DNA of 64,000 nt from Chloroflexota bacterium (GTDB lineage: Bacteria; Chloroflexota; Anaerolineae; Aggregatilineales; Phototrophicaceae): contig JACRPS010000003.1 of the NCBI GenBank assembly GCA_016223085.1, positions 598,045 through 662,044 of the forward strand. Reading direction: 5' to 3'. Below are positions 1 to 64,000 of the stretch, piece by piece. Made by a program: the position numbers and the translations under genes. The notes beneath the pieces were generated by a model. It was given only the letters and a program-made list of their open reading frames with translations, searched no databases and had not been told where the DNA came from. Numbering within the stretch: the first letter of the stretch is position 1; each line of letters begins with the position of its first letter.

Positions 1-1
1 T

Positions 2-29
2 GTAGGGACACGATATATCGTGTCCCTAC
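2..29. repeat. GTAGGG palindrome, copy 1
   Basis: This is a perfect 28-nt palindrome. Arm GTAGGGACACGATA is followed directly by its reverse complement. It belongs to the interspersed GTAGGG...CCCTAC family found about 23 times in this window; the inner arm here is of the ACACGATA class. Confidence 0.9.
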
Positions 30-45
30 GAACATCTGATACACG

Positions 46-83
46 AAATCCCGGTTTGCGCCCGCGCAGCCGGGATTTTTGTT
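46..83 (+). terminator. Rho-independent terminator of an upstream gene
   Basis: The stem AAATCCCGG / CCGGGATTT (9 bp, loop of 15 nt) is followed by TTGTT. The gene it ends would lie to the left of the window. Confidence 0.7.
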
Positions 84-102
84 AAGCAGATCGGGCGGTT
101 GA

Positions 103-111
103 TGTTATAAT
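103..111 (+). promoter_or_regulatory. Extended -10 promoter for the merR-dprA pair
   Basis: The sequence TGTTATAAT is an extended -10 (TG-N-TATAAT), 37 nt before the first start codon. No good -35 is visible at 16-18 nt spacing, which fits extended -10 promoters. Confidence 0.55.
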
Positions 112-147
112 GAGCCGAAGGGGACTTGACACAGCGGAAACGACTTC

Positions 148-765
148 ATGAGCGAACCAGAGTGGATTAGCTTACGGCACGCGGCGGAAATCCTGGGGGT
201 ACATCCGGCGACGGTGCGGAACTGGGCCGATAAAGGCAACCTGCCCTCGCGCCGCACTCCCGGCGGCCACCGGCGTTTTCGTAAAGCCGATCTGCTGCAC
301 TACGCCGAAACCCAGGGCGAACTGCAACCGCTGGAAGTGCAGGTCATTATCCAGAGCGCGCTCGGACAGGCGCGGATGCAGGTCAGCGGCGGCAACCTGG
401 TTGACCAGCGCTGGTACGCCGGCATGAGCGAGGCTACACGCGGGCGGATGCGCGAAAAGGGTGTCCGCACGCTGGAACTGATTCGCAGCTACCTGGCGCA
501 GAGCGCGCCGGACAGCCTGCTGCAATCGGCGGTTGATCTGGGCAAGGACTATGCCGTGTTCCTGACGCAGGACGGGCTGGCACTGCCGGATGCCGTGCGC
601 GGCTTCCTGTACTTCACCGATTTTGTCATCAATTCCGTGCTCACCTGGTCGGAGATCACCCCCACGCGCAATTCGCCCGCCGAATGGGTAACGCTGCTGC
701 GCCAGGTGAACACGTTTGTGCATACCATGCTGCTTTCGATTGTTGAGTACTATCACGCCGAATGA
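148..765 (+). CDS. MerR-type helix-turn-helix regulator with C-terminal helical domain
   Basis: A probable DNA-binding regulator of 205 aa. Residues 5-52 form a MerR/BldC/excisionase-type winged helix, with ISLRHAAEILGVHPATVRNW followed by the wing GGHRRFR. The remainder (about 60-205) is helical, with REKGVRTLELIRSYL and GLALPDAVRGFLYF segments. It resembles the RsbRD-N-type sensory domains often fused to such helix-turn-helix parts; that link is a weak inference. Its stop overlaps the dprA start (ATGA), so the two are translationally coupled. Targets cannot be read from the sequence. Confidence 0.8.
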   Translation: MSEPEWISLRHAAEILGVHPATVRNWADKGNLPSRRTPGGHRRFRKADLLHYAETQGELQPLEVQVIIQSALGQARMQVSGGNLVDQRWYAGMSEATRGRMREKGVRTLELIRSYLAQSAPDSLLQSAVDLGKDYAVFLTQDGLALPDAVRGFLYFTDFVINSVLTWSEITPTRNSPAEWVTLLRQVNTFVHTMLLSIVEYYHAE

Positions 766-1601
766 CCGACGCCGCCTGGGTGGCGCTCAGCCTGGTCGAA
801 CGGCTGGGCGGTAAGACCCTGCAAGCCCTGATGCAACAGTTTGACAACGACCCCCGTGCGGCGCTGGCCGCCGATGAAACGGCGTTGCGCCGGGTGCGCG
901 GCATCGGCGCGAAGCTGGCGGCGGGCATCCGCGCCGTTGACGTGGCGGCGGTCGAACGTGCTATCCCACGCTGGGAACAGGCCGGCGTGCGCATCGTCAC
1001 CCTGAATGACGAAAGCTATCCCCCTCGCCTACGCGATCTGCCGGACGCGCCACCAACGCTGTTCGTGCGCGGCAACTGGCGGCCTGCCTGGGGCAGCAGC
1101 GCGGCCATCGTCGGCACGCGCGACCCCACGCCGGAATCGCTCCGCCTCGCGCAAAACCTGGCCTCCGAACTGTCCGAACGCGGTTGTCTGATTGTCAGCG
1201 GGCTGGCGCTGGGTGTGGACGCGGCGGCGCATCTGGGTGCGCTGGCCGTGCCGGGCGGCTGCACGCTGGGCGTTTTGGGCTGCGGCGTGCTGGAAGTGTA
1301 TCCCCCGGCGAACCGCCCACTGGCGGAAGCGGTTGCCAGACGCGGCGCGCTGGTGAGCGAGGTACAGCCGTTCGCCGCGCCGAGTGCGTCCAATCTGGTG
1401 GCGCGCAACCGGATTATTACAGGTTTGAGCGACGTGGTGATTGTGGTCGAAACCGAGGCCGACGGCGGCGCGATGCATGCGGCGCGCTTCGCGCTGGCGC
1501 AGGGGCGGCGTTTGTACGCGGTGGATAACGCTGCCAGCGGCAATCGCGTGCTGATCGAAGCGGGCGCGGTGGCGCTGCGGGCGGACGAAATACCTTATTA
1601 A
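762..1601 (+). CDS. dprA: DNA-processing protein DprA (Smf)
   Basis: DprA loads RecA onto incoming single-stranded DNA during natural transformation. The 279-aa protein has an N-terminal helix-hairpin-helix stretch (RRVRGIGAKLAAGI, about 43-56) and the Rossmann-like DprA core, with VGTRDPTPES near 117-126, SGLALGVDAAAH near 146-157, GCGVLEVYPPANRPL and ARNRIITGLSD. It ends soon after the core, so the C-terminal winged helix (DML1-like) of longer homologues such as E. coli DprA is absent; many bacteria have this short form. The start ATG overlaps the previous stop. A word-repeat array follows the stop. Confidence 0.93.
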   Translation: MTDAAWVALSLVERLGGKTLQALMQQFDNDPRAALAADETALRRVRGIGAKLAAGIRAVDVAAVERAIPRWEQAGVRIVTLNDESYPPRLRDLPDAPPTLFVRGNWRPAWGSSAAIVGTRDPTPESLRLAQNLASELSERGCLIVSGLALGVDAAAHLGALAVPGGCTLGVLGCGVLEVYPPANRPLAEAVARRGALVSEVQPFAAPSASNLVARNRIITGLSDVVIVVETEADGGAMHAARFALAQGRRLYAVDNAASGNRVLIEAGAVALRADEIPY

Positions 1602-1608
1602 AAAGCGT

Positions 1609-1665
1609 AACACGGAGACGCAGAGGCGCAGAGGAAAGACTCAACACAAAGCGGCAAAGGCGTTA
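1609..1665. repeat. 8-nt word-repeat array
   Basis: The spacer after dprA reads as consecutive units ACACGGAG, ACGCAGAG, GCGCAGAG, then AAAGACTCAACACAAAG and CGGCAAAG. The AAAGACTCAAC block recurs at both ends of the GxxExxY gene near 21.85 and 22.37 kb. Confidence 0.75.
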
Positions 1666-1683
1666 AGATCAATGTGGTTTTGC

Positions 1684-1740
1684 AGCCTGCTGGAAGCAGG
1701 CTTACCCACCCATTCAGCCGCAGGGCTTCCAGCCTGCGGC
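1684..1740. repeat. Double hairpin spacer repeat
   Basis: Two neighbouring hairpins are present: AGCCTGCT-GGA-AGCAGGCT at 1684-1702 and GCCGCAGG...CCTGCGGC at 1717-1740. The first recurs with a changed loop at 24417-24435. Confidence 0.7.
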
Positions 1741-1776
1741 GAGGACGACAATCAACTTTGATTGAGGACTCCCATC

Positions 1777-3123
1777 ATGACCGATTGGCACTTTCCCCCC
1801 GGCTTCATCTGGGGGACGGCGACCGCTTCCTATCAGATTGAGGGCGCGGTGCACGAGGACGGGCGCGGCGTGAGCATCTGGGACACCTTCTCGCACACGC
1901 CGGGCAAAACGCTCAACGGTGATACCGGCGACGTGGCCTGCGACCACTATCACCGCTGGCCGGAAGACATCGCCATCATGCAGGCGCTCAATCTTAATGG
2001 CTACCGCTTCAGCATCGCCTGGCCGCGCATCTTCCCGCAGGGGCGCGGCGCGGTCAACCAGAAAGGGCTGGACTTCTACAGCCGCCTGGTGGACGGCCTG
2101 CTGGCAGCCGGCATCACGCCGTTTGTCACGCTGTATCACTGGGACTTGCCGCAGGCGCTTCAGGACGAGGGCGGCGGCTGGGCACGGCGCGGCATCGTGG
2201 ACGATTTTGTGAATTACGCCGATGTGGTCAGCCGTGCGCTGGGCGACCGCGTGAAATACTGGACGACCTTCAACGAGATTTTTGTGTTCGCCACGCAGGG
2301 TTATCTCACGGGCGAAATGGCTCCCGGTGCGCCGATTCTCGATCTGGATACGTTTCTGGCGGCGGGGCATCATGCGCTGCTGGCGCATGGCCGCGCTGTG
2401 CCGGTGCTGCGGGCGAACGTACCGGGCGCGCAGGTGGGCATTGTGCATTATACGCAGGCCATTGAAGCCGCCAGCGACGCGCCGGAAGACGTGGCCGCCG
2501 CCCAGCGACTGGACGGCTTCATGAACCGCTGGTATCTCGACCCGATCTACAAGGGTGAATACCCGGCGGACATGCTCAACGGCCTGTATGCCTATTTCCG
2601 GCCACCCATTCAGCCGGGCGATCTGGATGCGATCCGCGCGCCGCTGGATTTTCAGGGCGTGAATTTCTACGAGCGTTCGATTGTCGGCGAAGGCAGCGAC
2701 CTGCCGTTTATCAACATACGTTATGTCCGTCCCGAAGGTGAGTACACGGCGATGGGCTGGCACGTGTATCCGCCGGGGCTGTACGATATGCTCACGCGGA
2801 TTCAGCGGGACTACGCGCCGAAAGCCATTTATGTCACCGAAAACGGCGCGGCTTTTGCCGACGAAATCGCGCCCGATGGCAGCGTACATGACGAACAGCG
2901 TGTGGCCTATCTGCGCGGCTACTTCCAGCAGGCGGCGCGGGCGATTAGCGACGGCGTGCCGTTGAAGGGCTATTTTGTCTGGTCGCTACTGGATAATTTC
3001 GAGTGGGCGCACGGCTATGACAAGCGCTTTGGCGTGGTCTACGTGGATTACCCGACCCAGCGCCGCATTATCAAGGACAGCGGCTATTTTCTGGCGCAGG
3101 TGGCGGCGGGTACTGCAAAATAG
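1777..3123 (+). CDS. Family 1 beta-glucosidase
   Basis: A retaining glycoside hydrolase of family GH1, probably a cytoplasmic beta-glucosidase or beta-galactosidase that splits short beta-linked sugars. The 448-aa length is normal for the family. Visible signatures are FPPGFIWGTATASYQIEGA at the N terminus, the acid/base glutamate in TFNEI (E167), the nucleophile in YVTENG (E355) and SLLDNFEWAHGY near the C terminus. An upstream in-frame TTG at 1762 would swallow the GAGG ribosome site, so ATG 1777 was chosen. No signal peptide and no transporter are adjacent, so the substrate is unclear. Confidence 0.92.
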   Translation: MTDWHFPPGFIWGTATASYQIEGAVHEDGRGVSIWDTFSHTPGKTLNGDTGDVACDHYHRWPEDIAIMQALNLNGYRFSIAWPRIFPQGRGAVNQKGLDFYSRLVDGLLAAGITPFVTLYHWDLPQALQDEGGGWARRGIVDDFVNYADVVSRALGDRVKYWTTFNEIFVFATQGYLTGEMAPGAPILDLDTFLAAGHHALLAHGRAVPVLRANVPGAQVGIVHYTQAIEAASDAPEDVAAAQRLDGFMNRWYLDPIYKGEYPADMLNGLYAYFRPPIQPGDLDAIRAPLDFQGVNFYERSIVGEGSDLPFINIRYVRPEGEYTAMGWHVYPPGLYDMLTRIQRDYAPKAIYVTENGAAFADEIAPDGSVHDEQRVAYLRGYFQQAARAISDGVPLKGYFVWSLLDNFEWAHGYDKRFGVVYVDYPTQRRIIKDSGYFLAQVAAGTAK

Positions 3124-3132
3124 GATTGGATA

Positions 3133-3161
3133 GTAGGGGCGAACTGGCAGTTCGCCCCTAC
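3133..3161. repeat. GTAGGG palindrome, copy 2
   Basis: The arms GTAGGGGCGAACTG / CAGTTCGCCCCTAC surround a single G. The class is CGAACYG. It lies between the beta-glucosidase and a GNAT gene. Confidence 0.9.
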
Positions 3162-3191
3162 CTGCTATCAATACAACGAGGAAAAGTTCTT

Positions 3192-3674
3192 ATGCCTGAC
3201 ATGCTCGTTCGACTGTACACGCTGCCGCCGCTGGAAGCGGAAATCGAAGCCATGCGTGCCGCTGGCGTTGAAATTCGCCGCGCGCTGCCACCGGAGAAAC
3301 ACGTCGTTACGGCCTGGGTACGCCAGCACTTCAGCGCCGGCTGGGCCAGCGAAACCGACATGGCGATGAGCCGTCACCCGGTATCCTGTTTTCTGGCGAC
3401 CGAAAACGGCAGGCTGCTCGGCTTCGCCTGCTACGATGCAACGATCAAGGACTTCTTTGGCCCCACCGGCGTGGACGAAGCGGCGCGCGGGCGCGGTATT
3501 GGCCGCGTGCTGCTGCTGGCCTGCCTGCACGACATGCGGGCGCAGGGGTACGGCTACGCCATCATCGGCGCGGCGGGACCGACCGAGTTCTACAAAAAGG
3601 CCGTCGGCGCGATTGAGATCGAAGACTCGTGGCCGGGCGTGTATCGCGGCCTGCTGACGCTGAACCCGGATTAA
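3192..3674 (+). CDS. GNAT-family N-acetyltransferase
   Basis: An acetyl-CoA-dependent N-acyltransferase of 160 aa; the acceptor is unknown. The acetyl-CoA-binding motif A is clear at about residues 94-108 (VDEAARGRGIGRVLL), followed by an AIIGAAGPTEFYKKAVGA segment typical of motif B. ATG 3192 is preceded by ACGAGGAAAAG. A longer frame would translate the palindromic repeat and lacks a ribosome site. The gene is framed by palindromes at 3133 and 3681. Confidence 0.85.
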   Translation: MPDMLVRLYTLPPLEAEIEAMRAAGVEIRRALPPEKHVVTAWVRQHFSAGWASETDMAMSRHPVSCFLATENGRLLGFACYDATIKDFFGPTGVDEAARGRGIGRVLLLACLHDMRAQGYGYAIIGAAGPTEFYKKAVGAIEIEDSWPGVYRGLLTLNPD

Positions 3675-3680
3675 TCGTTC

Positions 3681-3708
3681 GTAGGGACACGATAGATCGT
3701 GTCCCTCC
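3681..3708. repeat. GTAGGG palindrome, copy 3
   Basis: The left arm is GTAGGGACACGATA; the right end reads CCCTCC instead of CCCTAC. The inner arms remain paired. Confidence 0.8.
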
Positions 3709-3758
3709 ACCTTACCCCTTCAAGTTGATCGCCCCTACCCGCCGTCTCTATCGCCGCG

Positions 3759-3764
3759 TATAAT
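3759..3764 (+). promoter_or_regulatory. Putative -10 box for prfA
   Basis: TATAAT lies 41 nt before the prfA start. No convincing -35 box is visible. Confidence 0.4.
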
Positions 3765-3804
3765 TTAGCCATTCTGTTGACCCCTATTTGATTGAGGCAG
3801 CTTT

Positions 3805-4878
3805 ATGTTAGACAAACTGGCGGGCATCGAGGCGCGGTATGATGAACTCGAACGGCTGATGAGCGACCCGGCGGCGGTTGGCGACTATACGAAGGTAGCC
3901 GAGTACTCCAAAGAACGCGCCGGGCTGGAAGAACTGGTTGAAACCTTCCGCGAGTACAAGCGCCAGACGCAGGAGCTAGAGAGCGCGCGGGAGCTGCTGG
4001 CGGACGAAACCGACGCCGATATGCTGGCGCTGGCACAGGAAGAAATCACCGAACTGGAAGCCAGCACCGCCGAATTGGAAGAAAAACTCAAGCGACTGCT
4101 GGTGCCGAAGGACCCGCGCGACGATAAAAACGTGATTATGGAAATCCGCGCCGGCGCGGGCGGCGACGAAGCCGGGCTGTTCGCCGCCGACCTGTTCCGC
4201 ATGTACAGCTACTACGCGGCCAAGCGCGGCTGGAAAATTGACGTGATCGAGCAGAGCGACACCGGCGTGGGCGGCTTCAAGCAGATCGTGTTTGAGGTTA
4301 AGGGCAAGGGCGCGTACAGCCGGTTGAAGTACGAAAGCGGCGTGCATCGTGTGCAGCGGGTGCCGGAAACCGAGGCACAGGGGCGCATTCATACCAGCAC
4401 TGTTACGGTGGCTGTGCTGGCGGAAATGGACGAGGTGGACGTGCAACTTCGCCCGGAGGACATCCACGAGGAATTTACCCGCTCGGCAGGCGCGGGCGGC
4501 CAGCACGTGCAGAAGAACTCAACGGCGGTGCGGCTGGTACACATCCCAACCGGCATGGTCGTAGAAGTCCAGGACGAGCGCAGCCAGCTTCAAAACCGGA
4601 TGCGCGCGCGGCAGATTCTGCTGGCGCGGCTGTACGAGCAGGAAATGGAAAAGCAGCGCAGTGAGCAGGAAAATGAGCGCCGCAGCCAGGTCGGCACCGG
4701 CGAACGGTCGGAGAAAATCCGCACCTACAACTACCCGCAGAACCGCGTCACCGATCACCGCATCAACGTCAGCAGCTACAACCTGCCCGCTGTGATGGAA
4801 GGCGAACTGGACGAATTTATTGACGAACTCATCACCCGCGATCAGGCCGACCGGCTGGCCGCTGGCGTCGAAGGCTAG
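3805..4878 (+). CDS. prfA: Peptide chain release factor 1
   Basis: RF1 ends translation at UAA and UAG codons by triggering peptidyl-tRNA hydrolysis on the ribosome. The 357-aa protein has an N-terminal coiled-coil region, the P-x-T stop-codon tripeptide as PET (187-189, in HRVQRVPETE) and the catalytic GGQ loop at 231-233. The P-x-T motif and NYPQNRVTDHRI separate it from RF2, which carries SPF. The length is normal. Methyltransferase prmC, a frequent neighbour, is not adjacent here. Confidence 0.97.
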   Translation: MLDKLAGIEARYDELERLMSDPAAVGDYTKVAEYSKERAGLEELVETFREYKRQTQELESARELLADETDADMLALAQEEITELEASTAELEEKLKRLLVPKDPRDDKNVIMEIRAGAGGDEAGLFAADLFRMYSYYAAKRGWKIDVIEQSDTGVGGFKQIVFEVKGKGAYSRLKYESGVHRVQRVPETEAQGRIHTSTVTVAVLAEMDEVDVQLRPEDIHEEFTRSAGAGGQHVQKNSTAVRLVHIPTGMVVEVQDERSQLQNRMRARQILLARLYEQEMEKQRSEQENERRSQVGTGERSEKIRTYNYPQNRVTDHRINVSSYNLPAVMEGELDEFIDELITRDQADRLAAGVEG

Positions 4879-4949
4879 CGGGTTTGTCCGGGGCAGTATT
4901 CTTTTGTCCTGGTGGCGATATCTTCAGGTTGCGTTGGCGCAATTTATTC

Positions 4950-4955
4950 CATAAT
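4950..4955 (+). promoter_or_regulatory. Possible leaderless-transcript -10 box
   Basis: CATAAT ends 6 nt before the ATG at 4962, the spacing expected if transcription starts at or next to the start codon. TTGCGT at 4929 is a possible -35, but the spacing is only 15 nt. Confidence 0.35.
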
Positions 4956-4961
4956 AGGGGT

Positions 4962-5426
4962 ATGGAACTCTATGACCCTCATCGTGTCACCCGGCTGGCT
5001 CTGCTGGTCGAGGAAACCTATGCGCCAGTTATAGCCTGGGCGGTACGCCAGGGCGTCCATTTCCCCTGCGGCCACCTGATGTATCCGATTGACTTTTATA
5101 CCCGGCGGCCTGACAAGCTGTGGGTTCCAGCGCCGGTAGCGATTTTCACCCTGCTCTATCCCGCCGGCAGCCTGTATGAGCTGGATGCGAGCTGGTTTGA
5201 AGGTATCTATCTGCTGACTCGTGATCAGTGGCCCCAGCGCCTGTTTAATCTCGATGTCGTCAAAGCGATCTCAGGCCTGGATACCAGTCTCGCCTACCGG
5301 GGACGGCTTAAGGACCTGGTTGGGGTGGTCATAGACCGCGCCAGTTGGCTGTACGACCGGCGGCGGCCCGGCGCGCTGTCAGCCAGCGAACTGGAACGCC
5401 TGGTCCGACAGGCGCTCCAGCTTTAG
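4962..5426 (+). CDS. Hypothetical protein
   Basis: I do not recognise this 154-aa soluble protein. It is rich in aromatic residues and has no signal peptide or membrane segment. Features include CGHLMYPIDFYTRRPDKLWVP in the first half and a charged helical C terminus with SASELERLVRQALQL. ATG 4962 was preferred to an upstream TTG at 4884 because the extra N terminus would start 5 nt after prfA and cross a promoter-like region. A palindrome follows the stop. Confidence 0.6.
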   Translation: MELYDPHRVTRLALLVEETYAPVIAWAVRQGVHFPCGHLMYPIDFYTRRPDKLWVPAPVAIFTLLYPAGSLYELDASWFEGIYLLTRDQWPQRLFNLDVVKAISGLDTSLAYRGRLKDLVGVVIDRASWLYDRRRPGALSASELERLVRQALQL

Positions 5427-5456
5427 AACCTACCCGTAAACCTCTTTTATTTGTCG

Positions 5457-5484
5457 GTAGGGGCACGGCATGCCGTGCCCCTAC
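5457..5484. repeat. GTAGGG palindrome, copy 4
   Basis: A perfect palindrome with arm GTAGGGGCACGGCA and its complement; class CACGGCATGCCGTG. Confidence 0.9.
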
Positions 5485-5595
5485 GAAGGGTTTATGGATA
5501 GACACTTAGCTTTATTCAGAAGCCACTTGAAAAGGATACAGTTTCCCCGTCAGGGGTACGCGGTTCCATGCCCCGTTAGGTCACGCAGCGATCGA

Positions 5596-6210
5596 CTAGA
5601 ACCACCCCCGCCGCTGGAAGCGTTCTTCCTTCCAGGGATCGCCGGTGTTGTGATAGCCCGCCTGTTCCCAGAAGCCGGGTTTGTCCACCGGGCTGAACTC
5701 CAGCGCGCGCAGGAACTTGGCGCTTTTCCAGAAGTACAGCTTTGGCACCAGCGTCCGCACCGGCCAGCCGTGATCGGGTTCCAGCGGCTTGCTGTCGTAC
5801 TTGTAGGCCAGCAGCACGTCGTCGTCCATCATCGCTTCCAGTGGCGTATTGGTGGTGTAGCCGTATTCGCAGTGGGCGATCACGTACTTCACCGTCGGCT
5901 TCAGGCCAAACAGGTTCACAAAATCGCGGAACAGCACACCCTCCCACACAGTATCAAACTTGCTCCAGCGGGTGACGCAGTGAATGTCGGTCTTCACCAC
6001 CGTCGTTGGCAGGCTGGTGAACTCCGCCCAGTTCCAGCGCATTTCTTTTTCGACTTCGCCAAAGACCCGCAAATCCCACGTGGCAGGGTCAAAATTGGGG
6101 GTTGGGCCGTAGGTCAGGACCGGGAATTTATGGGTTAGCGACTGGCCGGGCGGCAGCCGGCCTTCGCTTTTGATGCGTTCTTCTTCGTTGCGGCGTTTCA
6201 GGAAATCCAA
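5596..6210 (-). CDS. Sulfite-oxidase-like molybdopterin oxidoreductase
   Basis: A 204-aa single-domain member of the molybdopterin-binding (sulfite oxidase/YedY-like) fold. The cysteine in HCVTRWSKFD (C78) matches the one that ligates molybdenum in this superfamily, and TRWS continues the pterin-binding loop. There is no twin-arginine or Sec signal and no dimerisation domain, so it is a short cytoplasmic form with unknown substrate. The start is taken as TTG 6210, which has AAGGAGG 6 nt upstream. An ATG at 6246 lies inside the neighbouring palindrome and has no ribosome site. Confidence 0.85.
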   Translation of the reverse strand: MDFLKRRNEEERIKSEGRLPPGQSLTHKFPVLTYGPTPNFDPATWDLRVFGEVEKEMRWNWAEFTSLPTTVVKTDIHCVTRWSKFDTVWEGVLFRDFVNLFGLKPTVKYVIAHCEYGYTTNTPLEAMMDDDVLLAYKYDSKPLEPDHGWPVRTLVPKLYFWKSAKFLRALEFSPVDKPGFWEQAGYHNTGDPWKEERFQRRGWF

Positions 6211-6236
6211 GTCGCGCCTCCTTGTTAAGGGATGGC

Positions 6237-6265
6237 GTAGGGACATGGTGACGTCATGTCCCTAC
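6237..6265. repeat. GTAGGG palindrome, copy 5
   Basis: The arms GTAGGGACATG / CATGTCCCTAC enclose 7 nt. It lies just upstream of the minus-strand molybdopterin enzyme gene and supplies a spurious upstream ATG. Confidence 0.9.
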
Positions 6266-6344
6266 ACGTTGTTTGTCTGCTATTGTACGATAAGCGCGGT
6301 CAAATGTTACAGGCAGAAGTGATGAGGAAAGGATAAATCTGCCC

Positions 6345-6779
6345 TTAGTTAAACGGATTGGTCAGGAGTTCAATCTGCAGCTTCATCAACCCCAGCGTGA
6401 TCTCATCGCCGTTACGGACAGGATACCGCTGCTCCGGTTTGAGCCACTCACCGTTCAGCCGCGTGCCGTTAGCGCTGTGGTTATCGGCAATCACCACGCG
6501 ATCCCCCTCCAGCGCGATCAGCAGATGCTCGCGGGAAACACCCAGATCACCGGCGTTAAACGCACCCAGATCAATATCCGGGTAAAAGCCTTTTTCAGGA
6601 TAAGCCCGCCCCACGATCATCGTGCCTTCCAGATCAAAAATCATCTGCATCTGAAGCTGGACAATCCGCAGGGCAATCCGCCAGGGGCGCGGCATCCCCA
6701 GATCAATCGCTTTCAGTGCGGGACTGGCCGTATCGGTCGGGCTGGGTTCAGGGCCTAATTTGCGTGTCTCGCCTGCCAT
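6345..6779 (-). CDS. FHA domain protein
   Basis: A small 144-aa protein made mainly of one forkhead-associated domain, which binds phosphothreonine peptides. The FHA core spans about 50-140, with MIVGRAYPEK, the GVSREHLLI serine/histidine pair and the HSANGTRLNG loop. The N-terminal 45 residues look disordered. ATG 6779 has GAGGG 7 nt upstream, unlike the ATG at 6803. It is divergent from the giant signalling regulator at 7002, so a common signalling role is plausible. A second FHA protein is encoded at 51249. Confidence 0.88.
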   Translation of the reverse strand: MAGETRKLGPEPSPTDTASPALKAIDLGMPRPWRIALRIVQLQMQMIFDLEGTMIVGRAYPEKGFYPDIDLGAFNAGDLGVSREHLLIALEGDRVVIADNHSANGTRLNGEWLKPEQRYPVRNGDEITLGLMKLQIELLTNPFN

Positions 6780-6958
6780 CGGACAACCCTCAACTAAACT
6801 CATGAACCGGTAGCATCAGTATATCACGTCCTGGTTGCGAAAAACCATGATAAGCCATTTCCCGTACAATTTTTAGTCATTTTTTTACAAGCGCGCTATA
6901 CGGGTAATACAGACTTCGACGGATAACCATATCCAGGCCAACGGGTTTTTGCGGCTTT

Positions 6959-6967
6959 TGTTATAAT
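6959..6967 (+). promoter_or_regulatory. Extended -10 promoter for the hybrid regulator
   Basis: TGTTATAAT lies 35 nt before the ATG at 7002. It has the same extended -10 form as the promoter at 103-111. Confidence 0.55.
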
Positions 6968-7001
6968 AGGACAGCAAACATACAGGGATGGAAGATTCAC
7001 A

Positions 7002-10000
7002 ATGGCGGTTCAACCTGCGGAAATGTTACTGGTCAGCACAAACGGGGAAGACTTTGTCGCGGCGCTGAACCCGGCTGCTTATCATGTTCAGGCGATAGAC
7101 GATGTGGGCGCGGCGATGGAGGCCCTGCGCGATACCCGTTACGATCTGGTTCTGCTGGACGACAACCTGTTTTCCGACGATATTTTTGCGGCGGTGAAAG
7201 AGATTAAACGGCGCGTGCCGCTGGTGCCGGTGCTGGTGCTGTCGCGTAATGCGGACACTGCCTACCAGACTGACCTGATGGAAGTGGGCGTGGATGACTT
7301 CCTGACGACCAATCTGTCTAGGGAAGAACTGCATCGCCGGCTGCGGCTCATCCTGCGCCAGCAGCGGCAGGCGCGCCAACTGGCGCAGCGCAACCAGAAT
7401 TTACAGTCGCTTACCATGCTGGCTCGCCGCCTGCACAGCGCCACCGACCCGCACGGCTTGATCGTGGATACGATTGACAAGGCGTGCAGCACGTTTAAGC
7501 TGTACGGTCTGGTGATTATCCTGGGTGAAGAAGAACCGTTCCAGATGTACGCCGGGCGGGAAGGGTGCAGCACCGATGGTGCGCTGTACGAGAGTATCCT
7601 CTATCTGAAGGATTACGACCCCTTCCGGCGTGTCATCCGCAGCAACATCGTCCAGGTGTTCCAGAATATCGTGGCCGACCCGCACTACATGCCTATCCCG
7701 GTGCTACCGTCGCCGGAGTCGGCCATCATCGTGCCGCTGAATTATCAGGAACACAAGCTGGGGGCGATGGGGGTGTTTGGTACGGCGCACCTGCCCATCG
7801 GCCACGATGACCTGCTGATTTACGAACTGTTCGCGTCGCAGTTCGCGGTGGCGCTGCACAATGCCCGCCATTACCACAGCCAGCGCATCAGCGCCCAGTC
7901 CAGCCAGCACCTGCTGCGGGCGTGGCAGCGGTTTATCAACCTGCGCACCTTCGACGAGGTGGCGGCCAACCTGCACCAACTGGTCGAGGACATCCCCAAT
8001 GTGAATCAGGCGCTGGTGTGGATGTACTCACCCGACCCCAGCGACACCACGACTATCGTCAAAACCGGTCGCGAGGACGTGACGAAACTGTTCCGCCAGC
8101 TTGAGCAGCAGGGTGTGGTCAACAACCTGATTACCCAGTTGGACGAGCGCCGCTTGCAGCCGATGTCGCTCCAGCCGGGCATGGGGCAGAAAGACCCGTT
8201 GGTGCCGATGTTTAAAGCGCTGCGCGGCCAGCAGCTTTTGCTGGTCGCCATCACCGACTCGGCGCGGCTGATCGGCGGCATCATCGCCAGCGTGTCCAAC
8301 AGCCGCCAGTACAGCAGCGAGGATGCCAAGGTGCTGATCGCTTCGCTGGCGCACGCGGCAGGGCTGGCGCTGGAGCGCACGACACTGATTGAAACCATGT
8401 CGCAGCAAAGCGGACGGCTGGAAGCGCTGCTCCGCAGCATTTCCGAAGGTATTTTCTTCGTAGATAACACCGGCCACGTCGCCTTCTGTAACCCGCAGTT
8501 TACCGAATTGACCGGCATCAACCCGTCCGAAGTGCTGTGGCGTGACTCGCAGACGCTGCTGCGCTATCTGGCCGGACAGTCAAATGACGAAGACCGGGTG
8601 CTGGCGCAGCTTCGGGACGCGGTGAATCAGGTATTGAATTCACCCACGCAGGTGAACGAAGATTACCCGATTGTCGAAATCTCGCTGGACGAACCGGACC
8701 GCGATATTCATGTTGAGTTTATGATGATCGGCGGGTTAAACGGCGATACCCCCGGCTGGGCCGGTATCATCCGCGACACCTCGCGCTTTAAGAGTATGTA
8801 CGGCAGCCAGACGCTGCTGCTGGACGCCATGTCGGAGCGCATCCGCGTCCCCTATGCCCAGGTGCGCGGCCTGCTGGCAACGCTTAACGAGCAGCACAGC
8901 CGCTTTACCCACCGCGAACGCGCCCGCTTCCTGCGGCAGGTGGAAGACAGCGTGGAAAGCCTGGGACACCTCTGGGACAACTTCCTCGAAATGTACACGC
9001 TCCAGGTCTCCGGACTGGTGCTCAGCCGCGAACAGGTGGACATTTACGAGATCGTCCAGCGCGTGCTGGACAGCCGCGCCTTTGCCGAATATCGCCGCCA
9101 GATACAGGTGAAAGCGCCGGCGCGGCTGCCGCTGGTCGAACTGGACGAATTGCGGCTGGAACTGGCGATTGGCAACGTGCTGCACAACGCCATTCACTTC
9201 TCGCCCAAAGGTTCCCCCGTGAATGTCACGCTGGATTACGAAGACGACGAAGTGCGCCTGATTATCGAAGATCAGGGCATCGGCATCCCCCGTGACCAGA
9301 TGGATCGGGTTTTTGAGCCGTTTTTCCAGGCCAGCAACAATACCAACGAGGACGGCGTGGGGCTGGGGCTGTACCTCGCCCGCGAGATCGTGCAGCGGCA
9401 CGGCGGCCATATGTCGCTGCACAGTGAACTGGGCAAAGGCACGGTGGTGATGATCGCCCTGCCGGTGGCCGCGCACGAAGAACTGGTGAAGGTCGCGCCG
9501 CAGCTTCCCGCCGCCGCACCGGCGGTGGGCGCTCCCGCGCCCCGGCGTCTGGAAACGCCCGCTGCGCCGGAACGGGTCACGAACGGCAAGCGGGTGTCTG
9601 ACCGGCAGTTGCAGACGATCATGGTGGTGGAAGGGCGCTCCAGTCTCGTGTCGCATCTGGTCAGGAAACTTCAGGACGAAGGGTACGAACTTATTACCTA
9701 CCGTTCCGGTGAGGAAGCCCTGCGCGATGTAAACACCGTTCGGCTTGACCTGATCTTGCTGGACGTGAATATCCAGGACACCAACGGCCTTGACCTGTGT
9801 GAACGGCTGTGCAAACGCACCGAAGTGCCGATTATCATGCTGGCGGATGAAGCGTCCGAGCCGGAAAAAGTGCGGTCGCTGATGCTCGGCGCGGATGATT
9901 ACATCGCTCGTCCGATCAGCGACGACGAACTGATGGCGCGGGTGAACGTCATCTTCAAGCGGCGGCGCATCCCCGACCGCACCCGCGAACCGCTGGACCT

Positions 10001-10289
10001 GGGCAACCTGTTCATTGATTTCGCCCGGCGCGAGGTGTTCCTGAACAACAAGCCGCTCGAACTGACGCGCATCGAATACGATCTGCTCAACGTGCTGGCG
10101 GTCAACCAGGGGCAGGTGCTGACACACAAGCAGTTGCTCGAAAAAGTGTGGGGGCCGGAATACCAGGGCGAAACGCAGTATCTGTGGGTGAACGTCAGCC
10201 GCCTGCGCAAGAAGCTCGAACCAACGGCGGACAGCCCGCGTTACATCCATACGCAGCCTGGCGTGGGCTACGTCTTCCGCCCATCGTAA
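7002..10289 (+). CDS. Receiver-GAF-GAF-PAS-kinase-like-receiver-winged-helix regulator
   Basis: A 1095-aa one-piece signalling protein, apparently both sensor and transcription factor. Order: receiver-like (7-118), GAF (about 130-290), second GAF (about 305-460), PAS (about 470-600), a helical dimerisation-like segment (603-665), HATPase_c (about 715-822; N box at 725-730, DQGIGIP, FEPFF, GVGLGL), receiver (872-985, D921) and OmpR-type winged helix (998-1094, ending GVGYVFRPS). The segment aligning with the histidine box reads MSERIRVP, so the phospho-acceptor histidine is glutamate. The last receiver has VVEGR for the acidic pair and ARP for the lysine. The ATP site looks intact. Phosphorelay by the usual route therefore seems unlikely; signal-driven conformational control is inferred. 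Confidence 0.88.
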   Translation: MAVQPAEMLLVSTNGEDFVAALNPAAYHVQAIDDVGAAMEALRDTRYDLVLLDDNLFSDDIFAAVKEIKRRVPLVPVLVLSRNADTAYQTDLMEVGVDDFLTTNLSREELHRRLRLILRQQRQARQLAQRNQNLQSLTMLARRLHSATDPHGLIVDTIDKACSTFKLYGLVIILGEEEPFQMYAGREGCSTDGALYESILYLKDYDPFRRVIRSNIVQVFQNIVADPHYMPIPVLPSPESAIIVPLNYQEHKLGAMGVFGTAHLPIGHDDLLIYELFASQFAVALHNARHYHSQRISAQSSQHLLRAWQRFINLRTFDEVAANLHQLVEDIPNVNQALVWMYSPDPSDTTTIVKTGREDVTKLFRQLEQQGVVNNLITQLDERRLQPMSLQPGMGQKDPLVPMFKALRGQQLLLVAITDSARLIGGIIASVSNSRQYSSEDAKVLIASLAHAAGLALERTTLIETMSQQSGRLEALLRSISEGIFFVDNTGHVAFCNPQFTELTGINPSEVLWRDSQTLLRYLAGQSNDEDRVLAQLRDAVNQVLNSPTQVNEDYPIVEISLDEPDRDIHVEFMMIGGLNGDTPGWAGIIRDTSRFKSMYGSQTLLLDAMSERIRVPYAQVRGLLATLNEQHSRFTHRERARFLRQVEDSVESLGHLWDNFLEMYTLQVSGLVLSREQVDIYEIVQRVLDSRAFAEYRRQIQVKAPARLPLVELDELRLELAIGNVLHNAIHFSPKGSPVNVTLDYEDDEVRLIIEDQGIGIPRDQMDRVFEPFFQASNNTNEDGVGLGLYLAREIVQRHGGHMSLHSELGKGTVVMIALPVAAHEELVKVAPQLPAAAPAVGAPAPRRLETPAAPERVTNGKRVSDRQLQTIMVVEGRSSLVSHLVRKLQDEGYELITYRSGEEALRDVNTVRLDLILLDVNIQDTNGLDLCERLCKRTEVPIIMLADEASEPEKVRSLMLGADDYIARPISDDELMARVNVIFKRRRIPDRTREPLDLGNLFIDFARREVFLNNKPLELTRIEYDLLNVLAVNQGQVLTHKQLLEKVWGPEYQGETQYLWVNVSRLRKKLEPTADSPRYIHTQPGVGYVFRPS

Positions 10290-10310
10290 GTACCGGGCAC
10301 GAAATCCGCT

Positions 10311-10339
10311 GTCGGGACGAGGCTATGTCTCGTCCCTAC
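10311..10339. repeat. GTAGGG-family palindrome, copy 6
   Basis: The arms GTCGGGACGAG / CTCGTCCCTAC are paired except at position 3 of the left arm (C for A). Confidence 0.75.
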
Positions 10340-10366
10340 AAAATATTGCGGGAGCGTTGTCAACGA

Positions 10367-10386
10367 CTCCCCGCTGAAGCGGGGAG
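10367..10386 (+). terminator. Hairpin, possible terminator
   Basis: A perfect 8-bp GC-rich stem with a TGAA loop. A GGTTTT tract follows only after 7 nt, so terminator function is uncertain. Similar hairpins occur at the ends of IS200/IS605-type elements, but no transposase is nearby. Confidence 0.4.
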
Positions 10387-10666
10387 CTTGATGGTTTTCG
10401 CTGACCTCTGACTGCTGAACGCTCGATGTTGCTCAACAATGGTTTCGCGTATTCCCCGCCTCAGGTTAAAACATGATGAGTTCTCCCCCTCTCGCCCAAG
10501 CCACCTTACCCATTTGGAAATAGCCATGTTGGCCGCTAGGCAAACAGCCTGATGTTCGCATACGCTATAATCAGGCTGCGTATGGGTATTTGATTAGAAC
10601 CTTTGAACCATTTTGGGCTTTGTGGCATAGTAGTAGGAATCACGTTTAACAGCAGGATAGCCCCTT

Positions 10667-13150
10667 ATGGGACGCAGCCGATGGCTCGTACTTGCGATAG
10701 TCGTTCTGGTTCTGGCCACCGCCGTGCCTGCCGCGCGGGCGCAGTCGGTCAGCCTCGGTGTGCAGGCGGGCTATGATGGCCTGTTCCGCGAAGACCAGTG
10801 GCTGCCGCTTTACATCCAGGCCAGCAACGATGGCCCCGCCGTTGAAGGACGGCTGGTTGTCCGTCCGGAAACCTCCGGCAACGCGGTCATCAATACCTAC
10901 AGCTTGCCCATCAGCCTGCCGGAAGGCGCGCGCAAAACCGCTTTTCTGTACATCACGGCCCGCAGTTTCGCCACGCAGGTGCGCGTGGAATTGATGGACG
11001 CTGCCGGCGTGGTGATCGCCGCGCAAACGGCAGGGCTGCGCTCGATTCAGCCGCAGGACCAGCTTTACATCGTCTTCAGCGGCGCAACTGCTGGCACCGT
11101 TGACCTGACGGCTGTCCACAGCGGCGGATATGCTGCCTTCCAGGCTAATTGGACGCTCGACAATCTGCCCGACCGCGCTGCGGCACTGAACGCGGTGGAC
11201 ATGATGCTGTTTACCGACATTGACACTGGCGCATTAAGCACCGGACAGCAACGCGCCCTGGCAGACTGGGTGGCACAGGGTGGACATCTGATGGTATCCG
11301 GCGGGCCAAACTGGCAGGCGACTGCCGCCGGTTTAACCGACCTGCTGCCGCTGGAGCCGCAGTCCAGCACCACGCTGTCTGACCTGTCCCCGCTGGCAAC
11401 GTGGCTGAAGTTGCCGGACACCGGCGGGCTTGACGCTCAGGCCGTGATTGCCAGTGGCACGCTCCGGCCCGACGCCGACATTCTGGTGGATGCGGTTGCT
11501 GTGCCGCTGATTGTGCGGCACAGCCTGGGCGCGGGCACCGTGGATTATCTGGTGTTTGACCCCAACACCCAGCCCGTACGTGGTTGGGCCGGTCTGCCTG
11601 ATCTGTGGTTCAGCCTGGCCACAACCACCGCGCCGCTGCCCGGCTGGGGCAGCATTTACAACTGGGATCAGGCGGCGGCAGCGGCCAACGTTATGCCCGG
11701 TGTGAACCTGCTGCCGGACATCCTGCCGCTGTGTAGCTTCCTGGCGATTTACATCGCGCTGATCGGCCCGCTGAATTACCTCATCCTCAATCGCCTGAAT
11801 CGCCGCGAACTGGCCTGGCTGACCATTCCGCTGCTGATTATTGTGTTCAGCGCCCTGTCGTGGATTATCGGCTCGAACCTGCGCGGCAGCGAAGTGAAGG
11901 TCAGCCGCCTGACCGTCGTCCAGTCCTGGCCAGATGCCGAACGGGCCCGCGTTCAGGAAATGCTCGGCCTGCTCTCGCCGCGCCGTGACCAGTATACCCT
12001 GGCCGTCTTCGACAACAGCTTCCTGCGCCCGGTGCCGCGCATTGGCGGGCAGGGGTCGCTGCTGTCTGGCAACGTGGAAGCTAGCGCTGATGTGCAGCAG
12101 ACGGACAGCTTCCGCGCCGCCGATTTCCCGGTAGACGCCAGTTTCATTGCCACCTTCAATGCCAGCACCACCATCGAAAAACCCGACATCAGCGGGCAGG
12201 CGCGCCTGTTTTACGACACGCTGGACGGCCAGCAAATCCTGCGCGGTTCGGTGCGTAACGACACTGACCAGACCCTGCGCGATGCTGTTATTCTGGCGCG
12301 GGGCACCAGCCTGCGCCTGGAACATCCGGTTGAACCCGGCGACGTGGTGACGTTTGACCTCACCCTGACCGGCGAAGAACTGCCCGCGCCGGCCCGGCTG
12401 GCCTACGCTCCCGGCGGCTTCATCCCGCTGCTGTCGCGCTCGTACAGCTACCGCAACACGATTCCGCAAACCCTGTCGGACATCCTGCAAACGACTACTT
12501 CCGAGTGGCTGTATTCCAGCCGGTCGCCGGGTGATAATCCGCAGGCGCAGGAAGCCTACCGCCGCCGCATTTTCCTGTCGTCGTTTGTCAACGACCCCTA
12601 CAACGTCACGTCCGGTCGTGGCAGCCGTGCCTTTCTGGCCGCCTGGGCTGACCAGTCGCCGCTGACGATGGAACTGGAAGGTACGGACTGGTCATCGCTG
12701 GACACGACGCTGTATCTGGTAGAACTGGATGTGGACATCGAAAGACCGGCGGGCGACGTGCTCATTTCCGCCGATCAGTTCACCTGGACGATGGCAAACG
12801 CCACCGGCGCGGAACTGGTTGCGCCGTTTTCGATTGGCCTCGAACCCGGTGACGAAGCGACCTTCCGCTTCACGCCGCTGCCGGAAGCGGTGCTGGACCA
12901 GGTGGCTGAACTGATTATCAATATTGATCGGGGGGCGAATATCAGCCGCACCGTGCCGCTGCAAATCTGGGACTGGGAGCAGGCCGCCTGGGATGATGTG
13001 GAGATCAACAGCGGTAACCAGCATGCCATCCGCAACCCGGCGCGTTACCTGGGGCCACAGAACGCCGTGCAGCTTCGCATCATCGCGGACGCGATTGGCG
13101 GCTATCCGCGCATTCAGGATGTCACGGTTGAGCAGCGCGGGCGGTTTTAG
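10667..13150 (+). CDS. Large exported membrane protein of the MoxR/Bat-type cluster
   Basis: An 827-aa protein with a signal peptide (cleavage probably after ARA near residue 25), a long beta-rich outer part, two membrane helices at about 361-385 and 395-412, and a further beta-rich C-terminal half. Residues about 180-225 (FTDIDTGALSTGQQRALADW then GGHLMVSGGPN) resemble the class I glutamine-amidotransferase-like fold of Bat-cluster membrane proteins, without a visible catalytic Cys. It precedes the ABC ATPase and permease genes and probably works with them in the envelope. The exact family is unknown to me. ATG follows an AGGA site. Confidence 0.8.
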   Translation: MGRSRWLVLAIVVLVLATAVPAARAQSVSLGVQAGYDGLFREDQWLPLYIQASNDGPAVEGRLVVRPETSGNAVINTYSLPISLPEGARKTAFLYITARSFATQVRVELMDAAGVVIAAQTAGLRSIQPQDQLYIVFSGATAGTVDLTAVHSGGYAAFQANWTLDNLPDRAAALNAVDMMLFTDIDTGALSTGQQRALADWVAQGGHLMVSGGPNWQATAAGLTDLLPLEPQSSTTLSDLSPLATWLKLPDTGGLDAQAVIASGTLRPDADILVDAVAVPLIVRHSLGAGTVDYLVFDPNTQPVRGWAGLPDLWFSLATTTAPLPGWGSIYNWDQAAAAANVMPGVNLLPDILPLCSFLAIYIALIGPLNYLILNRLNRRELAWLTIPLLIIVFSALSWIIGSNLRGSEVKVSRLTVVQSWPDAERARVQEMLGLLSPRRDQYTLAVFDNSFLRPVPRIGGQGSLLSGNVEASADVQQTDSFRAADFPVDASFIATFNASTTIEKPDISGQARLFYDTLDGQQILRGSVRNDTDQTLRDAVILARGTSLRLEHPVEPGDVVTFDLTLTGEELPAPARLAYAPGGFIPLLSRSYSYRNTIPQTLSDILQTTTSEWLYSSRSPGDNPQAQEAYRRRIFLSSFVNDPYNVTSGRGSRAFLAAWADQSPLTMELEGTDWSSLDTTLYLVELDVDIERPAGDVLISADQFTWTMANATGAELVAPFSIGLEPGDEATFRFTPLPEAVLDQVAELIINIDRGANISRTVPLQIWDWEQAAWDDVEINSGNQHAIRNPARYLGPQNAVQLRIIADAIGGYPRIQDVTVEQRGRF

Positions 13151-13270
13151 ACGTATACTGGAGAGAGCGAGGAGCGAGGAGCAATCAGCAGTCAGCGACG
13201 AGCCGGTTTTAGCTGATCGCTGAAAGCTGACCGCCAACCGCTACAGGCTGATTCGAGCAGGAGTGTTACG

Positions 13271-14230
13271 GTGACGGACTTGATTATCGAAACGCAGGAC
13301 TTGCGCAAACGCTTTGGCAAATTCGACGCGGTGAACGGCCTGTCGCTGGCCGTGCCTGCCGGTTCGATCTACGGCTTCGTCGGGCCAAACGGCGCAGGCA
13401 AAACCACGACGATGCGGATGCTGACCACGCTCACCCGCCCCACCGCCGGCGAGGCGTGGGTGGCGGGACATTCCGTGCTTAAAGAACCGCGCGCCGTGCG
13501 CCGCGCCATCGGCTACATGCCGGATGAGTTCGGCGTTTACGACGATATGCGGGTGTGGGAATACCTGGACTTTTTTGCCGCCTGTTACGACATCCCCGAA
13601 AACAACCGCAAGCGCCTGATTGACGACCTGCTGGAACTGGTTGACCTGACGCACCGCCGCGACGACATGGTGGACAAGCTCAGTCGCGGCATGAAGCAGC
13701 GCCTGTCGCTGGCGCGCACGCTGGCGCACGACCCGTCCGTATTGATTCTGGACGAACCGGCTTCGGGACTTGACCCGCGCGCCCGCGTTGAAATCCGCGA
13801 ACTGCTGGTTGAACTGGCGAAGATGGGCAAAACCATCTTCTTCTCGTCGCACATCCTGGCGGATGTGAGCGAAATCTGCACCCACATCGGCATCATCGAA
13901 GCCGGGCAGATGGTGGCGCAGGGCAGTATGCAGGAGATGCGGTCGCAGTTGATGCCACACCGCGAGATACTGGTGACGGTGCGCGACGCAGATACAGCGG
14001 AGAAAGCTTTATCGCTGGTGGCCGGGCTGCCTGGCGTGGTCAATGTGCAGCGGCTTGACCCGCGCGGCGGGCGGTCGCGACTGCGGATTGATTACACCGG
14101 CGACGACGAAGGTGTAGCGGCGATCAACCAGAAACTGGCCGCCGAGAACATCGCCGTGCTGGGCTTCACCGAGGAAACCAAAGACCTGGAAGCGATGTTC
14201 ATGCGCGTCACCAAAGGCGTGGTGACGTAA
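13271..14230 (+). CDS. ABC transporter ATP-binding protein
   Basis: The 319-aa nucleotide-binding subunit of an ABC-2-type exporter or envelope ABC system, partner of the permease at 14424. It has Walker A GPNGAGKTTTM, signature LSRGMKQRL, Walker B VLILDEPASGLDP and the switch histidine in FFSSHI. About 100 residues follow the ATPase core (LVTVRDADTAEKALSLV onward), as in DrrA/CcmA/GldA-like proteins. GTG start with an AGGAG site. The upstream spacer holds tandem CAGTCAGC-like words. In Planctomycetes and related phyla such ATPases accompany MoxR/DUF58/BatA genes, as here. Confidence 0.93.
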   Translation: MTDLIIETQDLRKRFGKFDAVNGLSLAVPAGSIYGFVGPNGAGKTTTMRMLTTLTRPTAGEAWVAGHSVLKEPRAVRRAIGYMPDEFGVYDDMRVWEYLDFFAACYDIPENNRKRLIDDLLELVDLTHRRDDMVDKLSRGMKQRLSLARTLAHDPSVLILDEPASGLDPRARVEIRELLVELAKMGKTIFFSSHILADVSEICTHIGIIEAGQMVAQGSMQEMRSQLMPHREILVTVRDADTAEKALSLVAGLPGVVNVQRLDPRGGRSRLRIDYTGDDEGVAAINQKLAAENIAVLGFTEETKDLEAMFMRVTKGVVT

Positions 14231-14343
14231 TGTATACCCCTATCCCCCGTGCCCCCTTTCCCCGCAAGCAGAGAAAGGGGGAGAGAAACCCAAACGCACG
14301 GCGTTTAAGCCCCTCTCCGCTGGCGGAGAGGGTTAGGGAGAGG
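14231..14343. repeat. CCCTCTCC/GGAGAGGG-type spacer repeat
   Basis: Two hairpins lie between ATPase and permease genes. CCCCCTTTC pairs with GAAAGGGGG, and CCCTCTCCGC-TG-GCGGAGAGGG (14311-14332) is perfect, followed by TTAGGGAGAGG. Related CCCC...GGGG arms occur at 63913-63997 inside a coding frame. Confidence 0.7.
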
Positions 14344-14423
14344 TAAAAGTGGCGATAGTTCATTTACCAGCGATGAACCATCGCCATGAGGTCCATTTTG
14401 GTTCGGCATGAGGAATTTGACGT

Positions 14424-15752
14424 ATGATCGAAGAAGCCGCACCCCTGATTGAAATGCCGGAAGAAGCCCTGACGCCGCGCGAACATCGGCTGGAACGCGG
14501 CGCGGCGGTGCTGCGCTGGGGCGCGATTGCCAACACGGCATTGTCGGTGCTGGTGATGCTGCTGGCGCTGGCGGGTGGGCTGCGGCTGATTCCCGATCTG
14601 TTCCCAACGCTGCACGCGGCGCTGCTGGCGCGGGTGGCCGCGCCGGATGATGCCGCCATTGCCGGGGTGATTCTGCTGACGCAGGTCAACATCAGCCTGC
14701 TGCTGGTACTGATGGTCGGCATCTTGGCGCGTGAGGTGTGGGCGCTGGTCGGCGTGTGGCTGCTGGCGCTGGTTAATCTGGCGGCAGTGGCCGTGTTTGG
14801 CTTCACGCCGGCGCTGCTGACGGTGGTGTTTGCCGTTTGGAGTGGTATCGTCATCACGCGGGATACCGGCGCCTTCCGGCTGAACCCGGTCATGCTGAAA
14901 GAACTGCGCGGGCGGATGCGCGGGGTGCGGGCGTTTTTTGTCCTCACGGTCTACCTGGCGCTGATGAGCAGCTTTACGGCCCTGCTCTATCTGGTATACA
15001 TCCCCGTCAACCGCGCCACCGGCTCAGCGGCGGCGGGCGAGGTCGGGCGCGTGCTGTTTATGGGCATCGTTGGTATCGAACTGGTGCTGATTATCTTCAT
15101 TGCCCCGGCTTTCACGGCGGGCGCGATCACGGGCGAACGCGAACGGCAGACCTACGATCTGCTGCGCACAACGCTGCTGCCCAGCCCGTCGTTTGTGCTC
15201 GGCAAGCTGGAGTCGGCCTTAAGCTATGTGCTGCTGCTGCTGCTGGCGGCCATCCCGCTGCAAAGTATCGCCTTCCTGTTTGGCGGCGTGACCGAAGGCG
15301 AACTGGTCCTCTCATTTGTTGTTCTGACGGTGACGGCCATCACGCTCGGCACGGTTGGCATCTATTTCTCGGCCATCACCCCGCGCACGCTGACCGCCAG
15401 CGTTCGGTCGTACTCGGCCACACTGATCGGGGCGTTTGTTGCGCCAATCGTGGCGTCCATCGTCTTAAGCGTGGTGCGGACGGCGCTTGGTCTCTCATCG
15501 CCGATCATCGAGGCGGCGCTGGTGTACGTCAACGATTTCCTGGTGAGCCTGAATCCCATCGCCACCGCGCTCACCACGCAGGAACTGCTGATTAACCGGC
15601 AGGTCGTCGGCTTCTGGACGGATACGCTGGCATCCAACGGCAGCACCATCCCGCGCGTCTCGCCCTGGATTACGTTTACAATCATCTACCTGGTGGTATC
15701 CGCCGTGCTGGTCGTGCTGTCCATTCGCCGCACGCGCAAGGTCGAAGGTTAA
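14424..15752 (+). CDS. ABC-2-type transporter permease
   Basis: The 442-aa membrane subunit of the ABC system. About 12 hydrophobic stretches are visible, starting near residues 30-55, and the ABC-2 family signature region AGAITGERERQTYDLLRTTLL (about 232-252) corresponds to the cytoplasmic coupling loop. ATG is preceded by GAGGAATTTGACGT. The short cytoplasmic N terminus carries EEALTPREHRLERG. It is probably co-transcribed with the ATPase upstream and the coiled-coil protein downstream. The substrate is unknown. Confidence 0.9.
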   Translation: MIEEAAPLIEMPEEALTPREHRLERGAAVLRWGAIANTALSVLVMLLALAGGLRLIPDLFPTLHAALLARVAAPDDAAIAGVILLTQVNISLLLVLMVGILAREVWALVGVWLLALVNLAAVAVFGFTPALLTVVFAVWSGIVITRDTGAFRLNPVMLKELRGRMRGVRAFFVLTVYLALMSSFTALLYLVYIPVNRATGSAAAGEVGRVLFMGIVGIELVLIIFIAPAFTAGAITGERERQTYDLLRTTLLPSPSFVLGKLESALSYVLLLLLAAIPLQSIAFLFGGVTEGELVLSFVVLTVTAITLGTVGIYFSAITPRTLTASVRSYSATLIGAFVAPIVASIVLSVVRTALGLSSPIIEAALVYVNDFLVSLNPIATALTTQELLINRQVVGFWTDTLASNGSTIPRVSPWITFTIIYLVVSAVLVVLSIRRTRKVEG

Positions 15753-15756
15753 AAGA

Positions 15757-15829
15757 AGTTCCGAGTTTGAGTTGTTGAGTTCCGAGTAAAAGTCCGGGAA
15801 CTCGGAACTCGGAACTTGGAACTGAGGAA
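15757..15829. repeat. Inverted repeat of GGAACTC words
   Basis: The left arm contains GTTCCGAG twice and the right arm contains repeated GGAACTC/GGAACTT words, so the spacer can fold. The right end GAGGAACTAAGG supplies the ribosome site of the next gene. Confidence 0.65.
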
Positions 15830-15836
15830 CTAAGGT

Positions 15837-17687
15837 ATGGCAACACAGGCTGCTCTACAGGAACGAAGCACCGCGCTGGCGCAGTTAGTGCGTGGCTGGG
15901 ATCGCCGCCTGCGGGCGCAGCAGGCCGCTGTCTGGCTGCCACGCGCAGTGCTGCCGGGGCTGGCGCTGGGCATCACGGCGGCGGTGGTATCACGGCTGCG
16001 TCCCTGGCTGCTGCCGGGACAGGTCTTACTGCTGGCAGCGGCAGGTGTAGCGCTTGGTATCGTGGTCATGCTGCTGGCCGTGTGGCTGTGGCCGCGCCCG
16101 ATGTTAACCGCCGCGCGGCGCTTCGACCGGCTGTTTGGCTTGCAGGAGCGTGTCTCCACCGCGCTGGAACTGCTGGAAGGCCGGCTGCAAAGCAGCGGCG
16201 AACTGGCGGCGCGGCAGATTGACGACGCCTGGATGCGGGCGCAAACGGTGCGCGCCGGTGACGCGCTGCCGCTGGTGTTCCGCTGGCGCGAGTGGACGGC
16301 GGTGCTGGCGCTGCTGGCCGTGTTGGTGCTGCTGGTCGTGCTGCCCAACCCGCAGACCGCAGCAATTGCCCAGAACGCAGCGCAGGAAGCGGCGCTGGCG
16401 GATGCCGCCGAAGACCTGAAGGACATCACCGAGGAAATTGCGTCGGAGGCGGCGCTGACGCCGGAACAGCGCGAGCAGATTTTGCAGGCGCTGGAAGACA
16501 GCATCACCACGCTGCAGGAGCCGGATGTCTCCCCGGAGGAAGCGTTCGCGTCACTATCCGATACCGAGGCGGCGCTGCAAAGCCAGGCCGACCAGATGCA
16601 GCAGCAGAGCGCGGAGCAGCAGGCGGCGATGGAAGCTGCCGCCGAGGCGCTGCGGCAGGCGCTGGAGCAGGCGGCGCAGGCGCAGCAGGGGCAGGAGTCC
16701 GCCATCCCAACGCTGGAGCAACTGCGCCAGCAGATGCAGCAGATGACCGAACAGCAGCGCCAGCAGGCGGCGCAGGCGTTGGAACAGGCCGCGCAGGCGC
16801 TGCAGCAGGCCGACCCGAACACCGCGCAGGCGCTCGAACAGGCGGCGCAGGCGCTGCGGCAGGGCGATACCGGCGCAGCGCAGCAGGCGCTTGACCAGGC
16901 GATGCAGGACATGCAGGCCAGCCAGCAGGCGCAGCAAAGCCAGCAGCAGGCCGCCCAAAATCTGGAGCAGGCCGCGCAGGATGTGCAGCAGGCCGCCGAT
17001 CAGGTCAGCCAGCAGACGCAACAGGGACAGCCGACCCAGCAGCAGCAGGGACAGCAGGGACAGCTTGGCCAGCCGCAGCAGGGGCAGCAGGCGCAGAGCC
17101 AGCCGGGACAGCCGGGAGACCAGGGCCAACAGGGGCAGGAAGGACAGCCGGGCCAGCCGGGACAGGAGGGACAGCCGGGACAGGCCGGCCAGCAGCCCGG
17201 CGATCAGGGGCAGCCCGGTCAGGTCGGTCAGCAGCCGGCGGACGGCGCGGGTGAGCAGGGGCAGCAGGGACAGCCAGCGAACAGCCCATCTGATAGACCA
17301 GCGGCGGGCGCGGGTGATGCTCCCGTCGGCGCGGGTTCGGACGACCTGGGCGGCCAGCCGCAGCAGCAGGCCGGACAGATTGACACCGGCAACAACCCCG
17401 ACGGCACGGGCGAAGGGCAGTTCGACCCGGTGTACGCGCCCCGGCGCATCGGCGGCCAGGGCGACGATCAGGTGGTGCTGGAGCCGGACGCGGGCAACGT
17501 GCCCTCGGTCGAAGGCGAATTCGCCGAAAACCCGACCGGCGACGCCAGTGTGCCCTACAACCAGGTGTTCAGCGACTATGCCGACGCCGCCAACCGCGCG
17601 CTGGAAAGCGACTACATTCCGTTAGGGCTGCGCGACGTGGTGCGTGACTATTTCTCGTCGCTGGAGCCACGCCAGGGGCAGCGGTAA
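15837..17687 (+). CDS. Membrane-anchored coiled-coil protein with collagen-like tract (DUF4175-like)
   Basis: A 616-aa protein. Two membrane helices near 38-85 and a third near 155-175 anchor it. Residues about 185-390 form a Gln/Ala-rich coiled coil. Residues about 400-475 are Gln/Gly/Pro-rich, including perfect Gly-X-Y triplets such as GQEGQPGQPGQEGQPGQAG. The conserved C-terminal motif YADAANRALESDYIPLGLRD then VVRDYFSSL ends the protein. DUF4175-type proteins occupy this position in Bat-type clusters of other phyla. The repeat region may form a long rod or triple helix; its role is unknown. Confidence 0.78.
   Translation: MATQAALQERSTALAQLVRGWDRRLRAQQAAVWLPRAVLPGLALGITAAVVSRLRPWLLPGQVLLLAAAGVALGIVVMLLAVWLWPRPMLTAARRFDRLFGLQERVSTALELLEGRLQSSGELAARQIDDAWMRAQTVRAGDALPLVFRWREWTAVLALLAVLVLLVVLPNPQTAAIAQNAAQEAALADAAEDLKDITEEIASEAALTPEQREQILQALEDSITTLQEPDVSPEEAFASLSDTEAALQSQADQMQQQSAEQQAAMEAAAEALRQALEQAAQAQQGQESAIPTLEQLRQQMQQMTEQQRQQAAQALEQAAQALQQADPNTAQALEQAAQALRQGDTGAAQQALDQAMQDMQASQQAQQSQQQAAQNLEQAAQDVQQAADQVSQQTQQGQPTQQQQGQQGQLGQPQQGQQAQSQPGQPGDQGQQGQEGQPGQPGQEGQPGQAGQQPGDQGQPGQVGQQPADGAGEQGQQGQPANSPSDRPAAGAGDAPVGAGSDDLGGQPQQQAGQIDTGNNPDGTGEGQFDPVYAPRRIGGQGDDQVVLEPDAGNVPSVEGEFAENPTGDASVPYNQVFSDYADAANRALESDYIPLGLRDVVRDYFSSLEPRQGQR
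17027..17275. repeat. In-gene minisatellite encoding Gly-Gln-Pro/Glu repeats
   Basis: Degenerate 9-12 nt units such as CAGCCGGGACAG repeat within the coiled-coil protein gene and encode the collagen-like tract. Such DNA is prone to length change by slippage. Confidence 0.8.
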
Positions 17688-17691
17688 ACAC

Positions 17692-18561
17692 TTAGGTGGG
17701 GACAGGCTGCGGCGTGGTGGCGACAATCCGCTGCCGGCGGTAGTGCCAGGCCAGCGTCGCCAGCGGCAGCAGCAGGAATGGGATGATCGTCCAGGTCAGC
17801 AGGGATAACGCCGCCGCGATCAGCCCCAGCGGCACCAGCAGCCAGGCGGGCGCGGTGTCCATCAGCGTCATCGTGGAGTAAAACATGCCAATTGGCATTG
17901 CCAGCAGGGCGCAGGCGCGCGCCACCGGTTTGGACTGGAACTGCCCCCAGATGAACACGGCGACCGCCGCGACCGCCAGCAGCGGCCACAAATCCGGTAC
18001 GAGGCGCACTAGGCTGAAGATACCCGGCGTGTTGCTGACGGACAGCAGCCAGTTCGAGTGAGGAACGTTGACCATCATTTCGCTCGGCCAGTTGGGACGG
18101 ATGAGGAAAGACGGTAGCCAGAGCAGTGCCGTCAGCGCCAGCCAGCGCCACAGTGTGCGCCGGTCATGGCGCAGCCAGTCGAACAGATGCCAGGTGAGCA
18201 GCACCAGCGCGGCGTGGGGTTTCATCGTCATCAGCGCGCCCAGCGCCGCCCCGCGCCAGTGGCGCCCCAGCCCACCGGCCATAAACCAGAACAGGAGATC
18301 CACCTGGCCTGAACTCAACACGTGCAGCACGGGTATATACAGCAACCACTGCCAGAAGCGCCGCCGCAGCGCGGCGATCAACATGCCCACGTTGGCGATC
18401 TGCCACAATCCCAGCGCGACCGGCAGCGGCAGCAGCGCCACGAAGGCGATGAAGTACGCGAATGGCAGCGGGTAAAAAAAATCGGCGACGGTATAGGGGC
18501 TGTGGCCGTCCAGCAGCGCCCGCCCTGCACTCCACAGTATCGAGAAGTCCCAGCCGTTCAT
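17692..18561 (-). CDS. Polytopic glycosyltransferase, GT87-like (DUF2029)
   Basis: A 289-aa membrane protein with about seven to eight hydrophobic segments. The N terminus (WDFSILWSAGRALLDGHSPY then FFYPLPFAYF) matches the first loop of GT-C family 87 polyprenyl-phosphate mannosyltransferase-like enzymes, in which an early aspartate near the membrane is catalytic. At 289 aa it is shorter than usual (about 400), so it may be a reduced form. The start at 18561 has AGGAGAAACAGG in front. It is on the opposite strand to the Bat-type cluster and ends 5 nt from the coiled-coil gene, so it looks like an insertion into that cluster. Confidence 0.65.
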   Translation of the reverse strand: MNGWDFSILWSAGRALLDGHSPYTVADFFYPLPFAYFIAFVALLPLPVALGLWQIANVGMLIAALRRRFWQWLLYIPVLHVLSSGQVDLLFWFMAGGLGRHWRGAALGALMTMKPHAALVLLTWHLFDWLRHDRRTLWRWLALTALLWLPSFLIRPNWPSEMMVNVPHSNWLLSVSNTPGIFSLVRLVPDLWPLLAVAAVAVFIWGQFQSKPVARACALLAMPIGMFYSTMTLMDTAPAWLLVPLGLIAAALSLLTWTIIPFLLLPLATLAWHYRRQRIVATTPQPVPT

Positions 18562-18710
18562 CCTGTTTCTCCTGTGGTTGTCGCCATGATACAGGGTTAT
18601 TCTAAAGTCAAGTTTTCCGTTCATCCATTGAGATTATTATTCCGGTTTGCTAACAAGGAACATGGCTCGTGTCTGATAAACCGCAAGCGCCGAATGTGAG
18701 ATAAAGACTA

Positions 18711-18763
18711 GTGTCACCTAAACTTTTCCAGAACTAAGAAACCAGCATGGACTAACCGTTATC
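18711..18763 (+). pseudogene. Out-of-frame 5' end of the DUF4160 gene
   Basis: From GTG 18711 one frame reads VSPKLFQN and then stops. From 18722 the frame of the following gene reads TFPELRNQHGLTVI directly into its first methionine. Combined they give a typical DUF4160 N terminus (SPKLF...GLTVIMF). A one-base indel near 18723-18730 separates them, so this is a recent mutation, a sequencing error or a recoding site. Confidence 0.5.
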
Positions 18764-19009
18764 ATGTTTCCAAACGATCACCTTCCAGCACACGTTCACG
18801 TATACCAGGGCGAAAAGGTGGCAAGAATTACTTTTGAAACGGTTGATTTGGATGTGATGGATAGTTACGGATTTCGGCAAAAAGAGTTGGATAATATCTG
18901 TAAGCTCTTAAAACCGTATCGTCAGCGATTGATAGAACTGTGGAATGCAATACACCCGGAAATCCCATTTGAACCAATAAGAGGTAATAGTAATGATGAA
19001 AGACCCTAA
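18764..19009 (+). CDS. DUF4160 family protein
   Basis: A small 81-aa protein of the DUF4160 family, recognised by FPNDHLPAHVHVYQGEK, the conserved NDH-P-HVHV block. Members usually sit next to a DUF2442 gene, as here, and the pair is often treated as a possible toxin-antitoxin-like unit, though function is not established. The natural N terminus of about 16-18 residues seems to be separated by a frameshift, so the product from ATG 18764 may be truncated and less active. The region is clearly AT-richer than its neighbours, which points to transfer. Confidence 0.75.
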   Translation: MFPNDHLPAHVHVYQGEKVARITFETVDLDVMDSYGFRQKELDNICKLLKPYRQRLIELWNAIHPEIPFEPIRGNSNDERP

Positions 19010-19268
19010 GCTATATCACTTCGTGCGTCCCACAGCCGTTAACATCCAGGACGGCAAACTCCGAGTGACGCTGGAAGATGAACGAACGATCTCTACTCCC
19101 CTACGCTGGTATCCCTGGCTCGAAAACGCCACGCCGGAGCAGCAAAACACGGTTGAACTGCTGCCCGACGCGATCTACTGGCCGGAGCTGGACGAAGGGC
19201 TGGAAGTGGAAGGAATGTTACGGGGTATTCGTCCTGCCCCCAATGCACACGAAAGATTAATCACCTAA
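18993..19268 (+). CDS. DUF2442 family protein
   Basis: A 91-aa DUF2442 protein, recognised by ISTPLRWYPWLENATPEQ and the DAIYWPELDEGLEVEGML block. It overlaps the DUF4160 gene by 17 nt, the common arrangement for this pair. An AAGAGG site precedes ATG ATG at 18993/18996. Its biochemical role is unknown; a regulatory or antitoxin-like role is a guess drawn from gene pairing. It lies 13 nt before moxR but does not belong to that cluster in other organisms, so it is probably passenger DNA. Confidence 0.8.
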   Translation: MMKDPKLYHFVRPTAVNIQDGKLRVTLEDERTISTPLRWYPWLENATPEQQNTVELLPDAIYWPELDEGLEVEGMLRGIRPAPNAHERLIT

Positions 19269-19281
19269 GAGGGAAAACTAT

Positions 19282-20280
19282 ATGACCGACGCACCCGTAC
19301 AGGATATTCAAATCGAAGAATTTAGCCGCATCGTCCAGGCAATTGAGGCGGAAGTAGGCCGCGTCATTGTCGGGCAGAAAGAGGTCGTGCGCGGCGTGCT
19401 GATCTGCGTGCTGGCCGGACGCCACGCGCTGCTGGAAGGTGTGCCCGGCCTCGGCAAAACCATGCTGATTCGCGCCCTAGCCGACGCGCTGGACCTCAAG
19501 TTCGCGCGCATCCAGTTCACGCCCGATCTGATGCCCGCCGACATCACCGGCACGGACATCCTCGAAGACGACGAGACCACCGGGCGCAAGGTCAAGGTGT
19601 TCCAGCCGGGACCGGTGTTCGCCAACCTGATTCTGGCGGACGAAATCAACCGCGCCACACCCAAAACCCAGTCGGCGCTGCTGGAAGCGATGCAGGAGCA
19701 GACCGTTACGGTCGCCAACCGCAGCTACCGGCTCGAACCGCCGTTCTTCGTGCTGGCGACACAGAACCCGCTGGAGATGGAAGGCACGTACCCGCTGCCG
19801 GAAGCGCAGCTTGACCGCTTTATGTTTAAGGTCAATGTCCGCTATCCATCCGTCACCGATCTGGTGAGCATCCTCGACCGCACCACCGGCGTGGATACCC
19901 CTACTGCCCATAAAGTGGCCGACGGCAGGCAGATCATCCGCATGGGCAAACTGGCGCTCAACACCCCGATTGCCAGCCACGTCAGCGAATACGTGGCAAA
20001 GCTGATCGTCGCCACCCACCCGGAAGACCCGTCCGCGCCGCCGCTGGTCAAGGATTACGTGCGCTACGGTTCCAGTCCCCGTGGGGCGCAGGCGCTTATC
20101 ATCGGCGGCAAAATTAACGCCCTGCTGGAAGGGCGTTATAACGTATCATTTGACGACATTCAGGCCGTCGCCGCGCTGGCGCTGCGCCATCGCCTGCTGC
20201 TGAACTTTGAAGGGCTGGCCGAAGGCATCAGCACCGATGACGTGGTAGCCGAGTTGTTAAAAAGCGTGGAAAAAGCCTAA
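19282..20280 (+). CDS. MoxR-family AAA+ ATPase
   Basis: A 332-aa MoxR ATPase, a chaperone-like AAA+ protein that acts with DUF58 and VWA-domain proteins in assembly or activation of envelope or metal-containing complexes. Walker A is GVPGLGKT (53-60) and Walker B ILADEINR (117-124), followed by the MoxR-typical TPKTQSALLEAMQE and the sensor segment FFVLATQNPLEMEGTYPLPEAQLDRF. ATG follows AGAGGGAAAACTAT. Its stop codon runs straight into a word-repeat hairpin. Confidence 0.95.
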   Translation: MTDAPVQDIQIEEFSRIVQAIEAEVGRVIVGQKEVVRGVLICVLAGRHALLEGVPGLGKTMLIRALADALDLKFARIQFTPDLMPADITGTDILEDDETTGRKVKVFQPGPVFANLILADEINRATPKTQSALLEAMQEQTVTVANRSYRLEPPFFVLATQNPLEMEGTYPLPEAQLDRFMFKVNVRYPSVTDLVSILDRTTGVDTPTAHKVADGRQIIRMGKLALNTPIASHVSEYVAKLIVATHPEDPSAPPLVKDYVRYGSSPRGAQALIIGGKINALLEGRYNVSFDDIQAVAALALRHRLLLNFEGLAEGISTDDVVAELLKSVEKA

Positions 20281-20282
20281 CA

Positions 20283-20344
20283 CAGAGGTTCGGAGACACA
20301 GAGCCATAAAAGGTTTAAATATGCTCTGTGTCTCCGAACCTCTG
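20283..20344. repeat. Word-repeat hairpin left of the GNAT gene
   Basis: A perfect 22-bp inverted repeat. The arms at 20283-20304 and 20323-20344 consist of CAGAG-type words, with an 18-nt AT-rich loop. The array continues to 20356 and ends in CGAGG, the ribosome site of the next gene. Confidence 0.85.
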
Positions 20345-20374
20345 AGACTCTGTGTTCACTTCTTCGAGGTTTTC

Positions 20375-20821
20375 ATGGCGAATGTGACATTGCGAGACAT
20401 CACCGCCGACAACTGGCGGACATGTGTGAAACTGAAAGTCGCGCCGGAGCAGGAACGCTTTGTCGCTTCCAATGCGTTTTCGCTGGCGCAGTCGAAGTAC
20501 GAACCGGAACTGATTCCGCAGGGTATCTACGACGGCGAGACGATGGTCGGTTTCCTGATGTACCGCCCGGCAGATTTTGGGCTGGCGAAGGTGTGGCTGA
20601 TTTACCGGCTGATGGTGGCACACGACCAGCAGGGCAAGGGCTATGGCCGCGCCGGGATGGAATGCCTGTTGGAACGCCTGCGCGCCGTTCCCGGCTACAA
20701 CGCCGTACTGATTAGCTTCGTGCCGGACAACAACGCCGCGCGGAAGCTCTATGCCAGCCTGGGCTTCGAGGATACCGGCGAAATCGAGGATGGCGAGATC
20801 GTGTACCGGCTGGGATTATGA
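20375..20821 (+). CDS. GNAT-family N-acetyltransferase (spermidine-acetyltransferase-like)
   Basis: A 148-aa acetyltransferase. VTLRDITADNWRTCVKLKV at the N terminus and the acetyl-CoA loop DQQGKGYGRAGMECL, followed by NNAARKLYASLGFEDTGE, fit the polyamine/diamine acetyltransferase branch (BltD/PaiA-like); the substrate is inferred. ATG 20375 follows CGAGGTTTTC. The gene sits between moxR and the DUF58 gene, which are otherwise standard neighbours, and it has a word-repeat hairpin on each side. It looks like a cassette inserted into the cluster. Confidence 0.85.
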   Translation: MANVTLRDITADNWRTCVKLKVAPEQERFVASNAFSLAQSKYEPELIPQGIYDGETMVGFLMYRPADFGLAKVWLIYRLMVAHDQQGKGYGRAGMECLLERLRAVPGYNAVLISFVPDNNAARKLYASLGFEDTGEIEDGEIVYRLGL

Positions 20822-20840
20822 TGAAGAAGAGAAAAAGCGT

Positions 20841-20918
20841 AACACAGAGTTACAGAGGCTCAGAGACTCGGAGATTCCTGAAATTCTCTGTGCCTCTGTA
20901 TCTCTGAGCCTCTGTGTT
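20841..20918. repeat. Word-repeat hairpin right of the GNAT gene
   Basis: The left arm (20841-20873) reads as 8-nt units NNNCAGAG repeated four times. The right arm (20886-20918) is the inverted counterpart with the same CAGAG cores but different spacer triplets. CCGAGG after the right arm serves the DUF58 start. Confidence 0.85.
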
Positions 20919-20936
20919 AAATTCCGAGGTTTTGAT

Positions 20937-21836
20937 ATGGCAGATGAGAAGCTGTTTGACGAGACGACACGGCGCAAGCTGGAACAGCTCATGCTGGTGG
21001 CGCAGCGCGTGCGCGCCGGGGCGATGAAGGGCGAGCGCCGTTCCAACAAGCGCGGCACGAGCATCGAGTTCGCCGACTACCGCAACTACGCGCGCGGCGA
21101 CGACCTGCGCCGGCTGGACTGGAACATCTACGGGCGGTTGGACCGGCCCTTTATCAAGCTGCTGGAAGATGAAGAGGATTTGGCCGTCCACCTGATTCTG
21201 GACAGCTCTGCCAGTATGGACTGGCCACAGGACGGCGAGCGCGAGCACAATAAGTTTCTCTACGCGCGGCGGCTGTTTGCCGGGCTGGCCTATATCTCGA
21301 TGGCGAGCAATGACCGCCTGGCGATGCTGGCGACCAGCGACACCACCGCCGCGCCGTTTGGCCCGATCCGGGGGCGCGGCTTCGGGCTGGCGATGCTGCA
21401 CTACGTCAGCAGCCTCAAAGCGGGCGGCGCGACCGATCTCAACGCCGGTTTACGCTCTTACGCGCTGCGCGGCGGTCGTCCCGGCCTGTGTTTTATCATC
21501 AGCGACCTGTTTTCGCCGGGCGGCTGGCAGCAGGGCGTCAACGCGTTGCTGTCCAAAGGCCACGAAGTCGGCCTGCTTCACGTACTGTCGCCGGATGAGA
21601 TTGATCCCCCCATTGGCGGTGATTTACGGCTGGTGGACGTGGAAACCGGCCAGACGCAGGAAGTGACGATTGACGGCGGGATGCGCGACCTGTACGTCAG
21701 GCGGCTGGAAGCCTGGCGCGACGGCATCCGCGCCGAGTGTGTCAAGCGCGGCGTGCACTATGTCGGCGTGGACACCGGCACCGCCTGGGAAAAGGTGATT
21801 CTGTTCCACCTGCGGCGGCTGGGGGCCGTGAAGTAA
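20937..21836 (+). CDS. DUF58 domain protein
   Basis: A 299-aa protein of the DUF58 family that pairs with MoxR ATPases. The family hallmark is at about 47-70 (DYRNYARGDDLRRLDWNIY), followed by a von Willebrand A-like fold with a metal-ion site DSSAS (89-93). It is cytoplasmic, with no membrane segment, unlike many longer DUF58 proteins. ATG 20937 has CCGAGG upstream. It is presumed to bind the MoxR ATPase and, through it, the membrane VWA proteins at 22386 and 24613. Confidence 0.93.
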   Translation: MADEKLFDETTRRKLEQLMLVAQRVRAGAMKGERRSNKRGTSIEFADYRNYARGDDLRRLDWNIYGRLDRPFIKLLEDEEDLAVHLILDSSASMDWPQDGEREHNKFLYARRLFAGLAYISMASNDRLAMLATSDTTAAPFGPIRGRGFGLAMLHYVSSLKAGGATDLNAGLRSYALRGGRPGLCFIISDLFSPGGWQQGVNALLSKGHEVGLLHVLSPDEIDPPIGGDLRLVDVETGQTQEVTIDGGMRDLYVRRLEAWRDGIRAECVKRGVHYVGVDTGTAWEKVILFHLRRLGAVK

Positions 21837-21845
21837 AAATACAGA

Positions 21846-21888
21846 AAAGACTCAACGCAAAGAACGCAAAGAGGCAAAGGCACAAAGG
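21846..21888. repeat. Left terminal word-repeat of the GxxExxY cassette
   Basis: The sequence begins AAAGACTCAACGCAAAG and continues with GCAAAG-type words. The first 17 nt are identical, in inverted orientation, to the end of the repeat at 22330-22371. Together they form imperfect terminal inverted repeats of about 43 bp. Confidence 0.8.
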
Positions 21889-21900
21889 TAATCAGAACTT

Positions 21901-21933
21901 AACGCCAAGCTGCAAAGGAGCAAAGGCGCAAAG
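21901..21933. repeat. Second word-repeat array before the GxxExxY gene
   Basis: Units CTGCAAAG, GAGCAAAG and GCGCAAAG follow AACGCCAAG and end 4 nt before the start codon. Confidence 0.75.
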
Positions 21934-21937
21934 AATA

Positions 21938-22324
21938 ATGAATGAGAATGAGATCAGCCATCAGATCATTGCTGCTGCCATTGAAGTTCATTGCACGCTG
22001 GGCGGGCCGGGATTGTTAGAAAGCGTCTACGAAGAAGCGTTAGTGTGGGAACTTGAGGAACATAACTTTATCGTCGAACGGCAGAAATGCATACCGATTG
22101 ACTATAAAGGCATTACTCTGGCAACGCCGCTGCGGATTGATGTGCTGGTGAATAATCTGGTGATTGTTGAGTGTAAGGCTGTCACGGAATATAACCCGAT
22201 TTTTGAAGCGCAGGCATTAACCTACTTACGGCTTACGGGATTAAAATTAGCATTGGTAATTAATTTCGGAGCAAAGTACGTCAAACAAGGAATCAAGCGG
22301 GTGGTCAATGGCTTATCTCTATAA
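21938..22324 (+). CDS. GxxExxY protein (PD-(D/E)XK nuclease-like)
   Basis: A 128-aa protein of the GxxExxY family, named for the motif seen here as GPGLLESVYEEAL. The family is related to PD-(D/E)XK nucleases; the matching residues are E in LLESVY, D in RIDVLV, and E and K in VIVECKAV. Function is not established in the literature known to me. It lies between DUF58 and batA in the middle of a conserved cluster, is less GC-rich than its neighbours, and is enclosed by inverted word repeats. I infer that it is part of a small mobile or repeat-associated cassette. ATG 21938 follows a repeat unit. Confidence 0.88.
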   Translation: MNENEISHQIIAAAIEVHCTLGGPGLLESVYEEALVWELEEHNFIVERQKCIPIDYKGITLATPLRIDVLVNNLVIVECKAVTEYNPIFEAQALTYLRLTGLKLALVINFGAKYVKQGIKRVVNGLSL

Positions 22325-22329
22325 CCTTT

Positions 22330-22371
22330 CCTTTGCGTCTTTGCCCCTTTGCGCCTTTGCGTTGAGTCTTT
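22330..22371. repeat. Right terminal word-repeat of the GxxExxY cassette
   Basis: Read on the minus strand it starts AAAGACTCAACGCAAAG and continues GCGCAAAG, GGGCAAAG, ACGCAAAG. It pairs with 21846-21888 and lies 15 nt before batA. Confidence 0.8.
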
Positions 22372-22385
22372 AAAGGCTTTTCGAT

Positions 22386-24305
22386 ATGTCATTTCTGACA
22401 CCGCTGGCGCTGATCGGCGCGGCGCTCGCCATCCCCATCATCCTGCTGTACATGCTGCGGCTGCGGCGGCGCGAGGTTGTTGTGTCCAGCACCTTCCTGT
22501 GGCAGCAGGTGGTGCAGGACAGCGAAGCCAACACTCCCTGGCAGCGACTGCGGCGGAATATCCTGCTGTTCCTGCAACTGCTGATTCTGGCGTTCCTGGT
22601 GTTTGCGCTGGCAAGGCCGTTTATCGTCGTGCCGGCGGTCAGCACCGGTCAGATCGAACTGCTGGTGGACGCTTCCGCCAGCATGAACGCCACCGACATG
22701 TCGGACGGCAGCGCGCGCTTTGACGAAGCGAAGCGGCAGGCGTTAAGCATTGTAGATACGCTCGGCGCAGGCGATACGATCACGCTGATTCGCGTGTCGG
22801 ACGTGCCGGAGGTGGTGCTGCCGGCGTCCGATGACCGGGTGGCGCTGCGGGCGGCGATTAACGGCTTGCAGCCCAGCCAGACCGAAGCCGACTGGACGGC
22901 GGCACTGACGCTGGCGACCGCCGACGCCGCCAACGCGCAAAGTGTCAGCATCGTCTTGATAAGCGACGGCGGCCTGGGCGAAGCTGCCGGATTGCCGGCA
23001 GTACCCGGTGAAATCCGCTACGTGCCGGTGGGGCAGTCCGACAGCAACCTGGCGATCACGGCGCTGGCGACCCGCGCCCTGCCCGGTGGGGCGCCGCAGT
23101 TGTTCGCGCAGGTGACAAACTACGGCGGCCAGGACGCGGACGTGATTTTTACGCTGCGCGTGGACGGCGACCTGTTCACCGCGCGGCGCTATATGGTCCC
23201 GGCGCGCAGCAGCCTGCCGCTGGTGTCGGCGGCGCTGCCGGAGGGCTTCCAGATCGTCCAGGCCGGACTAACGCGCCCCAACGACTCGACCGTGCCGGAT
23301 TATCTGGCACAGGACAACACTGCCTGGGCCGTCGCCGCTAATCTCGGAACGCGCCGTGCCCTGGTGATGACGCCCGGCAACCGCTTCCTGACGCAGGTCT
23401 TACGCAGCCTGCCGGGTATCGAAGCCTTCCAGGGAGACATCAACCGCCCGCTGCCCGCCGAACCCTACGACCTGTACCTCTTCGATAGCTGGCTGCCCCC
23501 CGGCGACCTGCCGGACGGCGACATCCTGTTTATCAACCCGCCCGCCAGCACGCCGCTGTTCACAGTCGGCGCGGACAGCACGGAAACGGGCAACATCAGC
23601 ATCCGGCGCGACGACCCGCGTCTGGCGTTTGTGGACTTCGGCAGCGTCAACGTCTTGAAGTTCAAACGCATCGGCGGCGCGGCCTGGGCCGATACGCTGA
23701 TCGAAGCCGATGGCGGGCCGCTGCTGCTGGCGGGCGAGGTAGACGGGCGGCAGGTCGCCATCCTGACATTCGACCTGCACGAGTCCGACCTGCCCTTGCA
23801 AATCACCTGGCCGGTGCTGGTCGCAAACCTGCTGGAATGGTTCACGCCGCAGTCCGCCATCAACGCGCCGGATGGCCTGCGCGTGGGCGACTCGCTGCCG
23901 GTACGCCCGCCGTTTGAAGCGACCAGCGTTCGCGTGACGCTGCCGAATGGTACGGCGCGCAGTCTCGAAGTCGGGCGGGAAACCCTGGTATTCGCGGATA
24001 CCGACCAGCCCGGCATTTATCGTGTTGACATTCTGAACGGCAGCACGGTGATTCAGTCCGCGCCGTTTGCGGTGAACCTGTTTGCGCCCGGCGAAAGCAA
24101 CATCGCGCCGCAGCCGACCATCACCCTCAGCGGCGCGACAATTACGCCGACCGCTCGCGAGGAAGTCGGCCAGCGCGAATTCTGGCCGCTGGCGGCGCTG
24201 CTGGCGCTGCTGGTGCTGCTGGTCGAGTGGGTTGTGTATCACCGCCGCTTGCAGGTGCGGACGGTGTTCCGCCCCACGCTAAGGCGGCGAGAGGTGACGG
24301 GATGA
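22386..24305 (+). CDS. BatA-type VWA membrane protein
   Basis: A 639-aa protein. The BatA N-terminal domain (FLTPLALIGAALAIPIILLY onward, about 1-85) carries two membrane helices around the RLRRREVVVSSTFLWQ segment. A von Willebrand A domain follows with an intact MIDAS motif DASAS (95-99). The central part is beta-rich and a membrane helix near 600-622 precedes a basic cytoplasmic tail. It is presumed to act with the MoxR ATPase and DUF58 protein encoded upstream. ATG has only an AAAGG sequence supplied by the repeat as ribosome site. Confidence 0.92.
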   Translation: MSFLTPLALIGAALAIPIILLYMLRLRRREVVVSSTFLWQQVVQDSEANTPWQRLRRNILLFLQLLILAFLVFALARPFIVVPAVSTGQIELLVDASASMNATDMSDGSARFDEAKRQALSIVDTLGAGDTITLIRVSDVPEVVLPASDDRVALRAAINGLQPSQTEADWTAALTLATADAANAQSVSIVLISDGGLGEAAGLPAVPGEIRYVPVGQSDSNLAITALATRALPGGAPQLFAQVTNYGGQDADVIFTLRVDGDLFTARRYMVPARSSLPLVSAALPEGFQIVQAGLTRPNDSTVPDYLAQDNTAWAVAANLGTRRALVMTPGNRFLTQVLRSLPGIEAFQGDINRPLPAEPYDLYLFDSWLPPGDLPDGDILFINPPASTPLFTVGADSTETGNISIRRDDPRLAFVDFGSVNVLKFKRIGGAAWADTLIEADGGPLLLAGEVDGRQVAILTFDLHESDLPLQITWPVLVANLLEWFTPQSAINAPDGLRVGDSLPVRPPFEATSVRVTLPNGTARSLEVGRETLVFADTDQPGIYRVDILNGSTVIQSAPFAVNLFAPGESNIAPQPTITLSGATITPTAREEVGQREFWPLAALLALLVLLVEWVVYHRRLQVRTVFRPTLRRREVTG

Positions 24306-24325
24306 AACCAAAATTCGATACCCCC

Positions 24326-24349
24326 GTAGGCGCACATGGCGGTGCGCCC
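24326..24349. repeat. Degenerate GTAGGG-family palindrome, copy 7
   Basis: GTAGGCGCACATGGCGGTGC followed by GCCC is a CGCACGGCGGTGCG-class copy that has lost its right end. Confidence 0.55.
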
Positions 24350-24542
24350 AACGGCTACCAGGTCAAGCCGTATTCGTCGCCAGGGGTTCAAAGCCCCTGG
24401 CTGAATCGGTTCGGTAAGCCTGCTGAAAGCAGGCTGAAAGTGACAGAGCTTGTCTTTTCAGCCATCTTCCAGGTGGCTTTCGAGGTTCAGCCGGACGGCT
24501 TTCAGCGTCCGGCGACGCCGACCGAAGCGTTATTCCTGAAAC

Positions 24543-24580
24543 AGTCTTTCCGCGCCTTTGCTCCCTTGCGCCTTTGCGTT
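24543..24580. repeat. 8-nt word-repeat array, minus orientation
   Basis: On the minus strand the units are AACGCAAAG, GCGCAAGG, GAGCAAAG, GCGCGG, then AAAGACT, matching the GxxExxY cassette end. Confidence 0.7.
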
Positions 24581-24612
24581 ATGCTTTTAGTAATGAGTCC
24601 TAGAGTAACCTC

Positions 24613-27501
24613 ATGACGTTCTCGACTCCCCTCGCGCTGGCGCTGCTGCTGGTCATCCCGTTTGTGCTCTACGTCGGCTGGCCGCGCCAGCGTTTCCGCC
24701 GCCGTCGCGACATAACCAGTCTGTTGCTGCGCGTGGTGATTATCCTGCTGCTGGTGCTGTCACTGGCCGGGACGCAGGTGGCGCAGTCCGCCGACCGGCT
24801 GGCGGTCGTGTTTCTGGTGGACGTATCCGACAGCGTAGGCCAGTCCGCGCGCGAGTCGCAACTTCAGTATATCCGTGACGCGCTGGCGGCGATGGGGCCG
24901 GACGATCTGGCCGGCGTAGTCGCCTTCGGCGCCAATGCCCTGGTCGAACGCCCGTTAAGCAGCGTCCGCGAACTCACTGCGTTCCAGTCCGCGCCTACCA
25001 CCAACAATACCGATCTGGCCGAGGCGATTCGCCTGGGACTGGCGCTGTTCCCCAACGACGTGGCGCGGCGGCTGGTTATCCTCAGCGATGGCCTGCCCAC
25101 CGTCGGCGATACCCAAGCCGCCGCCGAACTGGCCGCCGCGTCGGGCGTGGAGATCAGCACCGTCACCTTTACGCCGCAGGCCGACCAGCCGGAAGTACAG
25201 GTCACGGACGTGCGTGTGCCGAGCGCGGTCAATGCCGGGCAGCAGTTTGACCTCAGCCTGTCCATCCAGTCAGAGGCCGACACTCCGGCCAGCATCACCG
25301 TGCTGCAATCAGGCGCGATCATCCATCAGGAAACGGTGCAGCTTCGCCGGGGGGCAAACAACTATACGCTGCCGCTGCAAGGTACGGGCGCGGGCTTCCG
25401 CGATTTTCAGGTGCAGGTGGAGCCGCAGGCCAACGATAATTTTTACCAGAACAACCGCCTGTCGTCGTTCACCCGCGTCATCGGCCCACCCCGCCTGCTG
25501 CTGCTGTACAACACGCCGGACGACATCCGCCACTTGCAGCCGGCGCTGGAGCAGGCCGGGCTGTCGGTAGATACGATGACGCCGGAACAGCTTCCGGTCG
25601 GTCTCGTGCCGCTGGCGCAGTACGACAGCGTGATTCTGGCGAACGTGCCTGCCACGCGTCTGTCACCGCAGCGGATGCAGGCACTCCAGACTTACGTGCG
25701 TGATCTCGGCGGCGGGCTGGTGGCCGTCGGCGGGCCAAACGCTTACGGCCCGGGCGGCTACTTCCAGACGCCGCTGGAAGAAACGCTGCCGCTGGACATG
25801 CAGGTGCGCGACCAGCAGCGTTTACCGCAGTTGACGATAGCCTACGTGATTGACCGTTCCGGCAGTATGGGTACGCCCAACGCCGAAGGTATCCCGAACA
25901 TCGAACTGGCGAAGGAAGCCATCATCCGTTCGATTGACTTCCTGCAGCCCACCGACCGCGCCGGTATTGTCTCGTTTGACACGTCCGGCTACTGGATTGC
26001 CGAACTTCAGGACGTGCGCGACCGGCTGGCGCTGCAACGGCTGGTGGCGTCGCTGCGTTCCGGCGGCGGCACGGATATCCTCGCCGGTATGAATTTGGTC
26101 GCCAGCACGATTGTGAACGACCCCTCCGATCGCAAGCACATCATCCTGCTGACGGACGGCGGCGCGAATCCATCCGGCCTGATTGAACTCTCCGAACGGC
26201 TGAACCGCGAAAGCGGCGTCACCACCTCGGTGATCGCCATCGGTTCGGGCGCGGCGGGCTTCCTGGAACAGATGGCGCAGGCCGGCGGCGGCAATTACCA
26301 TGCCGTGACGCAGGTTGACCAGATTCCCACCATCTTCACCATCGAAACGGTGCTGGCAACCCGGTCGTACATCATCGAGGAGCCGTTTGTGCCGGTGCTG
26401 ACGGCATCCAGCCCGATCATGGACGGCATCACCGCCTCGCCGGAACTGCTCGGTTACGTGGCAACCTCGCCCAAGCTGACCTCGCAGATCATCCTGCGCG
26501 GCCAGCCGCCCTACAGCGACCCGATTCTCGCGGCCTGGCAGTATGGCCTGGGGCGCTCGGTAGCCTTCACCAGCGATGCCACCGCCCGCTGGGGCGCAAA
26601 CTGGGTGACGTGGGACAACTTCGTGCGTTTCTGGAGCCAGACGGTGCGCTGGACGATCACCGAAAGCGCCGAGAGCAACTTGGAAACGCGCGTGGTGCTG
26701 GAAGGCGAACAGGCGCGGCTGATCGTGGATGCGCGCGACATGGATGGTGATTTCCTTAACGGCGCCGACCTGCAACTGTCGCTGGTCAACCCGCAGGCTA
26801 GAGCGACACAACTGCCGCTCCGGCAGGTGGCGCCAGGGCGCTACGAAGCGACGTTTAACCCGACTGACGAAGGCGCGTACATTCTGCACGTGCAGGGCAC
26901 GGGCACGGCGGGTGATAGGCCAGTTACGTTCGACCAGACAACCGGCTGGGTGATGAGTTACTCGTCAGAGTACGACGTGCGCGCCGGGCGTACGGACGGC
27001 GCGGTACTGCTGAACGAACTGGCGGCGCTCACCGGTGGGCGGTCGCTGACGGACGACCCTGCCGCCGCCTTCGCGCATAATCTCGTCGCGCAGCGGGCGT
27101 TTACGCCCATCTGGCCCTGGCTGCTGCTGGCGGCGCTGCTGCTGCTGCCGTTTGACGTGGCGGTACGGCGGCTCATCATCACCCGTACCGATTTGCAGCG
27201 GGCGCGGGCGTTCCTGTTCCGCGCGCGGCAGGTCGAAAAACCGGTGACGGAGCGCCTGTCCACCTTGATGGAGGCGAAGGAACGCGGTCGCCAGCGCACG
27301 GCGGAAATCGGCGCTGCATCCACCGTTGGCGCGCTGCGCACCAGCCGCGAACAGCGCCGCGCCGATGGGCCGGTAACAACCGCTGTCGAGACACCCGTCG
27401 CGCCGCGCGGCGATGCTACGCCACCAGCGCCGAAGGTTGTACCGGAAGGCAACCTGGCCGGCCAACTGCTGAAGAAACGGAAAGACCGCGAGGAGAAGTA
27501 G
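24613..27501 (+). CDS. Double-VWA membrane protein with glutamine-amidotransferase-like domain
   Basis: A 962-aa protein. Two N-terminal membrane helices (about 5-22 and 37-58) lead to a first VWA domain with MIDAS DVSDS (70-74). Residues about 293-395 form a class I glutamine-amidotransferase-like fold (LLLYNTPDDIRHLQPALEQ, then YVRDLGGGLVAVGG) without a visible catalytic triad, followed by a second VWA domain with DRSGS (414-418). A Trp-rich beta domain, a helix near 835-855 and a long basic coiled tail (about 860-962) end it. It closes the Bat-type cluster. Two VWA domains around an amidotransferase-like domain suggest a ligand-sensing or scaffolding role. Confidence 0.9.
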   Translation: MTFSTPLALALLLVIPFVLYVGWPRQRFRRRRDITSLLLRVVIILLLVLSLAGTQVAQSADRLAVVFLVDVSDSVGQSARESQLQYIRDALAAMGPDDLAGVVAFGANALVERPLSSVRELTAFQSAPTTNNTDLAEAIRLGLALFPNDVARRLVILSDGLPTVGDTQAAAELAAASGVEISTVTFTPQADQPEVQVTDVRVPSAVNAGQQFDLSLSIQSEADTPASITVLQSGAIIHQETVQLRRGANNYTLPLQGTGAGFRDFQVQVEPQANDNFYQNNRLSSFTRVIGPPRLLLLYNTPDDIRHLQPALEQAGLSVDTMTPEQLPVGLVPLAQYDSVILANVPATRLSPQRMQALQTYVRDLGGGLVAVGGPNAYGPGGYFQTPLEETLPLDMQVRDQQRLPQLTIAYVIDRSGSMGTPNAEGIPNIELAKEAIIRSIDFLQPTDRAGIVSFDTSGYWIAELQDVRDRLALQRLVASLRSGGGTDILAGMNLVASTIVNDPSDRKHIILLTDGGANPSGLIELSERLNRESGVTTSVIAIGSGAAGFLEQMAQAGGGNYHAVTQVDQIPTIFTIETVLATRSYIIEEPFVPVLTASSPIMDGITASPELLGYVATSPKLTSQIILRGQPPYSDPILAAWQYGLGRSVAFTSDATARWGANWVTWDNFVRFWSQTVRWTITESAESNLETRVVLEGEQARLIVDARDMDGDFLNGADLQLSLVNPQARATQLPLRQVAPGRYEATFNPTDEGAYILHVQGTGTAGDRPVTFDQTTGWVMSYSSEYDVRAGRTDGAVLLNELAALTGGRSLTDDPAAAFAHNLVAQRAFTPIWPWLLLAALLLLPFDVAVRRLIITRTDLQRARAFLFRARQVEKPVTERLSTLMEAKERGRQRTAEIGAASTVGALRTSREQRRADGPVTTAVETPVAPRGDATPPAPKVVPEGNLAGQLLKKRKDREEK

Positions 27502-27530
27502 GAATAGCCCGATTAACGAACCAGGAACGT

Positions 27531-27607
27531 TTAACCGTCAAGACGCAGAGGACACCAAGAAGTAAACAGATCACGGAGCTTGGTGTTCTTGGCGACTTGG
27601 CGGTTTA
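27531..27607. repeat. Inverted word repeat between convergent genes
   Basis: The arms 27531-27559 and 27579-27607 pair imperfectly (about 23 of 29 positions) and consist of CCAAG-type words. It may also end transcription from both sides. Confidence 0.7.
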
Positions 27608-27617
27608 TGCTGATTCT

Positions 27618-29459
27618 TCAAAATTCGCCCATATCCCACAGCCGCACCGTGCCGTCGTCGCTGCCGGAAGCCAGCCGCGTGCCGTCCGGGTTAAACACAA
27701 CCGCGTGCACCGGCGAAGTATGTCCCTGTAACACGGCCAGTTCTCGCCCGCTGAAGGCATCCCACAGCCGCACGGTGTTATCCATCGCGCCGGAGGCGAT
27801 GAATTTGCCGTCCGGGCTGTAAGCGATGCTGAGGATGTTGGCGGTGTGTCCCTTCATCTCCGTCAACTGCCGGGCTGTGGCGATGTCCCAGACTCGAATC
27901 ACGTTATCCCAGTAGGACGAGGCGACGCGCGCCTGATTGGCGCTGAAGGCGGTCGCCGTAATACCGTCACCGTGACTGCACATCAGGTTCAGGCCGGTGC
28001 CGGTGCTGAAGTTCGACAGGCTGACGGTGTCGCTGATGTCGGCGGTTGAAACGAGCGCGTTGTCCGCGCCCACTGCCAGGTTGCGCACCGGCCCGCCCGA
28101 GTTGCGGATTTCGCCAACCTGCTCGCCGCTGGTGATGTTCCATAAACGCGCGGTTGTATCAGCGCTGCCGGAAGCAACCACATCGCCCTGCGGGCTGAAA
28201 GCCACGCTGAGGACACGGTTGTTGTGGCCGCGAATATCGCGCACGATCTGCCCGGTTCGCGCGTCCCATACTTGTACTACGCCATCTTCCGTGCCGGAAG
28301 CCAGCAGCGCGCCGTCGCGGCTGAGCGCGAGGCTGTCCACCGCGCCCTGCCCGCCCAGCCAGACCGCCTGCTGCTGCCCGGTGGCAGTGTCCCACAGGCG
28401 TACCGCGTTGTCGTTGTTGAGCAGGCCGCCGCTGCCCGTAACCACCGTCTGCCCATCGGCGCTGAAAACCACACTGTTGACACCGCCGCTGTAACCTTCG
28501 ATGACCGTCACTGTCTCACCCGTATTCACATCCCACAGGCGCAGGCTGCCGTCGCTGCTGGCGGACAGCAGGCGCGCCTCGTCGAACCAGCGCACGCTCT
28601 TGACCGCCGCCGTATGCCCGTGCAGCGTTGCCAGCACCGCATCTGAGTCCACTTCCCACACGCGCACAGTGCTGTCGGCGCTGGCGGAAGCGACCAGTTT
28701 CCCATCGGGACTGAACGCGGCGCTCCAGACCGTACCCTCATGGGCTTGCAGCACGCGGCGCTCCTTGCCGGTCGCCGTTTCCCACAGCCGCACCGTGCCG
28801 TCGTCCCCGGCTGCCGCGATCATCTGTCCGTCCGGGCTGAAGGCGGCAGCAGTCACCCTCCCGGCAAACCCGGTAAACGTATTCACCGCCGCGCCGGTTG
28901 AAATATCCCATAGCCGCGCCGTACCATCCCGGCTGGCGGACAGCAGCAGCCGACCATCCGGGCTGAAAGCCAGGCTTTCCACCGCGTCTTCATGCCCGGC
29001 CAGCGCCGCGATCGCCGTCCCCGCCTGCGCATCCCACAGCCGAATCGTATTATCCAACCCGCCTGACGCCAGCGTTGTGCCATCCGGTGCAAATGCCACC
29101 GCGCTCACGTCGCCAGTATGTCCGGTCAGCGTTTTCAGCCGGTCGCCGGTCTGCGTATCCCACACCATCACCGTTTTATCCCAACTGCCGGACGCCAGCC
29201 GACGCCCATCCGGGCTGTAGGCCACGCTGCTGACCGGCTCGGTGTGCACGGCCAGCAGGCGCGGCGGAGCATCCGGCGCAGCATACAGCCATACCCCTAT
29301 GGAACTGGCGACGGCAAAACCGTGCTGGTCGGGCGCAGCAGCGACGGCGCTCATCCAGCCGCGCCCCAGCACCGTGACCAGCTTAGCGGCGGGTGCACTG
29401 CCGCACGCAGCCAGCAGTGCCGCCGCGAAAAACGCAACCGACAGACGTTTGAACAGCAT
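27618..29459 (-). CDS. WD40-repeat lipoprotein
   Basis: A 613-aa protein with a lipoprotein signal (FFAAALLAAC) and about 13-14 WD40 repeats, each ending in a form of LWD or VWD, enough for two seven-bladed propellers. It is presumably anchored on the outer face of the membrane as a protein-binding platform. One unit near residue 505 (SLSNFSTGTGLNL) has lost the WD ending. The DNA is internally repetitive, so collapse or slippage is possible. The start chosen is ATG 29459, next to the signal peptide; ATG 29474 adds five residues. Neither has a strong ribosome site. Confidence 0.9.
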   Translation of the reverse strand: MLFKRLSVAFFAAALLAACGSAPAAKLVTVLGRGWMSAVAAAPDQHGFAVASSIGVWLYAAPDAPPRLLAVHTEPVSSVAYSPDGRRLASGSWDKTVMVWDTQTGDRLKTLTGHTGDVSAVAFAPDGTTLASGGLDNTIRLWDAQAGTAIAALAGHEDAVESLAFSPDGRLLLSASRDGTARLWDISTGAAVNTFTGFAGRVTAAAFSPDGQMIAAAGDDGTVRLWETATGKERRVLQAHEGTVWSAAFSPDGKLVASASADSTVRVWEVDSDAVLATLHGHTAAVKSVRWFDEARLLSASSDGSLRLWDVNTGETVTVIEGYSGGVNSVVFSADGQTVVTGSGGLLNNDNAVRLWDTATGQQQAVWLGGQGAVDSLALSRDGALLASGTEDGVVQVWDARTGQIVRDIRGHNNRVLSVAFSPQGDVVASGSADTTARLWNITSGEQVGEIRNSGGPVRNLAVGADNALVSTADISDTVSLSNFSTGTGLNLMCSHGDGITATAFSANQARVASSYWDNVIRVWDIATARQLTEMKGHTANILSIAYSPDGKFIASGAMDNTVRLWDAFSGRELAVLQGHTSPVHAVVFNPDGTRLASGSDDGTVRLWDMGEF

Positions 29460-29585
29460 CTTCACATCACACACTTTACGTTTTCAGATGATCTATCTGA
29501 TACGAAAAATGGAAGTGGGGCAATAGGAGAAAGCGCCCGGTGGGGTTGCCCGTTTCCAGTCAATACACAACAGGTCACGTCCGGT

Positions 29586-30233
29586 TTATACCGTCAACGC
29601 CGCAAACGCCCCCACCAGCGCGCCGCTATAATGCTCAATCGGCAGCGCCGCGCCCGGTGCGCCGCCCGCGCGAGTTATGACCGAGAGAACTGCAACCGCC
29701 ATGTCCAGTTCGCGCGCCAGCGCCAGATACGGGCTGAGGAAGCGCCCGGCCACATGCGCCCCGACGCGCGTCCAGAACAACGCCTCCGCCGGCGTTTCCA
29801 GCCGCGTGCTGCTGACACACACGTATACTCCCCGCTGGAACGGTCGCGGTGCGACTGTCCCTACCCCGGTCAGCAACGCGGCACGGCTGGCAGCATCGAA
29901 TGCCGGCACCTGCTGCACGTAGCCACCGGCTTTGTCGCTGAAGTAGGTGTAATGCTGGCCGCGCGTGCCATCTATGTAATCATCCGGCACGAGCCAGTCG
30001 CCTACGTCCAGCAGCGGCGACAGTCCTGCGACCGACTCGCACAGCCACAGGTGGGTTGTGCCCCGGTCTTTCAGGGCGCGAATGGTGGCGCGCGGGTCGG
30101 CGCTGTCCGGTGCGCACAGCAGGCCAGCGCGTCCGCTGAAGTCTGTACTGGCAATCGGCGCGGACAGGCCATAAGACGTGTTCAGGCGTTCGCCCGGCTG
30201 TGGTGTATCGGTCAGGATAGCAATTGTCGTCAC
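29586..30233 (-). CDS. Phosphorylase-superfamily-like protein, divergent
   Basis: A 215-aa protein resembling purine-nucleoside/methylthioadenosine phosphorylases. The segment SSTRLETPAEALFWTRVGAH aligns with GPRFETPAE-like sequence of that family, and VPDDYID matches its DDYID-like loop. Residues normally seen further on (GMT-VPE and VTN/VTD) are replaced by GRFLSP and ITRAGG, so substrate binding has changed or activity is lost. It lies downstream of manA on the same strand, with an inverted repeat between them. The function is uncertain. Confidence 0.6.
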   Translation of the reverse strand: MTTIAILTDTPQPGERLNTSYGLSAPIASTDFSGRAGLLCAPDSADPRATIRALKDRGTTHLWLCESVAGLSPLLDVGDWLVPDDYIDGTRGQHYTYFSDKAGGYVQQVPAFDAASRAALLTGVGTVAPRPFQRGVYVCVSSTRLETPAEALFWTRVGAHVAGRFLSPYLALARELDMAVAVLSVITRAGGAPGAALPIEHYSGALVGAFAALTV

Positions 30234-30257
30234 AGTCTGCTCTCGCTAACGATAGTG

Positions 30258-30298
30258 ATGAGTAACGAGTACAGAACCACTCATCACTCGTTACTCAT
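30258..30298. repeat. Inverted repeat ATGAGTAACGAGT
   Basis: A 13-bp inverted repeat at 30258-30270 and 30286-30298, with further GTGATGAGT words around it, in the spacer between manA and the phosphorylase-like gene. Similar CATCACTCATCACT words precede surE at 45800. Confidence 0.65.
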
Positions 30299-30301
30299 GC
30301 C

Positions 30302-31264
30302 TCATCCTTCAAACGACCGGAGCACGCGCGCCATGCCGGACAGCGTATACGCGCCCTGGCTGGCCGGAATCAGCGCCGTCTGCCCCGTTGATAGCTCGAT
30401 ACTGACGTCCGCCGCTGCTACGGTCGCCGCGCCTTCGATACAGGTCAGGATGTGGAAGCAGCGGTTTTCGGTGTCGAGCGTGATGCGCGGGCCGTTGCGC
30501 AGGTTCAACTGGTGTAGCCAGGTTGTAAAAAACGGGCTGTTAACGATCTCCACAATCGGCCTGCCATCGCCTGCCGTGTGTTTGATCTCCGGCAGCGAGT
30601 CCACATTGGCGACGGCCACGCCCTTCTCGACGTGCAGCGGACGCGGCTGGCCGTCCAGTCCCAGCCGCCCCCAATCATACAGGCGGTAAGTCAGATCGGA
30701 CGACTGCTGAATCTCGTAGATCAGCAGCCCCGGCCCCAGCGCGTGGATGGTCCCTGCCGGGATGTACAGCACGTCACCCGCCACCACGTCGGCATACACC
30801 AGCAGGCCTTCCAGCGCGTTGTCGCGGATGGCCTCGACCATTGTCTCGCGGCTTGTGCCCGGCTGCACGCCCACAACCAGTCGCGCGCCCGGTTCGACGG
30901 CCAGGATGTACCATGCCTCGGTTTTGCCGCGCGGTTCGCCTTCCAACTGCCGCGCCTGCTCGTCGTTGGGATGCACCTGAATGGACAGCCAGTCGGCGGC
31001 ATCCAGGAACTTAACCAGCAGCGGCATACCCACCGCCGGGTCGTGATCGGGACCAAGCAGATTGTGGCCGTACTGCTTCAGTACCTCCGCGACGGTGCGC
31101 CCGGCCAGCGGGCCGTTGGCGACAGTGGCGGTATCGTGCATCTCCCACGATTCGCCGTAGGGCTGCGTGGTAGGCAGCGGCTTGTGGAACACGGTTTCCA
31201 GGCGGCGGCCACCCCAGACGCGGGTGTGCAGCACCGGTTGCAGCAACAGAGGGTAGAGGGACAT
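30302..31264 (-). CDS. manA: Mannose-6-phosphate isomerase, type I
   Basis: Interconverts mannose-6-phosphate and fructose-6-phosphate, linking mannose use and GDP-mannose synthesis to glycolysis. The 320-aa length is normal for the short bacterial form. Zinc ligands are visible: QVHPND (Q and H), the glutamate in GKTEAWYIL and the histidine in AGTIHALGPG. The N terminus PVLHTRVWGGRRLE matches the family. No further mannose genes are next to it, and it is divergent from the mrr gene. Confidence 0.93.
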   Translation of the reverse strand: MSLYPLLLQPVLHTRVWGGRRLETVFHKPLPTTQPYGESWEMHDTATVANGPLAGRTVAEVLKQYGHNLLGPDHDPAVGMPLLVKFLDAADWLSIQVHPNDEQARQLEGEPRGKTEAWYILAVEPGARLVVGVQPGTSRETMVEAIRDNALEGLLVYADVVAGDVLYIPAGTIHALGPGLLIYEIQQSSDLTYRLYDWGRLGLDGQPRPLHVEKGVAVANVDSLPEIKHTAGDGRPIVEIVNSPFFTTWLHQLNLRNGPRITLDTENRCFHILTCIEGAATVAAADVSIELSTGQTALIPASQGAYTLSGMARVLRSFEG

Positions 31265-31353
31265 ACCACAGAGTCCTTTTATACGGTCAATTTGATGGGG
31301 TTATGGTAAGTTAGAGGAATAAGATACCACGTTTATGAAACGGAGGCATTTTT

Positions 31354-32259
31354 ATGGCCGTCCCTGATTTTCAAACGCTGATGTTGCCTGTACTGCAAAT
31401 AGCAGGCGATGGGCAAGAGCATACAACCAGCGAAGCGATAGACATTATTACATCACTTTTTAATTTGACCGAAGAAGACCGTAAAGAACTACTACCAAGC
31501 GGTCGGCAGTTTCGCCTTGATAACCGCGTTTCATGGGCGCGCGCCTATTTAAAGCAAGCTGGCCTTCTTGAAAGTCCGGGACGCGGAAAATTTCTCATTA
31601 CCCATAAGGGTTTGCAGGTGCTACAGACGCACCCACCACGCATCGACATCACTTTTTTAAAACAGTTCCCTGAGTTTTTAGAATCGCGCTCGCCTAGCAA
31701 ACGAAACAATGATGATGTTCTGCCGGTTGAACCAACACATACCCCTGAAGAAATCCTTGAAGCCAGCTACCAGAATTTGCGTAATGAATTAGCCAGAGAG
31801 CTTATCGAACGGGTGAAAACGTGTTCGCCACGATTTTTTGAGAATTTGGTGGTTGATCTGCTGCTGGCGATGGGCTACGGCGGCTCACGCAAGGACGCCG
31901 GCAAAGCGATTGGGCAAAGCGGCGATGGCGGCGTAGATGGCATCATCAACGAAGACCGGCTTGGCCTCGATGTGGTTTACATTCAGGCCAAGCGGTGGGA
32001 AGGTACAGTCGGGCGTCCGACAGTCCAGGCGTTTGCCGGCAGCCTGGAAGGTTATCGAGCGCGGAAAGGTGTTCTCATTACCACGTCATCATTTACCAAA
32101 GACGCGCGGGATTATGTCGAACGTATAGAGAAAAAGATCGTGCTGATTGATGGTGAGCAACTGGCGCAGTTTATGATAGACTATGGCATCGGCGTGGCGG
32201 AGGTTGCGACCTATTCTGTCAAAAAAGCCGACCTCGATTACTTCGGTGACATACAGTAA
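31354..32259 (+). CDS. mrr: Mrr-type restriction endonuclease
   Basis: A 301-aa Mrr protein, a type IV restriction enzyme that cuts modified DNA. The N-terminal winged-helix domain (about 1-95, Mrr_N) is joined to a C-terminal PD-(D/E)XK nuclease with the motif GGVDG (D195) followed by VYIQAKRW (Q211, K213), the Mrr-specific Q-x-K form. GGAGG lies 9 nt before ATG. The gene is visibly AT-richer than its surroundings and has no methylase partner, as expected for type IV enzymes; recent transfer is likely. The next gene, a secreted nuclease, begins directly after its stop. Confidence 0.92.
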   Translation: MAVPDFQTLMLPVLQIAGDGQEHTTSEAIDIITSLFNLTEEDRKELLPSGRQFRLDNRVSWARAYLKQAGLLESPGRGKFLITHKGLQVLQTHPPRIDITFLKQFPEFLESRSPSKRNNDDVLPVEPTHTPEEILEASYQNLRNELARELIERVKTCSPRFFENLVVDLLLAMGYGGSRKDAGKAIGQSGDGGVDGIINEDRLGLDVVYIQAKRWEGTVGRPTVQAFAGSLEGYRARKGVLITTSSFTKDARDYVERIEKKIVLIDGEQLAQFMIDYGIGVAEVATYSVKKADLDYFGDIQ

Positions 32260-32790
32260 ATGCGAAATAAAGCCCCATATCTTGCTGTCCTGTTTGCCCT
32301 GTTCACCCTCGCCGCCTGCACCTTTGGCTTTGACCCGAACGCGCCGGGCGGCGTTCCCACGTTATCCGGCGGCGCGCCATCCGGTGATACCGGCACAGTC
32401 GTGCAGATCATTGACGGCGATACGATTGACGTGCGCCTGCCCGGCGGCGACGCGCGCGTGCGTTACATCGGCGTCAATACGCCGGAACGCGATGAAGTGT
32501 GTTACCGCGAAGCGACCCAGGCCAATCGCCTGCTGGTGGAAGGCAAAACCGTCCGGCTGGTGCGTGACGCCGAAAACACCGACCAGTATGGCCGGCTGCT
32601 GCGCTATATCTACGTGGACAACCTGTTTGTGAACGCCGCACTAGTGCAGCAGGGTTTCGCCGAAGTCGTGTCATACCCGCCCAACACGGCGCAGTATGAG
32701 TATCTCAAGAGTCTGGAAATTGAGGCAACCAATGCCAACCGGGGCTGCCACCCCACCGGCATCTTTGACGACGGCAGCTATACGCGGTGA
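32260..32790 (+). CDS. Thermonuclease-like lipoprotein (SNase fold)
   Basis: A 176-aa lipoprotein with lipobox TLAAC near residues 16-20 and a staphylococcal-nuclease domain that would degrade extracellular DNA or RNA. SNase hallmarks are VVQIIDGDTIDVRLPGG, RYIGVNTPE (the arginine and glutamate of the active site) and DQYGRLLRYIYV (second arginine). The ATG directly follows the mrr stop codon (TAAATG), so it is translated from the same message. GC content returns to the local average here, so the pairing with mrr may be accidental. A palindrome follows the stop. Confidence 0.92.
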   Translation: MRNKAPYLAVLFALFTLAACTFGFDPNAPGGVPTLSGGAPSGDTGTVVQIIDGDTIDVRLPGGDARVRYIGVNTPERDEVCYREATQANRLLVEGKTVRLVRDAENTDQYGRLLRYIYVDNLFVNAALVQQGFAEVVSYPPNTAQYEYLKSLEIEATNANRGCHPTGIFDDGSYTR

Positions 32791-32804
32791 GCCATGCGTA
32801 ACCC

Positions 32805-32832
32805 GTAGGGACACGGCAGCCCGTGTCCCTAC
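32805..32832. repeat. GTAGGG palindrome, copy 8
   Basis: GTAGGGACACGG and CCGTGTCCCTAC are paired around a short core. The right end supplies the TAG stop codon of the minus-strand gene at 32829. Confidence 0.85.
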
Positions 32833-33332
32833 AATGAACTAACCTTTGGCTCCCTCAGCGCCAGCAGCACGCCCGCCGCCAGCGGCGGCAACCACCACAG
32901 CGCCGGACGGCCAACCAGCAAAAACAACAGCGTCGCGACGACGATACCGAGGATAAAGCCGTTATTTTCGCGCAGGAACAGATCACGCGCGCGGTACAGG
33001 CGCGACATCCGGGCGAAAAAGACGCCGGCGTACAGGCCGGTCAGCACGATCAGCCCGGCGTAGACCGGCCACAGCGCCGTGTTAAACGGCTGCGCCAGCA
33101 GCGCCGCACCCACTATGCCGTAAGCCAGCAGCGCCACCACCAGAAAAACCCACGTCGGTAGCGGCCAGCGCGCCAGCAGCGCCACGCCCAGCGCGCTCCC
33201 CGCCAGCCAGCACACCGTCACCAGCAGAAACGTGCCGATGCTGGACGACAGCGTAAACGTCAATTGGAAGAACAGCCCGGTTTGCAGCAGGCCGAGCAGC
33301 AGGCCGACGAGGACAGGATACCAGCGCCGCAT
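32829..33332 (-). CDS. Small polytopic membrane protein
   Basis: A 167-aa protein that is almost entirely hydrophobic, with about five membrane segments and a short R-rich loop (RMSRLYRARDLFLRENNG). I do not recognise a family. It begins 1 nt after the stop of the large membrane/spermidine-synthase protein on the same strand, so the two are almost certainly co-translated. Its stop codon is formed by a palindromic repeat, so the ancestral C terminus may have been altered by that insertion. ATG 33332 is the first start after the upstream gene. Confidence 0.7.
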   Translation of the reverse strand: MRRWYPVLVGLLLGLLQTGLFFQLTFTLSSSIGTFLLVTVCWLAGSALGVALLARWPLPTWVFLVVALLAYGIVGAALLAQPFNTALWPVYAGLIVLTGLYAGVFFARMSRLYRARDLFLRENNGFILGIVVATLLFLLVGRPALWWLPPLAAGVLLALREPKVSSL

Positions 33333-33333
33333 G

Positions 33334-35562
33334 TTATTCCCCCCACCGGCTGCGCAGCCAGTCCAGGCTGACGTGCAGCACGATGTCCATCGTATCGAGC
33401 GTGACCGGCGCGGCCTCCCCGGCGATGGCGCGGACGGCAGGCGTCTCGAAGATGACAAACGAGGTTTCGCCCGTCTGGCGCAGGGCATTTTCCACGTCCT
33501 GCCGCGTAAACGGCAGATCGTCGCTGGCATAGGCAAAACTCCAGCCCGCGGACTCCGCCGTAACCACCATCACATCGTCGAAGTACGGCAGCAGCGTGGC
33601 GACAATCCGGCGGGAAACCAGATCGCCCGGCTCGAAATCGCTGGTCAGGTTGGCGACCAGCACACCGCCGAAATTTAACCGCGCCTTGACCGCGCTGACA
33701 AACGGCTCGGCGTACAGCGTGGCGGTCTGGATGCTGTAGGCGGCGGGGATGTCCATCGCCACCAGGTCGTAACGGTCGTCGGTATTGGCGAAGAAATGTT
33801 TGGCGTCGTCAATCACGATGCTGCGGTTGGTCAGCGTGTCCATCCGGTTGGCGTCGGCGAAGTAGCGCCGGCTGGCCTCGACCACCAGCGGGTCAATCTC
33901 AACCGTCGTGACGTGCCCCGCGAAGTCCGCGATCATCGCTTCCATCTGCATCGAACCGGCGCCGGCAACCAGCGCGTTATTTGGGCGTGCCAGCATTCCG
34001 GGTATCAAACCCATGACGACATTTAGCCGCTGGCCGCTGTACGTGCCATAGTGGTTCAGGCCGTCCAGATACAGGTAGCGGCTGCCGTCCGGGTCTTGCA
34101 GCACGTCCACTTTCTGATACGGGCTGTAGGCGGTATACAGTGTTTGCGTCCCGGCGGGCAAGCCCTGAAGCTGCTCGTACCAGCGCGCGTTGCTCCACGC
34201 GTTGGCGGCAGGCAGCACGGCCAGCCACAGCGCCGCCGCCCCGGCCAGCAGCGCGGCGTACAGCGGGCGCAGCCGCAGCGCCAGCAGGATGGCGACGAGG
34301 CCGATAGCGTAGGCCAGCAAAATCGCTGGCAGGCTGACCCCGCCCAGCAGGAACAGGGCCAGCACGCCGCAGGCCGACCCTGCCAGTTCGACGGCGTACA
34401 GCGTGGGCAGCTTGCCCTCACCAGCATCGGCGAACAGCGGCAGGAAGACACTGTAAAATGCCGGCACGACCAGCACGGTCAGTAGCGGCAGGAGGATATA
34501 GGCCGCCGCATACTCGCCTACTGCATCCAGCCCGGCGACCAGCAGCCGGAACCACACCGGCAGCGCCAGATGCAGCGCCAGCGTGACCGCGCCGATGGGC
34601 AGCAGCCAGCTTCGCGGCAACCGCCCGGCCAGGAAATAACCGAGCGACAGCCCGGCGAAGTAGGCCACGCTCACCAGCAGAATCACCAGTTCCGTGCCCA
34701 GCAGCAGCGCCGTCATCTCACGTGCCAGCACCCACTGGACAAGCATCAGGTTCGCGCCGCCGAAAAAGACGATCACCAGCGGGCGCGAGGGCTGCCAGCG
34801 CCGGGGAGATGGTTTGACCACCGCCAACAAACCACTGCGCGGCGCATCGGACGCGGGCGGCACAGGCTGAAGCTGAACATTTACCAGCATCTGCTGCCAG
34901 TGATCGAGCAGCGTGTAGATCAGCACAACCACACCCAGCATCTCGCACAGTTCTTCCACCGTGCCGATGGCGGAATACAGCAGGCTGGTGCCGTCATCCT
35001 GATACCACTGGTTGGCGCTGATCGCTTCGATGACCAGCGCGCCGCCGACGTACAGCGCGCCTGCTGCGATCATACCGGTGCGCGTCCGGCGGGGCAGCGC
35101 CAGCAGAAAGCGCAGATACACCAGCCCAACCACACCGACAAAAATCGCGCCAACGATGACCCAGGCGAACGTCAGGTAGCCGGACGTGTCCAGCGCCGTT
35201 TGCAGCGGTTCGGTCAGGTTTTCGTGCAGGGCAGCGGCTTCGTCCAGCGACAGATAAACAAAAATGACGGCCAGCCCGAACCAGTGGCGGATAAACGGTT
35301 CGCGGCAGGCGCGCTTCACGGCGGCAGTTAATGCCATGAGTCCGGCAGCGCCCAGCAGCAGCGCCGACGAATACCACGCCGGGATACTGGCCTCGCGGTT
35401 GACGTTGACGGTGCGGACGAAGTTGAGGAACAGGCTGGAGGCGTCGGCGCGCACCGCGTCTTCCAGATACCGGCCTGCGATGCTCTGCGCCGCCAGGTAG
35501 ACCGCGATCAGTCCGAGAATCAACGCGACGGTTCGCGCGCGGATGGGGATTACTAACGACAT
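33334..35562 (-). CDS. Polytopic membrane protein fused to a spermidine-synthase-like domain
   Basis: A 742-aa fusion. Residues 1-235 form a membrane domain with the motif YLSLDEAAALHENL; about 260-470 form a second multi-helix membrane domain; about 480-730 form a spermidine-synthase-like Rossmann domain. The latter has the AdoMet-type glycine motif in LVAGAGSMQMEAM, the acidic residue in TTVEIDPLVVEASRRYF and LDGLNHYGTYSG. The usual catalytic D-x-x-D region reads MDIPAAYS, so polyamine synthesis is doubtful. Such fusions are common but poorly understood. The small membrane protein downstream probably works with it. Confidence 0.82.
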   Translation of the reverse strand: MSLVIPIRARTVALILGLIAVYLAAQSIAGRYLEDAVRADASSLFLNFVRTVNVNREASIPAWYSSALLLGAAGLMALTAAVKRACREPFIRHWFGLAVIFVYLSLDEAAALHENLTEPLQTALDTSGYLTFAWVIVGAIFVGVVGLVYLRFLLALPRRTRTGMIAAGALYVGGALVIEAISANQWYQDDGTSLLYSAIGTVEELCEMLGVVVLIYTLLDHWQQMLVNVQLQPVPPASDAPRSGLLAVVKPSPRRWQPSRPLVIVFFGGANLMLVQWVLAREMTALLLGTELVILLVSVAYFAGLSLGYFLAGRLPRSWLLPIGAVTLALHLALPVWFRLLVAGLDAVGEYAAAYILLPLLTVLVVPAFYSVFLPLFADAGEGKLPTLYAVELAGSACGVLALFLLGGVSLPAILLAYAIGLVAILLALRLRPLYAALLAGAAALWLAVLPAANAWSNARWYEQLQGLPAGTQTLYTAYSPYQKVDVLQDPDGSRYLYLDGLNHYGTYSGQRLNVVMGLIPGMLARPNNALVAGAGSMQMEAMIADFAGHVTTVEIDPLVVEASRRYFADANRMDTLTNRSIVIDDAKHFFANTDDRYDLVAMDIPAAYSIQTATLYAEPFVSAVKARLNFGGVLVANLTSDFEPGDLVSRRIVATLLPYFDDVMVVTAESAGWSFAYASDDLPFTRQDVENALRQTGETSFVIFETPAVRAIAGEAAPVTLDTMDIVLHVSLDWLRSRWGE

Positions 35563-35603
35563 TCGGTAGTCTCAATCAACGCGGCTGGCTCGTAAAGCAG
35601 ACA

Positions 35604-35625
35604 GGGGCAGGCGCTTGCCTGCCCC
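35604..35625. repeat. Hairpin GGGGCAGGC-GCTT-GCCTGCCCC
   Basis: A perfect 9-bp stem with a 4-nt loop, lacking the flanking GTA/TAC but resembling a worn member of the GTAGGG palindrome family (class CAGGCGCTTGCCTG). Confidence 0.6.
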
Positions 35626-35652
35626 ACTGGTCCTAACCGATGCTGCTAGGGA

Positions 35653-36567
35653 TTATTTGCCCATCCCCATACCACTGCCAGAACCCTGGTCAATGATGAT
35701 GATAGTGGGCTGGCAGCGGCGGCGCCAGCCGTTGGCCGGGGCCCAGGGCGGAGGCGGATTGCCGCACCCGCCGTCGTCGCGCCAGACCAGCCCGCCATCT
35801 ACGATCACCACGTCCGTATCCACGATGATGATGTTGATTGCCACGATGACGATGGTCGCGCCGGTGCTGACGACATTGCCCTCCACGCGGATGTAGTCAC
35901 CCACACGAATGACCGTGAGAATCGGGTCGTTAACATCCACCTCGATCTTGATGTTGTAGATCGTGATGATGTTGATGTTAATTTCCTTCACCGGCCCTTC
36001 GACCACGATGATGACCGGCAGCCCATCGTCGGTCGCTTCCGGAGTCAGTGTGCCGGTTGGCGTCGGCGTCGCGGTCGGTGGCGTGCCGGTTGGCGTGGGG
36101 GTGGCGGTTGGGAACGGCGCGCAGCCGGTTGTCAGTTGGCCGTTGTTAAACACGTCCAGCACGCCCGCCATGCTGGTCATGCCCTGCCCATTGACCGACG
36201 ATGGTTCGACCGCGTAGGGCAGCCTGTTGGGGAACGTCGCCAGCAGCGCGTCAGCCTGGGCGATGATGCCATTGATGGCGGTGACATCCACCCCGGCAGC
36301 GGCATTCAGCTTGGCGGCGATTAACTGGTGCGCCAGAATCAGGCTGGCGTCCCCCTGCGACGGCATGTTAAACAGAATCAGCAGTTCCGCCTGCGAGTAG
36401 GTCTGGCTGCCCAGGGTGAGCTGAGTCACCGGCCACTGGGCAGTGTTCTTCCAGTAGCCCTGGCCGTAGGGGCAGGTGGTCGGCTGCTGCGCGTTGGCGG
36501 TCAGCCAGCCCAGCGCGAGCAGAAGCAGCATCAGCACGATAACGGGATAACGGAGTTTGTGCGACAT
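35653..36567 (-). CDS. Secreted protein with CPYGQGYWKN motif and Pro/Thr linker
   Basis: A 304-aa exported protein with signal peptide (cleavage after ANA near 26). CPYGQGYWKNTAQWP starts a domain of about 110 residues seen in assorted secreted proteins of unknown function. A Pro/Thr-rich linker (about 153-178) leads to an Ile/Val-rich beta domain (about 185-265) reminiscent of DUF5666-like barrels, then a Cys-containing tail. Neither domain has a known role to me; an envelope or extracellular role is inferred. ATG 36567 follows GAGGGAAGGACTT. Confidence 0.72.
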   Translation of the reverse strand: MSHKLRYPVIVLMLLLLALGWLTANAQQPTTCPYGQGYWKNTAQWPVTQLTLGSQTYSQAELLILFNMPSQGDASLILAHQLIAAKLNAAAGVDVTAINGIIAQADALLATFPNRLPYAVEPSSVNGQGMTSMAGVLDVFNNGQLTTGCAPFPTATPTPTGTPPTATPTPTGTLTPEATDDGLPVIIVVEGPVKEININIITIYNIKIEVDVNDPILTVIRVGDYIRVEGNVVSTGATIVIVAINIIIVDTDVVIVDGGLVWRDDGGCGNPPPPWAPANGWRRRCQPTIIIIDQGSGSGMGMGK

Positions 36568-36829
36568 AAGTCCTTCCCTCACTACCATCTATAGCTTAAC
36601 CGCAATTGGCGCGGAGATGTTACCTGATTCGATGATCGTGGCCGTTCACTAGGACATAAGTCCTAATCTGAATGGCGAATCATTGGCGTTTTATCAATTG
36701 TAGTAAAAGATCGGCCAGTGCACGAATAGGAAATAAAGGTAACATAAAACGAAAATAAAGTTGGTTTTGTTATTTAACAGAAACGGGATGTAGGGTGCGG
36801 TGCGCGGCGGGTTCAGACCGTGTACCCAC

Positions 36830-38305
36830 CTACTCCACGATAGCGGCTGGCCGGGTGAGACGGTCGCGGATGGCGGACTGCAACGGCGGCGGGGCAAGCA
36901 GCAGCAGGGTATCGCCCGCTTCCAGCACCGTGCTGCCATCCGGCACGATCATTTCCCCCCCACGACCAACCAGCACCACCAGCACGCCGCGCGGAAGCTG
37001 CAAATTCAGAATGCGCTTGCCAACGGCTTCCGAATCAACCGGGATCATCAATTCCATTAAATCGCTGGCGATTTTTCCATCATCCATCACAAACGCCAGC
37101 GGCGAATGTGGCTGCTCCGCCTGACGCGCTTCGACGCTCAGCAGCCGTGCTGCCGGCACGATCAGCGTGCCCTGAAACAGCACGGACGTCAGCACGATAA
37201 AAAACACCAGATTGAAGATCATGTCGGCCTGGCTCACCCCGGCCAGCAGCGGGAACGTCGCCAGAATGATCGGCGCCGCCCCGCGCAGGCCAACCCAGGC
37301 CACAAACAGCCGTTCGCGCCACTGCATCCGGGCAAAGGCCAGCGACACCAGCACGCTGACCGGGCGCGCCGCAAAAATCAGGAACGCCGCGATGAGCAGC
37401 CCCGCCGGGGCGACCTGCGGCAGTTCCGACGGGAACACCTGCAACCCCAGCGTCAGAAACATCACGATCTGCATCAGCCAGGCAATCCCGTCCATAAAGC
37501 GACGCAGGCTACGCTGGTGGATAAAGTCGCGGTTGCCCAGCCACAGCCCGGCAACATAGACCGCCAGAAAGCCGTTGCCACCCAATACGGTTGTGATGCC
37601 ATAAATCAGCAGCACCAGCGCCAGCATTAGCACCGAATACAGGCCGTCGTATTCCAGGCGCACACGGTTAATGACCAGCACCATCCCCTTGCCCAGCAGA
37701 TAGCCGAGCAGCCCACCCAGCGCCATCTGCTGCACAAACATGGGAATCAGATTCAGCACCGATAGCTGTGGTTCCTGCAGCAGCCGGATCATGCCCAGCG
37801 TGAGGAACACGGCCATCGGATCGTTGCTGCCGGACTCAAATTCAAGCAGCGGTTTCAGGCCGCGTTTGAGGTGTACGCCTTTGCCGCGCAGCAGCGTTAA
37901 CACGGCGGCGGCATCGGTTGAGGAAATGATCGCGCCCAGCAGAATGCCTTCCAGCAGGCTGACGCCCAGCAGGACACTGGCGAACCAGCCGACCGCCAGC
38001 GCCGTGATCGAAACCCCCAGCGTGGCCAGAATCAGACCGCGCCGGAACACCGGACGAATATCGTCCAGGCGCGTGTCGAGGCCGCCAGCGAACAGGATCA
38101 GGGCCAGCGCCACCACCCCAACCGCCTGCGCCAGCCAGGGATTATCAAAATAGATGCCACCCGGCCCGTCCGACCCTGCCAGCATCCCGATCAGCAGGAA
38201 CAGCAGCAGCGCCGGGATGCCAAACCGGGCTGCCAGTTTGCTGGCAGCGACGCTCAGGCAGAGAAACAGGGCCGTACCCAGCAGCAGATGTTCAATGGGA
38301 ATCAT
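36830..38305 (-). CDS. K+/H+ antiporter, NhaP2/CvrA-like
   Basis: A 491-aa cation/proton antiporter of the CPA1 family. About 12 membrane helices span 5-395; motifs include [31 protein letters not shown] and [18 protein letters not shown], whose aspartates carry ions. The C-terminal cytoplasmic part has a TrkA-C (RCK_C) domain (about 405-480: [17 protein letters not shown], then [10 protein letters not shown]). This layout is that of NhaP2-type potassium/proton antiporters that protect against high internal potassium. Length agrees with the family. Gene symbol is withheld because close paralogues differ in ion choice. Confidence 0.9.
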
Positions 38306-38367
38306 CGGGTTTCAGGCATGGTCTATCCTTTGATCGCAAATAATAGCCAGCCTGAACCGGAAATGCA

Positions 38368-39465
38368 CTACGACCGCGCCGCCGGGATGACAAACTGGCC
38401 GATAAGCGCGCGGTTTTCAGTATGCAGCGCGTCGGTTTGTGACGTTATCACCACCACCACATCAAGATTGGGGATGACGGCGATGTACTGCCCGCCATAA
38501 CCGGCGGCAAAATAGTATGAATAGCCGCGCTCGGCTGTCACCCACCACAGATAACCGTAATCCGCCTGCTGGGGGAACCCACCCGTGATATGCCGCCGGG
38601 TTGAAATGTCCACCCAATCCGCCGGTACAAGCTGTTGTCCGTCCCATTCACCACGATTGAGATAGAGATACCCCAGCTTTGCCATATCGCGCGCCCGCAG
38701 ACGCAGTCCGTGCGCGCCGGTCGTATACCCTTCCGGGTCGGTCATCCATTCCGGCGGGGCGATGCCCAGCGGGTCAAACAGGTTGCGCTGGGTATACTCT
38801 GCCAGCGGGGTTCCGGTCGCGCGTGTCAGGATGCCGGATAGCAGATGCGTGGCCGGCGTGTTATAGGCAAACTGCTCGCCAGGCGGGTAAATGATCGTCA
38901 TGCCCGCCGCGAAGCGCATCCAACTACCGGAGCGCGGCCAGAACCAGGGCGCGTCTTCTGACCAGTGAAAGCCGGACGACATCGTCAGCAGGTGTTCGAT
39001 GGTAATGTCCTTCACCTGTGAATCGAGGCTGTCGCTGTAAAATTCGGGGAAAAATTCGACCAGCCGCTGCTGGATGCTGCGCAGATACCGCTGCTCCAGC
39101 GCAATGCCCACCAGCGCCGAGGTGACACTTTTGGTCACAGACGCGACTTCAAACGGGATGTCGGCGTGAAAACCCTGATAATACTGCTCGAAAGCCAGAG
39201 AGCCGTGCCGCACCACCAGTACACTATAGATATGTGGCAGGCGCTCCTGAATATGGCGGTTCATCGCGTCCAGCCTCGCGGCGTCTAATCCGACCGCTTC
39301 CGGGAGGTGTTCGCGCCAGCCGTCGGTCGGCCAGTAATCACGGACAGGTGGGACATTGGCAAGCTGCGGTGATTCGGTGGATACACCGGGCAGCACAGCG
39401 GCCAGCGCCAGCACAATCACAACCAGCAGCGCCGCCAGCCACCAGCGATGAGGCGGGAAGTTCAA
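38368..39465 (-). CDS. Serine hydrolase of the beta-lactamase/DD-peptidase family
   Basis: A 365-aa serine hydrolase (class C beta-lactamase fold, EstB/AmpC-like) with an N-terminal membrane anchor (WWLAALLVVIVLALAAVL). The active-site SxxK motif is SVTK, the second motif is YNT and a YGGQY segment stands where K-T-G is expected. Cell-wall or ester hydrolysis outside the membrane is likely; beta-lactam resistance is not implied. The start is taken as TTG 39465, which has AAAGGA 5 nt upstream. ATG 39492 adds 9 residues, touches the palindrome and lacks a ribosome site. Confidence 0.85.
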   Translation of the reverse strand: MNFPPHRWWLAALLVVIVLALAAVLPGVSTESPQLANVPPVRDYWPTDGWREHLPEAVGLDAARLDAMNRHIQERLPHIYSVLVVRHGSLAFEQYYQGFHADIPFEVASVTKSVTSALVGIALEQRYLRSIQQRLVEFFPEFYSDSLDSQVKDITIEHLLTMSSGFHWSEDAPWFWPRSGSWMRFAAGMTIIYPPGEQFAYNTPATHLLSGILTRATGTPLAEYTQRNLFDPLGIAPPEWMTDPEGYTTGAHGLRLRARDMAKLGYLYLNRGEWDGQQLVPADWVDISTRRHITGGFPQQADYGYLWWVTAERGYSYYFAAGYGGQYIAVIPNLDVVVVITSQTDALHTENRALIGQFVIPAARS

Positions 39466-39496
39466 ATCGTTCCTTTCTTCAAGTCTTAACATGGGT

Positions 39497-39525
39497 GTAG
39501 GGACATGGTGACGCCACGTCCCTAC
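39497..39525. repeat. GTAGGG palindrome, copy 9
   Basis: The arms GTAGGGACATGG / CCACGTCCCTAC pair with one G-T or mismatch. It lies immediately upstream of the serine-hydrolase gene, as copy 5 does for the molybdopterin gene. Confidence 0.8.
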
Positions 39526-39573
39526 TGCTTAACCATAACACACGCCCGACCTACCGAATAGAACCAGCGCAGC

Positions 39574-39598
39574 AAAAAGGCGCGGGTTCGCCGCGCCT
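39574..39598 (-). terminator. Rho-independent terminator
   Basis: On the minus strand AGGCGCGG-CGAAC-CCGCGCCT is followed by TTTT. It ends transcription of the small gene at 39629 and its upstream ArsR-type gene. Confidence 0.8.
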
Positions 39599-39628
39599 CT
39601 GTTGAATGGCTGTCGTTGTACCGACCGG

Positions 39629-39880
39629 CTACAGGCCGCGCGCTGAGGGCTGCACCACACCCGGCTGTTCCGCCAGCGCACCGGATTTCTTTTGCAGGTA
39701 CGTCCCGGACAGCACCAGCCAGTGACCGAGCGCCGCCAGCGCCGGCTGATAAAAGCGAATGGCCGCCGGACGACCCGCACGTAGCTGGCTGATGAGCCGT
39801 TTGCGTTCGGCGCGGCCCACCAGCTCCTGGTGACGGTGCTGGTGATACAGCCTGTTCAGGTAATCGTGATTGTTGTACAT
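39629..39880 (-). CDS. Small basic hypothetical protein
   Basis: An 83-aa protein with an amphipathic, basic N-terminal half (YLNRLYHQHRHQELVGRAER) and a more hydrophobic centre (FYQPALAALGHWLVLSG). I do not recognise it, though short proteins with this type of charged N terminus are common in Chloroflexota. A good ribosome site (GGGAGAAACCCG) precedes ATG and a clear terminator follows, so it is very probably expressed. It lies 113 nt downstream of the ArsR-type regulator gene, the only neighbour on its strand. Confidence 0.7.
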   Translation of the reverse strand: MYNNHDYLNRLYHQHRHQELVGRAERKRLISQLRAGRPAAIRFYQPALAALGHWLVLSGTYLQKKSGALAEQPGVVQPSARGL

Positions 39881-39993
39881 CGGGTTTCTCCCATCAGATA
39901 CGGCTGGAACAGTCCGTGAACGGGCAAAGTTGAAGACAACCCAGGTACAAATGCACCTGGCCGGTGAGCAAGGATCGGAGAAAGAACCGGGTG

Positions 39994-41103
39994 TTACTTC
40001 CGCAAAAAGCGTTTCAGCGCCTGGAGCGTGTCATCAACCCGCTGCGGGTTCAGGCTGTAACACTTGGCAACCTCGCGCCGCCGTTCGATCAGGTAGCCGG
40101 TGGCCGTTAACTGGCGCAGGTGGCGCGATGCCGCCGACTGGCTTAAATCCAGCATTTCGATCACATCCTGCGCGCACAGTTCATCGTGTTTGGTCAGCAG
40201 TTCGAGAATGCGCAGGCGCGTATCGTCAGATAGCGCGCTCAGGCGCACCAGCAGTTCCGACCGGCTGAGCGCCGGTGAGGTAATCCGCGCCCCTTCCGGA
40301 AGCCGCGCGCCGAAAATCAGCCGGGTAATACCGTCAGCCTCCATCCAGCTTACGTATGGCCCCAGGTGCGCCGATGGGATGAAGATGATTGTATCGCCCC
40401 ATTTGTCCCAGATGCCGCTGAGGTCGCGCCCGGTCACCGTGCGGATCGCCTCCAGCGCCGTCATACGGCTGTAGTCCAACTGCCGGAAGGCGTCCACCGA
40501 CTCCTGCAGCATCGGCAGCACCCGCGCCCACTCTGGCCCCAGCCAGTGATTCCACATGTACCGCAGGTGTTCGACCACCACCTGTTGCAACCGTGGCGCG
40601 TCCTGCAGCAGGTCATGCGCTTCTTCGTAATAGGCACGGATTTGCGCCAGGTTGTCACGTTCTTCCGGCTTTTCCTCCAGCTTTTTGGCATGAAGCCGGT
40701 CAAACAGGCCAAGATATGCTTCCCGGTCACGAATCAGCGTATCCATATCCGGCGGCTGCGCCCAAACGTAGTCCGGCTTGTAAATCCATTCCAGCACTTT
40801 GGCGCGCATCTCATCCGGCGTCTGCGCGGCCAGATAATCCACATACGCCGGGAAACTGGGGAATGTTTCCGTCAGAACACAGGTGCTGACGTACAGATCG
40901 GTATAGGAGATCATACGGTGGCGGTGGTAGATGTCCGGCGGCAGCGCCGCCGCCGTCCGCGTAATCCATTCGCCCAGACCGGAGCGCGTTTCGTGCGTTG
41001 CCAGCAGCGACAGGCTGTTGATCGCGTTGTACACCGGCTCCAGTTCAATGCTCACCGTCACGGTTGAGGTGGGCGGCGCGAGGACAAAATCGCGGTCGGC
41101 CAT
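39994..41103 (-). CDS. ArsR-type winged-helix regulator with large N-terminal domain
   Basis: A 369-aa protein. Residues about 275-369 form an ArsR/SmtB winged helix (LSDDTRLRILELLTKHDELC, then DVIEMLDLSQSAASRHLRQL). The first 270 residues are a helical/beta domain without metal-binding motifs, as in long ArsR-like proteins with DUF5937-type N termini; that family link is tentative. Typical ArsR proteins are about 100 aa, so this is a fused sensor-regulator. AAGGAG precedes ATG. No metal-resistance gene is adjacent, so the target is unknown. Confidence 0.85.
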   Translation of the reverse strand: MADRDFVLAPPTSTVTVSIELEPVYNAINSLSLLATHETRSGLGEWITRTAAALPPDIYHRHRMISYTDLYVSTCVLTETFPSFPAYVDYLAAQTPDEMRAKVLEWIYKPDYVWAQPPDMDTLIRDREAYLGLFDRLHAKKLEEKPEERDNLAQIRAYYEEAHDLLQDAPRLQQVVVEHLRYMWNHWLGPEWARVLPMLQESVDAFRQLDYSRMTALEAIRTVTGRDLSGIWDKWGDTIIFIPSAHLGPYVSWMEADGITRLIFGARLPEGARITSPALSRSELLVRLSALSDDTRLRILELLTKHDELCAQDVIEMLDLSQSAASRHLRQLTATGYLIERRREVAKCYSLNPQRVDDTLQALKRFLRK

Positions 41104-41192
41104 GCTATCTCCTTAATCGTTCTACCCGTTTAACCGCTTAAACGCATAATATGAATAGACTATAACACAGGTTTGTCCTCTGTGTCAAGCAC

Positions 41193-41216
41193 GTAGGACA
41201 CAATCCATCGTGTCCC
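41193..41216. repeat. Degenerate GTAGGG-family palindrome, copy 10
   Basis: GTAGGACACAATCCATCGTG followed by TCCC is an ACACGATA-class copy with imperfect arms and no right CTAC. Confidence 0.5.
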
Positions 41217-41342
41217 GGCAAACGAACCATCGAATAAGCCATAAAAGCGTAAGGCAGAAAGCTGTCCGCTCAACAGGATTCTGCCCGTCAGGTCATCCCA
41301 AACTCAACTTATCTTTATGAACTGGACAGGCTAGAGCGCATA

Positions 41343-41348
41343 TATAAT
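41343..41348 (+). promoter_or_regulatory. Putative -10 box for the TPR gene
   Basis: TATAAT lies 32 nt before the GTG start. No clear -35 is visible. Confidence 0.4.
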
Positions 41349-41380
41349 AAGGAAAGCACACTTCATAAACGGGGGGCACC

Positions 41381-42694
41381 GTGACCGACGCGCAAACGCT
41401 CTACCGCGAGGGGGTAGCAGCTATCCGCGAGCACAAAAACATCACCGAAGGACGCAGGCTGCTGACGCAGTCCCTGCGCCTGAATCCGGACAACGATATG
41501 GCCTGGCTGTGGCTGGCGCGTACCGTCAGCGATGTTGAGAAACAGCGCCAGTGTGTGGAACGGGCGCTGACGATCAACCCTACCAACGCCCAGGCGCTGG
41601 CTTTTCGGCACAAACTCGCGCCGGCGGTCAACGGCAGCGTTCCCTCCGTCCAGCCGGTTCCGGTTTCATCCCCCCGGCAGGCGCTCAAACTGGGTGACAG
41701 TAAAAATCTCGAACCCCTGCTGAAAACCGCGCAAAAGCTGCTGGATGATGGCAACACCGAAGGCGCGATTGCCGAATGGGTGAAAGTGCTGCAACACCAG
41801 CCCGACCATGAAACGGCACTGGGCAGCGCCGTCCGGCACCTGTCGCGGCTCAGGTTTTATGATGACGCGAAGGAACTGGTGTGGCGGGCGCTGGATTACG
41901 GCACGACGCATCCATCGGTGTACCTGACGGCAATTGATCTGCTGAAGCGCGAAGGACGGTACGGCGAAGCCGACGACATGCGCCGCCGGCTGGCCGGGCT
42001 ACCCACCGTTAGCGAAACGGTCATCAGTGACGTGGTGGATTATTTCCTGCGAGGCGGGCAGGTTCAGGACGCACAGGACATTCTGACGCAGGCGCTGGCG
42101 CACCGGCCCGATAGCCAGAAACTGCTGGTGCGGCTGGGCGACCTGTACCATGAACTGGGGCAGGAACGTGAGGCGCGCGAAACCTACGATCGGGCGGCAC
42201 GGTTGGGCTTGCGGACAGAGGACGGCCGGCTGGCCGACCGCAAACTGACGCAGTTCGCGCCCACGCTGACCGACCGGGAGCGCGGCAGCAAACTGCTGGC
42301 GCTGCGGGAGGCGGTTGGCATCGGCCTGTTTTATCTGCTGCTCGGCTGGCAGGATGCCGGGCTGAACCTGCTCAACCTGGGCAGCCCGCGCTGGCTAGGG
42401 GTTGCCCTCAGCACGCTCGGCGCTTATCTGCTGGTGACGGCCACCTCGTCGCCGCAGCAGCAGCCGCTGGCGGGCTGGTTCGGCGGCAAAGTGCCGGAAG
42501 CGGCCAGCGAAGGCGAAGCAACCACCCTGCCGGTTTTGCCGCTGGAAGCGCGGCTGTTGTTTGGCATCGCCGGGCTGGCGCTGCTGGCGCTGGCATTTTA
42601 TCTGGTGTTAGGCGCGGCCATCAGCCTCATCACCAACCCGACTCCACCGCCGTTTTACATCCCCTCGATGCAGGAAATCTTTGAGTGGGAATAA
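41381..42694 (+). CDS. TPR-repeat protein with C-terminal membrane helices
   Basis: A 437-aa protein. The first 285 residues contain about six TPR-like helical pairs (for example LYREGVAAIREHKNITEGRR, TLNPTNAQALAFRHKL-like units and ILTQALAHRPDSQKLLVRLG). Residues about 310-435 contain two to three membrane segments, so the TPR part probably lies in the cytoplasm and recruits partners. GTG start after a G-rich tract. The rhomboid protease gene begins 14 nt after its stop, which suggests a shared function in membrane protein handling. Confidence 0.82.
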   Translation: MTDAQTLYREGVAAIREHKNITEGRRLLTQSLRLNPDNDMAWLWLARTVSDVEKQRQCVERALTINPTNAQALAFRHKLAPAVNGSVPSVQPVPVSSPRQALKLGDSKNLEPLLKTAQKLLDDGNTEGAIAEWVKVLQHQPDHETALGSAVRHLSRLRFYDDAKELVWRALDYGTTHPSVYLTAIDLLKREGRYGEADDMRRRLAGLPTVSETVISDVVDYFLRGGQVQDAQDILTQALAHRPDSQKLLVRLGDLYHELGQEREARETYDRAARLGLRTEDGRLADRKLTQFAPTLTDRERGSKLLALREAVGIGLFYLLLGWQDAGLNLLNLGSPRWLGVALSTLGAYLLVTATSSPQQQPLAGWFGGKVPEAASEGEATTLPVLPLEARLLFGIAGLALLALAFYLVLGAAISLITNPTPPPFYIPSMQEIFEWE

Positions 42695-42707
42695 ATAGGG
42701 GAACGTT

Positions 42708-43589
42708 ATGCTGCTGCTGTTCATTTTCCTGTTTTACATCCTGCTCACCCTGTTCGCCCGGTCGGTCATCACCCCCATGCCGATCAGCGATACCGGCAGC
42801 GTGCGCTACCGCACCATCCCCTGGGTGACGCTGACGCTCATCCTGATTAACGCGGTAGTGTTTATCGGCTGGCAGGCGGCCAACCTGTACCAGGGCGCGC
42901 AGTTGGTGGCGGAAGGTGATTTCAGCGGCTACGACCTGGTATATGACTACGTGCGGCAAATCTGGACGTATGGCTACCGGGGCATCTTCCTGCGCGATGG
43001 CCTCAGCATCGGCGCGTTTACCACCTTCACCAGCATGTTTATGCACGGCGACCTGTGGCACCTGCTCGGCAACATGATTTACCTGTGGGCGTTTGGCCGC
43101 CGGGTAGAGGATGCCTGCGGTCCCTGGCGCTATCTGGTGTTTTACCTGCTGGCGGGTATGGTCGCCAACATCGGTTCGGACGTGCTGAACCGGGCGCAGG
43201 CCGATCTGCCCGGCATCGGCGCCAGTGGGGCGATTTCCGGCGTGATGGGCGCGTACCTGATCCTGTTTCCCGGCGCGATGGTCACGTGCATCTGGGGTAT
43301 CGGTATGGTGCTGCGGCTGCCCATCGTCATCATCCTCAAACTGGCCGGCGTCAGAAGCGTGCGGGACGCGCGTATCTGGCGCTGGACGATCAGGCTGCCA
43401 GCCTGGACGCTGCTGCTGTTTTTCCTGGCGTCCAACTTTCTGCCTTCGCTGGACGTGCTGACCCAGGGCCAGGACTACGGCGGCGTGAACACGCTGGCGC
43501 ATGTAACCGGCTTCCTGGCGGCCCTGGTGATCTTCCTGTTTGTCCGCAAGGACCTGTTAACGCGCTACATTGCCGGGCGGTCACTGTGA
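42708..43589 (+). CDS. Rhomboid family intramembrane serine protease
   Basis: A 293-aa rhomboid protease that cleaves membrane proteins within the bilayer. The catalytic serine is in GASG (S173) and the histidine in NTLAHVTGF (H265). The conserved H-x4-H-x3-N segment is present as HGDLWHLLGN (H113, H118, N122). About seven hydrophobic segments are seen, with a long loop of about 40 residues between helices 1 and 2. A ribosome site AGGGGAACGTT precedes ATG. It probably forms an operon with the TPR protein. Confidence 0.92.
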   Translation: MLLLFIFLFYILLTLFARSVITPMPISDTGSVRYRTIPWVTLTLILINAVVFIGWQAANLYQGAQLVAEGDFSGYDLVYDYVRQIWTYGYRGIFLRDGLSIGAFTTFTSMFMHGDLWHLLGNMIYLWAFGRRVEDACGPWRYLVFYLLAGMVANIGSDVLNRAQADLPGIGASGAISGVMGAYLILFPGAMVTCIWGIGMVLRLPIVIILKLAGVRSVRDARIWRWTIRLPAWTLLLFFLASNFLPSLDVLTQGQDYGGVNTLAHVTGFLAALVIFLFVRKDLLTRYIAGRSL

Positions 43590-43703
43590 CAAACGGCACG
43601 CTGACGACAGGATGAAAGACACTATGCAAGTGCAAAATTTCACAATTAAGGTTAGAAATAACTTTCCGCTATAAATGAGGAGGGGGGATTACCCCAAACC
43701 ATT

Positions 43704-44282
43704 ATGTCTGCTGAAGAAGTGAAAGATACCACCGTTAAGGCCGTTGAGGAAGTGGTCAGCGCCGCGCAGGAAGCCGCCACGACCACCCAGCAGGCCGTCG
43801 TGGAAGCGGTGAAGACCACCCGCAAGGCCACCGGCAAAGCGGTTACTTCCAGCAAAAAGGCCGCTACGAAGGCCGCCGCCGATACCGAGAAGGCGGTCAA
43901 GCAGGCCGTAACCAGTTCCAGAAAGGCCGCTGAAAAAGCCGCGACCAAATCGAAGAAAGCCGCCGAAAAAGCCGTCGCCCAAACCCGCAAGGCTGCCGGG
44001 GAAGTTGTCGGCAGCGTGGAAACGACTGTCGTGAAATCGCCGGTCGGCGAAGCCCTGGACGACTTCATGGAACACCAGAAGACGGCGCTGCAGGAAGCCG
44101 GCAAGGCGCTGGAAAGCCTGGTGCCGGAGGGCGTCCGCACGCACGGCAGGAGCGCCGTTGAGGAAATGCTGGAAGGCTATCGCAGCCTGTTTAATTCCAT
44201 CGTGGACGAGGTGGAAGCCACCATCAGGAAGGTGGTGCCCAACGGCGAAAAAATCACCGAAGCGCCCGAGGACAAAGCGTAA
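43704..44282 (+). CDS. Ala/Lys-rich histone-H1-like or phasin-like protein
   Basis: A 192-aa protein. The first 115 residues are a low-complexity helix rich in Ala, Lys and Thr with repeated blocks such as SSKKAATKAA and SRKAAEKAATKSKKAAEK, like the basic tails of bacterial histone-H1-like proteins. The last 75 residues (VGEALDDFMEHQKTALQEAG onward) are more ordered and acidic. DNA binding is one possibility; phasin-like or LEA-like coating is another. The Thr/Ser-Lys pattern could also be a substrate for Ser/Thr kinases. ATG has GAGGAGGGGGG about 15 nt upstream. Confidence 0.65.
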   Translation: MSAEEVKDTTVKAVEEVVSAAQEAATTTQQAVVEAVKTTRKATGKAVTSSKKAATKAAADTEKAVKQAVTSSRKAAEKAATKSKKAAEKAVAQTRKAAGEVVGSVETTVVKSPVGEALDDFMEHQKTALQEAGKALESLVPEGVRTHGRSAVEEMLEGYRSLFNSIVDEVEATIRKVVPNGEKITEAPEDKA

Positions 44283-44285
44283 GCC

Positions 44286-44313
44286 GTAGGGGCGCACGGC
44301 GGTGCGCCCCTAC
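44286..44313. repeat. GTAGGG palindrome, copy 11
   Basis: The arm GTAGGGGCGCACGG is followed by a right arm that pairs with it almost fully; class CGCACGGCGGTGCG. Confidence 0.85.
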
Positions 44314-44350
44314 ACAAGATACAGACTGAGCGCGCTCACGCGTATCCCTT

Positions 44351-44405
44351 AAAACGACTCTGGTCAGCAAGGCCGCTGCGCGGTAAACTGTCGGAGTCGT
44401 TTTTA
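44351..44405 (+). terminator. Rho-independent terminator with large loop
   Basis: AAAACGACTC (44351-44360) pairs with GAGTCGTTTT (44394-44403), followed by TT. The 33-nt loop is itself GC-rich, so an attenuator or a short structured RNA cannot be excluded. Confidence 0.6.
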
Positions 44406-44426
44406 TGTACGCAAAAGAATACTGCG

Positions 44427-45503
44427 ATGGATCGAATCTCCGCTGCGGGCAATTTAATCATTGAGATGAAGCCGGAAAGCTGGCGGCTGATCGCCAACGG
44501 CGGCGGCCAGGAACAGGTGCTGGTGGAGGCCGCGCCAGGCCAGCCGCTGCGCTACGTGCCGGTGTTCGCACAGAAGCGCCGCCTGCCGGACACAGGTGCG
44601 CTCTCCAGCGACCAGATTCAGCGCGTGGTGCTGGGCTGGTCGAACCAGGACGAGTCCTGGCATCTGGGGCTGCTGCTGGGATCGGAACTGGCGTCAGTGC
44701 GCGGCAGCCGCTGGTGCGAAATTGCCCGCTGGCCGGACCCCGATACCAGCGTTTTCGGCGAAATGGCAACCCAGGCCGGGCGCTCCCTGGCAAGCGCGCT
44801 GGGCCGGTCGTTTAACTTCATCGAACCGCAGCCTGGCGCGGTCGAAGCGCCGCCACCGCCGCCACTGCCCGCTCTTCCGCTGCATCTGGATGACTGGACG
44901 CTGGAACAGGCCAAAATGCTCCAGTTCCGGCGCAGTGGCAAATGGGCGCGGGCGCGTGTCATCCGCATCATCTGGTACACGCTGCTGATCGTGGTTTACG
45001 TCGCTCTCAGCCTGCTCACGCTGCAAGGCCAGATTGCTCTGCCCAAGCCGGAATTTCTGCCCTACCTGGGGCTGGCGGTAGCGGCATTGCTGGCGCTGGG
45101 CATTATCTACACCCTGTTCCAACTGCTGCTGACGCCCAACCGCATCATCGTTGATGCCGCCACCCGTCAGATCACCGCGCGCGCCGGTAGCCGCCAGCGC
45201 TGGCGGCTTCAGCCTGCCGAGTACCAGGCAGTGTACGTCAGCCAGACGCTTGCCAAACGCAGCGGCGCGGACGGTGCCAGCGTGTTTAGCTACGGTGAAC
45301 TCAATGTGCTGCTGACCAACGGCAAATTTAAGTATCTGCTGGATGTCAGCGAACGGTTTAAAAGCAGTGAGATGGTGCCCACCCGGAGCGATCTGCTGGT
45401 TGAACTGAAACAGGAAACCGTCCACACCGATCTGCAGGCGGCGGCTATGTATGTGGCGCAGGCGCTCGCCGTGCCCTGCTGGTACGACCGGCGGGGACAC
45501 TAA
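44427..45503 (+). CDS. Hypothetical membrane protein
   Basis: A 358-aa protein that I do not recognise. Residues 1-140 are a soluble beta-rich domain (ESWRLIANGGGQEQVLVEAA). A run of prolines and a linker lead to two membrane helices (about 182-202 and 215-235, with a short loop), then a second beta-rich soluble domain (about 240-358). Both soluble parts face the same side, probably the cytoplasm. A terminator-like hairpin lies upstream, so the gene probably has its own promoter. No partner genes are evident. Confidence 0.7.
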   Translation: MDRISAAGNLIIEMKPESWRLIANGGGQEQVLVEAAPGQPLRYVPVFAQKRRLPDTGALSSDQIQRVVLGWSNQDESWHLGLLLGSELASVRGSRWCEIARWPDPDTSVFGEMATQAGRSLASALGRSFNFIEPQPGAVEAPPPPPLPALPLHLDDWTLEQAKMLQFRRSGKWARARVIRIIWYTLLIVVYVALSLLTLQGQIALPKPEFLPYLGLAVAALLALGIIYTLFQLLLTPNRIIVDAATRQITARAGSRQRWRLQPAEYQAVYVSQTLAKRSGADGASVFSYGELNVLLTNGKFKYLLDVSERFKSSEMVPTRSDLLVELKQETVHTDLQAAAMYVAQALAVPCWYDRRGH

Positions 45504-45595
45504 CGCGATGCTTTACGCGCATATCATCTATTCTTCTTCATACTTTAACGGTGATATGCTTAACTGATGGATGACCGAAAACAGATTCGTAGAAT

Positions 45596-45624
45596 GTAGG
45601 GGCGAACCGGCGGTTTGCCCCTAC
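45596..45624. repeat. GTAGGG palindrome, copy 12
   Basis: The arms GTAGGGGCGAACCG / CGGTTTGCCCCTAC have one G-T-type mismatch; class CGAACYG. Confidence 0.85.
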
Positions 45625-45681
45625 GAAAAATCCATGTATCGGTTTTCATTTAACCATGAGTGCTGTATCGGATAAATCATT

Positions 45682-45732
45682 GTGGGGGCGTAGCGGGGCT
45701 ACGCCTGTAGCGAACGACCTGTTCGCTTCTAC
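45682..45732. repeat. Compound two-hairpin repeat, copy A
   Basis: The outer ends GTGGGGGC and GCTTCTAC can pair weakly and enclose two hairpins: CGTAGC...GCTACG and GCGAAC...GTTCGC. The element would fold as a three-way junction. A second copy lies at 55957-56007. Confidence 0.7.
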
Positions 45733-45825
45733 AGTCACATTCGGACAATATGAAGCACGTGGAAACAACAGCAATGCGTAAAGCGGGTATTGCCTCTACG
45801 CATCACTCATCACTTTAGGCGCAGT

Positions 45826-46659
45826 ATGAACGACGAACGTCCGCTGATTCTATTCACCAATGACGACGGTATTGAGTCGCCCGGCCTGTGGGCGGTAGCC
45901 GGCGCTTTTGCTGACCTGGGCGACATCCTGATTGTCGCGCCCCGTTTGCAGCAGTCCGGCATGGGGCGCAGTATGCCGACCACCAGCGAGGGGCGCATCT
46001 ACCCGCGCGAGCTGCCGATGAATGGCACGGCTTACAAGGCCTTCGCGGTAGACGCGACACCGGCCCAGGCCGTACAGCATGGCGTGCTGGAACTGGCCGA
46101 CCGGCTGCCGTCGCTGGTCGTTTCCGGCATCAACTATGGTGAAAACACCGGCAACGGCGTGACCATCTCCGGCACGGTGGGCGCGGCGCTGGAAGCCGCC
46201 AGCCTGGGTATCCCGGCGCTGGCAGTATCGCTGGAGACGCCAAAGGACCTGCACCTGTCGTACTCGCCCGATGTGGATTTCAGCGTTGCGGCTTATTTTT
46301 CCCGCCTGTTCGGCGAATGGCTGATTACCAGCCCGGGGCGACCGGACGATGTGGACATCCTCAAGGTAGACGTGCCCTACCGCGCCACGCCCGAAACTCC
46401 CTGGCGCATCACCCGGCTGTCACGCCGCCGCGTCTACTGGCCGACCCGCCCGGAAAGGATTGCGCTGTCGGAAATCGGGCGCATCGGCTACGCCTTCGAC
46501 ATGGACCCGGCCAAGGCCGAGCCGGACTCCGACGTGTACGCGGTGCTGCACGACGGCGTGGTGTCCGTCACCCCGATGAGCCTCGACATGACCTCGCGCA
46601 CCGATCTGTTCCGCCTGCGCCAGCTTGTCGCCGGTGAGAAAAAGTACGGCGGGAAGTAG
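45826..46659 (+). CDS. surE: 5'/3'-nucleotidase SurE
   Basis: SurE removes phosphate from nucleoside monophosphates and short polyphosphate, with a role in stationary-phase survival. The 277-aa protein has the metal-binding TNDDGIESPGL (D13, D14), the serine in LQQSGMG and SGINYGENTG further on, all conserved in the family. Length is normal. ATG 45826 was chosen because it starts directly before the conserved beta strand (PLILFTNDDG); the ribosome site is weak. The usual neighbours pcm and rpoS are absent. Confidence 0.94.
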   Translation: MNDERPLILFTNDDGIESPGLWAVAGAFADLGDILIVAPRLQQSGMGRSMPTTSEGRIYPRELPMNGTAYKAFAVDATPAQAVQHGVLELADRLPSLVVSGINYGENTGNGVTISGTVGAALEAASLGIPALAVSLETPKDLHLSYSPDVDFSVAAYFSRLFGEWLITSPGRPDDVDILKVDVPYRATPETPWRITRLSRRRVYWPTRPERIALSEIGRIGYAFDMDPAKAEPDSDVYAVLHDGVVSVTPMSLDMTSRTDLFRLRQLVAGEKKYGGK

Positions 46660-46934
46660 CCGGTAGCTGGCAGCCAATAACGGGTAGCTTGTGCCGAACT
46701 TGTGCGCAATTCACACAAAACGCGATTGACCTTGCACGGGTATGGCAACGCCCTAGCCCTACGATCAGCGAACGCTGCCAGTTCATGCATGACCGTCCTG
46801 CCAACAGCTAAAAGCCGGTCGCCCCATCTGGCAGGGCCGGGGCGGCCAGAGTATGATTGAGACCGAAACCGTGTTTCAATCGCAACCGTCCCGTATGCTC
46901 TCGTAACCGGGAACTGGCAACTGGTAACTGCGTT

Positions 46935-48401
46935 ATGCGGCTGTTCGCGCTCTTGCTTTTTATCTTCATTATACATTTCCCGGCAGCGGCGCAGGACGAC
47001 CCTGCCGCCCTCCTGGTCTACGGCCAGAGCGTCAGCGGGCAGATCAACAATAGCACCCCGCGCGCCGTGTATGCGTTTGACGGCCTGCGCGGCGAAGTGC
47101 TGGCGATCAGCGTGACGGCGACCGGTGGCAGCCTTGACCCGGTGCTGAGCTTGCAGGACGCCAGCGGCCAGGTGTTATTCAACCTGGACGACAGCCAGGG
47201 CAGCCGGGACATCACCATCGAAGCCTTACGCGTCCCGCAAAGCGGGCGTTACACGCTGGTCGTCGGGCGCTTCGGCTACCGGCTGGGCAGCACGTCCGGC
47301 GATTACAACCTGCGCCTGGAGCGTATCGGCGTCAGTTCGGCGTCCGGCAGCGCGCTGCGTTACGGCGACTCGGTCATCAACACCATCAGCAACATGACGC
47401 CGCAGCTATTTTACAGCTTCCGCGCCCGGCGCGGCGAGATCGTCAACATCCGCATGGAACGTGTGTCCGGCAATCTCGACCCGTACCTCCAGGTGGTGGA
47501 CAGCAACGCCTTCCTGCTGGCGGACAACGACGACGTGCCGGGCACAGGTTCGCTGGATGCCACCATCACCGGCCTGCTGATCGAACGCGACGGCACCTAT
47601 GTGATTAAAGCCACCCGCTACGGTGAGGCCGCCGGCACGTCCACCGGACGGTTTGTGCTGACGCTTCAGGAAGCCGACGACAGCGGTTTGGGTAATTCGG
47701 CGCAGGCGGCCATTCCGATCAACCTGGGTGACACGGTGCAGGGCGAAATCACCGCAGACGACATCAACCGCTATTATGCGTTTGAAGCGAAGGCCAACGA
47801 CCTCATCACGGTCCGCATGACCCGCCTGACGGGCAGCCTGGACTCGTTCCTCATCCTCGCCAACGCCGGCCTGCAGCAGCTTTCGGCGGACGACGACAGC
47901 GGCGGCGGCCAGAACGCCAAAATCGAAAACTTCCTCGTGCCCGCCGATGGCCTGTATTACCTGATCGCCTCGCGCTTTGACGGCGACACCGGCACGACCA
48001 CCGGCAGCTACCGGCTGGAACTGCAAAGCCTGGGCAGCGCCTTCGAGGATGTGCCGGAGGACGTGCAGCGCATCAGCTATGGCACGACCGTCACCGGACG
48101 GATTGACGACCAGACTCCGGAAGTCACGTTTGCGTTCTGGGGATTTCAGGGCGACGCCATCAGCATCGCGCTCAACCGGGGCGACGGCGATCTTGACCCG
48201 GCGGTGCGTCTGCTGGACGCCGACGGCAGCTTGCTTGCCAGCGACGACGACAGCGGCGGCGGCCAGAACGCGCGCATCGCCCGCTACGTGCTGCCGCGCT
48301 CCGGCCCATACACCATTCGCGCCACGCGCTTCAGCGGCGCGGACGGCAATCCGAATACGCAGGGCAGTTTTATTCTGGTGCTGGCACGGGTGTTTGAGTG
48401 A
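46935..48401 (+). CDS. Secreted protein with four PPC-type domains
   Basis: A 488-aa exported protein. After a signal peptide (AAAQ cleavage near 20) come four related beta-sandwich units of about 110-120 residues, each with a pattern like YAFDGLRGEVLAISVTATGG then LDPVLSLQDASG and a closing YTLVVGRFG. These are bacterial pre-peptidase C-terminal domains, which usually flank secreted enzymes, but no catalytic domain is present. DDDSGGGQNA occurs in units 3 and 4 and may bind calcium. ATG 46935 begins the signal peptide; a longer frame upstream is not supported. Confidence 0.85.
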   Translation: MRLFALLLFIFIIHFPAAAQDDPAALLVYGQSVSGQINNSTPRAVYAFDGLRGEVLAISVTATGGSLDPVLSLQDASGQVLFNLDDSQGSRDITIEALRVPQSGRYTLVVGRFGYRLGSTSGDYNLRLERIGVSSASGSALRYGDSVINTISNMTPQLFYSFRARRGEIVNIRMERVSGNLDPYLQVVDSNAFLLADNDDVPGTGSLDATITGLLIERDGTYVIKATRYGEAAGTSTGRFVLTLQEADDSGLGNSAQAAIPINLGDTVQGEITADDINRYYAFEAKANDLITVRMTRLTGSLDSFLILANAGLQQLSADDDSGGGQNAKIENFLVPADGLYYLIASRFDGDTGTTTGSYRLELQSLGSAFEDVPEDVQRISYGTTVTGRIDDQTPEVTFAFWGFQGDAISIALNRGDGDLDPAVRLLDADGSLLASDDDSGGGQNARIARYVLPRSGPYTIRATRFSGADGNPNTQGSFILVLARVFE

Positions 48402-48416
48402 GCCAGCTACATCACG

Positions 48417-48899
48417 TCAGCCGCTTGTCTTCCCGGCATGGACGACGGAATACTGTGCCTTTGCCTGCCCCAGCGTGCGGTCTTTACGTTCCCATTCGCG
48501 CTGTTCGACGACGGCCAGCCGGCAGCGCACGCCGACGAACGTCACGTCAAAGTCACGGAGCAGTCGCACGCAGTCGTCCAGCCACGCAGCTTCGAGCATC
48601 ACGTGGTCAACGATAATGTTGAATCCTGCCCGCGCCAGCCCGGCAATCGCTTCGTGCATGGCGGCCATCAACTGGTGGCCGAGCGGCCCGGTGGTGATGA
48701 TAAGACTGCCGTCCGGCTGCCAGTGATATTCAAACACGGTATACCACAGCGGCGGATTGAGATAAGCCTTTGGCAGCATGAAGATGAAGGTATCAATACC
48801 GACGTGCAGGTAGGGTGTATCGAAGGTGTTTTGCAGCGCCTTCGCCAGCGTGGATTTGCCGGAACTGGATGTTCCGTTGAGCAAAATAATATGAGACAT
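48417..48899 (-). CDS. Chloramphenicol-phosphotransferase-like P-loop kinase
   Basis: A 160-aa small-molecule kinase with P-loop GTSSSGKST (near 9-17) and HVGIDTF, whose aspartate corresponds to the catalytic base of chloramphenicol 3-O-phosphotransferase (CPT). Unlike CPT (about 178 aa), the protein stops after VVHAG and lacks the expected tyrosine/aspartate C-terminal segment, so it may be trimmed or have a different substrate. Drug inactivation should not be assumed. It ends 15 nt from the convergent PPC gene. An ATG at 48950 would add 17 residues without better support. Confidence 0.75.
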   Translation of the reverse strand: MSHIILLNGTSSSGKSTLAKALQNTFDTPYLHVGIDTFIFMLPKAYLNPPLWYTVFEYHWQPDGSLIITTGPLGHQLMAAMHEAIAGLARAGFNIIVDHVMLEAAWLDDCVRLLRDFDVTFVGVRCRLAVVEQREWERKDRTLGQAKAQYSVVHAGKTSG

Positions 48900-48955
48900 G
48901 GAATAGGGTTTTATTGAGCTAACAAAGAATATTGGATGCATTATAACCAAAAAAC

Positions 48956-48984
48956 GTAGGGGAGGGTCTTAGACCCTCCCCTAC
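48956..48984. repeat. GTAGGG palindrome, copy 14
   Basis: The arms GTAGGGGAGGGTCT / AGACCCTCCCCTAC enclose T. Class AGGGTCTTAGACCCT; the same class occurs at 63408. Confidence 0.9.
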
Positions 48985-49015
48985 AGCAAGATCAGATTCG
49001 ATTGGTTGGCAGCTT

Positions 49016-50929
49016 TTAATCCGCCGCACCTGTAGCGGCAACGCTGCTGCCGTTGCTCGTTCCCAGCGTCAGCGTGCCGGACATGATCTCCTCGAACGTC
49101 GTGCGGTCAAGCGTTTCGCGTTCCAGCAGGAAGGCCGCCAGCGCGTCCAGCTTGTCGCGGTTCTCCTGCAAAATCGTGTAGGCGCGGTTGTAGGCCGTCT
49201 GCACGATGCGGCGTACCTCGTTGTCAATCTCCTCGGCAGCCATCTCGCTGTAGTCGCGCTGCTCGCCGATCTCGCGCCCCAGGAACACCGCGCCGCCGCC
49301 GCCGCCAAAGGTGCGCGGGCCAAGCGATTCGCTCATGCCGAACTGCGTCACCATCGCCCGCGCCAACTGCGTCGCCTGCTGCAGGTCGCTGGAAGCGCCG
49401 GTGGTCAGGCGGTTGAACACAATTTCTTCCGCCGCGCGCCCGCCCATCGCCGCCGCGATCTGGTCTTCAAATTCCTCACGCGAGCGCAGGAAGATGTCGT
49501 CTTCCGGCAGCGACATCACGTAGCCGCCCGCCCGCCCGCGCGGGATGATCGTGATCTTGTGCACCGGGTTGGCGTTTTCCAGCAGGTGATGCAGGATGGC
49601 ATGGCCGCCCTCGTGGTAGGCGATGATCTTCTTCTCTTTGTCGGTGATGACGCGCGTCTTGCGCTCCGGCCCCATGATGACACGCTCCATGCTTTCCTGC
49701 ATTTCGCTCATCCCGATGGCCTTCTTGTTGCGCCGCGCCGTCAAAATCGCTGCCTCGTTAATCAGGTTTTCCAGGTCCGCGCCGGAGAAGCCCGCCGTGA
49801 TCTTCGCCAGGGCTTCCAGGTCAACATCCGCCGCCAGCGGCTTGCCCTTGATGTGCACTTTCAGGATGTCCAGCCGGCCTTTCACATCCGGGTTATCCAT
49901 CACCACCTTGCGGTCGAAGCGGCCCGGACGCAGCAGCGCCGGGTCGAGGATGTCCGGGCGGTTGGTCGCGGCCATCACAATCACGTTGGTGCCGGTTTCA
50001 AAGCCGTCCATTTCCACCAGAATCTGGTTGAGCGTCTGTTCGCGTTCGTCGTGGCCGCCGCCCAGTCCCGCGCCCCGATGCCGGCCCACCGCATCAATTT
50101 CGTCCACAAACACGATCGCCGGCGCTTCCGCCTTGGCCCGGTCGAACAGATCACGCACGCGGGACGCGCCCACGCCAACAAACATTTCCACAAATTCCGA
50201 ACCGGAAATGCTGAAAAACGGCACACCCGCCTCGCCAGCGACCGCGCGCGCCATCAGCGTTTTACCCGTTCCGGGCGGCCCGACCATCAGCACACCTTTG
50301 GGAATACGTGCCCCCAGCCGGATGAACTTCTCCGGCTCTTTCAGGAATTCGACAATCTCTTTCAGTTCTTCCTTGGCTTCGTCTGCCCCGGCCACGTCGG
50401 AAAACGTCACCTGCGGGCGTTCCATGTCGCGTGTCACGCGGGCGCGGCTGCGGCCAAAGTTCAGCGCCTGGTCCTGCCCGGTGCGGACCGAGCGCATCAT
50501 GCGCCACAGCAGCCAGATGATGAGCAGCGTCGGGATGATGGCAATCGCCAGTTGGAAGATCAGGCCGGTGGTATTATCCCCCTGCTGCTCGGTGAACCGA
50601 ATCGAGCCAAGCTGCTCGTCGGATACGCCGAACGTCCGCAGCGCATCGAACAGGTTGGTTTCCCGTTCCTTATAATAGGTGACGGTGCTGCCGTTGCGCA
50701 GTTCAATCACCACATCCTGACCGCCGCGCACGGTGATGGCGGTCACGTTGCCCTGCTTTACATAATCGGCAAAATCGTCGAGCGAAATCCGGTTGCCGCT
50801 GGGAAAGTTATTGGGTGTGCCAAACACAAACAAAAACAGCAGCAAAATCACGGCACCCAGAATCAGCCAGAAGCGTTGTGCGTTCCGGTTGTTAAGGGGA
50901 TTGTTGTCGTTATGGTCTCGGTTATTCAC
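49016..50929 (-). CDS. ftsH: ATP-dependent zinc metalloprotease FtsH
   Basis: A membrane-bound AAA+ protease that degrades misfolded membrane proteins and some regulators. The 637-aa protein has two membrane helices (20-36 and about 122-142) around an outer domain, Walker A GPPGTGKT (217-224), Walker B VFVDEIDA (273-280), the second region of homology ([20 protein letters not shown]) and the zinc motif HEGGH (439-443). All catalytic residues are present. The start is GTG 50929, with a weak ribosome site. Length is normal. Confidence 0.96.
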
Positions 50930-51248
50930 GGAATCGGCGCAGAGGATGCCGCCAGGTGGGGTGGCATACAGGCGCCTTTATCCTTTCTACGCTAAGTCAC
51001 GTCGCTCTGTATTATAATGCGTATGTGTATGACGAGTCTAAACAGGAGGGTTATACGAACCGCCTCGCCCTAAAGGTGCTGAATCCGATGATAGCCGTCA
51101 ATGGACGGCAGGTCAATATACCAACGATAAGTCTGTGGTGAGAAACCACTTGAGCCAGGTTTCCAAACTTTCATAAATAATTTTACCAGTCCAATCCCAA
51201 TCAGTGGTAAAATCGCTGGTGTGATGCCAGAAAGCGGAAGGAACTGCT
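50930..51248. other. Intergenic region between ftsH and the FHA gene
   Basis: This divergent 319-nt spacer contains ATTATAAT at 51011-51018, which reads TATAAT on both strands and could serve both directions, and a GTGGTAAAATCGC region near 51206 that may be the -10 of the FHA gene. I see no repeat and no gene in it. Confidence 0.5.
51011..51018. promoter_or_regulatory. Symmetric -10 sequence in the ftsH upstream region
   Basis: ATTATAAT is its own reverse complement, so a TATAAT box exists on each strand. It lies 82 nt before the ftsH start. No clear -35 is found. Confidence 0.35.
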
Positions 51249-51710
51249 GTGAGCAAAGAACCTGATTACGGTTCAGACGACGACCTGCTGAAACGCGCAG
51301 CCACGCGCGGCCTGGAGGACCCCGACTTTGAGGAAGGGGAAGCGCGCTGGGGGACCGCGCACTTCAGTTCGCGCATGAATCTGCTTATCTATGTGCGGGA
51401 CGTGGACCAGCCGTTTGTGTTTGATGCCAACGCGGTTGAAGAACTGCTGCTGGGCCGCTTTGACCCAGACACGAACACATCGCCGGATATTGATTTGCAG
51501 GAATATGGTGGCGCGGACAAGGGCGTTTCCCGCAAACATGCGCTGATTGTGCGGCGGGAAGGCTCGCTGAACATTATGGATTTGGGCAGCTACAACGGCA
51601 CGTACCTCAACGGCCAGCGGCTGGTCGCGCACCAGCCACGTATCCTGCGCGACGGCGACGACCTGCGTTTGGGCCATCTGGTTCTGCATATCAAGTTCGC
51701 TCGTGCCTGA
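51249..51710 (+). CDS. FHA domain protein
   Basis: A 153-aa FHA (phosphothreonine-binding) protein. An acidic N-terminal region of about 45 residues leads to the FHA core with LLLGRFDPDTN (about 67-77), GVSRKHALI and LGSYNGTYLNGQRL. All three FHA recognition segments are present, so it should bind a phosphorylated partner. The sigma factor gene begins 41 nt after its stop, suggesting that a Ser/Thr phosphorylation signal feeds into this operon. No kinase is encoded in the window. GTG start after AAGGAA. Confidence 0.9.
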   Translation: MSKEPDYGSDDDLLKRAATRGLEDPDFEEGEARWGTAHFSSRMNLLIYVRDVDQPFVFDANAVEELLLGRFDPDTNTSPDIDLQEYGGADKGVSRKHALIVRREGSLNIMDLGSYNGTYLNGQRLVAHQPRILRDGDDLRLGHLVLHIKFARA

Positions 51711-51717
51711 TCTGCGC

Positions 51718-51723
51718 TATAAT
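51718..51723 (+). promoter_or_regulatory. Putative -10 box before the sigma factor gene
   Basis: TATAAT lies 28 nt before the GTG start. The -35 region is poor, so the gene may have its own weak promoter as well as read-through from the FHA gene. Confidence 0.4.
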
Positions 51724-51751
51724 CCCATCTTTACTGGTTCTTGAATCGTCT

Positions 51752-52438
51752 GTGACCAGACCGGACGAGTATTTTATTCTTTCCATGATTGAACGCACGA
51801 ACGAACAGTGGTTGTCTGACCTGACCGGCCCGCCGGAAGTCCAGGCGCCCGCGCTCGAAGACCTGCGCCAGCGCCTCCAGCGGGGCATCTTTTATTACCT
51901 CAGCCGCGAACGCAGTGATTTGTCCCATCTTGCCACCCACGAACTGAATCACATGGCGGAAGACCTGGCGCAGGATGCCACCCTGCGGGTGATCGCCAAC
52001 CTCGACAGTTTCCGGGGGGACAGCCGTTTCACCACCTGGGCGACCAAAATCGCGGTGCGGCTGGCGATCAGCGACCTGCGCCGTGCGCGCTACAAGGATT
52101 TCAGTCTGGATGGCCTGACCGCCGAAGGGGACACCCTACCCGCCACCAGCGATGCGCTCGCCAGCAACCACTCCCCCAACCCCGAACATGCCACCGAACG
52201 CTCGGATGTGATGCTCAAGATTGACCGCGCGCTTGATGAAGCCCTGACCGAGCGCCAGCGTCAGGCGTTGACGGCGGTGGCGCTCCAGGATGTGCCGCTG
52301 GAAATTGTGGCGGAACGCATGGGTACCAACCGCAACGCCCTGTACAAGCTGCTGCACGACGCCCGCCGCAAACTGCGCCAGCATCTGGAAGCGCAGGGGC
52401 TGTCTACCGACTATATGCTGAAGCTGTTTGAAGACTAA
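51752..52438 (+). CDS. ECF-type RNA polymerase sigma factor
   Basis: A 228-aa sigma-70 family factor of the extracytoplasmic-function type. Region 2 lies at about 60-115 (EDLAQDATLRVIANLDSF, then RFTTWATKIAVRLAISDLRR) and region 4 at about 160-215 (LTERQRQALTAVALQDVPLE, then IAERMGTNRNALYKLLHDARRKL). It follows an FHA gene and precedes a small Cys-rich gene with a zinc anti-sigma signature, then trxB. The arrangement resembles disulfide-stress sigma systems such as SigR-RsrA of Streptomyces. GTG 51752 was used; ATG 51785 is an alternative start. Confidence 0.9.
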   Translation: MTRPDEYFILSMIERTNEQWLSDLTGPPEVQAPALEDLRQRLQRGIFYYLSRERSDLSHLATHELNHMAEDLAQDATLRVIANLDSFRGDSRFTTWATKIAVRLAISDLRRARYKDFSLDGLTAEGDTLPATSDALASNHSPNPEHATERSDVMLKIDRALDEALTERQRQALTAVALQDVPLEIVAERMGTNRNALYKLLHDARRKLRQHLEAQGLSTDYMLKLFED

Positions 52439-52506
52439 ACCTGCATGTAAGAACGCCCTACCTGCACTCGTCCTATATGTGGAGTAGGAAGAAGCGAGCA
52501 CGGCTT

Positions 52507-52767
52507 ATGGCGCTACACGAAGACGAACTGCGAAAGCTCATTAACTGTATCGTCACGTCCCACCAGGATGACTGTCTGGACTGTGAAAGCTGTGGCCAGC
52601 AGTTGGATTGTCTGGCGGAACTGGTGGCCCAGGGTCGCTCGCTGGATGACCTGATGCCGGAAGTGACAACGCACCTGTGCTGCTGCCGGGATTGTTTTGA
52701 AGAATTCGAAGCGCTGGTTGCCATCCTGCGCGCTGAACAGGGCGGCCAACTCGATATCAGCGGTTGA
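52507..52767 (+). CDS. Cys-rich putative zinc anti-sigma factor
   Basis: An 86-aa acidic protein with eight or nine cysteines. THLCCCRDC contains H-x3-C-x2-C (H56, C60, C63), the zinc anti-sigma (ZAS) signature, preceded by CLDCESCGQQLDC, which gives further thiols. ZAS proteins hold their sigma factor until oxidation expels zinc. Its position directly after an ECF sigma gene supports that role. It has no membrane segment, so it should be a soluble thiol sensor as RsrA is. The start may instead be ATG 52477 (ten residues longer). Confidence 0.7.
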   Translation: MALHEDELRKLINCIVTSHQDDCLDCESCGQQLDCLAELVAQGRSLDDLMPEVTTHLCCCRDCFEEFEALVAILRAEQGGQLDISG

Positions 52768-52844
52768 CAACCCGTGTCATCCGACCCCTGCTCAAACGAC
52801 GGACAAAGGCCTGCTCAGTTAAAACCATCATTCGAGGTTAGACC

Positions 52845-53822
52845 ATGCAACGAGAACGTGTTGTTATTATCGGCTCCGGCCCTGCCGGCCTGACTGCCGC
52901 CATCTATACCGCGCGGGCGCAGCTTGGCACGGTCGTCATCACCGGCAAGCTGCTCGGCGGCCAGATCGCTACCACCCACGAAGTTGAAAATTTCCCCGGC
53001 TTTCCCAATGGCACAACCGGCCCGGAACTGGTCGAAAATATGAAGCAGCAGGCGGAACGGTTTGGCGCGAAATTTGTATATGACAGTGTAACATCGGTAG
53101 ACTTTACCAAAGGCTCGCCCTTCCTGGTAAAAACCGACAATGAAGAATACCTGGCTGACGCCGTGATTGTCACCATCGGCGCGAACCCACGCACGCTGGA
53201 CATCCCCGGCGAAAAAGAATTCACCGGGCGCGGCGTGAGTTACTGCGCCACCTGCGATGGCTTCTTCTTCCGGGGCAAGGACATTATCGTCGTGGGCGGC
53301 GGCGACTCGGCGCTCCAGGAAGGTATCTTCCTGACGAAGTTCGCCCGGTCGGTCAACATCGTCCACCGCCGCAGCGAACTGCGCGCCAGCGCGGCGCTGC
53401 AAACCCGTGCCTTCGCCAACCCCAAGATTCGGTTCACCTGGGACACGGTCGTCGAAGCGGTGAAGGGCAACGAAAACGGCGTGGTCACGGCGGCCACGCT
53501 GCGCAACGTCAAAACCAACGAGGTCTATGATACGCCAGTAGATGGCGTGTTTATCTTCATTGGTTACGACCCTAACAGCGCCGTGTTTGGTGACCAGTTG
53601 GAAACCGACGCCACCGGCTACGTGAAGATTGACCACCTGCATCACACCAGCGTCGAGGGGGTGTTTGCGGCGGGCGAAATCCACGACAGCATCTTCCGGC
53701 AGGCCATCACGGCGGCGGGGGACGGCTGCAAGGCTGCCCTGTCCGCGATTAACTGGCTGGGCGTGCGCGAACCGATTCTACAAAAGCTGGACGAGAGCGA
53801 ACCGGCGACGGCAAGAGCATAA
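52845..53822 (+). CDS. trxB: Thioredoxin-disulfide reductase
   Basis: A flavoprotein that passes electrons from NADPH to thioredoxin. The 325-aa protein has the FAD motif IGSGPAGLTAA, the redox pair CATC (134-137), the NADPH motif VVGGGDSALQEG and the C-terminal FAD segment VEGVFAAGEIHD. In place of the usual GDV, it reads GEI. Length is normal. A GAGG site precedes ATG. The gene is next to the sigma/anti-sigma pair, so it is a likely target of that sigma factor, as trxB is of SigR; this is an inference. Confidence 0.95.
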   Translation: MQRERVVIIGSGPAGLTAAIYTARAQLGTVVITGKLLGGQIATTHEVENFPGFPNGTTGPELVENMKQQAERFGAKFVYDSVTSVDFTKGSPFLVKTDNEEYLADAVIVTIGANPRTLDIPGEKEFTGRGVSYCATCDGFFFRGKDIIVVGGGDSALQEGIFLTKFARSVNIVHRRSELRASAALQTRAFANPKIRFTWDTVVEAVKGNENGVVTAATLRNVKTNEVYDTPVDGVFIFIGYDPNSAVFGDQLETDATGYVKIDHLHHTSVEGVFAAGEIHDSIFRQAITAAGDGCKAALSAINWLGVREPILQKLDESEPATARA

Positions 53823-53832
53823 GTGTGCCCAC

Positions 53833-53857
53833 AAAGGGAGGGTAATTCCCTCCCTTT
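53833..53857. terminator. Bidirectional terminator
   Basis: A perfect 10-bp stem AAAGGGAGGG / CCCTCCCTTT with loop TAATT lies between convergent trxB and the minus-strand ATPase gene. The T-runs are short (3 nt). Confidence 0.55.
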
Positions 53858-53860
53858 CCC

Positions 53861-55084
53861 TCAGGTCTGCACCACCCACTCGCTCTCGATTGAATGCATA
53901 ATGCTGCTGATCAAATCACGTACAGTTGGATCCTCTTTATCCGCCTGGTATAGTCTTTCCCGAATTTCGGTTACGCCATCTTTGGATAGGGGTCTGACAT
54001 TGTACCCTGCCCAGCTATAGATCGCGCTGATCCGGTAAATCAGGTTCTCGATGTCGGCATGGGTCATTTCCGGCATTTCAACTTTCGCGCCTTTCCACCG
54101 GCTGTAAAGCGCGGGTTCGGCCTCCCTCAGCCGATCTTCCAGGAAATCCCCTGTTGAAGCCAGCACAAGCGCAATGGCTGGATATTGTCGGTTTGATTGT
54201 TCAAGATCGTCGTGAAACTCGCGTAGGCGTGTTAAAACCGGCTCCAAATTATTCTTAAACTCAGCTTTCAACGCCTCCAGCTCATCCCCCAGAATCACGA
54301 CTGTTTTGAATCCAGCCTGTTTGAACAGCTTAAAGAGAATATCGGTCAGGATACCCTCTTGAGACATTTTCCGGGCAAGTTCTTCAAATCGCGCGTTGCG
54401 GGTTGGATGCTGCGCGACTTCAGTAAAGGCGTCTACAAATTCAAGGCGATTCTGGTCAGTTTCCGTACCGGCGAATGTGACCTGTTGAGCGACTGCTGGG
54501 GGCAGCTTCACAAATTTGAGAAGGCCCCCGATCAGTTGAGCAATCGCATGGACTAAATCATCCAACAGAATGCTTAACAACGCTGGTTGATATGCGACAA
54601 TCACCCCGGTGATCGTTGCCAGAATGAGATTCCTGGTGATTTCTCGCACTTCGTAGGGGGAGGCTTGACGATGTTCCTCTTTCACGGAATCGGTAATCCG
54701 ATCATAAGTGGCACGGAATACTTCTTGATAAGGTCCACCTTCCCGTAGATGCAGTCCCCGCATGACATAAAACTGAAATTCATGCGGTTGCCGCATTTTG
54801 CCCAAATCAACCAGGCTTAAGACGACATCCGGGTTTTCTTTTTCGACAAGCTGCTCGTGCAGGTAAGCAATCATGTGCGATTTGCCGGAGCCGAAAGGGC
54901 CGGTGATGATTCGCAGAATGACACTCTCGGACTGCGAGAGGCTGAAGATTTCCTTTAAGATCCTGTTGGCTTTACGCTCAAATTCAGCGCCTAACGTGAT
55001 CTCTTTTACGTGCCCCTTGGGTACGTTCTTGCTTTTCAGAATACTGATGAGCCGTGTATAGGTGCCCCGAATGTCGCTGCTCAT
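53861..55084 (-). CDS. P-loop ATPase, BrxD/DUF2791-like
   Basis: A 407-aa ATPase with Walker A GPFGSGKSH (62-70), Walker B VVILGDE (262-268) and a sensor segment ALVLASTGDFLEDR. The fold type and the N-terminal block (AEFERKANRILKEIFSL) resemble ATP-binding proteins of the DUF2791/BrxD group, some of which belong to phage-defence loci; this is a motif-level guess. An unusual hydrophobic stretch at about 151-192 (LILATITGVIVAYQPALLSI) suggests membrane contact. It is 17 nt downstream of a membrane winged-helix protein gene. The pair is AT-richer than the flanks. Confidence 0.7.
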   Translation of the reverse strand: MSSDIRGTYTRLISILKSKNVPKGHVKEITLGAEFERKANRILKEIFSLSQSESVILRIITGPFGSGKSHMIAYLHEQLVEKENPDVVLSLVDLGKMRQPHEFQFYVMRGLHLREGGPYQEVFRATYDRITDSVKEEHRQASPYEVREITRNLILATITGVIVAYQPALLSILLDDLVHAIAQLIGGLLKFVKLPPAVAQQVTFAGTETDQNRLEFVDAFTEVAQHPTRNARFEELARKMSQEGILTDILFKLFKQAGFKTVVILGDELEALKAEFKNNLEPVLTRLREFHDDLEQSNRQYPAIALVLASTGDFLEDRLREAEPALYSRWKGAKVEMPEMTHADIENLIYRISAIYSWAGYNVRPLSKDGVTEIRERLYQADKEDPTVRDLISSIMHSIESEWVVQT

Positions 55085-55101
55085 ACAACCTCCGCCAAAC
55101 G

Positions 55102-55851
55102 TTACAGATTCATCTTGACCGTATAGCCCTTAATCCCGCGCACTTCTTCCAACTTAATCTTTGACGGATATTTACGCTTTAACGCGATAATCGTCCTGTC
55201 CAGTTCCGAAACTGGAAGCGGCGACCCGCGTCGGTTAAGTTCAGCAGCCATAGCTTGTACCGGCACATAAACACGCGCCCCACCATCCAGGATCCTACAC
55301 GCCTGGTATAGATCATATAGAAATTGGAATTGCTCTCGATCTTCTGCTTTGATGACAACATCAGGTTCGTCAACAGGAGGTAAAACGGGTGGGGGTTGGG
55401 GGCCACGACCTCTTGGAGGGTGGGTTTCAGGACGATCTGGCACGGAAGGCGGCGATGGCGGAACCACGACGCGCTCCGGCGCGGGTCGCTGCGCTTGATA
55501 AATGATAAACGCTGCCGCAGCGCCTATCCCCGCCAGTAACAGCAGGAGAAGATTATCGCTCGTGTTGTTGGTCGTTTCGTTTGAAGGGGTATCCGTTGCC
55601 ATAGGAGCGCCAGTTGGTGGGGCAGCAGTCATATTTTCAATTGCTGCCGGGGTTCCAGGTTGGGGCGAAGTCTGCGCCTCGGAGATTGATCGGGTTGCTG
55701 GTGGCGGGGTTTCGCTGGCGGGCTGAGGCGAAACTTGCGACTCGACGGCAGGGGGCGTTGCAGGCACCAGGGGTTCAGGCTGAGCAGTGCCCAGATCACC
55801 CACCGCCACCCCTAATAACACGATACCCCATACAACAGCCCGTTTTGTCAC
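55102..55851 (-). CDS. Single-pass membrane protein with cytoplasmic winged-helix-like domain
   Basis: A 249-aa protein. A signal-like N terminus (about 1-24) is followed by a Pro/Thr/Ser-rich outer region (25-97), a membrane helix (about 100-118: LLLLLLAGIGAAAAFIIY), a Pro-rich cytoplasmic linker (120-165) and a compact C-terminal domain (about 170-249). The last part (FQFLYDLYQACRILDGG, then LPVSELDRTIIALKRKYP) looks like a winged helix. I do not know this family. It is the first gene of a two-gene unit with the ATPase, so the helix may bind the ATPase or DNA at the membrane. Confidence 0.65.
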   Translation of the reverse strand: MTKRAVVWGIVLLGVAVGDLGTAQPEPLVPATPPAVESQVSPQPASETPPPATRSISEAQTSPQPGTPAAIENMTAAPPTGAPMATDTPSNETTNNTSDNLLLLLLAGIGAAAAFIIYQAQRPAPERVVVPPSPPSVPDRPETHPPRGRGPQPPPVLPPVDEPDVVIKAEDREQFQFLYDLYQACRILDGGARVYVPVQAMAAELNRRGSPLPVSELDRTIIALKRKYPSKIKLEEVRGIKGYTVKMNL

Positions 55852-56240
55852 CGTTTATTCTCATCTACTACCCTAAGCCACCAGCCGAAAGAAATTCCCT
55901 GCAACCTCCCCCCCTCTCCATTGATGCAATTGAACTGTTAACTACGGATAACGATTGTAGGGGCGTAGCGGTGCTACGCCCTGGACGAACCAGCGGTTCG
56001 CCTCTACAGATTTCCGTGTTAATTTATAAAAGAGCATCAAGGGGAGGTCGTTGAAAAATTTCGGATGCTTGCTTAGTCCTTAATGATAGGGATGATTCTA
56101 CACTGATATTATTATCTATAATATCCCATAAATGGAGGACATTTCGGTTAACCAACTGCCTTCAAGCTCTGGAGACTTGCCGCAATTTACGGTACACTAG
56201 CGTCCGTTACATTCGTCACAAAGGTGGAGGCGCTGGAAGC
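55852..56240. other. Intergenic region with compound repeat and promoter-like sequence
   Basis: This 389-nt divergent gap contains the second compound repeat (55957-56007) and an AT-rich stretch with TATAAT at 56117-56122, about 120 nt before the next gene. I see no gene in it. Confidence 0.55.
55957..56007. repeat. Compound two-hairpin repeat, copy B
   Basis: The outer ends GTAGGGGC and GCCTCTAC pair around two hairpins, CGTAGC...GCTACG and CGAACC...GGTTCG. The layout is the same as copy A at 45682-45732 with changed bases in both stems. Confidence 0.75.
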
Positions 56241-56642
56241 ATGGCAACGGATGCGCGGACGTGGTTCTACACCACCCCGGAACCCCGTCCTTATTTTATT
56301 GAAGAACGTGTGAACCATACTCTCTGGAAGAACCGCCTGCAGGGGCTTTCGATGTCCTGTGTTCAGGCCACCGCACCGATTAAAATGGAGGGTGTGTGGA
56401 ACGGGATGCCGGTCCAGTTTGAATGGCAGCCGGGGAAATATTTCATCCTGCGTTCCGGGCGCGAAGTGAAAGAATTGATCGGCGTGCTGCGCCAGATTTT
56501 GATGATGCGTCCGGCGCTGGCCTACACCGACACCAACGGCCTGTTCACGGTTGAATGGCACACCGATGGTGGCGCCAGACGCTGGCAGGAAGTGAAGGGC
56601 AACCCCGAATACCAGGGCGCGCGTCGCCTGCGGAAAGATTAA
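56241..56642 (+). CDS. Hypothetical protein
   Basis: A 133-aa soluble protein that I do not recognise. It has a mixed alpha/beta character with aromatic residues (ARTWFYTTPEPRPYFIEERV, later FEWQPGKYFILRSGREVKEL) and a basic C terminus. No signal peptide, membrane helix or metal site is visible. GGAGG lies about 10 nt before ATG. It is divergent from the ATPase/membrane winged-helix pair and convergent with the PASTA protein gene, so it is probably a single-gene transcript. Confidence 0.6.
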   Translation: MATDARTWFYTTPEPRPYFIEERVNHTLWKNRLQGLSMSCVQATAPIKMEGVWNGMPVQFEWQPGKYFILRSGREVKELIGVLRQILMMRPALAYTDTNGLFTVEWHTDGGARRWQEVKGNPEYQGARRLRKD

Positions 56643-56668
56643 TCTTCGATTTCTGCTGTTGTATCCTC

Positions 56669-56697
56669 GTAGGGGCGAACCGGCGGTTCGCCCCTAC
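56669..56697. repeat. GTAGGG palindrome, copy 16
   Basis: Perfect arms GTAGGGGCGAACCG / CGGTTCGCCCCTAC around a G; class CGAACYG, between convergent genes. Confidence 0.9.
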
Positions 56698-56722
56698 CGC
56701 CATCAGCGATTAGCCAGCCACC

Positions 56723-57775
56723 CTACCGTGGCATCACGCAGATCGTCAGCCGGCCCGCCACCGCTGCCGGGCAGGAACGCGCCACGCCATCACTGCTGTT
56801 CACGCCAAAATCCGCCGCCCAGAAAATCACGCTTGGGCCCACGTCCAGCCACGCGATGACCTCGCAGGGCTGCGGCGGCTGTTCGCTGCCGGGGCTGCTG
56901 TTGGTGAACAGCAGGCATTGGCCGGGGGCCAGCCGCCTGATGTCCGCCACCGGGCTGATGTTCGAGCCATACAGGGTTGGGTCGGCTACATTCACGGCTG
57001 CGCCCAGCGGGGGAACGTAGTTGTTGCTGACCGAAAAACCGTCCAGTGCCATCCACTGGTTATCCGACTGGTTGATGATCGCAAGATGCTCCGGCGTGTA
57101 GGCGAAGTATACGTACTGCGTGGCATCGCTGGCCGCGCCACCCGCCACGTAAAATTCGCACCGGCCCGGATTGGCGACCGCGCATGTGGCGCGCTGCAGG
57201 CCGTCCTGGAACACGCCAAACTGCGTCGTGCCGCCCGCCCCCGTCCAGAAGTGTTCGGCAGCGTCGTTGGTGGTCATCCACTGCACGTTGCCACATTCCG
57301 GCATATCCTTGCCGCTGCCGCGCCCAACCGACCACACCTGGCCGCAGTCGCCCGCTGCCAGACCGCCACCCCACCGTGCCGCCGCGAACGTCGCGCCGTT
57401 CCCATCCAGCGCGCGGAACACCAGCCCGGCCAGATTCAGCGTGCCGCCGGTGTTGTTGACCAGCGTCAGGTCGTTGTCGTCATAGATCAGCAGCACGTTG
57501 GGCGACCGCAGTACGTTCACGTCTATGGCAGTGCCCGGCGCGGCGGTTTGCCCGGCAGGGATAGACTGCCCGCTGATGCTGTTCTGCGGCAACCCGGACT
57601 CAGCCATCCAGCCCTGGTTGTTCTCTGCGCCCAGCTTCAGCCCCAGGCGGTTGAGCTGCGCCGCCGCCTGCGGCACGCTTAGGCCGGTCAGGTCGGGCAC
57701 GGTCACGTCCTGCGCGGCGACCGCACCCACAAAAACGAGCAGACAGATAAGGATGAAGAAAGACTTGCGAATCAT
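56723..57775 (-). CDS. Secreted PASTA-domain protein
   Basis: A 350-aa exported protein. A signal peptide (cleavage after VAA near 21) precedes one PASTA domain (about 24-92: VPDLTGLSVPQAAAQLNRLG, then SGQSIPAGQTAAPGTAIDV). PASTA domains bind peptidoglycan fragments or beta-lactams in kinases and penicillin-binding proteins, but here no such domain follows. The remainder has a beta-rich, Cys-containing region (C144, C161 and others) similar to lamin-tail/choice-of-anchor-like modules; that is uncertain. It is probably an envelope-binding structural protein. Confidence 0.78.
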   Translation of the reverse strand: MIRKSFFILICLLVFVGAVAAQDVTVPDLTGLSVPQAAAQLNRLGLKLGAENNQGWMAESGLPQNSISGQSIPAGQTAAPGTAIDVNVLRSPNVLLIYDDNDLTLVNNTGGTLNLAGLVFRALDGNGATFAAARWGGGLAAGDCGQVWSVGRGSGKDMPECGNVQWMTTNDAAEHFWTGAGGTTQFGVFQDGLQRATCAVANPGRCEFYVAGGAASDATQYVYFAYTPEHLAIINQSDNQWMALDGFSVSNNYVPPLGAAVNVADPTLYGSNISPVADIRRLAPGQCLLFTNSSPGSEQPPQPCEVIAWLDVGPSVIFWAADFGVNSSDGVARSCPAAVAGRLTICVMPR

Positions 57776-57818
57776 GTTTCACACTCACCGGGTATAAAAA
57801 CTTCGGGTCTATCTGTAC

Positions 57819-57824
57819 TATAAT
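57819..57824 (+). promoter_or_regulatory. Putative -10 box of the vapBC-coaBC unit
   Basis: TATAAT lies 42 nt before the antitoxin start. No good -35 is visible. Confidence 0.4.
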
Positions 57825-57865
57825 CGGGGTTATGGAAATTGGACAATAGGACAAGGGTTAAGACG

Positions 57866-58174
57866 ATGCAGCCGTATGTGACAACCGTGATCGTGGACGA
57901 GAAACGCCGGATTATGCTTGACCTGCCGGATGACATGCCGACCGGCCCGATTGAAATCACCGCGCGCCCGTTGGCCGCATCCGAACCGCCGCCAGAACCG
58001 CTGACCCGCGAGTGGGTGCGGGAGAAGTTAAAAGCCGCCGGGCTACTAGACGACAAAGCTGAACCGGATGCTATGGCAATTAGCGATCAGGAAATGGCGC
58101 GACTGGGACAGGTGTTTGCCGATGTTCGCTCTATATCTGAATTAATTGACGAAGATCGCGAGGAACGACTTTGA
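57866..58174 (+). CDS. Putative VapB-type antitoxin
   Basis: A 102-aa protein encoded directly before a PIN-domain toxin, its stop overlapping the toxin start. The N-terminal half (VTTVIVDEKRRIMLDLPDDM) looks like a SpoVT/AbrB-type swapped-hairpin DNA-binding region, and the acidic C-terminal half would bind the toxin. This is inferred from position and general form; the family is not certain. ATG 57866 follows AAGGG. It should autorepress the operon together with the toxin. Confidence 0.65.
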   Translation: MQPYVTTVIVDEKRRIMLDLPDDMPTGPIEITARPLAASEPPPEPLTREWVREKLKAAGLLDDKAEPDAMAISDQEMARLGQVFADVRSISELIDEDREERL

Positions 58175-58623
58175 GTACTTTTTTTCTGGATACGAGCGCA
58201 ATTGCCAAACGTTACATCCCTGAGACCGGAAGTACATGGATAAACAGTTTGGTACTCCCTCAAACCCGAAATACTGTTGTCATTTCCCGTTTGACGATGG
58301 TTGAGTTTGTTTCTGCATTGGTTCGTCGCCAGCGCGAGAAGTCTATCAGCTTGAATGATCTTGAGATGTTCCGAGGCGCATTTCTGGATCACGTGAATCA
58401 AATTTATACCGTTATCAATCTCACTAAAGATGTACTTGCTGATGCAAGAACATTACTTGAGCGATACCCATTGCGAACGCTTGATGCGATTCAACTGGCT
58501 TCGCCTCTGAAAGGGCAAATTACTCTTGAAACTGTACTTACTTTCATCAGCGCCGACACGCGCCTTTTAAGCGCCGCAGCCGCCGAAGGGCTGCCCACCG
58601 ATAATCCAAACGCACAGACCTAA
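58171..58623 (+). CDS. VapC-like PIN-domain ribonuclease toxin
   Basis: A 150-aa PIN-domain protein, expected to cleave RNA when not held by its antitoxin. The four acidic residues are visible: D in FFLDTSAIAK, E in LTMVEFVSAL, D in RTLDAIQLAS and D in ISADTRLL. The start is TTG 58171, overlapping the antitoxin stop (TTGA). The gene is AT-richer than its neighbours, consistent with transfer. Its stop lies 5 nt before coaBC, an essential gene, so the two are probably on one message. Confidence 0.85.
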   Translation: MSTFFLDTSAIAKRYIPETGSTWINSLVLPQTRNTVVISRLTMVEFVSALVRRQREKSISLNDLEMFRGAFLDHVNQIYTVINLTKDVLADARTLLERYPLRTLDAIQLASPLKGQITLETVLTFISADTRLLSAAAAEGLPTDNPNAQT

Positions 58624-58628
58624 AAATC

Positions 58629-59879
58629 ATGCAAGACAAAATCACCCTGCTCGACAACAAACGAATCATCCTCGGCGTGACCGGCAGCATTGCCGCGTAC
58701 AAGGCCGTTGACCTCGCCAGCAAGCTGACGCAGGCCGGCGCGCTGGTGGACGTGATGATGACCGATGCCGCGCAGCAGTTCGTCACGCCGCTGGCGTTCC
58801 AGTCTGTCACCGGACGTGCAGTATATACCTCCATGTGGCAGACCGACAGCAGCGGTGGCCTGCCCACCCACATCGCTCACATCGGGTTGGGCGAAGGCGC
58901 GGACGTGCTGGTGATCGCGCCCTGCACCGCCAACACGCTGGCGAAGATCGCGCATGGGCTGGCCGACGATCTGTTGAGCGTCACGGCGCTGGCGGCGCGC
59001 TGCCCGCTGGTGATCGCCCCGGCGATGGACGGCGGCATGTACGGCAGCGAAGTCACCGAGTTTAACATTCGTATCCTCAAGGGGCGCGGCGTGATGGTGA
59101 TCGAGCCGGACGAAGGCCGCTTTGCTTCGGGACTCGTCGGCAAAGGCCGCCTGCCGGAAACGCCTGCGCTGATCGGCCATATCCGCCGGATGCTGGGGCG
59201 CGACGGTGCGCTGCGCGGCAAAAACATCGTCGTGACGGCGGGCGGCACGCGCGAAGCGATTGACCCGGTACGTTACATCTCCAACCGTTCCAGCGGCAAG
59301 CAGGGGTATGCGCTGGCACAGGCGGCGCTGGACGCCGGCGCGAAGAACGTAACGCTTATCAGCGCCGCGCAGCACTTGCCCGCCCCGGTCGGCGCGACCG
59401 TTGTGCCGGTCAACAGCGCGGCGGAGATGCTGTACGCGGTGCTGGAACACACGCCCAACGCCGACGCCTTGCTGATGGCCGCCGCCGTCGCCGATTTCAC
59501 GCCGGAACATGTCGCCACGCAGAAGATCAAAAAGAAAGACGATTCATCCGACGCGCCGACGCTGGCGCTGACCCGCACGCCGGACATTCTGCTGGTCGTC
59601 AAAAAGCGCCGCGAGGACACCGGCTTCCCGCGTGTTGTGGTCGGCTTCGCGGCGGAAAGCGAGGATTTGCTCCACAATGCCCGCGCCAAGCTGGAGCGCA
59701 AGGGGCTTGATCTGCTGGTCGCCAACGACATTACTGCCAGCGACGCCGGCTTCGAGGTGGATACCAACCGCGTGGTCATTCTGGACACAAACGGCGGGCA
59801 GGAAACGCTTGGCCTGTTGAGCAAGGCCGCCGTTGCCGAAGCGATCATCGGTCGCGTGGCAGAAGTATTACGCCGTTGA
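58629..59879 (+). CDS. coaBC: Bifunctional CoaBC (phosphopantothenoylcysteine synthetase/decarboxylase)
   Basis: Carries out two steps of coenzyme A synthesis: joining cysteine to 4'-phosphopantothenate (CoaB part) and decarboxylating the product (FMN-dependent CoaC part). The 416-aa protein has the CoaC domain first (GSIAAYKAVDLASKL, the HIGLG histidine near 84, APCTANTLAKIAHGLADDLL), then CoaB from about 200 (GGTREAIDPVRYISNRSSG). The motif PAMN-x2-M reads PAMDGGM, and the clamp cysteine of E. coli CoaBC is serine (GRFASG), as is typical of the phylum as far as I know. It follows vapBC by 5 nt. Confidence 0.94.
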   Translation: MQDKITLLDNKRIILGVTGSIAAYKAVDLASKLTQAGALVDVMMTDAAQQFVTPLAFQSVTGRAVYTSMWQTDSSGGLPTHIAHIGLGEGADVLVIAPCTANTLAKIAHGLADDLLSVTALAARCPLVIAPAMDGGMYGSEVTEFNIRILKGRGVMVIEPDEGRFASGLVGKGRLPETPALIGHIRRMLGRDGALRGKNIVVTAGGTREAIDPVRYISNRSSGKQGYALAQAALDAGAKNVTLISAAQHLPAPVGATVVPVNSAAEMLYAVLEHTPNADALLMAAAVADFTPEHVATQKIKKKDDSSDAPTLALTRTPDILLVVKKRREDTGFPRVVVGFAAESEDLLHNARAKLERKGLDLLVANDITASDAGFEVDTNRVVILDTNGGQETLGLLSKAAVAEAIIGRVAEVLRR

Positions 59880-59925
59880 GCAGTTCCGTAACCTGCTTTT
59901 AACCAGTTTTTTGCAGGTTTGTCAA

Positions 59926-59954
59926 TTGTCCGGGCTGGTAATTGCCACTATAAT
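59926..59954 (+). promoter_or_regulatory. Sigma-70-type promoter
   Basis: TTGTCC (59926-59931), a 17-nt spacer and TATAAT (59949-59954) form the best -35/-10 pair in the window. It would drive the exported protein at 60012 with a leader of about 50 nt. Confidence 0.75.
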
Positions 59955-60011
59955 GACAATTGTCTGTTTGTATTCCCTGACCTGTCTTACGCAAGAAGGA
60001 GAAACCACTTC

Positions 60012-61085
60012 ATGAAGTCACGTCTTTGGGCGCTTGTGCTGGTTTTTGTCTTGGTCGTGGGCATGATCTCGACCGTTTCCGCGCAGGAAATGGATCCCTG
60101 TCTTGGCCTGTCTTCGGATGACTGCGCCATTCTCCAGGCGGCAGATACCGCTACCCTCAACTCCTTTACGGCGAGCTTCGACTTTAACCTGCAACTGACG
60201 GGTCTGGGCACATTGAGCGCGATGATGGGCAGCGCCGATGAGGGCGCTCCTGAGTCGATCACCATCACAGCCAACGCCAGCAACAGCCCGATTGTGATGA
60301 ACCCGGACGCTGCCGACCCCAGTTCTGCGCTGGCAATGGCGATGGATGTGAACGGCAGCATCAGCGGCCTGGGCGAAGGCACGGATACATCGGGCACGTT
60401 CAGCTTTGTGATTGTTGACGGCGTGTTTTATGCCAAGGACCCGGAAACCGGCCAGTGGCATGGCATGACGCTGGAAGACGCGGCGGCGGAACTAGGCGGC
60501 GCTGGCCTGCCGGTGGACCCCTCGTCGCTGCTTCAGGGTGACATGAGCAGCATGGGCGCGGCCACCGACCCGGCGGCGGCGCTGGCGGAAGCCGGTCTGG
60601 CCCCCGAAGACGTGGAAGCCCTGATGAATGTCGAAGGTTTCCTGGGACAGCAGCGCGTAGCCGACACGGAACTGCACGGACAGCCGATGGCTACTTTTGA
60701 ATCGACCGTAGACATTTCCGCCCTGCTGGCGTCGTCGGAATTCCAGAATATTCTGATGAAGGCGTCGCAGTCCAGTGACAACCCGGACGCGGCGCAGGTC
60801 GCCCAGATCGGCATGATGCTACCGATGCTGGTGAAGGAAGCCAATGTCAAGCTGACCCGTTGGATTGGCGTGAACGACCAACTGCCGCACCGCATGATGC
60901 TGGATGTCAACGCAACGCTCGACATCGGCGCGATGATGGGCGCCGCGGGTGGCAGCGATGCTCCACAGATGGAGCCGGTGGTGTTTAAGATGACGCTGGA
61001 CATCGAACTTGACCAGCACAACGCGACGACCGCGCCGGTTGCGCCCGAAGGCGCGATCATGGAAACGCCGGAAGCCAGCGGCTAA
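60012..61085 (+). CDS. Exported LppX/LprG-like protein
   Basis: A 357-aa secreted protein with signal peptide (cleavage after VSA near 22). It has no lipobox, so it is probably soluble or loosely bound. Repeated amphipathic strands with motifs such as FTASFDFNLQLTGLGTLSAM, GTFSFVIVDGVFYAKDP and TRWIGVNDQLPHRMMLDVNA resemble the lipid-binding fold of LppX_LprAFG/LolA-like carriers. It may carry lipids or other hydrophobic molecules; this is an inference. AAGGAG lies close to ATG and a strong promoter lies 60 nt upstream. Methionine content is high. Confidence 0.75.
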   Translation: MKSRLWALVLVFVLVVGMISTVSAQEMDPCLGLSSDDCAILQAADTATLNSFTASFDFNLQLTGLGTLSAMMGSADEGAPESITITANASNSPIVMNPDAADPSSALAMAMDVNGSISGLGEGTDTSGTFSFVIVDGVFYAKDPETGQWHGMTLEDAAAELGGAGLPVDPSSLLQGDMSSMGAATDPAAALAEAGLAPEDVEALMNVEGFLGQQRVADTELHGQPMATFESTVDISALLASSEFQNILMKASQSSDNPDAAQVAQIGMMLPMLVKEANVKLTRWIGVNDQLPHRMMLDVNATLDIGAMMGAAGGSDAPQMEPVVFKMTLDIELDQHNATTAPVAPEGAIMETPEASG

Positions 61086-61111
61086 AGTGCCCGCAGTCAC
61101 AACAAACAGGT

Positions 61112-61135
61112 GTAGGGGCGCACCGCCGTGCGCCC
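61112..61135. repeat. GTAGGG palindrome, copy 17
   Basis: GTAGGGGCGCAC pairs with GTGCGCCCTGC except at the outer right end; class CGCACGGCGGTGCG. Confidence 0.75.
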
Positions 61136-61154
61136 TGCAACTCTGTTTAACCCT

Positions 61155-61182
61155 GGAGGGGCACGGCATGCCGTGCCCCTAC
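61155..61182. repeat. GTAGGG-family palindrome, copy 18
   Basis: GGAGGGGCACGGCA is followed by its complementary arm, with one mismatch at the second base; class CACGGCATGCCGTG. It lies only 19 nt after copy 17. Confidence 0.85.
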
Positions 61183-61243
61183 CCGTTTCTATCCCATAGC
61201 ATCCGTAGGGCAAGCGTCGCTGTACTTCGTTTTTTGTCTCCGT

Positions 61244-61249
61244 TATAAT
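61244..61249 (+). promoter_or_regulatory. Putative -10 box
   Basis: TATAAT lies 55 nt before the ATG at 61305. The -35 region is weak. Confidence 0.4.
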
Positions 61250-61304
61250 GCCTCACTGGTTTACTGTTCTCATGGGAGAACGCCGCACAGTTTCGGAGTC
61301 AGGC

Positions 61305-62405
61305 ATGGTTTCACTGGACGATACGCAGCCGCGCCCGGCGGTCACAATTGACCCGTATGAAGATGATCTGCCCGCCGGGGGGCCGGGCTGCACGATCTGG
61401 GCGATCATCGGTGTGGTCATCGTTGGCTTCGCAGTGGTGATTATCGCGCTGGCGGCGCTGGCAGGCTGGACTTCCGGCCAGCGCGTGGCCCAGATGAACG
61501 CGACCGCCACCCAGAACGCGGCCATCAGCGAACAGATTAACCGCATACCGGCGGACATCGCCAGTGGCAATACGATTGTCCTCCATGCCCGCCTCAACTA
61601 TCTCCTGACCATAACTCCCGGCGTGTCCGGCCTTGACGGTTTCGTGCAGACGGCGACCGCCGTATATCTCAACAGCCAGCCAACCACCACGCCCACCCCC
61701 ACCATCACCCCCACTGCCAGTCCGACCCAGTCCGCGCCGCTGCCACTGCCGGAAACGACGGCGGCGGTCAGCGGTCCGGGCAGTTCGTTTGATCTGGCCG
61801 CGCTGCTGGTCGAAGCGCAGCAGGCCGTGTCGCTCAACGAGTGGGACCGCGCGATTGAAACGCTGGACGTGATTCTGGCGGCGGACAGCAGCTTCGAGGC
61901 CGCAACCGTGCGCCGGCTGATGCTTCAGGCGCTTACCAGCAAGGCGCTGACGCTGTACCGGGGTGGCGATGTTGGTGATCTAGCCGAAGCCAACGTGCTG
62001 GCCGACCGCGCCGAGCAGTTTGGCGACATCGGCGAACTGAACTACGAACGGTATATCGCCACGCTGTACCTCGACGCGCTGAATACCGTCGGCGCGAATT
62101 ACCCGGCGGCGATTCAGGCGTTAAGCAAACTCTACCGCGAAACGCCCAATTACCGGGACGTGACGCAGTTGCTGTTTAACCAGTACGTCGCTTACGGTGA
62201 TGCCTGGGTAGCGCAGGGTGAATTCTGCCCGGCCATCGGGCCGTACCAGTCAGCCCTGACGATCCTCTCCAGCGGTGAAGTCAGCGCCAAACTGACCAAC
62301 GCCGAAACGATGTGTTCGCAGGCCACACCGCTGCCCGGAATTGACACCACACTCACGCCAGGAACGCCGCAGCCGGTCGCGCCGGTGGGTCAGGTAGGAG
62401 GTTGA
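61305..62405 (+). CDS. Membrane-anchored TPR-like protein with Pro/Thr linker
   Basis: A 366-aa protein with a short cytoplasmic N terminus, one membrane helix (about 32-55), a Pro/Thr-rich linker (about 120-160) and a helical repeat region (about 165-330) with TPR-like units (EAQQAVSLNEWDRAIETLDV, then ALSKLYRETPNYRDVTQLL). A Pro/Thr-rich tail ends it. This layout is widespread in Chloroflexota envelope proteins and suggests an outside-facing protein scaffold. ATG 61305 has GGAG 7 nt upstream; ATG 61248 and 61272 lie too near the -10 box. Confidence 0.78.
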   Translation: MVSLDDTQPRPAVTIDPYEDDLPAGGPGCTIWAIIGVVIVGFAVVIIALAALAGWTSGQRVAQMNATATQNAAISEQINRIPADIASGNTIVLHARLNYLLTITPGVSGLDGFVQTATAVYLNSQPTTTPTPTITPTASPTQSAPLPLPETTAAVSGPGSSFDLAALLVEAQQAVSLNEWDRAIETLDVILAADSSFEAATVRRLMLQALTSKALTLYRGGDVGDLAEANVLADRAEQFGDIGELNYERYIATLYLDALNTVGANYPAAIQALSKLYRETPNYRDVTQLLFNQYVAYGDAWVAQGEFCPAIGPYQSALTILSSGEVSAKLTNAETMCSQATPLPGIDTTLTPGTPQPVAPVGQVGG

Positions 62406-62449
62406 TGCCCTCTCATTTTTTACTCATCTGCATCTAACGCAGGCTTTAC

Positions 62450-62581
62450 ATGCCTAAATTACGCTTACTGCCAAGCAAATCTGGAATATGGGTTGTGCTC
62501 ATTCCTCCGAAGTGGTGCGAGTTGTGTTGGAAGAAATCCAGATTTGCGGGCAAGCCGGATTTGGAGATTGGCGTCACCTAG
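62450..62581 (+). CDS. Possible small Cys-containing protein
   Basis: A 43-codon frame starting MPKLRLLPSKSGIWVVLIPP, with a CELCWKK motif and ending DLEIGVT. It has the character of a short zinc-binding or ribosome-associated protein (basic, one C-x2-C), but only two cysteines are present. AGG lies 7 nt before ATG and a terminator follows 27 nt after the stop, so it would form a complete small transcription unit. The frame also contains a 10-bp inverted repeat, so a structured RNA is an alternative. Coding status is unproven. Confidence 0.4.
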   Translation: MPKLRLLPSKSGIWVVLIPPKWCELCWKKSRFAGKPDLEIGVT

Positions 62582-62608
62582 TCCATAGGCAAGCCCTTCC
62601 CTCTATAG

Positions 62609-62650
62609 ACCGCCTGGCTGTGTCCCCCCTCACACCAGGCGGTTTGGGTT
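62609..62650 (+). terminator. Rho-independent terminator
   Basis: ACCGCCTGG (62609-62617) pairs with CCAGGCGGT (62635-62643), with a 17-nt loop, followed by TTGGGTTTT. It probably ends the TPR-like gene or the small frame. Confidence 0.7.
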
Positions 62651-62692
62651 TTATAGCCCCAAACGTTATACTCAATTGAAAAGCGGTCCATT

Positions 62693-62721
62693 GTGGGGAC
62701 ATGGCGGCGTCATGTCCCTAC
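62693..62721. repeat. GTAGGG-family palindrome, copy 19
   Basis: GTGGGGACATG pairs with CATGTCCCTAC, with one change in the left end; class ACATGGNGNCGTCATGT. Confidence 0.8.
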
Positions 62722-62740
62722 CGATATTTGGTTATAAAAT

Positions 62741-62768
62741 GTAGGCACACGGCATGCCGTGTCCCTAC
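62741..62768. repeat. GTAGGG-family palindrome, copy 20
   Basis: GTAGGCACACGGCA is followed by its complementary arm ending GTCCCTAC, with one mismatch; class CACGGCATGCCGTG. It is 19 nt after copy 19. Confidence 0.85.
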
Positions 62769-62797
62769 GATGATTCGCGTAACAGGGAGATAACGTT

Positions 62798-63256
62798 ATG
62801 ACCGACTCCATCGTTTCTGCCGGGCAGTCCACCGGCATCCGGGTGATTGACAGCCTCAGCGCGCATGAATTTGCCGTTGAACTCGACGGCGAAAAAGTCA
62901 GCGGGGTTCTGCGAATCAGCGGCTTTTATTCGTTTAAACTCGACGTGCGCACCACTACTACCCTCAAGGCGGTGCAGGAGCCGTTTAAGCTGGTGAAGAT
63001 GGTGCAGCGCGACCCCAACACGCCATTTAACCGCTGGATTCGGGAGTCGGTCAGCGCGAAGGCGGACATCGTTCGTCCCAAACGTACACTGGCGATCATC
63101 GCTGTTGACGACGGTGTGGAAATCCGCCGCTGGACGCTGCATGGCGCATGGATTGCCGAAATCGGCTATTCTGACTTTAACACCGGCCTGGCTGATCTGG
63201 TGGAAGAATCGCTGACCATCCGCTTTGACGACATCGAAGAAACATGGGCGTCGTAG
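62798..63256 (+). CDS. Phage-type tail tube protein (T4 gp19-like)
   Basis: A 152-aa protein resembling the gp19/Hcp-like tail-tube family found in contractile phage tails and extracellular injection systems (eCIS). Typical features are a beta-barrel sequence with FAVELDGEKVSGVLRISGF near the start, IRRWTLHGAWIAEIGYSDFN and the closing TGLADLVEESLTIRFDDIEE. Neither sheath, baseplate, spike nor ATPase genes are next to it; palindromes lie upstream and a glycosyltransferase downstream. The rest of the apparatus may be elsewhere, or this is a stray gene. AGGGAG lies near ATG. Confidence 0.72.
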   Translation: MTDSIVSAGQSTGIRVIDSLSAHEFAVELDGEKVSGVLRISGFYSFKLDVRTTTTLKAVQEPFKLVKMVQRDPNTPFNRWIRESVSAKADIVRPKRTLAIIAVDDGVEIRRWTLHGAWIAEIGYSDFNTGLADLVEESLTIRFDDIEETWAS

Positions 63257-63337
63257 GGTAGTTGTCAGTTATCAGTTAGTCAGTTGTCCGTTCATTCCTT
63301 GAACGTCGGGCAACGCCCGAATTCGTAAACCGTTTTT

Positions 63338-63367
63338 GTAGGGGCGACTCTATGTGGTCGCCCCTGC
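63338..63367. repeat. GTAGGG palindrome, copy 21
   Basis: The arms GTAGGGGCGAC / GTCGCCCCTGC enclose 8 nt; one mismatch at the right end. Confidence 0.8.
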
Positions 63368-63407
63368 CCTGTAATCAGATGTTTATTAACCGTCCTTCAT
63401 TCCAACT

Positions 63408-63436
63408 GTAGGGGAGGGTCTAGGACCCTCCCCTAC
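63408..63436. repeat. GTAGGG palindrome, copy 22
   Basis: The arms GTAGGGGAGGGTC / GACCCTCCCCTAC enclose TAG. Same class as the copy at 48956. It ends 11 nt before the glycosyltransferase start. Confidence 0.9.
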
Positions 63437-63447
63437 ATCATCAGTCT

Positions 63448-64000
63448 ATGATCTTCAAACGGTATTCGCCCGCGTTTTTCCTGCCCCTGGCGGTGCTGCT
63501 GCTGGCTGCCGGGTTGTATATCATTGGCACCAACCGCGTCAGCTTCTGGGAAGACGAAAGCTGGATGGCCTCTGCCGTGCGCGGCGACCTGCCCCATGTC
63601 TGGACATTTGCCACCGAACGCGGCGTGCATCCGCCGCTGTATTTCCTGCTCGGCTGGCTGTATACCCGCTTCGCCGGCGACAGCGAAATCGCGCTGCGCT
63701 GGCTGGCCGGGCTGTGCGCGGTCCTCGGCGTTGCCTTCACCTATCGCCTGGGTGCGGACTGGTACGGGCGACGCGCCGGGTTATACGCCGCGTTGCTGGC
63801 AGCGGGGTCACTGTTCCTGATCTACTTTGGACGGCTGGCACGGCATTACACCCTGTTTTTTGCGCTGGCGGCGGCGCTGGTGTGGGCTTACGAACGGTGG
63901 GTAAACTCCTATCCCCTACCCGTCCCCCGTACACACGGGAAGGGAGAACGTGAACCACAACCGGCATTTCTCCCTCTCTCCGTATACAGGGAAGGGGTCA
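63448..64000 (+). CDS. GT39-like glycosyltransferase, partial (cut by window end)
   Basis: The first 184 residues of a membrane GT-C glycosyltransferase (GT39/ArnT/PMT-like) that would transfer a sugar from a polyprenyl carrier outside the membrane. The N-terminal helix is followed by FWEDESWMASA, the acidic D/E-rich loop in which the catalytic acid lies, and by ERGVHPPLYFLLGWL and FGRLARHYTLFFALAAAL, which fit the family. After WAYERW the frame enters a repeat-like sequence (PLPVPRTHGKGEREPQPAFL) that remains open to the window edge. The gene may continue or may be disrupted there. Confidence 0.78.
   Translation, partial: MIFKRYSPAFFLPLAVLLLAAGLYIIGTNRVSFWEDESWMASAVRGDLPHVWTFATERGVHPPLYFLLGWLYTRFAGDSEIALRWLAGLCAVLGVAFTYRLGADWYGRRAGLYAALLAAGSLFLIYFGRLARHYTLFFALAAALVWAYERWVNSYPLPVPRTHGKGEREPQPAFLPLSVYREGV
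63913..63997. repeat. CCCC/GGGG inverted repeat inside the glycosyltransferase gene
   Basis: The left arm begins CCCCTACCC and contains GTACAC...GGGAGAA; the right arm, inverted, reads CCCCTTCCC...GTATAC...GGGAGAA. The two arms match imperfectly. It belongs to the CCCTCTCC/GGAGAGGG spacer family seen at 14231-14343, here within an open reading frame. Confidence 0.6.

Follow-up and report, generated by a model that had tools for sequence, protein, structure and literature searches.

Organization of the locus and of the encoded protein

The window, i.e. the whole stretch of 64,000 nucleotides of Chloroflexota DNA analysed here, carries on its forward strand an unbroken open reading frame (7002..10289, with an ATG at 7002 and its end at 10289) for a regulator of 1095 amino acids, in which a putative pseudo-histidine kinase, a pseudo-receiver and a winged helix (wHTH) are joined in one chain. 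The gene was delineated from the list of open reading frames, Pfam searches and an alignment of orthologues spanning the full protein length. It is preceded on the same strand by a TATAAT box (6962..6967), the likely -10 element of the gene, and by a divergent gene on the reverse strand (6345..6803) for a small FHA (phosphothreonine-binding) protein resembling GarA, recognised from Pfam, PDB matches and locus comparison. The source genome assembly consists of 37 contigs with 97.85% completeness.

The domain order is REC-GAF-GAF-PAS-DHp-HATPase-REC-OmpR wHTH. Pfam recognised two Response_reg stretches, GAF_2, PAS, HATPase_c (E 4.9e-29) and Trans_reg_C (E 2.1e-25), HisKA staying below threshold (14.8 bits vs a cut-off of 26.9, residues 603-666). 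The first receiver (REC1, residues 5-120, 7014..7361) was delimited by alignment and by the secondary structure of an AlphaFold2 (AF2) model. GAF1 (residues 130-290, 7389..7871) contains the GAF_2 match (172-286), its outer limits being placed visually on the alignment and the model, and a GAF2-like domain (residues 300-465, 7899..8396) has no Pfam name and was recognised by eye from a GAF-like succession of strands and helices in the model. Then come the PAS domain (residues 470-596, 8409..8789), a two-helix DHp hairpin (residues 600-668, 8799..9005), the HATPase_c or CA domain (residues 669-826, 9006..9479), a fast-evolving linker of low confidence (residues 827-868, 9480..9605; pLDDT <50 at 824-868, mean identity 0.42), the second receiver (REC2, residues 870-985, 9609..9956) and the OmpR/PhoB-type DNA-binding domain (residues 1000-1093, 9999..10280). 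In the AF2 model of the full chain, the folds of DHp, CA, REC2 and wHTH are predicted with confidence (mean pLDDT 79.6); no inter-domain arrangement is claimed because its pTM is 0.36. The Foldseek matches of this multi-domain model have low query TM-scores.

A histidine kinase core lacking its phospho-accepting histidine

The H-box of the regulator reads S-E-R-I-R-V-P. Alignments to the solved kinase HK853 and to 72 homologues agree in placing Glu612 (codon 8835..8837) at the site of the phospho-accepting histidine, so that the substitution reported by the first-pass annotation is real and the protein lacks the histidine expected of a functional HisKA kinase. The change is also fixed: none of the 28 members of the clade to which the protein belongs has a histidine there (E in 23, D in 3, G in 2). 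HisKA phosphatases carry Thr or Asn four residues after the histidine; this position is V, M, I or L in all 28 members. Among the best 40 of 141 matches in the same genome, taken as kinases reaching the H-box, the histidine is present in 39/39 that cover the site, one kinase (L151) being left out for not covering it. In a survey of HisKA domains, the histidine was absent from 0.9% (722 of 76,471; PMC12632262).

Another histidine, H632, lies 20 residues beyond Glu612, just past the first of the two modelled DHp helices (593-631 and 637-669). The reading put forward from the sequence was to fall if a nearby histidine proved to be conserved and phosphorylated; the conserved half of this holds for H632, kept in 26 of the 28 members, and H632 is equally conserved in sister proteins (10/11), including both that have a normal H-box histidine.

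The DHp domain without histidine is under purifying selection, with dN/dS of 0.00-0.038 in four pairs. A retained fold, a lost phospho-accepting residue and a gene under selection together make the protein a predicted pseudo-histidine kinase, as judged from sequence and model.

ATP-binding domain

The HATPase_c domain had been described as intact-looking, in agreement with its Pfam match and with the N, G1, F and G2 motifs, all of which are intact in this protein. N729 and D757 are both present in only 16 of the 28 clade members, the Mg-ATP asparagine being lost in the other 12, and a nucleotide role therefore cannot be general. The ATP dependence that had been proposed may thus apply to this protein and to those closest to it, and does not extend to the whole clade.

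Degenerate receiver domains

Both receivers lack several of the residues needed for phosphorylation, as first noticed, and both keep their acceptors. REC1 has S12 and T13 instead of the acidic pair and T103 at the lysine position, which bears out the reported absence of lysine; Asp53 and Ser81 are kept. In REC2, the VVEGR segment places E877 at DD1 and G878 at DD2, A948 replaces Thr/Ser and is followed by D949, and R970 replaces Lys, the acceptor Asp921 (9762-9764) being kept. The alignment of homologues showed that part of these losses is fixed, with Gly at DD2 and Asp at T+1 in 28/28, and that others are frequent: Thr/Ser at 948 is lost in 24/28 and kept in 4/28, and Lys at 970 is lost in 23/28 and kept in 5/28. 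Residue 967 is aromatic in all members (Y in 24, F in 4) and P971 is found in 28/28. REC2 without DD2, T and K, and REC1 without both acidic residues and K, are both pseudo-receivers. Neither is an aspartate-less receiver, Asp921 being invariant in the 28 members and Asp53 present in this protein, and the invariance of Asp921 argues against receiver chemistry being wholly lost. A receiver may still be phosphorylated despite changes at DD, T or K (PMC12632262, where the roles of the T+1 and DD2 positions are also treated). REC2 has a dN/dS of 0.025-0.055 in four pairs.

DNA-binding domain and genomic context

The Trans_reg_C winged helix is found in 28/28 clade members, and the output is of the OmpR/PhoB type, as initially described. 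No other domain is as well conserved (mean identity of the wHTH 0.94 over 15 close members; dN/dS 0-0.015 in four pairs), which supports the idea of a DNA-binding switch. No convincing conserved OmpR-type repeat or operator was found upstream of the regulator in 18 aligned clade upstream regions, where the TATAAT box (18/18) and a partly kept GTATA toward the FHA gene (10/18) stand out. Downstream lies a cluster encoding a DUF4350-like protein, an ABC ATPase and an ABC permease, with MoxR, DUF58 and BatA farther on. This cluster follows the regulator in close relatives, with a gap of >1 kb in several of them, and was not found within 6 kb on both sides at three distant loci (L051, L054, L075), where the FHA gene stays.

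The FHA gene was found divergent and upstream at 22 of the 24 clade loci with at least 900 bp of upstream sequence, four further loci having <300 bp; it was missed at L040 and L112, and at L042 it lies 1.45 kb away. It is retained even at loci without the other tested window neighbours. Searching 52 other loci with the window protein (tblastn, E up to 1) matched only a truncated relative (L103), these loci comprising sister and Ktedonobacteria-type fusions, some clade members and three copies of others, with flanks from almost nothing to ~6 kb. The PDB matches of the window protein include GarA and TB39.8, and it appears GarA-like in sequence: its FHA domain has the GR, SRxH and NG motifs, and a Thr lies close to the N-terminus. 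Translation may actually begin at its second Met, at about 6779. The FHA proteins of L098 and L100 have NAT and NLT instead of NGT. An N-terminal Thr, which in GarA and OdhI has a role in FHA switching, is present in 23/23 translated neighbours. The neighbour thus resembles GarA/OdhI as a short protein with a single FHA domain and a Thr close to its N-terminus, but differs in its motif, [EDKNQ]-T-[RTGK]-[KRNS]-[LFM], a double Thr being confined to L101 and L102. The genome itself yields 25 Ser/Thr kinase matches over the cut-off and 29 FHA matches.

Evolution of the regulator and of its relay residues

The 28 proteins form a monophyletic group, on one side of a branch with a support of 100/100. 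They are encoded by open frames in many separate assemblies, at 86 to 29% identity, and the regulator occurs in 16 of the 17 genomes of the genus searched, the exception (G010) being 76% complete. In the four pairs analysed, one of which (L043/L044) has dS >1, dN/dS stayed <0.25 for all folded domains that allowed its computation and was 0.079-1.07 in the linker. The low values of DHp, REC2 and wHTH against those of the linker indicate that the histidine-less parts are maintained.

The whole relay (H, DD2, D, T/S, K) is kept in 8/72 one-chain HK-REC-wHTH proteins vs 20/20 two-gene pairs, a contrast to be read with the facts that the fusions were found through their likeness to a defective protein, which biases the share of broken relays upwards, that the pairs were chosen by hand, non-randomly, from 48 rows with internal stops, and that all rows are related and hence do not amount to independent cases. 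To obtain the 72 fusions, 117 loci (L001, L011-L126) were filtered for single open reading frames with a match covering residues 612 to 1080, and rows identical over the last 500 residues were removed; L103, L110, L111 and others were left out for their coverage. On the tree, the minimum number of changes is at least three for the histidine, at least two for the aspartate and at least five for the state with all five residues intact. The exact place of L054 and L112 is unsure since their long branches are joined. In five Ktedonobacteria-type rows (L067, L068, L070, L086, L087) the loop after the aspartate position is one residue shorter, four of them having an Asp one place later, and the loss of the aspartate there therefore depends on the alignment. 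Of seven fusions lying farther away, six retain the complete relay, so the relay is not necessarily lost upon fusion.

A probable phosphotransfer-independent switch

We consider it fairly likely, from the residues described above, that the regulator is a phosphotransfer-independent, allosteric DNA-binding switch, which probably controls genes through a change of shape rather than by passing phosphate. That it works without phosphorelay, as the first-pass annotation suggested, is well supported at the sequence level by the absence of the histidine, the Gly at DD2 and the V, M, I or L at the phosphatase position throughout the clade, and the contrast between one-chain and hand-picked two-gene proteins favours an abandonment of the relay. 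Its ancestor would have been a histidine kinase fused to an OmpR-type response regulator, which gave up the His-Asp phosphorelay and kept the scaffold. A putative ligand would be perceived by the tandem GAF/PAS input and the signal would most likely travel along the coiled coil of a DHp that presumably dimerises and would not autophosphorylate; in this way it would alter the hold of the CA domain and the pseudo-receiver on the DNA-binding domains of the dimer, and hence the expression of presumed target genes. The state of this protein may be determined by ATP or ADP bound in its intact CA pocket. Several observations count against this scheme: Asp921 is invariant, which is odd if phosphorylation never occurs, K970 and Thr/Ser at 948 are kept in part of the clade, H632 is conserved (26/28), the ATP motifs are lost in 12/28, most of the farther fusions retain the relay, the model has a low pTM, and no conserved OmpR-type repeat was seen upstream.

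The invariant aspartate, together with the aromatic residue 967 and P971, would fit a reading in which Asp921 is still phosphorylated in trans, weakly or slowly, with a small phosphodonor or a different histidine kinase as the source of phosphate, the pseudo-kinase half only tuning this. Many other kinases are encoded in the genome and residual phosphorylation is allowed for such receivers (PMC12632262), but the Gly at the metal-binding DD2 position, the frequent loss of Lys and Thr/Ser, and an invariant Asp at T+1, a position at which access usually depends on a small residue (PMC12632262), make this distinctly unlikely. The strong conservation of DHp, and the precedents of DivL (PMC4211667) and of evolved ChrS (PMC9491836), would also fit a pseudo-kinase embedded in a larger His-Asp network, forming a heterodimer with an active kinase or sequestering a partner, the wHTH being secondary. 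We regard this as quite improbable given that conservation is highest in the wHTH and that Pfam recognised no kinase or response regulator among 13 neighbouring window proteins, conserved neighbours having been sought with window genes only. Decay of a pseudo-enzyme or an assembly artefact, which the damage to several catalytic motifs and the state of the assembly (37 contigs, 97.85% completeness) might evoke, is next to impossible: recurrence in separate assemblies and in 16/17 genus genomes, and purifying selection on every computable folded domain, speak strongly against it.

A rewiring to Ser/Thr phosphorylation, in which the FHA protein, its own state controlled by phosphorylation at the N-terminal Thr, would bind the regulator and set its DNA-binding state, is compatible with the allosteric switch and would add to it. 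The persistence of the divergent FHA gene, its GarA and TB39.8 matches, the constant N-terminal Thr and the Ser/Thr kinases of the genome all point that way, but the conserved pair may merely reflect control of the FHA gene by the regulator, FHA genes are common in this genome and the search of the 52 other loci matched only L103; we therefore hold the rewiring to be doubtful. A broader proposal, unlikely as a whole, is that fusion makes the His-Asp phosphate dispensable, that Chloroflexota fusions have become allosteric one-component regulators more than once through different residue losses, and that here the phosphate signal has passed to Ser/Thr phosphorylation read by the divergent FHA protein.

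Comparison with known systems

A literature search (titles and abstract openings, subscription papers being mostly outside it) found no paper describing this protein family. With its kinase-like part and DNA-binding regulator fused in one chain, the regulator resembles hybrid two-component systems such as the Bacteroides HTCS, where the DNA-binding domains are tethered to the kinase dimer, two of them being kept near each other regardless of stimulus (PMC11253607). HTCS are membrane sensors with AraC-type DNA-binding domains and phosphorylation-dependent DNA binding (PMC11253607); the present protein has GAF/PAS inputs, an OmpR-type domain, no phospho-accepting histidine and damaged receivers, rather than phosphorylation-competent ones. 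The replaced histidine recalls DivL of Caulobacter, with kinase-like DHp and CA domains, Tyr550 at the histidine site and no measured kinase or phosphatase activity (PMC4211667). DivL differs in that it senses the phosphorylated regulator of a partner and acts on CckA, while the regulator here has its own receiver and DNA-binding domain. In NifL-NifA, a kinase-like H domain and a GHKL domain that binds ATP/ADP without ATP hydrolysis control a transcription factor by contact, ADP stabilising the complex (PMC9866876). The solved NifL-NifA complex 9qq6 is among the Foldseek matches of our model (E 1e-15, TM-scores 0.13 and 0.28). However, NifL-NifA consists of two proteins with another type of activator, whereas here sensor and OmpR-type output share one chain. 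To our knowledge, ChxR, HP1043 and RitR are stand-alone proteins with no fused sensor or kinase-like half, unlike the present regulator. They resemble it in having an OmpR-type output without Asp phosphorylation (ChxR and HP1043, PMC3960148, PMC8345958; RitR, PMC12632262).

Pseudo-two-component proteins are already known as a kind. New here are the contrast between one-chain and two-gene relays, the purifying selection on a DHp without histidine and the divergent GarA-like FHA gene. Natural relatives have lost the histidine, the aspartate or the ATP site separately, and with sensor, predicted pseudo-kinase, pseudo-receiver and DNA-binding output all in a single chain, the system would allow a direct study of how a signal may pass without phosphate from a two-component scaffold to DNA.

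Architecture of the regulator

The open reading frame 7002-10289 (+) encodes a protein of 1095 aa in which Pfam recognised two receiver stretches (REC1 and REC2), GAF, PAS, HATPase_c (CA) and Trans_reg_C (wHTH) domains, HisKA giving only a sub-threshold match over residues 603-666. An AlphaFold2 model (input alignment of 72 sequences) is confident for most of its folds, with a mean pLDDT of 79.6. Helices 593-631 and 637-669 form a DHp-like hairpin in it, and a linker of very low confidence (824-868) precedes REC2; at a pTM of 0.36, it supports no domain arrangement. The host genome measures 6.0 Mb and its near relatives are mainly Anaerolineae, Chloroflexi or Aggregatilineales bacteria. We aligned 72 non-redundant single-ORF proteins covering DHp to wHTH, and in the resulting tree the regulator belongs to a group of 28, the clade, which a branch supported at 100/100 separates from the rest.

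Loss of the phosphorelay residues

Alignment with the solved kinase HK853 pairs S-E-R-I-R-V-P of the regulator with S-H-E-L-R-T-P, which confirms the His-to-Glu replacement at residue 612 noticed in the first-pass annotation. His is present in 39/39 own-genome kinase matches covering the H-box (best 40 of 141 matches taken), which makes the regulator an exception among the own-genome kinases compared. According to a published survey, His is absent from 0.9% of HisKA domains (PMC12632262). The replacement is fixed, none of the 28 clade members having His at this site (E 23, D 3, G 2), while the flanks persist (P617 in 28/28, R615 in 27/28) and residue 613, one past the site, is His in three members. 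HisKA phosphatases carry Thr or Asn four residues after His; this position is V, M, I or L throughout the clade (28/28). A nearby histidine, which if phosphorylated would speak against the pseudo-kinase reading, is conserved as H632 in 26/28 members, but it is equally common in the sister proteins of the clade (10/11); it is found in 0/26 Ktedonobacteria-type proteins.

Several of the receiver losses are likewise fixed in the clade. In REC2, the second acidic position (G878) is G and T+1 is D in 28/28 members, the Thr position (948) reads A 24, T 3, S 1 and the Lys position (970) R 14, N 6, K 5, others 3, with the acceptor Asp921 retained in all 28. In REC1 the acidic pair and Lys are missing in the 25/25 rows covering these sites, residue 53 being D 20, E 4 or V 1. 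The acidic T+1 residue (949, window 9846-9848), which might mimic the phosphoryl charge, is shared with 19/26 Ktedonobacteria-type pseudo-receivers and 0/18 other fusions.

ATP site and sequence constraint

The N, G1, F and G2 motifs are kept in the regulator and its near relatives, so the ATP dependence initially proposed may hold here, but it is not what the clade conserves: N729 and D757 are retained together in only 16/28 members (N729 is missing in L024, L049, L054, L096-L102, L104 and L112). HATPase_c is still detected in 26/28 and HisKA in 1/28 (E up to 0.001). The features conserved are DHp, REC2 and above all wHTH, mean identity among 15 close members being 0.94 for wHTH, 0.78 for DHp, 0.77 for REC2, 0.63 for CA and 0.42 for the linker. 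In four close pairs, dN/dS was 0-0.015 for wHTH, 0.025-0.055 for REC2, 0.025-0.243 for CA and 0.079-1.07 for the linker; the value of 0.00-0.038 for DHp shows strong constraint, and the His-less hairpin therefore likely has some role.

Comparison with other one-chain fusions

The position of the broken relay varies among the remaining 44 fusions. His is gone in 9/11 sister proteins (R 6, S 1, N 1, D 1), which keep an acidic DD2 in 10/11 and Asp and Lys in 11/11; five of them (L030, L031, L032, L105, L126), with Arg for His and a complete receiver, are possibly phosphorylated in trans only. The Ktedonobacteria-type proteins have His intact (26/26) and the acceptor Asp position read as S 15, A 10 or E 1; five of the ten rows with Ala have a loop shortened by one residue, four of these with Asp one place later, and the loss there is alignment-dependent. 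The PAS-kinase-REC-wHTH chains L055-L074, L086, L087, L093 and L094 (mostly from Ktedonobacteria or related), with His intact and Ser or Ala read at the receiver Asp position, are the mirror image of the regulator. The relay is intact in 6/7 remaining fusions, thus fusion does not force its loss.

Altogether H, DD2, D, T/S and K are kept together in 8/72 one-chain fusions, a fraction biased because a defective protein served as the query that retrieved them, and whose rows are related rather than independent (minimum changes on the tree: His 3, Asp 2, intact five-residue set 5). All five are kept in 20/20 two-gene kinase|regulator control pairs, chosen by hand from 48 rows that this query also retrieved; among them, L179 carries Asn at position 757 of CA. 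Gao, Wu and Stock argue that a DNA-binding domain, once tethered to a kinase dimer, is paired with a second such domain without stimulus (PMC11253607), and relay loss in one-chain proteins agrees in direction with this argument. We infer that fusion may make phosphate dispensable.

Genomic neighbourhood

A divergent gene (6345-6803, -; ~150 aa, Pfam FHA domain) precedes the regulator, and such a gene lies upstream in 22 of the 24 clade loci whose upstream sequence reaches 900 bp or more (at most 500 bases away in 21, 1.45 kb in L042); it was not found at L040 and L112, and four loci were left out of this count, their upstream sequence being too short. It is also present at L103, a truncated relative outside the 24, and is retained at L051, L054 and L075, where the other window neighbours tested were not found. 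The protein matches the GarA and TB39.8 structures, and 23/23 translated FHA proteins have a Thr near the N-terminus (predicted start codons); the genome holds 25 Ser/Thr kinase matches over the cut-off and 29 FHA matches. Either the regulator could control the FHA gene or the FHA protein could act on the regulator. A second small FHA gene (~150 aa) occurs in the window at 51249-51710 (+). Elsewhere in the genome, an OmpR-type regulator match (L003, G000:C35:174934-175707) lies ~300 bases from an FHA match (G000:C35:176004-176231), hinting that such genes may pair more than once.

Downstream of the regulator, the cluster at 10667-24305 (+) encodes a large protein that matches DUF4350/DUF7408 weakly, an ABC ATPase, a likely ABC permease unmatched in Pfam, a Gln-rich protein, MoxR, DUF58 and a VWA protein resembling BatA.

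Proposed mechanism and known systems

We classify the protein as a putative one-chain pseudo-kinase/pseudo-receiver transcription regulator, a family for which no paper was found in the titles and abstract openings searched. Of the first interpretation, a DNA-binding switch without phosphorelay stands as most likely, and ATP dependence does not extend to the clade in general. The regulator most likely works as a phosphotransfer-independent allosteric switch, in which GAF/PAS would take the input, DHp would relay the signal, and CA with the pseudo-receiver would control the wHTH pair. Against this stand the invariant Asp921 (28/28) and the possibility that receivers altered at DD, T or K retain some phosphorylation (PMC12632262). 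Precedents exist for such a switch: DivL, like the regulator, is a kinase-like protein lacking the His and works without kinase or phosphatase activity (PMC4211667), and in NifL a kinase-like nucleotide domain controls a transcription factor via contact (PMC9866876).
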